Source of the DNA: a virus
Strand: one strand, 5' to 3'
Length of the DNA stretch: 29,740 nucleotides
IMG/VR virus record: IMGVR_UViG_3300013138_000033
Coordinates: 1-29,740 of that record
A model generated the notes under the pieces. That model searched no databases. It saw only the letters and a list, made by a program, of their open reading frames with translations, and was not told the DNA's origin. Position numbers and translations under genes: made by a program. Numbering within the stretch: position 1 is the stretch's first letter; each line of letters starts with the position of its first letter. Shown in pieces: positions 1-29,740 of this stretch.

Positions 1-85
1 AGATTTCTCCGAGCATATCCGAACAAGCGCCTGGAGCCGACGCGGGTTGGCCCTTTCTGTTTGTCTTTTGAGTATGGGTTTGCAT
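1..85 (-). CDS. Partial small ORF running off the left edge
   Basis: An open frame begins with ATG at 85 on the minus strand and stays open to the window edge (28 complete codons; N-terminus MQTHTQKTNRKG). It lies 4 nt downstream of the stop of the preceding minus-strand gene, the spacing expected for the next gene of the operon. The visible part is polar and basic and shows no recognisable domain. There is no good Shine-Dalgarno sequence before the ATG. It may be the start of the next left-arm gene or chance; the missing sequence decides. Confidence 0.3.
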   Translation of the reverse strand, partial: MQTHTQKTNRKGQPASAPGACSDMLGEI

Positions 86-89
86 AAAG

Positions 90-281
90 TTATCTGCCGC
101 GCGGCTCAGGCGCAGCGTTGGCCTTCAATATGTGGCGAATCAGCATCGCTGCCAGTTGATTGCCACTATGGTTCATCAATGGTCCATACCCGCACAGCGC
201 GGATATGATGTCGTCTAGCGATTGGTCGTCTCCAGACGAGTCGGCAAGCATCTTCGCCGCCCGTAGTGTTTTCTCTGTCAT
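90..281 (-). CDS. Small hypothetical protein, 63 aa
   Basis: I do not recognise this protein. It starts MTEKTLRAAKML and is predicted mostly helical, with a hydrophobic stretch near LDDIISALCGYG and an amphipathic C-terminal half (NQLAAMLIRHILK). I chose the ATG at 281 over the longer in-frame start at 323 because AGGAAAGG lies just upstream of it. The ATG also overlaps the stop of the upstream 60-aa gene as ATGA, the junction used throughout this arm. Its size and position at the end of the recombination block suggest a small accessory phage protein of unknown role. Confidence 0.5.
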   Translation of the reverse strand: MTEKTLRAAKMLADSSGDDQSLDDIISALCGYGPLMNHSGNQLAAMLIRHILKANAAPEPRGR

Positions 282-460
282 GTTCCCTTTCCTGTGCTGG
301 CGACCGGAAAGGCCAACCAGCACATCGAGCGGACGGCTATTCGCCGCCGCTCATGTTGTCGTTGGGCGTCATAGCAACGCGCCATACAGTTCGTGCGCGA
401 TACGGTCACACGCGGTTTTGGCGAGCGTCCCGGTTTTCGAGTGTCTTTCTTCGTGCTCAT
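278..460 (-). CDS. Small basic hypothetical protein, 60 aa
   Basis: This is a very basic 60-residue protein (N-terminus MSTKKDTRKPGRSPK) with many Arg/Lys, two Cys and no recognisable domain. The charge would suit nucleic-acid binding, but that is inference only. The ATG at 460 lies 2 nt after the stop of the 47-aa membrane micro-protein and has a GGAG sequence about 8 nt upstream. Its stop overlaps the next start as ATGA. The frame continues upstream to 685 but would then cover the 47-aa gene entirely, so the short form is preferred. Coding status rests on junction geometry, not homology. Confidence 0.42.
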   Translation of the reverse strand: MSTKKDTRKPGRSPKPRVTVSRTNCMARCYDAQRQHERRRIAVRSMCWLAFPVASTGKGT

Positions 461-462
461 GG

Positions 463-606
463 TTACTCCAATGCGACTCCTATCAGAATGCCTGCCGCAA
501 TCCACGGAAGCGTATTGAGCAGAAATACCAGCGCACGCTGGGCGGCGGCGTGTCGGCGGCGGCGGGCGAGCGATGCGTTCATGTCGTTGGTGTCTAGTAG
601 GTTCAT
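463..606 (-). CDS. Single-pass membrane micro-protein, 47 aa
   Basis: This 47-codon frame starts MNLLDTNDMNASLARRRR. A cluster of Arg and His (residues 15-19) is followed by a hydrophobic segment at about residues 26-46 (VFLLNTLPWIAAGILIG core). That is a typical single transmembrane helix with positive-inside N-terminus. Its ATG overlaps the stop of the upstream nuclease gene as ATGA, and its TAA sits 2 nt before the next ATG, so it fits exactly between two neighbours. Small early phage membrane proteins can act in host inhibition or superinfection exclusion, but nothing here specifies a function. A second in-frame ATG lies 8 codons in. Confidence 0.5.
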   Translation of the reverse strand: MNLLDTNDMNASLARRRRHAAAQRALVFLLNTLPWIAAGILIGVALE

Positions 607-926
607 GGTTTCGGATTTGAAAAGTCTCCGCGAACGGCTTTGAAGAAAGTATCTGCGCTGACTGTGACCAGCCAGCGGCAGTCATTGCGGCGATGCGCTA
701 CGGCCCAGGCTTTGCCGTCGCTGTCAGTGCGGGCCTGGTTGCAGGCCGCTTCTATGTTCAGCCGCTGCACCCGCTTAACCTCCCAGTGAATCGGAAGTGA
801 TGAAACAACATCCGGCGAATCAGGACTACCGCTGAATTGCTGCCCGCGTCGGGCTTCGTAGCCCTCCGCCCGCAGCACGTCGCGCCATTCCCGTTCGCCG
901 CGATTGCCTTTTTGCTTGGAGTTCAT
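603..926 (-). CDS. Hjc-like PD-(D/E)XK nuclease (putative Holliday junction resolvase)
   Basis: This 107-aa protein has the layout of small PD-(D/E)XK nucleases related to archaeal Hjc. The N-terminal KGNRGEREW helix holds a conserved Glu (E11). It is followed by GYEARRG, an acidic residue in SPDVV (D39), and the catalytic E-V-K (E49, K51) in a beta strand after PIHW. A following helix carries Gln (Q64), as in many such enzymes. Family members cleave branched DNA or act as structure-specific endonucleases. It lies just after the exonuclease and annealing genes, so it probably processes recombination intermediates or concatemers. Both ends join neighbours by ATGA overlaps. The upstream Shine-Dalgarno is weak, so it may depend on re-initiation from the 21-codon ORF ahead. 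Confidence 0.72.
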   Translation of the reverse strand: MNSKQKGNRGEREWRDVLRAEGYEARRGQQFSGSPDSPDVVSSLPIHWEVKRVQRLNIEAACNQARTDSDGKAWAVAHRRNDCRWLVTVSADTFFKAVRGDFSNPKP

Positions 927-988
927 TTCGTGCGCAGGAAAGCCTCGGCGCGCTGGCGGGCGGTGGCGTGGATTTCTTTGTCGGTCAT
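923..988 (-). CDS. 21-codon micro-ORF coupling exonuclease and nuclease genes
   Basis: This minimal frame (MTDKEIHATARQRAEAFLRT, then K and stop) lies between the exonuclease and the Hjc-like nuclease. Its ATG overlaps the exonuclease stop as ATGA, and its TGA overlaps the nuclease start as ATGA. Double ATGA bracketing is hard to get by chance and suggests that ribosomes read through it by termination-reinitiation. The peptide would be one charged amphipathic helix. It may have its own role or only carry ribosomes to the next gene. Confidence 0.45.
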   Translation of the reverse strand: MTDKEIHATARQRAEAFLRTK

Positions 989-1614
989 TGCATGATGCGC
1001 TTATAGAGCGCGTCGGTTATGTCTAGGTCACGTTGCAGATAAGTGGTGCGCTGCGCCACGGACAGGCCGGCGAAGTCGGCCCCGCTGCCCAGCTTCGGAG
1101 GAAGGCCGAGGAAGCGAGCGACGGCTTCTAGCGAGGACGTACCCTTGGCCGGCGAGCGGTCTCCTAGCAACCACTCATCACGGAGGTCGAGAAATGCGTC
1201 GGACCAGTAGAACCTACCGATCCGTCGGAAGCGAAGCCGCCCATTGCATTTCACGCCGTGAAGCCTCGAGCGTGTCGCAATGAATGGCAGGTCGAAGTTG
1301 AAGATATTAAAACCGGCGATGTCTGTGTTGCTGACGATTCTGGTTTCCAGGGCGTCCATCACCGATTCAAGCAGTTCCTTTTCGTCGCCTTGGAATATCG
1401 TCGTGCCTTCACCATCCTTGATGCCCACCATGAGCACCTGCCCGGTGAGCGGCGACAGCGCGGCGTTTGCGACGTAGGCCGTGCGGGCCTCGTCAATCTT
1501 CGCGGCAACCTTGGCCGGGTCCTTGAGATTGCCAACTGCGACTGTTGTTTCGTCGAACGGCGGAAGCTGGTCCAGTGGTCCGGTTTCAATGTCAAATACG
1601 ATGTGTGTGCTCAT
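985..1614 (-). CDS. DEDDy 3'-5' exonuclease (DnaQ/PolB-exonuclease-like)
   Basis: The 209-aa protein has the three exonuclease motifs of the RNase H-like DEDDy superfamily. Exo I is VFDIETGP (D8, E10), Exo II is GFNIFNFDLPF (D108), and Exo III is YLQRDLDIT (Y192, D196, with Y-x3-D spacing). The length matches stand-alone phage exonucleases related to the proofreading domain of family B polymerases. It would remove nucleotides from 3' ends using two metal ions. The gene follows the Rad52-like annealing protein with an ATGA overlap, so a role in making or trimming single strands for annealing is plausible. No polymerase domain is attached. A proofreading subunit is the alternative. Confidence 0.85.
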   Translation of the reverse strand: MSTHIVFDIETGPLDQLPPFDETTVAVGNLKDPAKVAAKIDEARTAYVANAALSPLTGQVLMVGIKDGEGTTIFQGDEKELLESVMDALETRIVSNTDIAGFNIFNFDLPFIATRSRLHGVKCNGRLRFRRIGRFYWSDAFLDLRDEWLLGDRSPAKGTSSLEAVARFLGLPPKLGSGADFAGLSVAQRTTYLQRDLDITDALYKRIMQ

Positions 1615-2828
1615 ATTGCTTCAATGGCTGTCAGTGTTTTTCCTTTGTCGTTTTCTGTGAAGTTGAAGTTGACGCGCTGGCCTTTGAGTGACTGAGCCAG
1701 CTCGCCGTGCTTTGTGTCAAACGTGTTAAACCAGTCGCCGCCGATCTTAACGCCGTAGAGCGCCCACGGCCCTTTCTTGGATTGGCCGTTCTTAACGGTG
1801 ACGTGCTCGACCGTGCCGGTTGCCCCGGTGCCTTCGGCGCTTGGATTCGGCTTTGCTGTCGCCGGAGCCGGCTTTGCTTTCGCCAGCGGCTCCTCATGCG
1901 GAGCGAATGCGCTTTGCGCCGGGTCGCCCATTTCAAAGGCGCCGATGGCTGCCACCAAGCGCTTGAGTTCTTCCTTGGTCGTCGGGACAAAGCGCAATGG
2001 CAGATCCTCAAGCTTTTCGGTCGGCAAGAGCTGGTTGACCTTTTGGAAATACTCGGTTGCCACTTGCCGGGCCGCTGGGTCAGCGGCTTTGATTTCAGCG
2101 AGCATCCATTCCCGAGTCTTAGCCGTGCCGTATGTGATTGCGGGTTTAGGTGCTACCGGCTCCGGCTCCGTTGCAGTGACAGGTGCGGCAGGTTGCGCGG
2201 CGGGGGCCGTCCTCCCGCCACGCTTCCTGTTCCACCATCCCGCGCACCAATTCTTTGACCATGCCTGGAGTCCAACCCCCAGCTCCTTGCAGCATCGCCG
2301 CAAGGCCGCAGTCTTCGCGCCCTCGACGGCATCACCGTAATTCTGTGAATCGTTGTGCTTGTAGTAGCTCATGTCCCCGACCGCCTCGGAAACGAAGCAC
2401 CCGCGAACGAGCAGCATGGCCTCCACGTAGACCCGGCTCGCGTCGTACCCCTTGGCTGTCTTGTAGTCCTCTGACCAGCGGCTGCGGGGAATGATGGACC
2501 ATTGGCCGATGCCGACAGCCTCGTTGAGCCGTTGGCGCAAGGCAGCGTGCTCAATGTAAATCAGATTCTCTTTGCCTGCGGCTCCCGGCTGGAATGCTTC
2601 GTCTGGGAAAGGTGCCTGGAGCTTTGCGATTTCCTCTGGCGTGAGCGCGAGCTGCGATGCACGCTGGTATGCCGCCGCGGTCAGGTCTGCGATGGCGTCA
2701 ATTTTGGCGCTGGCTGCCGTGCGTTGCGGTTGAGACGAGGCGACTTGCGGCGGCGCTGATGGAATAACGGATAGCGCTGTTCCGGTTGTCGGAATCTCCG
2801 CTTCTACTGTTTCAATTTTCTTGCTCAT
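1611..2828 (-). CDS. Rad52-family single-strand annealing protein with C-terminal OB-like domain
   Basis: This 405-aa protein has three parts. Residues 1-65 are low-complexity. Residues 66-202 resemble the Rad52/DdrA annealing fold: LQAPFP, then YIEHAALRQRLNEAVG-x-GQW, a beta-rich VYVEAMLLVRGC strand, and GDAVEGAKTAALRRCCKELGVGL, the helix typical of Rad52 proteins. A Pro/Ala linker with a helical insert follows. Residues 336-405 (GTVEHVTVKNGQSKKGPW to NFTENDKGKTLTAIEAI) look like an OB fold of the SSB-like type. The protein should coat and anneal complementary single strands during phage recombination. The exonuclease lies immediately downstream by ATGA and a coiled-coil protein upstream by ATGA, forming one recombination cassette. 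The OB assignment is my reading of the pattern, not a search result. Confidence 0.8.
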   Translation of the reverse strand: MSKKIETVEAEIPTTGTALSVIPSAPPQVASSQPQRTAASAKIDAIADLTAAAYQRASQLALTPEEIAKLQAPFPDEAFQPGAAGKENLIYIEHAALRQRLNEAVGIGQWSIIPRSRWSEDYKTAKGYDASRVYVEAMLLVRGCFVSEAVGDMSYYKHNDSQNYGDAVEGAKTAALRRCCKELGVGLQAWSKNWCAGWWNRKRGGRTAPAAQPAAPVTATEPEPVAPKPAITYGTAKTREWMLAEIKAADPAARQVATEYFQKVNQLLPTEKLEDLPLRFVPTTKEELKRLVAAIGAFEMGDPAQSAFAPHEEPLAKAKPAPATAKPNPSAEGTGATGTVEHVTVKNGQSKKGPWALYGVKIGGDWFNTFDTKHGELAQSLKGQRVNFNFTENDKGKTLTAIEAI

Positions 2829-3013
2829 GCGGCCTCCGTTTCTTTAGCCAGCTTGGCCTCAACTTCTTGCCTGATGTCCTCACGAACTTTTTCACGGGCA
2901 ATCGCATGGCGCAACATGAGCCATTCCATTTCGACTGGAGCTATGGCCGCCTTGTGCGCTTGGATTTGCTTCCACAGCTCACTTTCCTTCTTCTGCATTT
3001 CTTCGAGTGTCAT
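2825..3013 (-). CDS. Small coiled-coil protein, 62 aa
   Basis: This is an almost wholly helical, charged protein with heptad-like spacing (MTLEEMQKKESELWKQIQAH to VREDIRQEVEAKLAKETEAA). I do not recognise a family. It is the first gene of the recombination block, right after the structured non-coding segment, and couples by ATGA to the Rad52-like gene. A small helical partner or accessory of the annealing protein is possible. The ATG at 3013 has AGG about 7 nt upstream. Confidence 0.55.
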   Translation of the reverse strand: MTLEEMQKKESELWKQIQAHKAAIAPVEMEWLMLRHAIAREKVREDIRQEVEAKLAKETEAA

Positions 3014-3274
3014 ATTTATGCCTAATTGTAGTCCCCCGCACGGGCCGGGTCGCGGATAGCTAGTTGCCCGGCTTCACCGCATTGCACCGCACGGGGGACT
3101 GATAAGAACGGACGGCAGCGCCAGGCGAACTACCGGCATCGCAGCCGGTGAGGAGCGCCGCCGCCCGCAAAGTGATTTGTTTCCGTTCGCCTGTCATACG
3201 CATCACATTATTCTGAATTACCGTGTGTGCCCACAACTATTTTCAACTTTGTTTGGGTTGACTTTTCTATCTAA
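3014..3274. promoter_or_regulatory. Non-coding gap with hairpins between helicase block and recombination block
   Basis: No convincing gene lies in this 261-nt gap. It contains the nested hairpin at 3030-3100 and a perfect 6-bp stem (ACCGGC at 3132-3137 with GCCGGT at 3144-3149). The part from about 3170 to 3270 is AT-richer than its surroundings. On the minus strand TTGAAA at about 3240 is followed by AT-rich sequence and could be a -35 box, but I see no good -10. It could be the leader and promoter of the recombination genes, a terminator/attenuator of the helicase genes, or an origin. The sequence alone does not decide. Confidence 0.4.
3030..3100 (-). other. Long nested hairpin, candidate structured RNA or origin
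   Basis: AGTCCCCCG (3030-3038) pairs perfectly with CGGGGGACT (3092-3100). Inside it GCCGGG (3044-3049) pairs with CCCGGC (3067-3072). CACCGCA occurs twice in the right part (3076-3082 and 3086-3092). On the minus strand this would be folded 5' leader RNA ending about 17 nt before the first start codon of the recombination genes. There is no U-tract on the minus strand as in a classical terminator. I could not match it to a known riboswitch, ribozyme or tRNA. Confidence 0.5.
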
Positions 3275-3379
3275 TCAGCACGCCGGGGAAGTGTTCAATG
3301 AGGGAGAACCAACCCTGCCGGAACCGTCTTCCGGTTCTATGCCTTCCCCGGCGGAAATATTGGCCTCGGATTCGATCAT
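3275..3379 (-). CDS. 34-aa ORF after the 70-aa gene
   Basis: This short frame (MIESEANISAGEGIEPEDGS...) begins with an ATG that overlaps the stop of the upstream 70-aa gene as ATGA. It encodes an acidic, Gly/Ser-rich peptide with no recognisable fold. It also covers an 11-bp inverted repeat, so the DNA or RNA structure may be what is conserved here rather than the peptide. Coding potential is uncertain. Confidence 0.35.
   Translation of the reverse strand: MIESEANISAGEGIEPEDGSGRVGSPSLNTSPAC
3281..3353. repeat. 11-bp perfect inverted repeat with nested hairpin
   Basis: CGCCGGGGAAG (3281-3291) and CTTCCCCGGCG (3343-3353) are exact reverse complements. Between them GAACCG (3321-3326) and CGGTTC (3332-3337) form a second perfect stem with a 5-nt loop. 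The structure lies at the 3' end of the helicase gene group. It lacks a clear U-run on the minus strand, so it is not a classical intrinsic terminator. It could stabilise mRNA ends, attenuate, or be part of an origin. Confidence 0.55.
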
Positions 3380-3588
3380 GGCTGCGATGATTTGCGCCGC
3401 GACTTGCCATTCCCGTTTTTGCTTTGTTTGGTGGTTTCTACGTTTTGTTTCATTTCGTTACGGAGCAGGTTTTGGACTTCGTCAATCTGCAAAAATGTCT
3501 GGCAGCGGGCGAGGCGTTTCAGGAGCGCGACGATCCGGTCAAGGCGCCCAACTCGCTGCCAGAGATATTTGAGTTCGGTTCGCGTCAT
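3376..3588 (-). CDS. Small basic hypothetical protein, 70 aa
   Basis: This 70-aa protein has an amphipathic N-terminal helix (MTRTELKYLWQRVGRLDRIVALLK), a central helical part (FLQIDEVQNLLRNEMKQ) and a basic, disordered tail rich in Lys/Ser/Gln. I do not recognise it. Its ATG overlaps the DnaB-like helicase stop as ATGA, which argues that it is a real gene and probably made at a ratio tied to the helicase. A helicase accessory or DNA-binding role is possible but unsupported. Confidence 0.55.
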   Translation of the reverse strand: MTRTELKYLWQRVGRLDRIVALLKRLARCQTFLQIDEVQNLLRNEMKQNVETTKQSKNGNGKSRRKSSQP

Positions 3589-4892
3589 ATAGGAAGATCG
3601 TTGTCGCTCATGCGCGCGGGATTTTCAAAGCGCGCGAGGGCGCCGTTGAATCTGAGGTGAACTATTCCGTTTTCACCGTCCCGCTGCTTCGCAATGATGA
3701 TAGCCGAATCTCCGTTCGGGTCGGTGCGCTTCCGGTCAATGAGAAGGATCGTGTCTGCATCCTGCTCGATCTGTTTTGAGTCTCCCAAGTCGGACATTCG
3801 CGGCGGGCGAGGCGCCTTGTCCTTTTCGCTGTCCCGGTTTAGCTGCGCCAGAGTGACGAGCGCCACTCGGGTTGAGATGGCCAACGCGCGCAGCAGGCCG
3901 GATACTTCCGCAACCTCATAGGTGCGCTTCTCTTCTTTGCGCGTGGATTTTATCTTCTGTAAGTAATCAATCATCACGAGCTTGACACCATCCTTTCGTG
4001 CGCGCCGTCGGACCACAGCACATACTTGGTTCACGTTCATCCCGCCAACGCCGTCGGTAATCCAGAGTGGCGCCTTGTTGGCCTTCACCGAGAATGCGGC
4101 GAACTTCTGAAAATTCTCCGGTGTATAGCTGCCTTTACGGATCGTGCCCATGCTGACCTCGCTTCGGGCCGCGCACGCGCGCCGCATTAGTGCCTCGATG
4201 CTCATTTCGAGCGATATAAACAGGGTGGGGATTTGCAGGTCGTGTGCCGCGTGCAGTGCGATGCCAAGGCCCATCGCCGTCTTTCCCATGCTTGGCCGTG
4301 CGCCGATCACGGTCTGTTCTCCGTATTGCATCCCGTCCAGTTTTCTGTCCAGATCATAGAATCCGGTAGGCACGCCGGAGAATGCGCCTTGCAATCCGAA
4401 TCTCCGTTCTAAATCTGCCACCATGCGCGTGGCGCATTCCTTTCCACCAAATGTTGACACGCCGCGGACCTCGCTGAAAATGGACTTTTCAAGTTCCGAC
4501 AGCAACGCATCTACCTTGACTTCGGTACGGCCGGCCTGGGCGATGACCGACTCGCAACACTGAATCAGGCTGCGCTTTCGCCAGGCGTTAGTTATGTCGT
4601 CCACCAGAAGCGGCATGGCTCCCGGCGGCGCGCCGGAAGCGGTCAGCATTTCCATAGGCTTTGGCTTCTGGCCATGGACATCATTCCATGCGCGACTTAC
4701 GGCCCAACTGCTGACCTCCTTGCCTTGCGTTGCCAGCCGCTCGATCACCTGGAACACGTCGCGCGCATCATCCACATCGAACGCATCCGATGGGATGGAC
4801 TCAATCGCCTCAATCGCTGTTTCCAGGCCGCACTCAAGACACATGCCGATGAGTTCGACTTCCTCTCTGTCTGCGGTAGGGTAGTGGCTCAT
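3585..4892 (-). CDS. dnaB: Replicative DNA helicase, DnaB family
   Basis: This 435-aa protein has both DnaB domains. The N-terminal helical domain (about residues 5-110, starting ADREEVELIGMCLE) joins through a linker to a RecA-like ATPase. Visible motifs are Walker A GARPSMGKT (197-205), the FISLEMS segment, Walker B VMIDYLQ (306-312), LAQLNRD (348-354), and DADTILLIDR (378-387) near the arginine finger. It would form the hexameric helicase at the phage fork. I used the ATG at 4892 rather than 5090 because it overlaps the upstream stop as ATGA and the extra 66 residues are unlike the family. The adjacent initiator/loader-like gene supports a replication module. Confidence 0.93.
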   Translation of the reverse strand: MSHYPTADREEVELIGMCLECGLETAIEAIESIPSDAFDVDDARDVFQVIERLATQGKEVSSWAVSRAWNDVHGQKPKPMEMLTASGAPPGAMPLLVDDITNAWRKRSLIQCCESVIAQAGRTEVKVDALLSELEKSIFSEVRGVSTFGGKECATRMVADLERRFGLQGAFSGVPTGFYDLDRKLDGMQYGEQTVIGARPSMGKTAMGLGIALHAAHDLQIPTLFISLEMSIEALMRRACAARSEVSMGTIRKGSYTPENFQKFAAFSVKANKAPLWITDGVGGMNVNQVCAVVRRRARKDGVKLVMIDYLQKIKSTRKEEKRTYEVAEVSGLLRALAISTRVALVTLAQLNRDSEKDKAPRPPRMSDLGDSKQIEQDADTILLIDRKRTDPNGDSAIIIAKQRDGENGIVHLRFNGALARFENPARMSDNDLPI

Positions 4893-5788
4893 CGCAGTGC
4901 TTCGTTGAGTAGTGCCTGGTCGAGGTCTGCCTGTGTGATAGGCACTTGCGCCCGACCACCGTTCTGTTCTACTGCGTGCGCCTGGCGCCAGCGGTGTTTC
5001 CAGCCAGAAAGCGCGTTGTGCCATTTCCGCATTGGGTTCTTTCCGACCCGCCACCCGTTGCTTTCGTAGTAGTCGAAGAAGCGAACGCACTCGCTGTCAG
5101 GCAGGCCGATCTTGGCCCCTTGCAGCTTAACTTCCTCGATGGTTGGACGCGCTAACCTAGACGGTCGTTTCCCTGGCTCGGATTGGTTTCCCCCTGCACC
5201 CCCTTCCGGTACAGAAGCAGAAGCAGAAGCAGAAGCAGAAGCAGTAAAGTCTAACGAGTTAGACTGTGTTAGACTTTTGTCTAACGGATTATCTAACTTA
5301 GATTCAGAAGCCCTAGATTTCCTCATGTATTCGCACATGTAGGCGCGTTTATCAAAGCCGTTTCGGATAGCCCGGTACTTCGCATAATTGACAATGCGCC
5401 AACCCCAATCCCGGTGAGAGTCGAGCAGAACCAGACGCCGGCCATCCTCATCTGGGCTTCGGCTTCGAGGATCTGGACTTTGAAGTTTGGTTAGCGCCGC
5501 CATGACCATTTTTAGCGGCACTCGAGTCTGGGCGGATATGGACTGGGGTGTCATGTCCACCACTCCGAACTGGTCGCACAAAACCAGGAGGTCTTGGAAT
5601 ACGTGCCGGACCTTGTAATCGTCGGCTATGCTGGAATTGAAAATTTGGGAAAATACTTTCGCATACATGCTACTATGTTTTGAAGTCTCCGAGCCATCCC
5701 TTGGGTTGTTGTGACGACAGAAAACAACTGTGGATGTTGATTCCCCCAAGGGACGGGTCGGAAATTTCTGTTTAATGCCGTCACGCAT
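4889..5788 (-). CDS. Phage replication initiator / helicase-loader-like winged-helix protein
   Basis: Residues 41-160 (KVFSQIFNSSIADD, RHVFQDLLVLCDQFGVVDMT, then RDWGWRIVNYAKY) follow a pattern common in phage replication proteins, in which a winged helix recognises DNA. Then comes a low-complexity SASASASA linker and a C-terminal domain (PTIEEVKLQGAKIGLPD to NGWRVGKNPMRKWHNALSGWKHRW) typical of primosome/DnaT-like proteins. Together with the DnaB-like gene joined by ATGA, this suggests origin recognition and helicase loading. The ATG at 5788 has a GAGGTG Shine-Dalgarno 8 nt upstream. Family similarity seems to begin at M41 (5668), which lacks a good ribosome site, so the exact start is uncertain. 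Confidence 0.72.
   Translation of the reverse strand: MRDGIKQKFPTRPLGESTSTVVFCRHNNPRDGSETSKHSSMYAKVFSQIFNSSIADDYKVRHVFQDLLVLCDQFGVVDMTPQSISAQTRVPLKMVMAALTKLQSPDPRSRSPDEDGRRLVLLDSHRDWGWRIVNYAKYRAIRNGFDKRAYMCEYMRKSRASESKLDNPLDKSLTQSNSLDFTASASASASASVPEGGAGGNQSEPGKRPSRLARPTIEEVKLQGAKIGLPDSECVRFFDYYESNGWRVGKNPMRKWHNALSGWKHRWRQAHAVEQNGGRAQVPITQADLDQALLNEALR
5213..5242. repeat. AGAAGC hexanucleotide microsatellite
   Basis: Five perfect tandem AGAAGC units lie inside the replication initiator gene. On the coding strand they encode alternating Ala-Ser in the linker between the winged-helix and C-terminal domains. Because the unit is 6 nt, slippage would lengthen or shorten the linker without breaking the frame. 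Confidence 0.9.
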
Positions 5789-5822
5789 GCAAACTACACC
5801 TCGACATACCGCGCGTCAACAT

Positions 5823-6047
5823 CTATTTTTCGCTCAGGGGCGACCGGGCCGCGCGGCAGCGAGGCACAGCAACGTGTAGAGCAGGCAGAGCAGGAACATG
5901 CGTTTCGCGTTTGACGTGCTTCCGACCGTTCTGCCGCGCAGCCGCACATTTGGCCGGCGACCGCGAATGGCCGTTTACGTGGCCGGCGTAGCGCAGGGCA
6001 TCCTCGAAGCGCTCGCCGCATTGGGGGCAGACAAACTCAATCGGCAT
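5823..6047 (-). CDS. Small C2H2-type zinc-finger protein, 74 aa
   Basis: The N-terminus holds a single C2H2-like finger: FVCPQCGERFEDALRYAGHVNGH, with spacing C-x2-C-x12-H-x3-H. After it comes a basic, Cys- and His-rich tail of no clear fold. Such small phage zinc fingers usually bind DNA or protein partners. I chose the ATG at 6047 because GAAAGG lies just upstream; the longer frame to 6191 would overlap the preceding gene heavily. It overlaps the end of the upstream Cys-rich gene by 11 nt, as expected in this operon. Confidence 0.6.
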   Translation of the reverse strand: MPIEFVCPQCGERFEDALRYAGHVNGHSRSPAKCAAARQNGRKHVKRETHVPALPALHVAVPRCRAARSPLSEK

Positions 6048-6324
6048 TGGTTTCCTTTCGTTTTTTGGCCTGGAATGGCCGAAATTTCCATAACGGACAG
6101 CTTTTAGTGCCGCAATCGCGCACATCTGGCCTGGAATAGCCCATGCACTCCAGGCAAAAAGCCTTGATGGCCTGATTTCTCGTCTGGGCAAGCGTTTTTA
6201 CCCTCATAAACAGGCTTAGCATGGTCGGATGGTCTCTGGACACCATCTCCACCGTCCGATTGATTCTGGGTGTCCAAATCGCATTGTGGGAGCGATTTTC
6301 GGATGTTCCTGAGTCTGGTATCAT
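6037..6324 (-). CDS. Small Cys-rich phage protein, 95 aa
   Basis: The C-terminal half contains AIKAFCLECMGYSRPDVRDCG followed by SCPLWKFRPFQ, a Cys pattern (C-x2-C-x10-C-x4-C) that recurs in small phage proteins and probably binds one zinc ion. The function of that family is unknown to me. The start at 6324 is supported by a strong GGAAGGGGG sequence and an ATGA overlap with the stop of the DUF7666-like gene. That excludes the longer frame to 6375 and later internal ATGs. The N-terminal 35 residues look unstructured. Confidence 0.62.
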   Translation of the reverse strand: MIPDSGTSENRSHNAIWTPRINRTVEMVSRDHPTMLSLFMRVKTLAQTRNQAIKAFCLECMGYSRPDVRDCGTKSCPLWKFRPFQAKKRKETNAD

Positions 6325-6938
6325 TCCCGACCCCCTTCCTTTGCGAACGCAGACTCGACCATCTCCGAAAACCATCCCCGGTACTTGCTTACGTCAGCGG
6401 CCCAGGCAGCGTCCCTAGCAGCGTCCCTAGCAGCGTCCCTAGCAGCGTCCCTAGCAGCGGCCCAGGCAGCGGCCCAGGCAGCGGCCCAGGCAGCGTCCCT
6501 CGCAGCGGCCCCCGCGGCGGCGTCCCAGGCAGCGTCCCAGGCAGCGTCCCTGGCAGCGGCTCTTATATGCTCGTCGCCTGTCTCCAGATACCGTCGCACT
6601 ACATCCGGCGCGTTCGGCCAGAGCGGAATCACGTCTAGCGCAACGCGACGGGCGAATGCCCTCAGCAATTCGGTTGCGTCTATCGTCTTGACCCGTTTAC
6701 GCCTACGGGCACACAATTTGTCCTCTGGCTCGCCGTGCGGCACAATTTCGCCCTCCAACTCGACGATGTCGAGGAATTGGCCGGGGGCGTATTGCAGCGC
6801 GTCAAATGGGTGCTGAGACGCGTGCAGTCCGGCATTGCACGGTATCAGCGGCCCTTCGTGCTCCAGCCACTCGCCGATGGCCGGCAGCGGCCTACCGTCC
6901 CTTAATGTCTGTCCATTGTGGAAGTGGTAGGCTCTCAC
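6321..6938 (-). CDS. DUF7666-like phage protein with C-terminal Ala-rich repeats
   Basis: The first 120 residues (RAYHFHNGQTLRDGRPLP, GEWLEHEGPLIPCNAGLHAS, DALQYAPG, ARRRKRVKTIDATELLRAFAR) match a phage domain I know as DUF7666. A repetitive tail of AARDAAWDAA-type units follows (about residues 125-185), predicted as a long amphipathic helix or coiled coil. The start is GTG at 6938: GGGAGG lies 5 nt upstream, and GTG overlaps the preceding stop as GTGA. The longer ATG frame to 7088 is a shadow of the upstream gene. Biological role is unknown; such proteins recur in phage early regions next to replication genes. Confidence 0.75.
   Translation of the reverse strand: MRAYHFHNGQTLRDGRPLPAIGEWLEHEGPLIPCNAGLHASQHPFDALQYAPGQFLDIVELEGEIVPHGEPEDKLCARRRKRVKTIDATELLRAFARRVALDVIPLWPNAPDVVRRYLETGDEHIRAAARDAAWDAAWDAAAGAAARDAAWAAAWAAAWAAARDAARDAARDAARDAAWAADVSKYRGWFSEMVESAFAKEGGRE
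6403..6560. repeat. Tandem degenerate GCAGCG(T/G)CCC repeats encoding Ala-rich helix
   Basis: Imperfect 12-nt units such as GCAGCGTCCCTA and GCAGCGGCCCAG run through this interval. On the minus strand they encode the AARD/AAWD repeats at the C-terminus of the DUF7666-like protein. The unit is a multiple of three, so copy-number change keeps the frame. Four nearly identical units stand at 6410-6457, suggesting recent expansion. Confidence 0.85.
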
Positions 6939-7297
6939 GGCTGCCTCCCTTCCGCCCGGGCGATGGCCGCGCGGGCCTGTCCTATGATTTCGCCACACTC
7001 TGCCGCGCCATCGCTTCCCCGATAATTGGCAACTGTTTCCCCGCGCCAAGTGTGCCAAGCGTTTAATTCGCGCTCTAGTCGGACGCACGCCGCCAGCAGC
7101 TCCGGCGCCGCCGCAATCAGACGGGCGTTTGCCAGCGCCGCTTCTGCACCCACATCGCGAGCTACATCAGCAACGTATTGATCGCGCTTGCCAGATGGGC
7201 CGATTATTTGCGTTCCGTTCGCGTGCCACGGCCCCGGCGTGTGGCCAGGGAAACCGCTGTCGGCACCGTGGTTTGCCAGGTCCGCGATATGCTCCAT
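6935..7297 (-). CDS. TPGPW-type phage protein, apparently lacking its true N-terminus
   Basis: The protein contains HTPGPWHANGTQIIGPSG, VADVARD and ANARLIAAAPELLAACVRLE, the hallmark of a common phage family of unknown function. Ahead of it LADLANHGADSGFPG resembles another small phage domain. In-frame codons upstream of the ATG at 7297 still read as plausible protein (FRKPARLINAVILAVG) back to a stop with no start codon. The true start therefore seems to be in the 20-codon ORF at 7374, one base out of frame. The ATG at 7297 has no good Shine-Dalgarno. The stop overlaps the GTG of the DUF7666-like gene. The domain function is not known. Confidence 0.6.
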   Translation of the reverse strand: MEHIADLANHGADSGFPGHTPGPWHANGTQIIGPSGKRDQYVADVARDVGAEAALANARLIAAAPELLAACVRLERELNAWHTWRGETVANYRGSDGAAECGEIIGQARAAIARAEGRQP

Positions 7298-7311
7298 GCC
7301 AACCGCCAGAA

Positions 7312-7374
7312 TTACTGCGTTGATGAGTCGTGCAGGTTTCCGGAATCCTCGATAACTTGTATTTTATCCTTCAT
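7312..7374 (-). pseudogene. Possible frameshifted 5' end of the TPGPW-type gene
   Basis: A 20-codon frame (MKDKIQVIEDSGNLHDSSTQ) starts at 7374 with a GAAAGG Shine-Dalgarno shared with the start at 7737. One extra base near the AAA run on the coding strand (TTT at 7337-7339) would join MKDKIQVIEDSG to KPARLINAVILAVG and on into the downstream gene. Either the sequence has a one-base deletion, the gene is mutated, ribosomes shift here, or this is an independent leader peptide. Confidence 0.5.
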
Positions 7375-7379
7375 TTTAT

Positions 7380-7402
7380 TCGCCTTTCGTTTGTTGTTTG
7401 TT
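7380..7402 (-). promoter_or_regulatory. Leader cassette with AAAGGCGAA ribosome site (also before 7737)
   Basis: Read on the minus strand, an A-rich run with ACAAAC ends in CGAAAGGCGAA just before the ATG at 7374. The same arrangement (ACAAACAAAAACGAAAGGCGAA) precedes the ATG at 7737, and a weaker form (AAACGAAAGGAAACC) precedes 6047. It looks like a reused, unstructured translation-enhancing leader. Confidence 0.55.
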
Positions 7403-7440
7403 CACCGCCTGCCGGGCCAGCCTGTGGCCCGGATGGCGTT

Positions 7441-7737
7441 TCATGCTGTGGCAATCAGGGCATCAAACCCCTGCATAGCCTCGCGGATTACGGCCTCGCG
7501 GTCGTCACTGTCAACGACACAATTGAGCCATTCCGCGACCTGCCGGCGCAGCTCAGTGAGCTGCAACTGGGACACATCACAGCCCCTGTAACAGTTGCAA
7601 TCCCCCATCTCGATCGTTTTACCCTCTCTGTGCAGTTCCAGGTAGTTGCCACCGTTTCTAAAACCTCGGCGCCAATCCACTAGCGCGAGAGTTTCCCGAC
7701 CGGTCATCAGCCGGCGCACTGTTGCGTGTGTTTTCAT
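7441..7737 (-). CDS. Hypothetical early protein, 98 aa
   Basis: I do not recognise this 98-aa protein (N-terminus MKTHATVRRLMTGRETLALV). It has a predicted beta-rich front (LALVDWRRGFRNGGNYLELHREGKTIEMG), a CNCYRGCD Cys cluster and a helical C-terminus (LTELRRQVAEWLNCVVD to IREAMQGFDALIA). The start at 7737 follows AAAGGCGAAAG; the frame to 7782 adds residues read from the A-rich leader and is rejected. It is the first gene of the leftward arm after the regulatory region, so it is expected to be expressed early. Confidence 0.6.
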   Translation of the reverse strand: MKTHATVRRLMTGRETLALVDWRRGFRNGGNYLELHREGKTIEMGDCNCYRGCDVSQLQLTELRRQVAEWLNCVVDSDDREAVIREAMQGFDALIATA

Positions 7738-7784
7738 CTTTCGCCTTTCGTTTTTGTTTGTTTGTTGTCTTACCGTGACCACAC

Positions 7785-7802
7785 ATTACCACACCCGGTA
7801 AT
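7785..7802. promoter_or_regulatory. Palindromic operator-like site ATTACC-N6-GGTAAT
   Basis: A perfect inverted repeat with 6-bp arms and a 6-bp spacer stands 48 nt upstream of the first leftward gene. The half-site with flanks (CACA-TTACCAC) occurs again at 8246-8260, overlapping the start of the XRE regulator gene. Two related sites at both controlled ends suit binding by that regulator. The protein-site link is inference. Confidence 0.5.
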
Positions 7803-7859
7803 AGCCTCAAGGAAAATCGCAAACTTTATTTCACTGCAATGTAAAGCTAAGACAGCCAG

Positions 7860-7918
7860 AACCCAACCGTTGGCATGCCTCACGCTAAGCCAGCATCCCG
7901 TATGCCAACAGTTGGGTT
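7860..7918. promoter_or_regulatory. Pair of CCAACNGTTGG palindromes in inverted 17-nt arms
   Basis: Two palindromes, CCAACCGTTGG (7863-7873) and CCAACAGTTGG (7905-7915), have centres 42 bp apart, close to four helical turns. Their flanks make the 17-nt arms reverse complements of each other except at the central base, so the segment can also fold as a long hairpin with a 25-nt loop. It lies between the XRE regulator and the leftward genes. Cooperative operator binding with DNA looping, or a bidirectional terminator, are the two readings. No T-run supports the second strongly. Confidence 0.6.
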
Positions 7919-8025
7919 ATTCCTCGTTTCCTGCCCCGTAGGCGCACTTTAACGCCCCGGATGGTATCCAGACACCACCCAGCCCGCAAAAGCCCGCCAG
8001 AAGCCAGCCAGAGCGCAACCCAAGC

Positions 8026-8244
8026 CTATCCGCCAGCCAGCCGGACTACCTCACCAGGAGAAAGGCCGAGCACCGCGCACAGCCGCCCGACCGCCCGGAG
8101 GTTCGGTCGCAGTTTGCCCCGCTCCCACCGGCACACGGTCTTGTTGTCCAGGTCCAGCCGCCGGGCAAGCTCGCGTTGCGGTATCTTCGCTCGCTCCCGA
8201 GCGTCTCGAATCATGTTGCCCAAGGGATCAGTGCTGTTGCGCAT
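8026..8244 (-). CDS. XRE-family (Cro/CI-type) transcriptional regulator
   Basis: This 72-aa protein is almost entirely one helix-turn-helix domain: LGNMIRDARERAKIPQRELARRLDLDNKTVCRWERGKLRPNL then LCAVLGLSPGEVVRL. RELARRLDLDNKTVCRWERG is the recognition unit of the XRE family. There is no C-terminal oligomerisation or cleavage domain, so it is nearer to Cro or a minimal repressor than to LexA-like CI. It sits between the two divergent arms and next to operator-like palindromes, so it probably controls the early/late or lytic switch. The start is ATG 8244 or in-frame GTG 8259; the ribosome site does not separate them clearly. Confidence 0.85.
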   Translation of the reverse strand: MRNSTDPLGNMIRDARERAKIPQRELARRLDLDNKTVCRWERGKLRPNLRAVGRLCAVLGLSPGEVVRLAGG

Positions 8245-8285
8245 CCCACATATTACCACCTATGGAAACCGAAGCAACAAGATAA

Positions 8286-8320
8286 TTGACATAACCAGGA
8301 AATCGGGGTATCGCTATTCT
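8286..8320 (+). promoter_or_regulatory. Candidate rightward promoter upstream of the packaging genes
   Basis: A perfect TTGACA (8286-8291) is followed after 17 nt by TATCGC (8309-8314), and TATTCT follows at 8315-8320. The -35 match is excellent but the -10 is poor, and the host promoter consensus is unknown. It stands about 110 nt upstream of the small terminase gene in the 168-nt gap between the divergent arms, which holds no gene. Confidence 0.35.
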
Positions 8321-8427
8321 ATGCCAGTTTCCCTATTCGAGGAGTTTCACCCAGGCCCCCCCACCGCGTTCCGTAGGCTTCCATTTCGACCCGCCGAACG
8401 GGTTACCGAACATCGCGCCTTTGCACC

Positions 8428-8916
8428 ATGAGACCCACAAATCCGTTAAACCAGCAACCTGAAGGTTATTCCATCATCGCCATGTCGCGCCTCCTGCACA
8501 TGACGCGGGAAACGATTCGGCGGCATGTGGCGAGCCTGACGCCGTGCGGTCAGCGAGACGGCAATCCGCTCTATCGGCTGGAGGACATGGAACAACTCAT
8601 GGCCAAGAAGCCGGACAAGTCGCTGCGTGATGAAAAGCTGCAAGAGGAGATCCGCAAGTTGCGGCTTCGCAACGACCGTGACGAACGCAAGGTGGTGCTG
8701 CGGGCGGACATTGCCGCGAGGCTGTTTCAATACGTATCGGCAGCGCTTGCGATTCTGGACCAGAAACTATTGAACGAGGCACCCGTAGCTTTGGAGGGAT
8801 TATGCTGCGAGGAAATCAGGCTGAAGTTAGACGCCTACATAGACGATGTGCGGGCCGAGCTTAACAAGCTCAAAGACACATTCCCGGAGGATGCCGAAAA
8901 GCTGTCCAATTCATAA
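8428..8916 (+). CDS. Terminase small subunit, Nu1-like
   Basis: The 162-aa protein begins with a winged helix-turn-helix (YSIIAMSRLLHMTRETIRRHV, then PLYRLEDMEQLM), as in lambda Nu1, which recognises the packaging site. A charged coiled-coil (KLQEEIRKLRLRNDRDERK) and a helical C-terminus follow, for contact with the large subunit. It is the first gene of the rightward operon and overlaps the large terminase by about 26 nt. There is no strong Shine-Dalgarno; CGCGCCTTTG stands just before the ATG, a 10-mer that recurs before the GTG at 11773. Confidence 0.8.
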   Translation: MRPTNPLNQQPEGYSIIAMSRLLHMTRETIRRHVASLTPCGQRDGNPLYRLEDMEQLMAKKPDKSLRDEKLQEEIRKLRLRNDRDERKVVLRADIAARLFQYVSAALAILDQKLLNEAPVALEGLCCEEIRLKLDAYIDDVRAELNKLKDTFPEDAEKLSNS

Positions 8917-10741
8917 GGCTGCCGACAGCGCGACAAAGCCGAAGTTCAACGGTCCAATTTATGAATGGGCGCATTCGAATGTTGTGTTGGCGCCGCCGAT
9001 AACGCGCACTGGCAAGTTCTGTATTTCTGGGTCGCGCCATTTCATAGGAATATTCGACAGCCTGAAAAATGTCTTTAGGCGCGAAATAAACATACTCAAG
9101 CCGGTGCGCGGAGGCGGCAGCCTAATCGGTGATGTGCATGTGCTGTGGGCAATGGCAAATCACGCCGGTCCGTACATGGAGCTTTTCCAGACTCAGGAAA
9201 TCGCAGAGGAGCACGCGGAGGCAAGGCTCATTCCAAACTTCCATAATTGCAAGGCTACGCGTGACCTGTTCCCCGACAACCGGCACAAGCTACGGGACCA
9301 ACAGATAGTATTCAACAACGGGCATACATGGTATTGCAGCGGCCCGTCAATCAGTAACCTGCAAACAAAAGGCATTCGCTACCTGCGGCTAGAAGAGGTT
9401 TGGATGTGGGACCAGGGCAAAGACGGCGAGGCGTGCGGGCGTGTTGGCGATTACCTGAAGATGCGAACAAGCAAAGTCATTCGCATTTCTCAGGGCGGGC
9501 CAAGGGAGGGCGTGGATATGGAGACCAGCGACTGGTATCGCAATTACCATCGCGGCGTGATTCACGAGTGGGAAGTCCCATGCCCATCATGTGGAAAATA
9601 CTTTGACCCGGTATTTACTGGCCGGCGCCCGGACGGGTCAGACTACGGAATCACCTGGGACAAGCATCGAACTCCGGGCGGAGATTGGGACATTCCGAAG
9701 TGCCTGCCAAGCGTTCGCTTTGCATGTCCGCATTGCGGCCACGTCATGCTTGACGGAGCCAAGACCAAGGGCCAATGGAACGACAACGGACGCTATCGTT
9801 CTCCGCAAGGAGACGGCACGCACAAGCGAGACTCGTTTCACTGGGAGGCCGTCATTGATTACCCGTGGGATGAGCTTGTCGAGCTGTGGTTAGAAGCCTG
9901 CAATGCTGAGAAGCGCGGAGACCTAAAGCCCAAGATTCAATTCTATCAAAAGCGCCGGGCCATGTTTCGTGACGAGCAATCTCTGCTCAGGGGGGGCTTG
10001 AGCCTCAAGCGCACGCCGTATGAAATCGCCTCCGAGTGGCCGGAAGAAAAGGGCCGGTGCATGAGCGTTGACCGACAGGAAGAGGACTTGTTCTGGTGGA
10101 CTGTGCGGGCCTGGAGCGCGGACAAGTCACGTCGGCTTGGATTCGGGAAGGCATACGGATTTGCCGCATTGGAAGAAATCCGCCAGAAATACAAGGTCGC
10201 CAAGAACAATCTATTGATTGACTCTGGATTCCTGCCCAAGGGGGACCACGGCGTTTATTCCGCATGCCTCAAATACGGATGGATAGCAGTCAAAGGAGAC
10301 CGGGCATATTCGTTCACGCATCGGCTGTCCAACGGAAAGATGGTTCAGCGATGCTACGCTCCACTTACCCGCGCCGACCCGGACGCCGGCACCGCGGGGC
10401 CGACTCGCCGCGAGTGCCCCCTGATTCGATACTCTAAAGACCAGATGAACCAAAAGGTTCAAGAGCTGATAGACCACGGAGACTGGCTTGAACCGCTCAA
10501 CTTCGAAGATGCGGAGATGGAGCGAGAATACAACATGCAGATGGCCGCGCGTGTGAAGGTCCGTGAGTATGCTGGCAAGACTGGCCAGCTGATAGTCCGG
10601 TGGAAGGAGAGCAAGAATGACCATGCCCGCGACCTGGCAAACATGCAAGTTCTGTTCGCGGTGCTTTTGAATGTGCTACCTGACCCAGCCACAGAACGTC
10701 TAACCAAATCAGAAAGCAAGGACGATGCACGAGAACATTGA
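8891..10741 (+). CDS. Terminase large subunit, GpA-like
   Basis: This is a 616-aa packaging motor with the order of lambda GpA. The ATPase part has a Walker A-like KPVRGGGSLIGD (70-81) and Walker B-like YLRLEEV (164-170). A zinc-binding CPSC and CPHC pair follows. The nuclease part shows MSVDRQEEDLFW, NNLLIDSGFLPKG with YGWIAVKGD, and WKESKNDHARDLANMQ, a GpA-typical ending. The Walker A lacks the usual GK(T/S), so it is a deviant form. The start at 8891 is preceded by GGAGG with almost no spacing; the longer frame from 8846 lies in the small-subunit gene and adds unlike residues. It should cut and translocate phage DNA into the procapsid. Confidence 0.88.
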   Translation: MPKSCPIHKAADSATKPKFNGPIYEWAHSNVVLAPPITRTGKFCISGSRHFIGIFDSLKNVFRREINILKPVRGGGSLIGDVHVLWAMANHAGPYMELFQTQEIAEEHAEARLIPNFHNCKATRDLFPDNRHKLRDQQIVFNNGHTWYCSGPSISNLQTKGIRYLRLEEVWMWDQGKDGEACGRVGDYLKMRTSKVIRISQGGPREGVDMETSDWYRNYHRGVIHEWEVPCPSCGKYFDPVFTGRRPDGSDYGITWDKHRTPGGDWDIPKCLPSVRFACPHCGHVMLDGAKTKGQWNDNGRYRSPQGDGTHKRDSFHWEAVIDYPWDELVELWLEACNAEKRGDLKPKIQFYQKRRAMFRDEQSLLRGGLSLKRTPYEIASEWPEEKGRCMSVDRQEEDLFWWTVRAWSADKSRRLGFGKAYGFAALEEIRQKYKVAKNNLLIDSGFLPKGDHGVYSACLKYGWIAVKGDRAYSFTHRLSNGKMVQRCYAPLTRADPDAGTAGPTRRECPLIRYSKDQMNQKVQELIDHGDWLEPLNFEDAEMEREYNMQMAARVKVREYAGKTGQLIVRWKESKNDHARDLANMQVLFAVLLNVLPDPATERLTKSESKDDAREH

Positions 10742-11159
10742 CCCAGCCGAACGCGTGTCAGTAGAGGACCATCCGGCAGACCACATCTGCGAGAGCTACT
10801 GCCACAGGTGCGGCTTCGCTGTCAACCCAGTCTGCCCGAACTGCCATCACTGCATCGAGGCGTCTGGGGGCGAGCCGGACAAAGCGGCAACCTACCGGAG
10901 AATAATGCTCATGCTGCGCAAGGCCAAGAACACGGCGCTCTTCATAGACGCATTCTTTCTCGCAACGGGAGACGGCCAGCTTTACGACGGCACCAGCGAG
11001 CAGAAGATTTCCCTGCTGCACGGCGTCACCAAGGGGCAGGTCAGCAAGCAATGCCGCTACATAGTGCAACAGCTTGGCCTTATCCCTTCGCGCTCAATGC
11101 GCAGCGAGGGCGCCGTTGAAAAGTTTAGGAGCAGGAATCACAGACAGCACAACACATGA
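10725..11159 (+). CDS. Zinc-ribbon protein with HTH-like C-terminus, 144 aa
   Basis: The first part carries CESYCHRCG and CPNCHHC, a four-to-six Cys zinc ribbon (C26, C29, C37, C40 as likely ligands). The second part is helical: RRIMLMLRKAKNTALFIDAFFLATGD, then SEQKISLLHGVTKGQVSKQCRYIVQQLGL, which reads like a helix-turn-helix. I do not know a named family. It overlaps the end of the terminase and is coupled by ATGA to the next gene. A transcription or DNA-handling role is plausible. AAGGA precedes the ATG. Confidence 0.6.
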   Translation: MHENIDPAERVSVEDHPADHICESYCHRCGFAVNPVCPNCHHCIEASGGEPDKAATYRRIMLMLRKAKNTALFIDAFFLATGDGQLYDGTSEQKISLLHGVTKGQVSKQCRYIVQQLGLIPSRSMRSEGAVEKFRSRNHRQHNT

Positions 11160-11749
11160 ACGAACTGACCACACTCACGCCGGAACTCGATAAATTGAAT
11201 GCTGGATACAGCAACGTCGGCATTTCCTTCGACGATGCGATGAGCAAGCACGAATGGGCGAGCATAGGACTTAAGCTGGCCATCGCAAATCAGAGGCTCC
11301 TGTGGTATTTGGCAGACTGGGCAAACTTCGGGGAGGTTAAATTCTCCGCGCTCCGCGAATACTGCGAGGCGCATGGGATGGACTACCGCCGACTGCGCTC
11401 GCTCGCAAAGGTTGGGGCAGGCGTCCGCATGGACCGGCGCAAAGACCAGCTTGATTTCTACTTCCACGCCGAGGTTGCTGGACTGGAACCTAAAGAACAA
11501 TCCAAGTGGCTAACCGATGCTCAAGAACAACACATGACCAGGGCGGACCTGCGAGAGGCAATCCGAAAGGACCTGGCGGAAGAGGATGGCGCGCAACGGG
11601 ACAATCCCCGCTTCGTCTATGGCTTGAAGTATGCCGAAGACCTCAAGGCGTGGCTCAAGCGCCAGCCGGCGGACTTCTGGACTCCTGAGCGCATAGACGC
11701 CTGGCACAAACTGATTCAGGAAATCGAGGCAGTTATTCCGCAGCCCTGA
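11156..11749 (+). CDS. LmbU-like putative transcriptional regulator
   Basis: The 197-aa sequence follows a pattern I associate with LmbU-type regulators: SKHEWASIGLKLAIANQRLLWYLADWANFGEVKF, then the YRRLRSLAKVGAGVRMDRRKDQLDFYFHAEVAGLEPKEQSKWL block and a helical LREAIRKDL. Key matches are W..iG, (G)DW.n(Y/F)GE, RR..L.F..HaEVA.L and WL. LmbU controls lincomycin biosynthesis genes in Streptomyces, and relatives are scattered in bacteria and phages. Here it stands inside the packaging operon between the zinc-ribbon gene and the gpW-like gene. A late-gene control role is inference. Confidence 0.55.
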   Translation: MNELTTLTPELDKLNAGYSNVGISFDDAMSKHEWASIGLKLAIANQRLLWYLADWANFGEVKFSALREYCEAHGMDYRRLRSLAKVGAGVRMDRRKDQLDFYFHAEVAGLEPKEQSKWLTDAQEQHMTRADLREAIRKDLAEEDGAQRDNPRFVYGLKYAEDLKAWLKRQPADFWTPERIDAWHKLIQEIEAVIPQP

Positions 11750-11753
11750 TTCG

Positions 11754-11775
11754 TTGACGCCGCGCCTTTGGCGTG
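11754..11775 (+). promoter_or_regulatory. TTGACGCC start-proximal element with small hairpin
   Basis: TTGACGCC begins 19 nt before the GTG start at 11773. CGCGCC-TTT-GGCGTG behind it can form a 6-bp hairpin that ends on the start codon. No Shine-Dalgarno is present. The same TTGAC(G/T)CC motif stands before the starts at 15645, 22644 and 27913. Confidence 0.45.
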
Positions 11776-12048
11776 GCCATCAATTATTTTTTCGGCTGGC
11801 AGCGGGCCGACTTAGAGACCGCCTTGCGAGAGGCGCAAGGGGACCTCGCCGCCGGCAAGACCACTATCAGTGCCCGCGGCGGTCAGTCGCAAGTCGGCTC
11901 TGCCGTTGACATTCCGCCGCAAGAGCGCATCCGGCTGCTTCTTCAAGCGCTGCGTGCAGTAGCCCCGGAGGATTACCCGGCGTCCGGCACTTCCTCAATC
12001 AGCACAACCCGCGCGGCGTTCACATCGGAGGACACAGCATGGCAGTGA
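11773..12048 (+). CDS. gpW-like head-tail joining protein
   Basis: This 91-aa protein shows ADLETALREAQGDLAAGKTTISARGG and PPQERIRLLLQALRAVAP, which resembles the small connector gpW of lambda: a helix with a DL..al..A..dLa.Gk pattern, a beta turn, and a second helix. gpW enters the portal after packaging and is needed for tail attachment. Its position directly before the portal agrees with lambda-like order. The start is GTG 11773 with no Shine-Dalgarno. The C-terminus overlaps the portal start by 10 nt. Confidence 0.7.
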   Translation: MAINYFFGWQRADLETALREAQGDLAAGKTTISARGGQSQVGSAVDIPPQERIRLLLQALRAVAPEDYPASGTSSISTTRAAFTSEDTAWQ

Positions 12049-13679
12049 GACGAAAAACCATTCCCATCGCTGCCGCCTCGCCGGCCTACAAGGTGCTTGA
12101 TCGGCGCGGCAACGGCTACTATAGCGCCGCAAATACGCTAATCGAGTCGGCCACACAAACGACAGACCGGAGCTATATCTCACCGCTCGACAGGGACGTG
12201 CATCGAACGGTGTCTAGCATGGGCCGGCGCACATTGATGACGCTGGGCCGGTCGCTTTTCTGGCGATTCCCTGCCCTGCAAGGCATGGTCCTAGAGCAGG
12301 CCAACGTTGCAGTTTCGACTTACATCCCTCAATACGCCGGACGGAATAAGCCATGGGGAATTGATGCGGAGTCTGCTCTTACCGAGTGGCACAAGGTCAT
12401 GGACATTGCCGGCTGGCCATACGATTGGGACTCTTACATCCAATCGCTGGTCATCTCGCCCATTGTGGATGGGGAGGAATATGTCCTTCTGACGCAGACC
12501 GCAGAGGACTACCCGCTGGTGCAGACCATCCCGGCGCACCGCGTCGGCAGATACCCAAGCACAACCGGATTCGCCACCGTGCGCTACGCGGACAGCAGCA
12601 TGTGGATTGACGGTGTTCTGGTGGATGATAATCGCCCGTATCCCGCAGCGCAGCCGGTTACCTTCGAGGCCCAACTGATTGACGGCGTAATTGTGGACAG
12701 CTACTCCAGGCCACTCGCATACCGCGTGGACGGGGACCAGCCGGAGCAATACGTGGACATTCCGGCGCGCAATATGTTCCCGGCATTCTGCCCCATCGTC
12801 ACTGGACAAGTGCGCGGCTTCTCCCTCCTGGCGTCGTCAATCTTCGACTGGCAAGACCTCGCCGAGTGGAAGCGTTTTGAGATGCTGGCGCAGAAGGTGT
12901 TCTCGACGCGGACCATCATTGAGACCAACGAAACGGGGGACCTGGATGAAGCCAAGAGCATTATCAAAACCGCAGCGACCTACGACAGCAGCGGCAACAA
13001 GACCGACCTCGACGTGCAGAGACTCTACGGCGGGACCATCCAATACCTGCGCGCGAAGACTGGCAGTTCTGTTCAGGCATTCGGCTACGATCGTCCCGGT
13101 CAAGGTAGTCGGGATTTCCTCAAAACAACCATCCGTGACGCCTTCCGTGGCACCGAGTGGGATTCCTTTTTCTCGCTCGACCCGCAGTCCATAGGCGGTG
13201 CGCCGATGCGAGTCATCGTCGAGAAGATTAACCTCGTGGCAGAGAAGCGGCGCAAGCTGGTTCGCAAATGCTGTGCGCGCGTGGACGGCTACGCGCTCGC
13301 GAAGATGATGAAATTGGGCATTCTGCCGTGGGACGACGATTGGTATAAGTGGGAATACCAAGGGCCGGGGGACATCACGGCGGATAAGAAGTACGATAGC
13401 GACGTTGACCTGGCTGAAATCGCGCAAGGGATCAGCACGCGCAAAATCTCCTGTGCTCGCCGCGGCTTGGTCATGGAGGACGTTGACGCCCAGCGCGAGG
13501 CCGAGGCGGACAGCGACTTGACGCGCGCCGGTCGGCTGGCAAAGAAGCACGGCATCTCTATCGAGCAGGCTTTGGTTGTCCTGCGACCTCCCACCCCCAA
13601 CGCACAGATGCCGCAGGCCAGCGAAGCAAAGCCAAAGGCCGAAAGCATGGACGACAGCGACATAATTCCAACAGAATGA
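12039..13679 (+). CDS. Portal protein, lambda family
   Basis: The 546-aa protein fits the lambda-type portal family. It has an N-terminal SPAYKVLDRRGNGYYSAAN, WRFPALQGMVLEQANVAVSTY, ESALTEWHKVMDIAGWPYDW, an IVDGEEYVLL strand, SRPLAYRVDG, and the crown-proximal ASSIFDWQDLAEWKRFEMLAQKVFSTRTIIE. A disordered acidic tail ends in DDSDIIPTE. The protein should form the dodecameric ring through which DNA enters. GGAGG lies 7 nt before the ATG. Its stop overlaps the protease start as ATGA, the usual portal-protease pairing. Confidence 0.9.
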   Translation: MAVRRKTIPIAAASPAYKVLDRRGNGYYSAANTLIESATQTTDRSYISPLDRDVHRTVSSMGRRTLMTLGRSLFWRFPALQGMVLEQANVAVSTYIPQYAGRNKPWGIDAESALTEWHKVMDIAGWPYDWDSYIQSLVISPIVDGEEYVLLTQTAEDYPLVQTIPAHRVGRYPSTTGFATVRYADSSMWIDGVLVDDNRPYPAAQPVTFEAQLIDGVIVDSYSRPLAYRVDGDQPEQYVDIPARNMFPAFCPIVTGQVRGFSLLASSIFDWQDLAEWKRFEMLAQKVFSTRTIIETNETGDLDEAKSIIKTAATYDSSGNKTDLDVQRLYGGTIQYLRAKTGSSVQAFGYDRPGQGSRDFLKTTIRDAFRGTEWDSFFSLDPQSIGGAPMRVIVEKINLVAEKRRKLVRKCCARVDGYALAKMMKLGILPWDDDWYKWEYQGPGDITADKKYDSDVDLAEIAQGISTRKISCARRGLVMEDVDAQREAEADSDLTRAGRLAKKHGISIEQALVVLRPPTPNAQMPQASEAKPKAESMDDSDIIPTE

Positions 13680-14476
13680 AGGCTTACCCTACGATCATAG
13701 CGAAATTGTTTTACGAGCCGCTCGTCATCACGCGCGCGAAACATTGGGCCATTTGGAAAGTGCTGGAATCGAAGATTAGCGGGCAGGTTGCGCTGCCCGA
13801 CCTGGAGAGCGACGAGGACGAGGACAAGCCGGAATGGTGCATCGCCGGGACCGACGCAATCATTCCCATTCACGGCATTCTGGGCAAGCACCTGTCCGGC
13901 ATGGAGATGGCCAGCGGCGGCTGCGACGTGGCGCAAGTCGGCGCCCAGGTTGACGAGGCAATGTCTGATGACCGTGTCCAGCGCATCATCTTCGACATCA
14001 ATTCACCCGGCGGAACGGTGACCGGCATCCCCGAACTGGCACGCAAGATTGCTGGGATTAGCACGAAGGACACCGTGGCCTACACCGATTCGGAATGCTG
14101 CTCAGGTGCCCTATGGTTGGCCTCGCAGTGCAAAATGTTCTATGCCTCCGAGTCCTCAACTGTTGGCTCGATTGGCGTCTGGTGCGCCTACCTGGATATG
14201 TCCCGCCGCATGGCCAACGAAGGAGAGAACCTGCAAGAGTTCTCCGCCGGAAAATACAAAACGATGGGCGCATATTGGAAGCCGTTAACGGAGGAAGAGA
14301 AGGGAATGATCCAGGCCAAGGTGGACAAGATTTACGCGCAATTCAAAGAGGCGGTGAACGCGAAGCGGACCATTGCGGATACCCACATGCAGGGGCAGAC
14401 ATTCGACGGGCTTGAGGCATTAGAGATCGGTCTGGTTGACGGAGTGGCAGATGGATTGTACGAATTGCAAGGATAA
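13676..14476 (+). CDS. S49-family capsid maturation protease (SppA/protein C-like)
   Basis: This 266-aa serine protease has the ClpP/crotonase fold motifs: AIIPIHGILG, RIIFDINSPGGTVTGIPELARKI, SECCSGALWLASQC with nucleophile Ser143, STVGSIGVWCAY, and SAGKYKTMGAYWKPL carrying the catalytic lysine (K193 or K195). It ends TFDGLEALEIGLVDGV as in the family. In lambda the homologue (gpC) processes head proteins and can include an internal scaffold. Here the scaffold-like gene is separate and lies beyond the transketolase-like genes. It is coupled by ATGA to the portal. I expect it to act inside the procapsid. Confidence 0.9.
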   Translation: MKAYPTIIAKLFYEPLVITRAKHWAIWKVLESKISGQVALPDLESDEDEDKPEWCIAGTDAIIPIHGILGKHLSGMEMASGGCDVAQVGAQVDEAMSDDRVQRIIFDINSPGGTVTGIPELARKIAGISTKDTVAYTDSECCSGALWLASQCKMFYASESSTVGSIGVWCAYLDMSRRMANEGENLQEFSAGKYKTMGAYWKPLTEEEKGMIQAKVDKIYAQFKEAVNAKRTIADTHMQGQTFDGLEALEIGLVDGVADGLYELQG

Positions 14477-14479
14477 CAA

Positions 14480-15145
14480 ATGAACGCACTTGATCGGCGG
14501 TGCATTGAAATCTCTTACCGGCACAGGTTGGGCCATGTCAGTTCCAACCTGGACACAGTTCAGTTACTTGCCGAGATTTACCGCGAGAACTCAGACCCGG
14601 TATTAGTATTGGGCAACGCGCACGCATCGATTGCGCTCTATGTGGTTCTGGAATCTCAAGGCTACTGTGACGCCGAAGAAATGTTTTCACGTCACGGAAC
14701 GCACTGCAAGCGCGACATTGGCAGCGATGTCTTTGACTGTGACGCAGTGGACTTGATGCCGCACGGATTCACCGGAACAATATGGGTGAGCGGTGGCAGT
14801 CTTGGACAGCCAGAGACAATCGCCGTCGGCCTTGCAATGTCAGATCGCAATCGAACGGTGCAGCTTGTGACATCCGACGGCGCTGCGGCGGAAGGTGCAT
14901 TTTGGGAAGCGCTGGCGTTCTCCGGCAAGGAGAGGCTGCACAATCTTAAAGTGAACATCGTTGCCAATGGTCATGCGGCATACCAAGACGTTGACATTGA
15001 CTATTTGGCCGTCCGGCTTGCCGCAACGTTCCCGGCCAGAATCTATCGGCCTGACAATGGATGGTATCCCGAATGGCTACGCGGCATCCCCGGCCATTAC
15101 GCAGTACTCAACGATGTTCAGTATGCTGAGCTAATGGACCTATGA
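14480..15145 (+). CDS. Transketolase-like N-terminal (TPP-binding) subunit
   Basis: The 221-aa protein reads as a compact transketolase N-terminal domain. RRCIEISYRHRLGHVSSNLDTVQLLAEIY corresponds to the GHxG entry helix (G18-H19). Next are VLGNAHASIALYVVLESQGY (H48), VSGGSLGQPETIAVGLAM (GSLGQ, 106-110), and TSDGAAAEGAFWEA with NIVANGHAA, matching the GDG-x(25-30)-N thiamine diphosphate motif. Gly is Ser in SDG here, but Asp133 and Asn163 are kept for Mg2+. Usual split N-subunits are about 270-280 aa, so this is short. It needs the following gene to complete the active site. It stands between protease and scaffold and was probably acquired as a moron. AAGGA precedes the ATG. Confidence 0.82.
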   Translation: MNALDRRCIEISYRHRLGHVSSNLDTVQLLAEIYRENSDPVLVLGNAHASIALYVVLESQGYCDAEEMFSRHGTHCKRDIGSDVFDCDAVDLMPHGFTGTIWVSGGSLGQPETIAVGLAMSDRNRTVQLVTSDGAAAEGAFWEALAFSGKERLHNLKVNIVANGHAAYQDVDIDYLAVRLAATFPARIYRPDNGWYPEWLRGIPGHYAVLNDVQYAELMDL

Positions 15146-15618
15146 GGAAAGCGTTTGCGGGCGCGCTTCACGCCGAGATGGAGAGGGATGGAAGAATTGT
15201 GATGCTCACCGGAGACCTCGGGTATGGAGTCTTGGACCGAATACGAGACGACTACACAAATAGGTTCTGGAATATGGGCGCCGCAGAGCAGCTCGCGGTC
15301 GGAGCCGGCATCGGCCTGGCGCTCGACGGCAAGATCCCATTCGTCTATTCCATCACTCCATTTCTGCTGTGCCGGCCATTTGAGTGGCTGCGCAATTACC
15401 TCCAACACGAGGGCGTTCCCGTCCGGCTTGTAGGGGTTGGGATGGATGACGACTACAAGCATTTTGGAATCAGCCATGAGGCGTTTGACGCGCGCGCCAT
15501 CTTAGGACTGTTTCCAAGAATCAGGACTCATTTTCCGCAAGACGCGGCAGAATTGCCCGGCATCGTGTCTTCCATGTGTAGCTACTGTGCTCCGGCATTC
15601 CTGTCTCTCAGAAGGTAG
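15142..15618 (+). CDS. Transketolase-like C-terminal (Pyr-domain) subunit
   Basis: This 158-aa partner gives the pyrimidine-binding domain: GRIVMLTGDLGYGVLDRI, RFWNMGAAEQLAVGAGIGLAL with the cofactor-activating Glu49, KIPFVYSITPFLLCRPFEWLRN, VRLVGVG, HFGISHEAFDARAI, and FPQDAAEL. It stops where a full transketolase would continue into its third domain, so the pair totals 379 aa against roughly 600-660 for intact enzymes. The ATG overlaps the N-subunit stop as ATGA, consistent with a heteromer made in equal amounts. The enzyme could move a two-carbon ketol or make a branched or unusual sugar or acyl unit; the substrate cannot be read from the sequence. Confidence 0.82.
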   Translation: MRKAFAGALHAEMERDGRIVMLTGDLGYGVLDRIRDDYTNRFWNMGAAEQLAVGAGIGLALDGKIPFVYSITPFLLCRPFEWLRNYLQHEGVPVRLVGVGMDDDYKHFGISHEAFDARAILGLFPRIRTHFPQDAAELPGIVSSMCSYCAPAFLSLRR

Positions 15619-15622
15619 TTTC

Positions 15623-15650
15623 GTTGACTCCCGGCCATTTCTTGATGGCC
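15623..15650 (+). repeat. TTGACTCC start-proximal element, copy 1 of a 22-bp exact repeat
   Basis: The 22 nt at 15623-15644 recur exactly at 22621-22642, each ending at or one base before an ATG followed by GC. Here GGCCAT-TTCTTG-ATGGCC forms a perfect 6-bp stem containing the start codon, followed by TTTAAATTTT, which resembles a weak terminator. There is no Shine-Dalgarno. Confidence 0.75.
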
Positions 15651-16154
15651 TTTAAATTTTACCGCATTGTGGCCGCGAACGCCGAGATTGACCGGCTGGC
15701 GGCTGAGTTAGCTACCGCCACCAAGGAGCGTGATGAATACAAAGCGTCTCTTGAGTCCAACACCTCAGAGACCGCCAAGGCCGCAGAGGAACTGCAAGCC
15801 AAGGTGGATGCGTCAACGAAAAGCATTGCGGACCTCGAGGCGGCCAGCGCCGCGAAGGACGCGCAAATTGTTTCCCTGACCGATGAACTTACCAAGGCCA
15901 AAAACCAACTGGCAAACCCTTCCGGCCAGATTGCAAAGCTGGCTTCGCAGCAAGCCGCTACCATTACCGCCGCCCAAGGCCAACCGGCTTTGCCTGCCGC
16001 CACGGCTACCTCACCCGGGGCCAATGGTGGGCCAACCTCCGCAGATGAGCTAATGGCGCAGGCACAGGCAATCACCGACCCGAACGCCCGCACGATGTTT
16101 TTCCGCAAGAACCGGGCCGCATTCATGGCCGCCAAGCGGAGCCGTTGTCAATAA
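15645..16154 (+). CDS. Coiled-coil scaffold-like protein
   Basis: The 169-aa protein is dominated by a long charged coiled coil (about residues 12-100; NAEIDRLAAELATATKERDEY to LTDELTKAKNQLANP). A flexible Ala/Pro/Gly/Thr region and a helical, basic C-terminus (PNARTMFFRKNRAAFMAAKRS) follow. Size, composition and position just before the coat gene fit a capsid scaffold, whose basic C-terminal helix would contact the coat protein. A TTG at 15624 in frame would add 7 residues, but I prefer ATG 15645. No sequence family can be claimed, because scaffolds are poorly conserved. Confidence 0.6.
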   Translation: MAFKFYRIVAANAEIDRLAAELATATKERDEYKASLESNTSETAKAAEELQAKVDASTKSIADLEAASAAKDAQIVSLTDELTKAKNQLANPSGQIAKLASQQAATITAAQGQPALPAATATSPGANGGPTSADELMAQAQAITDPNARTMFFRKNRAAFMAAKRSRCQ

Positions 16155-16175
16155 CCACAGAACAAAGGAACACAC

Positions 16176-17072
16176 ATGGCAGCCTCAACTTATACAAACC
16201 TCGATACCGAGATCATCGCCAACAAAGCCCTGGAGGCGTTCGTCACGGAGCTTGCGCCGATTGCGGCGTTCTCCACGAATTTCAGCGCTGCGCCGGCTAC
16301 GCGCGGGGCCAATATTCTCGTGCCGCTCATCGCCTCCCTGACCGCGACCACGTTCAACCAGAACTACGCGCTGACCACCGGCAACGCGACAAAGACCGTT
16401 GTGACCGTCGCGTTGACCCACCACAAGCACGTGCCGATTGGCCAGTGGGACATTGAGGCCGCGAACTCCAGCGCCGCCAGCCTGGAATCGTTCGGCTACC
16501 AGCAGGGGCGAGCCCTCGCCGTCGCCGTGTTGCAAGATGTTTTCACGCTGGTAACTACGGCGAACTTCGAGAACAACGTGACGAAGTTCGCCTCGACGGC
16601 GATGGATGTGGCGCAGCTCCGGGCCGCCCGCTACCAGCTAAACGCCGGCAATGCCCCGATGTCGCCGCGCTGTTGTCTGCTGGACTGCGTCCCGATGGAC
16701 TCGCTCTTCGCTGTGACGAACTTCGTCCAGGCGCACATGTTCGCCGACCGTGGCGTCTTGCAGGAGGGTCGCATCGCCCGCGCGCTCGGCATGGACATGT
16801 TCGAGCTGAACGGGCTTTTCTCCACCTGCGTTATCGGCTTCGCCGCCCACGCGTCGGCCATCGCCGTGGCGATGCGCTATTTGGCTCCGCAGGAGGGGCA
16901 CAACTACCGCGAAGCGCGGCCAGTCACCGACCCGGCCAGCGGTCTCACGTTCGGGTTGCGCGACCACTACGACAACAACACCGGCACGCGGTATGTAAAC
17001 CTGGAATGCAACTACGGCTACGCGGCCGGCATCACTGCGGGCGGCTACGTGTTTGTGAAGACTGAAGCGTAA
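16176..17072 (+). CDS. Major capsid (coat) protein
   Basis: This 298-aa protein has a P22-coat/HK97-fold look: YTNLDTEIIANKALEAFVTELAPIAAFSTNF at the N-terminus, RGANILVPLIASLTATTFN, then ATKTVVTVALTHHKHVPIGQWDIEAAN. Next are the spine-helix region RALAVAVLQDVFTLVTTANF, DVAQLRAARYQLNAGNAP and RCCLLDCVPMDSLF, and a beta-rich C-terminus. AAAGGA lies before the ATG. Codon use is strongly biased to C/G-ending codons, as expected for the most expressed structural protein. The position between scaffold-like and decoration-like genes supports the call. Family membership was judged by order and pattern, not by a search. Confidence 0.85.
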   Translation: MAASTYTNLDTEIIANKALEAFVTELAPIAAFSTNFSAAPATRGANILVPLIASLTATTFNQNYALTTGNATKTVVTVALTHHKHVPIGQWDIEAANSSAASLESFGYQQGRALAVAVLQDVFTLVTTANFENNVTKFASTAMDVAQLRAARYQLNAGNAPMSPRCCLLDCVPMDSLFAVTNFVQAHMFADRGVLQEGRIARALGMDMFELNGLFSTCVIGFAAHASAIAVAMRYLAPQEGHNYREARPVTDPASGLTFGLRDHYDNNTGTRYVNLECNYGYAAGITAGGYVFVKTEA

Positions 17073-17077
17073 GCCGT

Positions 17078-17356
17078 ATGGCCTACTTGGAGAATCTGAC
17101 AATCGGCGGCGGCGGCGGATTGACTGCCGCCGCCGCCACATTGGCAGCCGCCTCAGTGACTACGGAGACCGTCACTACGGCCAACGTCACTACCGCCAAC
17201 GTCACCAGCCTTAACGTGGCAACCGTGTTGGCGTTTACTCCTACGGCCGACCCACCAGACTCAGCAGCGGAGGGGATGCTGTACGCCGACACGGATCACA
17301 AGTTGTATTACTACAACGGGACAGCTTGGAAGGAAGTTCAGTTTGTGAGCGAGTAA
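17078..17356 (+). CDS. Decoration or head-fibre-like protein with Thr-rich repeat
   Basis: This 92-aa protein starts MAYLENLTIGGGGGLTAAAA, has a repeat of TTANV units (VTTANVTTANVTSLNVATVL, residues about 32-51), and ends DSAAEGMLYADTDHKLYYYNGTAWKEV. That end is a small beta motif common in phage fibre and virion-surface proteins. Size and place after the coat protein suggest a capsid decoration or head fibre. The Thr-rich repeat has several NVT/NVS triplets, and the glycosyltransferase genes follow directly, so it is a candidate acceptor (inference). The repeat is encoded by near-identical 15-bp DNA units. The ribosome site is weak. Confidence 0.6.
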   Translation: MAYLENLTIGGGGGLTAAAATLAAASVTTETVTTANVTTANVTSLNVATVLAFTPTADPPDSAAEGMLYADTDHKLYYYNGTAWKEVQFVSE

Positions 17357-17432
17357 CTCATAGAGGTTGCCTGTATCCAGTAGAGATCGGCTTTGGATGC
17401 GGGCGGAACACAACCTGCAACCTGGGTTGTCT

Positions 17433-17467
17433 GGGCCGTGGTCCGATCACCACGGCCCTTTTGTTTT
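17433..17467 (+). terminator. Rho-independent terminator after head genes
   Basis: GGGCCGTGGT (17433-17442) pairs perfectly with ACCACGGCCC (17449-17458) around a 6-nt loop, and TTTTGTTTT follows. The 10-bp GC-rich stem with U-tract is a strong intrinsic terminator. It ends 2 nt before the ATG of the next gene, an unusual position. A second smaller stem (ACAACC with GGTTGT) stands just upstream at about 17408-17430. Confidence 0.9.
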
Positions 17468-17469
17468 AC

Positions 17470-19716
17470 ATGAGCGCAAAAATTAGTCTGTGCATGATCG
17501 TGGGCAACGTCGAGGAATACATCGAGCGCTGCCTGGCATCGTTTTCACCCATTGCTGATGAGATTGTCCTGGTCCGGGCCATAGGCGGACAGAAGCCGGA
17601 TAAGACCATCGAGCTTGCCCGCGCCAAGTATCCCGACCGGATCAAGGTGGGCGAATACAGGAACGCCAAGGGCCATGAGGATTGGCCGCATGTAGACAAC
17701 TTCGCCGCCGCGCGCCAGATGTCATTTGACATTGCGACCGGCGATTACTGCTTCTGGTGCGATTCAGACGACGTGCTAAAGGACGGCAGCGCAGAGCATG
17801 TTCGGGCCCTGGCCAATCGTGGTAACTTTCCCTGCTTCATTTTCCCCTATGAAATTTTCGCCCGCGGCGTGACTGTGCCGCGTGAGCGCATGATGGCGCG
17901 CGGATCTGGCAAGTGGGAACACGCCGTCCATGAAGCATTCGAGTTCACAATTAAGCCGGTGCAGAGCGTGGAAGACAATAGGGTTGTCGTGGTCCACCTG
18001 CCGATATTCACCGGCAAGAAAGCGAAGCAGGGAAGCACAGCCCGCAACCTGCGCATTCTCGAAAGCATACCGGAAGAGAAGATGACGCCGGGGCTGCTCT
18101 ACCACCTGCATGGTGAATACGTCTGCACCAACCAGATACCGAAAGCGATTGAGGCTGCGAAGAAGGCGCTTCAGTCAAAGGAACTGGGACCACCGGAGCG
18201 CTACGAGATCATGTTGAACCTGGCTCGCAGGAGCAAAGAGCCTGACAAGATAGAGTCATTCCTAATCGAAGCTTACAAGGCCGACCCGACGCGGCGCGAG
18301 GCTTTAGCCCTACTGGCTTCCAATGCGATGGACTACTCGCAACGGAATCGCGCAATGGCTTACGCGCGCCACATGATGGCAACGCCGCTTCCTGAAAAGC
18401 CGGCGTGGAACAGTCGCAGCGCAGCATACGGTTGGCTGGGTGACGAAATTTACGCTCAGGCGTTGCGCGTGGCCGGCAATCCTAACGAGGCGGAGCGGAT
18501 TCGGCGCGCATCGTTAACATCGAGGGGCGGGCCAAGAATCAGCCTCATTCACGCCACGCGTGGCCGACCGCATCAAGCATCGCTCGCGCGCAAGCTGTGG
18601 CTCGACATGGCCGAGAAGCCAGAGCAGGTCGAGCATGTATTTGCGATTGACGGCGACGATCGTGAAAGCCAGGCGCTAACGCGAATGCACCATGTCATTG
18701 TACCGCCGGGTGGTGGATGCGTGCGGGCGTGGAATGTGGGCGCATTCGCTTCTGGCGCTGGTGTAATTGTGCAAGTAAGCGACGATTGGACGCCGCCTCC
18801 GCTGTGGGACAAGCTGATCCTGGAACGCATTGGAGACCAGAACAAGAAATCCGTTCTAGCTGTTAGCGACGGACACAGAACGGACAAGCTAATCTGCCTG
18901 GCCATTTGCACCGCTCCATACTGGAAAGAGGACTGCTTTTTCTTCCATCCGTGGTTCAAGAGTGTTTACTCAGACAACTGGTTCACCGACCTGGCTTACA
19001 GCCGAGGCGCAGTCATCGAGGCGCGGGACTTGGTGTTTGAGCACTCTCATCCGGCATTCGGCACGGCGACGATGGACCGGACGTATGAGCAACAGAACTC
19101 ACCAGAACGCTACAAAGAAGGACTTGAACTTTATGAACGACTAAAGTCCGGCAAAGACTGGTCGTCCTGCCACGGTTGGTTTGACTACTACTATTTTTAC
19201 GACAACATCGCCGGACTACTGAAGGATGGCCAGAGTGTGGCAGAGGTTGGCGTGTGGATGGGCCGCAGCATCATCTACCTGGCGCAGGCTCTCAAGCGCA
19301 TGGGCAAGCGTGTCAGGCTCTACGCGGTGGACTCATTCGAGGGAGAGAAAGGAGAGCAGGAACAGTTGAAGCGCCTTGCCGATGCCGGAGGAAACTTGAG
19401 AGCAGTGTTCGAGGCGAACATCAAGCGCTGCGAGGTTGACGGCATGATTGAGATCATCGCCGGGGACAGCGCCGAAAGCGCAAGCAAGATTCCCGGCGGC
19501 TCGCTGGCGTTCTGTTTCATTGACGCCGCGCACGACTACGCGAGCGTCAAGCGCGACATTCTTGCTTGGACTCCAAAGCTTATGCCGGGCGGAATCATAG
19601 CCGGACATGATGCCCGGGCCCAGGGAGTGCGAAGTGGCGTAATTGACACGCTCATCAAGCCGGAGTTCGCCGGCTGCATTTGGGCGTCGGAAATCAAGGC
19701 GCCTGTCCTTCCGTGA
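17470..19716 (+). CDS. Glycosyltransferase-helical-glycosyltransferase-methyltransferase fusion
   Basis: This 748-aa fusion has four parts. Residues 1-190 are a GT2-type transferase: KISLCMIVGNVEEYIERCLASF, ADEIVLV, and YCFWCDSDD holding the DxD (D98-D100). About 195-345 is helical and TPR-like (YHLHGEYVCTNQIPKAIEAAKKAL). From 355 a second GT2-like domain reads ISLIHATRGRPHQASLARKLWL, PGGGCVRAWNVGAFASGAGVIVQVSDDWTPP. From about 575 a class I methyltransferase (Methyltransf_24-like) shows VAEVGVWMGRSIIYLA, VRLYAVDSFEG, and FIDAAHDYASVKRDILAW then GGIIAGHD. It likely builds and methylates a glycan. The start at 17470 lies directly behind the terminator and lacks a Shine-Dalgarno; the frame from 17326 would read through the terminator. 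Confidence 0.85.
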   Translation: MSAKISLCMIVGNVEEYIERCLASFSPIADEIVLVRAIGGQKPDKTIELARAKYPDRIKVGEYRNAKGHEDWPHVDNFAAARQMSFDIATGDYCFWCDSDDVLKDGSAEHVRALANRGNFPCFIFPYEIFARGVTVPRERMMARGSGKWEHAVHEAFEFTIKPVQSVEDNRVVVVHLPIFTGKKAKQGSTARNLRILESIPEEKMTPGLLYHLHGEYVCTNQIPKAIEAAKKALQSKELGPPERYEIMLNLARRSKEPDKIESFLIEAYKADPTRREALALLASNAMDYSQRNRAMAYARHMMATPLPEKPAWNSRSAAYGWLGDEIYAQALRVAGNPNEAERIRRASLTSRGGPRISLIHATRGRPHQASLARKLWLDMAEKPEQVEHVFAIDGDDRESQALTRMHHVIVPPGGGCVRAWNVGAFASGAGVIVQVSDDWTPPPLWDKLILERIGDQNKKSVLAVSDGHRTDKLICLAICTAPYWKEDCFFFHPWFKSVYSDNWFTDLAYSRGAVIEARDLVFEHSHPAFGTATMDRTYEQQNSPERYKEGLELYERLKSGKDWSSCHGWFDYYYFYDNIAGLLKDGQSVAEVGVWMGRSIIYLAQALKRMGKRVRLYAVDSFEGEKGEQEQLKRLADAGGNLRAVFEANIKRCEVDGMIEIIAGDSAESASKIPGGSLAFCFIDAAHDYASVKRDILAWTPKLMPGGIIAGHDARAQGVRSGVIDTLIKPEFAGCIWASEIKAPVLP

Positions 19717-20507
19717 AAATCTCCGCCCTAGTCCAGACCTACAACGAAGCCAACAGAATAGATGGCTTCATGCGGCACGCCACGAAGTGGGCCGATGAGG
19801 TTGTGGTTGTGGACAAGACCAGCCCGGACGGAACCGCAAAGATCGCTGCGGACATGGGCGCCAGAGTGAACCTGATTCCGTATTCTCCCAATGGACACGG
19901 AAACTACAGAGGGCTTTGCGATTGCTGTAGCAATGACTGGATTTGGTTTTTTACTGCGGGCGAGATTCCGACGCGCAGTCTGGTTTCCATGGTGAAGCGC
20001 ACGCTCGACAGCGAGGGTGACAGTCTTGACCTGATACTGATTCCAAAGAAGCTTTACTCTTTCGGCATTCACGACACGCGCTCGCCGTGGTCAATCAGCT
20101 ACCAGCCATTTGTCCTGAACCGGCTGCGGGCCAAGATTCAAGACACCATCCACGCCAACTTTCACGGAACGAACGCCAAACAGATTGACTATGCGCCGGA
20201 CTGTTTCGTTTTGCACCCGACCCATCCGAACGTGGCAGCATTTCTGAAATCGCATTTCGATTACATCGAGCGCGAGGGCGCGGGCATCACTGACCCGATG
20301 CGCAAAATACAAGAGGCGGCGGCGATGCTTTCATATTTCGACTTCGGGAATGCGCAACCAACAGATCCACTATTCGGCCAGATGTGCGCCTGGCGGCTTT
20401 ACTGGTATGGTGTGCTGCTAGAGGCATGGGAGAAAATGCGAGGGCACACATCCGACGCGCACTACGCGCAACTGCGCAATGAAATGCTGGAGGCCGAATG
20501 GAAATGA
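19713..20507 (+). CDS. GT2-family glycosyltransferase
   Basis: The 264-aa protein begins with a GTG at 19713 that overlaps the previous stop as GTGA (KISALVQTYNEANRIDGFMRH). The next parts are WADEVVVVDKTSPDGTAKIA, then NDWIWFFTAGEIPTRSLV where a DxD would be expected; here it reads FFTAGEIP, so the usual acidic pair is lost. The rest (SYQPFVLNRLRAKIQDTIHANFHG, DYAPDCFVLHPTHPN, FLKSHFDYIERE) follows GT2 enzymes of surface-glycan clusters. The missing DxD means it may use other ligands or be inactive. Coupled to the upstream fusion enzyme, it probably adds the next sugar. Confidence 0.78.
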   Translation: MKISALVQTYNEANRIDGFMRHATKWADEVVVVDKTSPDGTAKIAADMGARVNLIPYSPNGHGNYRGLCDCCSNDWIWFFTAGEIPTRSLVSMVKRTLDSEGDSLDLILIPKKLYSFGIHDTRSPWSISYQPFVLNRLRAKIQDTIHANFHGTNAKQIDYAPDCFVLHPTHPNVAAFLKSHFDYIEREGAGITDPMRKIQEAAAMLSYFDFGNAQPTDPLFGQMCAWRLYWYGVLLEAWEKMRGHTSDAHYAQLRNEMLEAEWK

Positions 20508-21100
20508 ACCAATCACCGGAGCCGATGTTATCTGTGCTGACCCCGGCAGTGCCAAGCCGAATGGCAAACCTTGCGGCTCTCTGCTGTGAGCTGCAAAAGC
20601 AGATTGGCGACGGGCCGGTTGAGCACCTCGTCTTGCTCGACAACCGCAAGCGGACAGTGGGAGAAAAACGAGACGCCCTGCTTCGGGCCGCGCGCGGGCG
20701 GTATATCGCGTTCTCCGACGATGACGATTGGATTGCCCCGGACTATATCGAATCGCTCTTGGGCGCAATGAGCACCAATCCTGACGTGATTACCTTCCGC
20801 CAGCATTCTACGATTGACGGCGAAGAGAGCGAAACCATATTCCGGCTCGGTTCGCCAAACGAGCCGTTCAAGCCAGGCGGCACTCACCTGCGCAACGCCT
20901 GGCACGTCTGTGCATGGCGCCGCTCGTTGGCAATCCTGAGCAGCTTTCCGCCCGTCGACTTCGGTGAGGACTGGGCATTCTGCCGGCTGCTCTGCGGGCT
21001 GGCTGGATTGCGCGAAGTCCATCTTGACAAGGTTCTGCACTACTACAAGCACGACAGCACTAAGAGCGAAGCGCCGCCTCCGGTTGACACCGCAGCATAG
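20498..21100 (+). CDS. GT2-family glycosyltransferase, short
   Basis: This 200-aa GT-A domain reads MLSVLTPAVPSRMANLAALC, EHLVLLDNRKRTVGEKRDALLRAARGRYIAFSDDDDWIAPDYIESLL, with the DDDD metal/nucleotide-sugar motif near residue 75, and ends with FGEDWAFCRLLCGLAGLREVHLDKVLHYYKH, the ED acidic motif used for catalysis in GT2. Unlike the preceding gene it keeps both motifs and so should be active. GGAGG lies 5 nt before the ATG, and it overlaps the previous gene by 10 nt. It is the last sugar gene before head completion genes resume. Confidence 0.85.
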   Translation: MEMNQSPEPMLSVLTPAVPSRMANLAALCCELQKQIGDGPVEHLVLLDNRKRTVGEKRDALLRAARGRYIAFSDDDDWIAPDYIESLLGAMSTNPDVITFRQHSTIDGEESETIFRLGSPNEPFKPGGTHLRNAWHVCAWRRSLAILSSFPPVDFGEDWAFCRLLCGLAGLREVHLDKVLHYYKHDSTKSEAPPPVDTAA

Positions 21101-21102
21101 GT

Positions 21103-21426
21103 GTGAACCGATTAGCACGAGAGATAAAGCGCAGCCAGCGCGAGGTGGAGGCGGCGCAAGGCAATCTCACATTCACATGGGCCGGCAACTCCTACGCGTG
21201 CGTGGCCGACGATACGCTCGCGGAAGGTCTGCTTACCATTGGCGGATTCCAGCCCGGAGCGGCGCTAACGCTGCACGTCCGCTCTGAGCTGCTGCCGTCG
21301 CCGGGACCCGCCGAGAATCAGACCGTTACTTTCTCAGGCCGCACCTATCGCATTGACCAGCTTCGCACCGTGCATGGTTGCGGAATCGTCGAGCTGATTC
21401 TGGAAGACCCGGCCAGGAGCGCGTAA
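21103..21426 (+). CDS. Head-tail completion (connector) protein
   Basis: The 107-aa protein has a helical start (NRLAREIKRSQREVEAAQGN), then beta-rich NLTFTWAGNSYACVADDT and NQTVTFSGRTYRIDQLRTVHGCGIVELILEDPAR. The last block (tVtfsGrtYrid.....gg.veL.Ledp) is typical of small head-closure proteins such as gpFII/neck-type connectors. Position between the head and tail genes supports this. The start is GTG 21103 with AGG just upstream. Its TAA overlaps the next ATG as TAATG. Confidence 0.6.
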   Translation: MNRLAREIKRSQREVEAAQGNLTFTWAGNSYACVADDTLAEGLLTIGGFQPGAALTLHVRSELLPSPGPAENQTVTFSGRTYRIDQLRTVHGCGIVELILEDPARSA

Positions 21427-22157
21427 TGGCCGCGACCATCAAATTCAACTCGGCTGAGTTTGACGCTGCCCTGCGGGCTTATGCAGCCGTGTGCAAAAAC
21501 ATCCCCACCGAGGTCGTCAACCGAAAGGCCTACTTTATTGCGCGACGGGCGATTTGGTACACGCCGAAAGCGGACCGCGGCAAGATGACCAACGAGATTG
21601 GACCCACAGCCAGAGGCATCTCGATTAACACCGTGAAGCGGGGCAAGAACAAAGGCAAGAGCTATGTGAAAAAGGGGGCATGGCTCTATGCTCCCGGCCA
21701 AGCATCCACGGCGCCCGCTCTTGGGTTAATCATCAATGCGCGTCGAGGAAGGGCTGGCAAGCCGGGATTGCGCGGTCAAGAGATGGCTCAAGCGATGAAG
21801 AAGGTTTGGGGCGCAAGGTTGAAATCCATTGCGTACATCAACTCAGGGTGGATTACCGCGCGCGACACGTTCAAGCGGTGGGCTGGCGGTGGAGGCGGGC
21901 TTCCGCCTAACGATCCAAAATCTGTTCAGGTTGGAAGAAAGAAAGGCGATGCGCGTCCGGCAACGTCGTCAACGTGGAGAGCCAAGGCAACCCTGACAAA
22001 CTCAGCGTCAACCAGCCGCGACAAAAAGGAAGCGCTGCGTCTCTACGGCGAGCCGGCGCTCGCCCGCGCATTCGCAATCGAGACGATTGATACAATGGAT
22101 TACGTCGAGCGCAAACTGCGCGAGGCCGCGGCCAAAGTAGGAATCAAAACGAGATGA
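21426..22157 (+). CDS. HK97 gp10-like tail completion/neck protein
   Basis: This 243-aa basic protein starts IKFNSAEFDAALRAYAAVCKNIPTEVVNRKAYFIARRAIWYTPKADRG, as HK97 gp10-type and related minor tail or tail-completion proteins do. A low-complexity basic middle (KRGKNKGKSYVKKG, AGGGGGLPPNDP, GRKKGDARPATSS) and a helical C-terminus (YVERKLREAAAKVG) follow. It is longer than the usual 120-170 aa. The frame could extend to 21378, but the ATG at 21426 overlaps the previous stop as TAATG and begins the homologous part. Next gene couples by ATGA. Confidence 0.65.
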   Translation: MAATIKFNSAEFDAALRAYAAVCKNIPTEVVNRKAYFIARRAIWYTPKADRGKMTNEIGPTARGISINTVKRGKNKGKSYVKKGAWLYAPGQASTAPALGLIINARRGRAGKPGLRGQEMAQAMKKVWGARLKSIAYINSGWITARDTFKRWAGGGGGLPPNDPKSVQVGRKKGDARPATSSTWRAKATLTNSASTSRDKKEALRLYGEPALARAFAIETIDTMDYVERKLREAAAKVGIKTR

Positions 22158-22615
22158 ACTTGATGCTTGCAGACAAATTGGAATCAGCGCTTGCCGCGCT
22201 GGTCACAACCGCAGCCGGCGACCTGGCGGTGTTCACCGGGAAGCACTCAGACACAAAACAGATACCGTGCGTTATTTGCTCCGCAGAAATCTCAGAGGAC
22301 GAAGAGCCGACGGGCAGCGGAAACCATATCTGCCGCGGAACCGTAGCCGTGAAGCAAAGCGCCGTCCAGAACCCGGACGGGACCGATACCGGAGCGGCCA
22401 GCCCGAAGAGTGCAACACAGACAATCTCCGATGCGATATTCTCTGCGGTTCAAACGGATACGCTCGCTGAGGACCTGACATCCAACGGGACTGATTTGAC
22501 CGTGTTTCCAGGCTCAATCCGATTCCTGGCTTCGGAGTCTGGCCGCGACGATACCGGCCTCTGGATTGACTCGCTCTCCTTTTCCTGCTGCGCCTGCCCG
22601 TCCGATCTAACCTGA
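22154..22615 (+). CDS. Putative tail terminator-like protein
   Basis: The 153-aa protein (MNLMLADKLESALAALVTTAA... IPCVICSAEISEDEEPTGSGNHICRGTVAVKQS, then SATQTISDAIFSAVQTDTLAEDL, with beta strands ending LWIDSLSFSCCACP) has the helix-then-beta layout of tail terminator proteins. It follows the gp10-like gene by ATGA, and tail tube candidates come next, which is where that gene belongs. I could not confirm it by motif. The Cys content (six) is unusual. Confidence 0.45.
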   Translation: MNLMLADKLESALAALVTTAAGDLAVFTGKHSDTKQIPCVICSAEISEDEEPTGSGNHICRGTVAVKQSAVQNPDGTDTGAASPKSATQTISDAIFSAVQTDTLAEDLTSNGTDLTVFPGSIRFLASESGRDDTGLWIDSLSFSCCACPSDLT

Positions 22616-22620
22616 CGGCT

Positions 22621-22649
22621 GTTGACTCCCGGCCATTTCTTGAATGGCT
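22621..22649 (+). repeat. TTGACTCC start-proximal element, copy 2
   Basis: This is identical over 22 nt to 15623-15644 and then differs by one inserted A before ATGGC. GCCATT-TCTTG-AATGGC forms a perfect 6-bp hairpin that contains the start codon of the next gene. No Shine-Dalgarno is present. Confidence 0.75.
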
Positions 22650-22883
22650 TGGACTTCTTCAGGACTCGGGACCATAGCGGGGATTACGGGTGTGATTGCC
22701 GGCATCACTGGGCCGGCAGCTGACGCCGCGCAAATCGCCGCAGTTAAGACCCTGCTTGTCTCTGAGATTGGGGGCATCTGCACCACGACCTATAACGGCG
22801 CGAAGCTCGTTGCGTCTGGTGAAGCACTGGACGGCTTGAGGACGATCCAAATCCAAATCATACCACTAGACCTAGATCTGTAA
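22644..22883 (+). CDS. Small hypothetical tail-region protein, 79 aa
   Basis: This 79-aa protein has a Gly/Ile/Ala-rich front (GLGTIAGITGVIAGITGPAADAAQIAAVKTLL) and a beta-like C-terminal part ending in IQIQIIPLDLDL. It is unrecognised. The IAGITG pattern might pack as a beta or helical assembly, and a role as minor tail component is likely from its position. The start codon sits in the repeated hairpin element and has no Shine-Dalgarno. Confidence 0.55.
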   Translation: MAWTSSGLGTIAGITGVIAGITGPAADAAQIAAVKTLLVSEIGGICTTTYNGAKLVASGEALDGLRTIQIQIIPLDLDL

Positions 22884-22886
22884 CTT

Positions 22887-23321
22887 ATGGCCGCAACAAT
22901 CAATGGAGCACCAATCAATTTCGGATTTCAAGGCACGGCAGTAAGTGGCCTGCAAGGAATCAGCATCACCGGCATCACCGGATACCTTCAATCGCTCGAG
23001 TACTCCCGCAGCGCCGACGTAGAGGTGGTCAAGGACGGCAACGGCAATGAAGTGGTCCACGCCTGGTCGAACCAGAAGCGCGCGGCCAACCTGGAGCTAA
23101 TTGTCAGCGGGGCGAGTCTGGCGGCAACGCTCACCGGAGTCAGCACTATGCTGCAAGCTCCGGGCACGCTGTTCGGCGTGAGTTCATGCACATCCCAGCC
23201 GGGCCTTGTCGGGGTAAGCTGGGAAGTGAAAGACTCGAAGGTGTCGCACAGCAACACGACCGCCGCCAAGCTGGCGCTGTCCCTAGAATCGCTCACAGAC
23301 ATCACTGGCGCTGCGTCATAA
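22887..23321 (+). CDS. Candidate major tail (tube) protein
   Basis: The 144-aa protein is beta-rich: INGAPINFGFQGTAVSGLQGISITGITGYLQSLEYSRSADVEVVKDGNGNEVVHAWSN, then ANLELIVSGASLAATLT, GVSWEVKDSKVSHSNTTAAKLALSLESLTDI. Tail tube proteins are small, beta-rich, and come just before the tail assembly chaperone and tape measure, as here. The assignment rests on place and composition; no family motif is certain. No strong ribosome site precedes the ATG. The alternative is that it is a different minor tail protein. Confidence 0.5.
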   Translation: MAATINGAPINFGFQGTAVSGLQGISITGITGYLQSLEYSRSADVEVVKDGNGNEVVHAWSNQKRAANLELIVSGASLAATLTGVSTMLQAPGTLFGVSSCTSQPGLVGVSWEVKDSKVSHSNTTAAKLALSLESLTDITGAAS

Positions 23322-23326
23322 CATGG

Positions 23327-23935
23327 ATGGACTGTTCCTACTTCAACGCGGCACTGCCGGAGCCGTATAGGATCTTAGGTCTTGCGCTAAAACCCCTATC
23401 GCTGGGCCGTTATCGGCTTCTGAAAAGATTCGAGTGCGCTTTCGTCTCCGACGGCGAGGCGCGCGCCGGCATCTCCGACCTGCTCCTGGGTCTCGTCATC
23501 TGTTCTATGAGCGTTGACGATTTTCTTGCATCACTCGACAACGGCACGCTGGAAAAGGAAATCCGCAACTGGGGCCGGAAGGTTTGCCGCTGGCCGCTGT
23601 TGAGCCTGCTTCCGTTCATCGGCAAACACTGGCGCAAAAAGCACGTATTCGACTTCCGTGAGAAATGCGCGCTGTTTCAACGCTATCTGCTCGACGGAAG
23701 CGAGATGCCGAAATACTGGGACCAATCCGAAGGCGGAAAAGAATCCGGCGCGCATTGGTCGCAATCGGTGGAAGTGGTATTGCGTGGCGAGCTGGGATGG
23801 TCGGCAGAAGAGATTAACGAAGCACCGCTGACCAAGGCATTCGCGGATTACTTCCGGTGGGCGGAGAGCAACGGCCTAGTGCAGCTAATGACGCCGCAAG
23901 AGGTGGAACTCATCAAAGCAACGGAGGGCAACTAG
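23327..23935 (+). CDS. Tail assembly protein upstream of the tape measure
   Basis: This 203-aa protein starts MDCSYFNAALPEPYRILGLALKPLSLGRYRLLKRFECAFV, a form I know from phage proteins standing where tail assembly chaperones do, between the tube protein and tape measure. Helices follow (SVDDFLASLDNGTLEKEIRNWGRKV, FDFREKCALFQRYL) and an SVEVVLRGELGWSAEEINEAPLTKAFADYFRWAESNG block. Lambda-type chaperones make a second product by -1 frameshift; I saw no obvious slippery site with a matching second frame. The start at 23327 lacks a Shine-Dalgarno. Confidence 0.55.
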   Translation: MDCSYFNAALPEPYRILGLALKPLSLGRYRLLKRFECAFVSDGEARAGISDLLLGLVICSMSVDDFLASLDNGTLEKEIRNWGRKVCRWPLLSLLPFIGKHWRKKHVFDFREKCALFQRYLLDGSEMPKYWDQSEGGKESGAHWSQSVEVVLRGELGWSAEEINEAPLTKAFADYFRWAESNGLVQLMTPQEVELIKATEGN

Positions 23936-23936
23936 C

Positions 23937-25190
23937 ATGGGTTTAAGTCTTATCGGCACAGTCTCGCTGGACGGCAGCGGGTGGGACCGCGGCTTGTCGC
24001 GCATGGCCTCTTCCATGAAGAGTTTCATCGCCGGTGCATTCGGGTTCTATGGCGTGCAGGCTGCGATCCGCAAGACGGTGGACACTGCGAGCGAATTGAT
24101 TGACGCGAGTAAGAGCTTGGGTGTCGCTCCTGAGCAGTTGCAGATTTTACAGAAGGCAGCGGAGGACGCCGGCTCAGACCTGGACGCACTGGCAACTGCA
24201 TTCGAGAAAATAGACGTAGCCAGGGCAAAGGCGCTTGGAGGAGACAAGACAGCTCTCAAAGCGTTTGCTGCCATTGGGGTATCACCCGACGATTTGAAGA
24301 CAAAGACCGCGGCGCGAATCTTCCAAGAGGACATGGGCCGAATCGCAAAGACCATGAGCCAGGAGACTGCTGGGCCAATCCTGGGACAAATCTTAGGAGC
24401 TAAGGGCGGGAAACTCATAGCAACCCTAAAGACTGACTTCGATGCGCTTGGCGCACAGATGCGCAATCTTGGAGCCATCACGGACACAGAGACCGCTGTT
24501 GCGCTACACCAACTGCGAGACAACTTTGCACTCCTCAGCAAGATCATGGTAAGCAGGTTTGGGCCTGCCCTGATTTCGCTGGCAGAGATGCTTTATAAAG
24601 CCGTCGGCGGATTGGCTGCCGGGTGGGCTTACGCTAAGACCTATGCCGTGCAGACATTCGACAGCGATAGGGCTCGAAGTATGCAGGACGTGATGGCGGC
24701 AACTCCCGGCTACGGCGGCGTAAGTCCTGGGCAGAAAGCTGCTTTGGACAGGCTAAAGCGCGCGGCATCTGTTGACAAAGCAGCCGCAGACTTGCTCGGG
24801 ATGAGTCTTGACGATTACAGGGAAAAGCGGCTCAAGGACAAACATGAATCGGCCCGCAAGGCAGCGGGGGCAGAGGCTCTAAAAGTAGTTGACGCATTTT
24901 TAAAGCCTCTGGAGAAGATGAAAAAGGACTTGGAGAAGAAAGCGAAGGCGCTAAAGAACCCCAAGCCGCTTGTAGTCGAGCCTCCTGAAGAAACACCGGA
25001 GAGAAAGAAGGCTGTGGCCGCGCGCGTCGCGGCTGATACCTCAGACGTTCTACAGCGCGTAGGAAACTTCCTTGGATCATCGCGCAACATCCTGCAAGAC
25101 CTCGGCTTCAGGCAGGTGGCACTCTTGCAGCAAATAGCCTACAACACCAGGCGCACGACAACCGACACAGCGGACTTTCCATATACATGA
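23937..25190 (+). CDS. Tail tape measure protein, short
   Basis: The 417-aa protein has tape-measure features. It begins LIGTVSLDGSGWDRGLSRMASSMKSFIAGAFGFYGV and continues KTVDTASELIDASKSLGVAPEQLQILQKAAEDAGSDLDALATAFEKI, the SxxLGV..eqlQ.lq.aa motif of the family. A hydrophobic helix sits near residue 210 (GPALISLAEMLYKAVGGLAAGWAY), and a long charged coiled coil at about 300-365. By the rule of about 1.5 angstrom per residue the tail would be around 60 nm. GGAGGG precedes the ATG. It would set tail length and pass through the tube at DNA ejection. Confidence 0.85.
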   Translation: MGLSLIGTVSLDGSGWDRGLSRMASSMKSFIAGAFGFYGVQAAIRKTVDTASELIDASKSLGVAPEQLQILQKAAEDAGSDLDALATAFEKIDVARAKALGGDKTALKAFAAIGVSPDDLKTKTAARIFQEDMGRIAKTMSQETAGPILGQILGAKGGKLIATLKTDFDALGAQMRNLGAITDTETAVALHQLRDNFALLSKIMVSRFGPALISLAEMLYKAVGGLAAGWAYAKTYAVQTFDSDRARSMQDVMAATPGYGGVSPGQKAALDRLKRAASVDKAAADLLGMSLDDYREKRLKDKHESARKAAGAEALKVVDAFLKPLEKMKKDLEKKAKALKNPKPLVVEPPEETPERKKAVAARVAADTSDVLQRVGNFLGSSRNILQDLGFRQVALLQQIAYNTRRTTTDTADFPYT

Positions 25191-25933
25191 GCGCTTCACC
25201 AGTCATTAACGGCGCATCGGGAGCGCACGCGCAACCGATTGAATACGGGCTTGATGACAACGGACAGTTCACCATCCGTCGCTACCGCGGGACGCGCAGC
25301 CAGATTGCTACTCAATACTCTGTATGCGTTGCCGCTGGCGCTCACTGCACCGTCAAGCAGGGAATCGGGGTTGACGAGTTAGAGGCGCGATATTCCCACT
25401 CTCCAGACGGAAGCGGAAACACAGACGACCTGGTTGACGATTGGGAGTTTTTTGCGAACGTAGTAGAGAAGGACATTCTGGAGGCCGACATTGCCGCCGT
25501 GTCTGGAATCAGCGAGGAAGAGAAGGCAAAAATCCGCAACGCAATTCAGAACCCGCCAGAGGACAGTTCACCTGCGTTGACGGACGAAGATGCGATTGAC
25601 ATTTACCAGTTAATGCTCAAGGGCCAGCGCAGCATACGAGTCAATGCCCCGGTGTTGAGGCACACTCTGACTGTGAGCAACAGCTACACCATCAAGGCCG
25701 CGTTGACGAATGTTGGTAAGGTGATTTCGTCGGCAACGCTGGCCTCGCAGGAATCGCTGCCGGTGGATGTGTTATTCAACCTGCCGAACGACATATCGAC
25801 TGACTCTTTGCTGCAATATGGATGGTTCAAGATGCATCCAACAATCCGCATGTCGGCGCGCCAGCGGGCGCAGATTGAACAGCAATGGGAATACGGGCTG
25901 TGGCCGATTGTGGTTTATGGTGCGGCGCTATGA
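25187..25933 (+). CDS. Tail protein after the tape measure, 248 aa
   Basis: I do not recognise a family. The protein has GDDNG-like turns (YGLDDNGQFTIRRYRGTRSQIATQ), an acidic helical middle (DDWEFFANVVEKDILEADIAAV, EEEKAKIRNAIQNPPED), and a beta-rich C-terminal half (LRHTLTVSNSYTIKAALTNVGKVISSATL) ending WEYGLWPIVVYGAAL. Genes in this place usually encode distal tail or tail-tip hub proteins. It overlaps the tape measure as ATGA and the following gene as ATGA, so the three are probably made together. Confidence 0.6.
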   Translation: MSASPVINGASGAHAQPIEYGLDDNGQFTIRRYRGTRSQIATQYSVCVAAGAHCTVKQGIGVDELEARYSHSPDGSGNTDDLVDDWEFFANVVEKDILEADIAAVSGISEEEKAKIRNAIQNPPEDSSPALTDEDAIDIYQLMLKGQRSIRVNAPVLRHTLTVSNSYTIKAALTNVGKVISSATLASQESLPVDVLFNLPNDISTDSLLQYGWFKMHPTIRMSARQRAQIEQQWEYGLWPIVVYGAAL

Positions 25934-26514
25934 TGCGAGAACCGAATCCACCGACTGGAAACAGCGCGATTGCCGCCTGGTGCCGCAAGCTGCTCGATTA
26001 TGTGCGTTCGATTCGGCTGGTGTCGGGGCCTGGCTACCGGCTTCGTCCGTCGTCACTGGGCACGACGCTTGAATTGTTTCCTGGCGGCGGCGGTGCAGAA
26101 AGCACGGCAAGGCGATTTCGAGTCAAGAGCGTTCAAGGCGATTACGCGACATGCCGAACATGGGATGGCTCTGTGGAAGGTGATAGTGACGTTAATATCG
26201 CCAAGCCTCCGCAGTTGAGGCATACCATCACATCACAAACCGTCAACACAGTTAGCGTAGCATATAGCGGGCACACGATAACTGATGGCGTATGTACGCG
26301 AGTCGCAAGCGCCACCGGATACGATTCACAGAACGAAATGGTTTTGCCGGTGTGGCAACTCGCTGGCACTGGTAAGGACGCAGAACTTTTTGCAATCCAG
26401 CCAGACGGAGGAACCGGTGTGGACGATGCCCCGGATTGGCTCGACCTCAACGTGGATGGGCGGGCTTGGTGCGAGTTGTATCCAGTTAGCGACGTGCTTT
26501 CCAGCATGGGATGA
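25930..26514 (+). CDS. Tail-tip-region protein, 194 aa
   Basis: The 194-aa protein has a helical start (NSAIAAWCRKLLDYVRSIRLV), a GPGYRLRPSSLGTTLELFPGGGG turn, a beta-rich RRFRVKSVQGDYATCRTWDGSV segment that may be an OB-like or spike-like fold, and acidic loops near the C-terminus (DGGTGVDDAPDWLDLNVDG). It is not recognised beyond being phage-like. The start at 25930 is set by the ATGA overlap with the previous stop (an ATG also follows at 25933). It couples by ATGA to the next gene. Confidence 0.58.
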   Translation: MMREPNPPTGNSAIAAWCRKLLDYVRSIRLVSGPGYRLRPSSLGTTLELFPGGGGAESTARRFRVKSVQGDYATCRTWDGSVEGDSDVNIAKPPQLRHTITSQTVNTVSVAYSGHTITDGVCTRVASATGYDSQNEMVLPVWQLAGTGKDAELFAIQPDGGTGVDDAPDWLDLNVDGRAWCELYPVSDVLSSMG

Positions 26515-27212
26515 AGACCGGAATCCTAACTGGGCCGATTGCCAACGTGCTAACAACTGGTCCGATGCACTCTGCTCTGAAGTGCTCTCGCCTGCGACCC
26601 GTCAGCATACCTGACACCGTCCCATCTATCGTCGGCCAATATGAGGAGTTTAACGGGGTGGCCATGGGAGACCCAATCGAATTTTCTGCGGGGTTCCAAG
26701 ACCGCCGCAGGGGGTACTGGATGGAAGCAATGCATTACGCCGGCGGCGAGTTGGCCTGCTATTGTCCCTGGGGCATTGATGGCGGCACACCGGAAAGCGA
26801 ATGGGGTCTATCTGGAAAGCTCGTTGTGGCGCCTGGTAGCGGCTGGGGAGTTTTGCATGCCAGTGGCAATCAAAGTAACCTCACGGTCCTGCCTTGGTCA
26901 TTCAAAGGATGGACCGATGTCCAGACCTCGGGGGGGCTCTACATCGGGGACGGCGCCCGCAACCAAGTCTGGGGACCAGCGTGGGGAACCCTGTTGCAGT
27001 TCGATCCGATTAGCGATTGCAGTATCCTCACCATGGGGGCCGATCCCTCGCCCATTGACCCGACAACCTGCGCTTCGTTTGAGGAGATTGTTATCGAGGC
27101 GAATGAATCTTACACCGTTGAGCCTAGTGCTGCGGTGAGTAGCAGTCCGTACACTTATGCCGTAGCAATATTCTACCCGGAGCGGCATCCATCCGATTTA
27201 GGACTATCATGA
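26511..27212 (+). CDS. Tail-tip or baseplate-region protein, 233 aa
   Basis: This 233-aa protein is Gly/Trp-rich and beta-rich (YWMEAMHYAGGELACYCPWGIDGG, SGWGVLHASGNQSN, WGPAWGTLLQFDPISD) with a short SYTVEPSAAVSSSPYTYAVAIFYPE end. It is not recognised. The aromatic loops would suit carbohydrate or surface binding, which is inference only. Both ends overlap neighbours as ATGA. The front 50 residues (ANVLTTGPMHSALKCSRL) look different from the rest. Confidence 0.55.
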   Translation: MKTGILTGPIANVLTTGPMHSALKCSRLRPVSIPDTVPSIVGQYEEFNGVAMGDPIEFSAGFQDRRRGYWMEAMHYAGGELACYCPWGIDGGTPESEWGLSGKLVVAPGSGWGVLHASGNQSNLTVLPWSFKGWTDVQTSGGLYIGDGARNQVWGPAWGTLLQFDPISDCSILTMGADPSPIDPTTCASFEEIVIEANESYTVEPSAAVSSSPYTYAVAIFYPERHPSDLGLS

Positions 27213-27874
27213 GAACACTACTAGCATTAGCTGTCGTTTGTGCCATTGGGTCATGCGGTGCCTTGGCTGACACCAATACAGTCCCCACCATGATCAGCGT
27301 CCCCTGGGTCATTGACCCGCTAAACGCCACGAACTATGCGCGGACGAATTTGCCGGCCTGGTGGGACGATGGAGGCTACCACTCTGAAGGTGTGAAGCTG
27401 TGGCAAATGACTCAGGCGCTCATGGAAAACCTTCGTCGCATCACGAATGCCCTCTCATTGCTTGGCCAGAGCAATATCGTCTCAGGAATCGCCGAGGCGC
27501 TGAGCAACGCCGCCCCGGCTTACGTGAGCATCGACGGGGAGGCTCGGTTCGCCTCCTTGTCGGTTTGGTCTGGCCCCCAATTCACTCTGGACACCAACGG
27601 AAACGTAACCGCTCGCTCCGCCATTATCGGAGCCGGTGGCACCAACATCATAGAGCTTTACAGTGATGGCGCCGCCGCGTTCGCCAACAGTCAAGCCGCG
27701 ATTGAGACGGGCGGCAACGTGCGGGCTACAGAGTTCTCGGGCATCAACAACGGCCCTGCCATCTTCAACCACGGAATCACCATCAGTGCCCCGCTGACGT
27801 TTCCTGCCACGAACTCCCCATCCGCCGGGGATGCGTTGCGCTGGGATGGCACTCATTTTTATTGGGGGCCGTAA
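27209..27874 (+). CDS. Fibre-like protein with N-terminal signal peptide, 221 aa
   Basis: The N-terminus is a classical Sec signal: Met-Arg, a 17-residue hydrophobic core (LLALAVVCAIGSCGALA) and an ALA-D cleavage site at about residue 20; IGSC could alternatively be a weak lipobox. The mature part has a helix (LWQMTQALMENLRRITNALSLL) and beta-solenoid-like repeats (ITLDTNGNVTARSAIIGAGGTNIIELYSDGAAAFANSQAAIE, NGPAIFNHGITISAPL). That pattern is known from phage tail fibres and from secreted proteins of the suggested host phyla. It is coupled by ATGA to the previous gene. A signal peptide on a virion protein is unusual. Confidence 0.65.
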   Translation: MRTLLALAVVCAIGSCGALADTNTVPTMISVPWVIDPLNATNYARTNLPAWWDDGGYHSEGVKLWQMTQALMENLRRITNALSLLGQSNIVSGIAEALSNAAPAYVSIDGEARFASLSVWSGPQFTLDTNGNVTARSAIIGAGGTNIIELYSDGAAAFANSQAAIETGGNVRATEFSGINNGPAIFNHGITISAPLTFPATNSPSAGDALRWDGTHFYWGP

Positions 27875-27890
27875 CGGCCTGCATATTCAG

Positions 27891-27915
27891 TTGACGCCAT
27901 CCCCTTAATGACATG
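27891..27915 (+). promoter_or_regulatory. TTGACGCC start-proximal element before the second fibre gene
   Basis: TTGACGCC begins 22 nt before the ATG at 27913 and no Shine-Dalgarno is present. A small hairpin GGCCG-TAA-CGGCC covers the preceding stop codon (about 27867-27879). It matches the elements at 11754, 15624 and 22622. Confidence 0.45.
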
Positions 27916-29628
27916 AAGATATTTCTTGTTTTTCTCTGCACGCTAATCAGCCTTTCGCTGAACGCCGCTCATGTTCAGTTCAGCCACATGGACTTTGCGC
28001 AGACCATGCAAACCGGGCGCGTGCTAAACCTCTTCCCCGTCTCGATTCCATCCTGGGGAACGAATGGATTGACGACCGTGGACCGAGTGGCGGTGACGAA
28101 TGACACAACCGGAACCGTGACAGTCAGCAACATGCTCGCCGGAACCTACCGCGGTGAGTTCATCGGCAAGTGGAAAGTCACAACCAACTACTTCACAGTG
28201 CCGGACACCGACATCCTCGTTTATGCGTCAAACATCGTGAGCACGACCACGCTCACGGCCTCGCAGATTGCCGGCTACACGATGGCGCAACAGGACGCAC
28301 GATTTCAGAAGGGCACCCAGACGCTCACTAACTGGTCGCAAATCAGCACGAATATTCTTGCGACAATTAGCGGAGGACTGGTAAGCGGTGCAAGCGCAAC
28401 GAACAACACGTTCTACGGGATGACGGTGGCGAGCGGGGACGGGGCGGGGCTGACGAACCTGCACGGCACCAACATCGTGGCGGGCACCATCGAGGCCAGT
28501 GCGCTGTCGGCGGCGGCGCAGGCAACGTGGATCACCAACGGGCAGGCGGGCGTTTCGTTCCCGGCACTGACGATTGACGGCGTTCACTATTCGTACTTCT
28601 GGGAAGTGAACGATGATGATGGGACCATGGTTCTCGAATGCGGCGAATCGAACATCCTGTTCACGACTGATGGGCGCGTCGCGGCAACTGCGTTCTACGG
28701 CGACGGCTCGGGCCTGACGAACCTGCACGGCACCAACATCGTGGCGGGCACCATCGAGACCAACGCGCTGTCAGCGGCGGCGTACGAGGCGCTGGTTGGG
28801 GGCGGTGGCACGGGCCAGACGAATTGGCCGGCCAGCGCAATCACGAATGCGACGTGGATCACCAACGGGCAGGCGGGCGTGGTGCTGGACGGGATACAGC
28901 TCTATTCCAGCGTCGGTAATGCGGTGATAACCAACGCCGCTGGGGTCCTACAATTCGACAGTGGAGCCGGGACGAAAGCCACGTTCGCGGACGGCGACTG
29001 GCAAGTGGTAGAGCTAATCGCAACGAACGGGGTTACGTCTGGAACCAACAGCGTGAGGTTGACAGACGCGAGCGGGATCGTGCAGTTAGGGGCGCTGCCG
29101 AGCGAGGTGCTGACGAACAACTACACCGGCTCCATCGTGCAGACCAACACCGCACAAGCCAACACGTTCTTAAGTCTGGACGGAAACAGGACTACTAGCG
29201 GGAATGTGATTGAATATAAGACCAACAATGTGAGCAAGTTTTCTGTGACTTCCGCGGGCGCGGTTACTGGTACGAGCTTCGGCGGCAGTGTGGACGTGGG
29301 AAATGGGTACCTTCTCATGAGCGCTAGCGGGTACTTGCGGCTGGGGCCGAGCTACAAATTTGAGATCTTGAATCTCACCAACTTGACATGGGGAAAGGGG
29401 TATTCTGTGAATTTTGTCATGGGTGGCACCCTTACCGCGACGAATGGCAATGTGATGTATCAGCTAGCAACGATTCCGACCAACTCCGTGCCTGCGTCTG
29501 AGGCTGGCATCACAAATTTTCTCCACATCAACCTGACCAACATCGGGCCGTGTTACGTCTATACCAACTACACGGACGGTGGATTAAAGATTCTTAGACC
29601 CACACTGACAGAAGCAACGTGGCCATGA
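27913..29628 (+). CDS. Large tail-fibre-like protein with signal peptide and internal repeats
   Basis: The 571-aa protein starts with a Sec-type signal (MKIFLVFLCTLISLSLNAA, cut near residue 19). A beta-rich domain (TVDRVAVTNDTTGTVTVSNM) and a linker follow. Then come two copies of a GDG-x-GLTNLHGTNIVAGTIE unit, each followed later by ATWITNGQAGV. The second half is Asn/Thr/Gly-rich with beta-helix-like strands (AVITNAAGVLQFDSGAGT, VEYKTNN) and a compact C-terminal domain. GDGSGLTNL repeats are frequent in surface proteins of Verrucomicrobiota-type bacteria. Position after the tail tip suggests receptor binding. Start at 27913 has the TTGACGCC element but no Shine-Dalgarno. Confidence 0.72.
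   Translation: MKIFLVFLCTLISLSLNAAHVQFSHMDFAQTMQTGRVLNLFPVSIPSWGTNGLTTVDRVAVTNDTTGTVTVSNMLAGTYRGEFIGKWKVTTNYFTVPDTDILVYASNIVSTTTLTASQIAGYTMAQQDARFQKGTQTLTNWSQISTNILATISGGLVSGASATNNTFYGMTVASGDGAGLTNLHGTNIVAGTIEASALSAAAQATWITNGQAGVSFPALTIDGVHYSYFWEVNDDDGTMVLECGESNILFTTDGRVAATAFYGDGSGLTNLHGTNIVAGTIETNALSAAAYEALVGGGGTGQTNWPASAITNATWITNGQAGVVLDGIQLYSSVGNAVITNAAGVLQFDSGAGTKATFADGDWQVVELIATNGVTSGTNSVRLTDASGIVQLGALPSEVLTNNYTGSIVQTNTAQANTFLSLDGNRTTSGNVIEYKTNNVSKFSVTSAGAVTGTSFGGSVDVGNGYLLMSASGYLRLGPSYKFEILNLTNLTWGKGYSVNFVMGGTLTATNGNVMYQLATIPTNSVPASEAGITNFLHINLTNIGPCYVYTNYTDGGLKILRPTLTEATWP
28450..28757. repeat. Exact 45-bp direct repeat in the fibre gene
   Basis: The segments 28450-28494 and 28713-28757 are identical over 45 nt (encoding LTNLHGTNIVAGTIE) and similar on both sides. 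A second pair of 29-nt identity (28525-28553 and 28852-28880, encoding TWITNGQAG) shows the same order. Both spacings are in frame-compatible steps. It is a partial tandem duplication with divergent insertions, open to recombinational change in copy number. Confidence 0.85.
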
Positions 29629-29669
29629 GATTGCCGCTGTTCATCCAGGGGACGGAAGCATGGCAGTGA
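29625..29669 (+). CDS. 14-codon micro-ORF after the fibre gene
   Basis: MRLPLFIQGTEAWQ starts in an ATGA overlap with the fibre stop. Its end overlaps a second tiny frame (ATG 29660, MAVNCNPK) whose stop again overlaps the next ATG at 29683. The chain of overlaps may only carry ribosomes to the gene at 29683. Peptides this short are not supported as products. Confidence 0.25.
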   Translation: MRLPLFIQGTEAWQ

Positions 29670-29682
29670 ATTGTAATCCAAA

Positions 29683-29740
29683 ATGACAAATATTCCAATG
29701 AACGACATAGAGCGCATCGTGGACCATGCGGCGGCGCAGA
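29683..29740 (+). CDS. Partial gene running off the right edge
   Basis: The frame MTNIPMNDIERIVDHAAAQ starts at 29683 and stays open to the window end (19 codons). Its ATG overlaps the stop of the micro-ORF upstream as ATGA. The visible end is helical and not recognisable. In this position holin, endolysin or another fibre-related gene would be usual, but nothing here shows which. Confidence 0.4.
   Translation, partial: MTNIPMNDIERIVDHAAAQ

Follow-up and report, generated by a model that had tools for sequence, protein, structure and literature searches.

The closest described counterpart of the enzyme considered here, in both sequence and fold, is the split transketolase (TK) of C. hydrogenoformans (PDB 6yak/6yaj). 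Its PP and Pyr domains lie on separate chains, and its second chain also bears the TKC domain (residues 164-312), a domain included in the definition of the TK-like group (PMC7661550). The split-gene TKs of miharamycin and amipurimycin are proposed, from a gene-cluster argument, to transfer a hydroxyacetyl unit to a keto sugar (PMC12247030), and in the yersiniose route a two-carbon branch is added by YerE (PMC12247030). A 2025 review describes ketone-accepting TKs as proposed but not yet shown (PMC12247030). Our literature search, which covered few subscription papers, brought up no description of a two-domain TK.

We analyzed 29,740 nucleotides of viral DNA (the window; IMG/VR record IMGVR_UViG_3300013138_000033, positions 1 to 29,740) in which two adjoining genes encode the PP and Pyr halves of such an enzyme in a total of 379 aa (Table 1). 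A first-pass annotation made from the sequence alone had described an ATGA-coupled pair carrying SDG, ANG, GSLGQ and MGAAEQ motifs, lacking the third domain and standing between capsid protease and scaffold. Coordinates and motifs are confirmed (PP subunit: GSLGQ at residues 106-110, SDG at 132-134, ANG with N163; Pyr subunit: MGAAEQ at 45-50). The location is confirmed as well, with an S49 protease gene 5' of the pair, separated from it by 3 bases, and a scaffold-like coiled-coil ORF followed by the major head protein gene 3' of it. Nothing like a TKC domain follows the Pyr gene, the next ORF being the coiled coil, which has no specific family match and is 43% identical to an ORF between protease and MCP in the related contig L221.

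Table 1. Features of the window discussed in the text
Feature	Coordinates	Strand	Evidence
Annealing protein, Mgm101/Rad52-type (likely replication block)	1611-2828	-	
Helicase, DnaB-type (likely replication block)	3585-5090	-	
Head maturation protease (S49), directly upstream of pair	13676..14476	+	phrog_53 2.1e-59; Peptidase_S49 8.8e-23
TK PP-domain subunit, 221 aa	14480..15145	+	profile match 6yak_AAA 5.7e-19; model; residues
ATGA stop/start overlap of PP and Pyr genes	15142..15145	+	sequence
TK Pyr-domain subunit, 158 aa	15142..15618	+	Pfam Transket_pyr 1.2e-17; model; residues
Coiled-coil, scaffold-like ORF, directly downstream of pair	15624..16154	+	position; coiled-coil matches
Major head protein	16176..17072	+	phrog_283 6.1e-22
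Glycosyltransferase-methyltransferase fusion	17326..19716	+	Glycos_transf_2 4.5e-10, Methyltransf_24 5.2e-23
Glycosyltransferase	19680-20507	+	Glycos_transf_2 6.1e-08
Glycosyltransferase	20498-21100	+	Glycos_transf_2 1.4e-10

Placement in the transketolase superfamily likewise stands up to profile search: with profiles that include family members, the top matches of the two halves are the two chains of the C. hydrogenoformans enzyme (for the Pyr half, 6yaj at 4.1e-28). Pfam reports TK/E1/DXPS-type domains only, and none that would mark the decarboxylase class of YerE; the Transket_pyr match of the Pyr half passes its cut-off, while the PP half by itself gives sub-threshold matches only (E1_dh 0.0033, Transketolase_N 0.037). 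Transketolase is the best NCBIfam model for either half. PHROGs holds no family for the pair, its relatives there matching two families of unknown function weakly, and blastn with the locus returned no matches. Chance resemblance is excluded because, of the 35 columns with 99% or higher conservation among the other 101 compact pairs of its family, the pair retains every one.

All five histidines of the donor-binding and proton-transfer set of E. coli TK (EcTK H26, H66, H100, H261 and H473) have counterparts in the window, namely H19, H48, H75 and H206 of the PP subunit and H112 of the Pyr subunit. The metal ligands D155 and N185 correspond to PP residues D133 and N163 (kept in 102/102 and 101/102 compact pairs), and E411, the glutamate that activates TPP, to Pyr E49 (102/102); these eight positions are almost invariant across the family. 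The phosphate-binding arginines R358 and R520 are represented by Pyr R2 and R158, the functional residues at either end of the subunit. This assignment rests on the structural alignment of residues 1-158 to EcTK 357-520 together with equal spacing to D381, which overruled a MAFFT gap at R358. The Pyr subunit ends at the R520 equivalent (Arg or Lys) in 82 of the 102 pairs and at most 4 residues beyond it in the others, whereas full-size split TKs run 142-159 residues past this point; between the N185 and H261 equivalents compact pairs have 43 residues instead of 76.

Two other positions depart from the classical enzyme. H461 of classical TK helps phosphate binding; its equivalent is G100 in the window and Gly in every compact pair, a point against the ketol-transferase reading favored below. 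At the D469 equivalent the window has F108, and the 102 pairs divide into Leu (59), Asp (39) and Phe (2, the window and the locus L027); in E. coli TK, changes at D469 widen the acceptor pocket for bulkier aldehydes (PMC5073344). With no TKC domain, no H461 and, in the window's case, no D469, the pair is not a canonical TK, although by the features that define the group it would be expected to work like one. We regard it as very likely that the pair belongs to the TK group of TPP enzymes, lacking TKC but with intact catalytic residues.

AlphaFold models of the single chains, built from alignments of relatives, have a mean pLDDT of 88.5 (PP) and 95.7 (Pyr). The PP model superimposes on 6yak over 202 residues (Z 21.4, rmsd 2.2) and on E. 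coli TK 6-276; its matches to TK (Z 21.4 and 19-20) are better than those to DXPS (Z 16-17). The Pyr model fits E. coli TK 357-520 with rmsd 1.6 and Z about 20, its match to DXPS (Z 23.9) being slightly above those to TK (about 20-22). An insertion of 17 aa specific to the window (within PP residues about 78-100) lies beside H75 and includes a stretch of low model confidence (82-95).

In viral contigs, two profile scans recovered 168 Pyr and 253 PP relatives; a genome collection added 29. Adjacent pairs number 173, with a 4-base gene overlap in 93. Of these 173, 16 are full-size split TKs, found only in the cellular collection, with a PP chain of about 273 aa and a second chain, Pyr plus TKC, of about 310; the other 157 are compact, with about 205 aa in PP and about 158 aa in Pyr. 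Some contigs had been fetched twice, and removal of near-copies left a non-redundant set of 102 compact pairs, almost all from viral contigs. Compact genes also occur on 8 genome contigs, two of them long CPR contigs, and in a CPR phylum sample of 287 genomes there were 3 compact matches against 5 full-size ones. The family is enriched in viruses without being confined to them. The compact pairs form one clade, set apart with full support from the full-size bacterial pairs. Within it the window groups with L065, L088, L089 and L091, but its end branch is the longest of all and its exact place is unsure.

The search for paired short TK genes suggested in the first-pass annotation thus yields a sizeable family, and the uniqueness implied by the accompanying remark, that no described phage with a compact two-subunit TK in the head module was known, is not supported in view of the many viral relatives, some CPR pairs and the "putative transketolase" ORFs of Campylobacter phage CP21, the only isolated phage in which we found TK-like halves. 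In INPHARED, tblastn with the pair revealed no compact pair, Pyr matches staying below 32% identity, and a viral fold search gave no credible match beyond CP21. A match in Acinetobacter phage MD-2021a (L194, CAKLQH020000010.1) was rejected as bacterial DNA, a full-size split TK near metH, pitA and galM; the record is likely a misfiled bacterial contig.

The surroundings of the family are rich in sugar genes. A gene of the SDR cluster (NDP-sugar dehydratase, epimerase or reductase) lies at most 5 genes away in 97 of the 102 pairs. On the branch with Leu at the D469 position, a dTDP-glucose-4,6-dehydratase-like gene (54/59), RfbH (51/59) and an RmlD/Fcl-like reductase (54/59) recur, which is the yersiniose gene set with TK standing where YerE would be; the Asp branch has a shorter SDR in 37 of 39 loci and RfbH in one. 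The RfbH match, at 459.8 bits, exceeds the curated cut-off of 423. The 4,6-dehydratase-like gene scores under the NCBI equivalog cut-off, and its nucleotide is therefore assigned only tentatively. Association of Leu with RfbH is strong by Fisher's test (4e-15, kinship ignored), but because the tree offers only about three independent contrasts we do not use it as proof. Cellular full-size split TKs (L176, L178, L179 and L190) also lie near RfbH, so that such neighbors are not exclusively viral.

Behind the other pair with Phe at the D469 position (L027:7361-12075) lie an acetolactate-synthase-like ORF (8486-10270), a PanB-like ORF (10271-11203) and a reductase, apparently bringing two TPP enzymes and an aldolase-type enzyme, named by eye and without a profile, into a single viral sugar cluster. 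A major capsid gene is near in 12 of the 102 pairs, all Asp-type loci at most 5 genes from an N4-type MCP, in the order capsid, fiber-like gene, SDR, TK pair, FkbM-type methyltransferase, glycosyltransferases. The head-module location that had been thought unexpected for a metabolic gene is real, but closeness to capsid genes is a recurrent feature of the family. Behind the TK pair, some capsid-proximal cassettes (L100:9287-11036 and L103:9419-11195) also have an asparagine-synthetase-like ORF, an HldE/TagD-type nucleotidyltransferase (phrog_7878) and an ORF that may be LicD-like.

In the phage of the window, the pair is best explained by later insertion into a head module with glycan genes already in place, since related phages lack it at this site yet keep the downstream glycosyltransferase-methyltransferase genes. 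Between protease and capsid gene, the 16 related contigs in which both were found (capsid identity about 60%) have no TK gene; L221 (portal 72%) passes from protease to scaffold within 55 bases, and a Pyr gene is absent from the available sequence of nine of those related records. The fusion follows the capsid gene, at 52-58% identity, in most related contigs without TK. Related phage contigs of freshwater type that have no TK also retain the fusion and the second glycosyltransferase, and the whole segment 17326-21100 is by itself a candidate virion glycosylation module. Loci taken from the related contigs have no SDR of the modeled types. Among the window proteins tested there is no dehydratase or epimerase, unlike the 97 relatives with sugar-nucleotide genes, and the acceptor would therefore need to be supplied by the host or by sequence still missing from this linear record, which may be a fragment.

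The reading we favor, as rather probable, is that the pair is active as a minimal ketol transferase and modifies a sugar used to glycosylate the virion or a surface. The two subunits, cut down to the catalytic PP and Pyr domains, would hold TPP and a metal ion between them. The two phosphate-binding arginines and the donor histidines would hold a ketose phosphate, whose two-carbon ketol (hydroxyacetyl) unit the enzyme would pass on to a sugar carbonyl. For the family the most likely acceptor is a sugar made by the neighboring NDP-sugar dehydratase, epimerase and reductase genes, and the product, chain-extended or C-branched, may be placed on the virion or host surface by adjacent glycosyltransferases; gene order suggests the virion. 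By its insertion between the protease and scaffold genes, the window pair would join a glycosyltransferase-methyltransferase cassette that the phage's relatives already possess. The family as a whole is likely to make modified sugars for glycans; that the window copy shares this role is less sure. Against the favored reading stand the window's lack of sugar-nucleotide genes, Phe at D469, the long branch and the insertion next to H75.

The first-pass annotation had suggested a two-carbon-extended or branched sugar. Tailoring fits the gene context of the family, and branching may be read from the RfbH-linked branch, though not from the window, which lacks the partner genes. A ketone acceptor with a branched product is a tentative proposal. 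So too is the fuller idea that virus-enriched two-domain TKs transfer hydroxyacetyl onto the ketone of NDP-keto sugars to make C-branched virion sugars, which would make them the first TKs without TKC and with a ketone acceptor.

An auxiliary pentose phosphate enzyme, shuffling ketol units among ordinary sugar phosphates for ribose phosphate or NADPH during replication, is how viral tkt genes of ocean viromes have been interpreted (PMC4053976). The intact ketose-binding residues with both phosphate arginines, and the absence of NDP-sugar genes from the window, would agree with it. NDP-sugar genes and glycosyltransferases surround the family in 97 of 102 loci, however, and the window pair sits in the late structural block, not among replication genes (Table 1); we consider this explanation unlikely. 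DXPS- or E1-like chemistry would instead decarboxylate pyruvate and move an acetyl unit, as do YerE and branching enzymes of the alpha-keto-acid dehydrogenase type. It draws on the Pyr model's slight closeness to DXPS, the E1-like two-subunit layout and an RfbH context that is also that of the acetyl-branched yersiniose. The PP model prefers TK, however, both ketose-phosphate arginines are kept, and the EcTK H100 equivalent is His in 101 of the 102 pairs, at a position that separates TK (His) from DXPS (Phe; PMC7661550), and such chemistry is very improbable.

The window copy might also be degenerating, or a non-catalytic structural protein in which the head module reuses a TK-like fold. Its position between protease and scaffold, its branch length, the loss of D469, the insertion beside H75 and the missing partner genes all point that way, as do the clearly degenerate TK-like halves of CP21, one of which adjoins a tail lysozyme gene. 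Both frames are nevertheless intact and translationally coupled, and every column conserved at 99% or more is kept, unlike in CP21_041 with its lost N-terminal histidines; a role of this kind is improbable, if less so than DXPS- or E1-like chemistry.

Study of an active minimal ketol transferase of this kind would reveal which part of a TK catalysis depends on: in the viral Pyr subunit, only the segment between two phosphate-binding arginines is left. Roughly a hundred compact pairs in these viral gene sets are candidates for a ketone-accepting TK, and their neighboring genes point to a keto sugar of the 4,6-dehydratase/RfbH route as the likely acceptor. If the sugar ends on capsids, it would point to chemically unusual virion glycans.

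Set against the described systems, the window pair shares its two-chain layout with the C. hydrogenoformans enzyme and differs in lacking TKC and in a PP chain about 70 aa shorter. The miharamycin and amipurimycin TKs belong to Streptomyces secondary metabolism, their function is proposed, and neither a virus nor a two-domain form figures there (PMC12247030). YerE, of CDP-yersiniose synthesis, attaches a two-carbon branch to C4 in a pathway with the 4,6-dehydratase, RfbH and reductase set also seen in the family, but it is a decarboxylase-class TPP enzyme using pyruvate, whereas the viral pair is of the TK group. The CP21 halves (CP21_041, 192 aa, PP-like, L223:25189-25767; CP21_104, 149 aa, Pyr-like, L225:6424-6873) are likewise short and without TKC; unlike the window genes they lie 49 kb apart on opposite strands, are degenerate (CP21_041 has SDA for SDG) and have no adjoining sugar genes, the PP-like one being that beside the lysozyme gene. 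Two-chain decarboxylases, such as the phosphonopyruvate decarboxylase RhiEF (PDB 9iz3), are of another class and a weaker match in fold and sequence, yet like the viral pair they consist of PP and Pyr domains only, on separate chains, and so provide a precedent for a TPP enzyme without a third domain.
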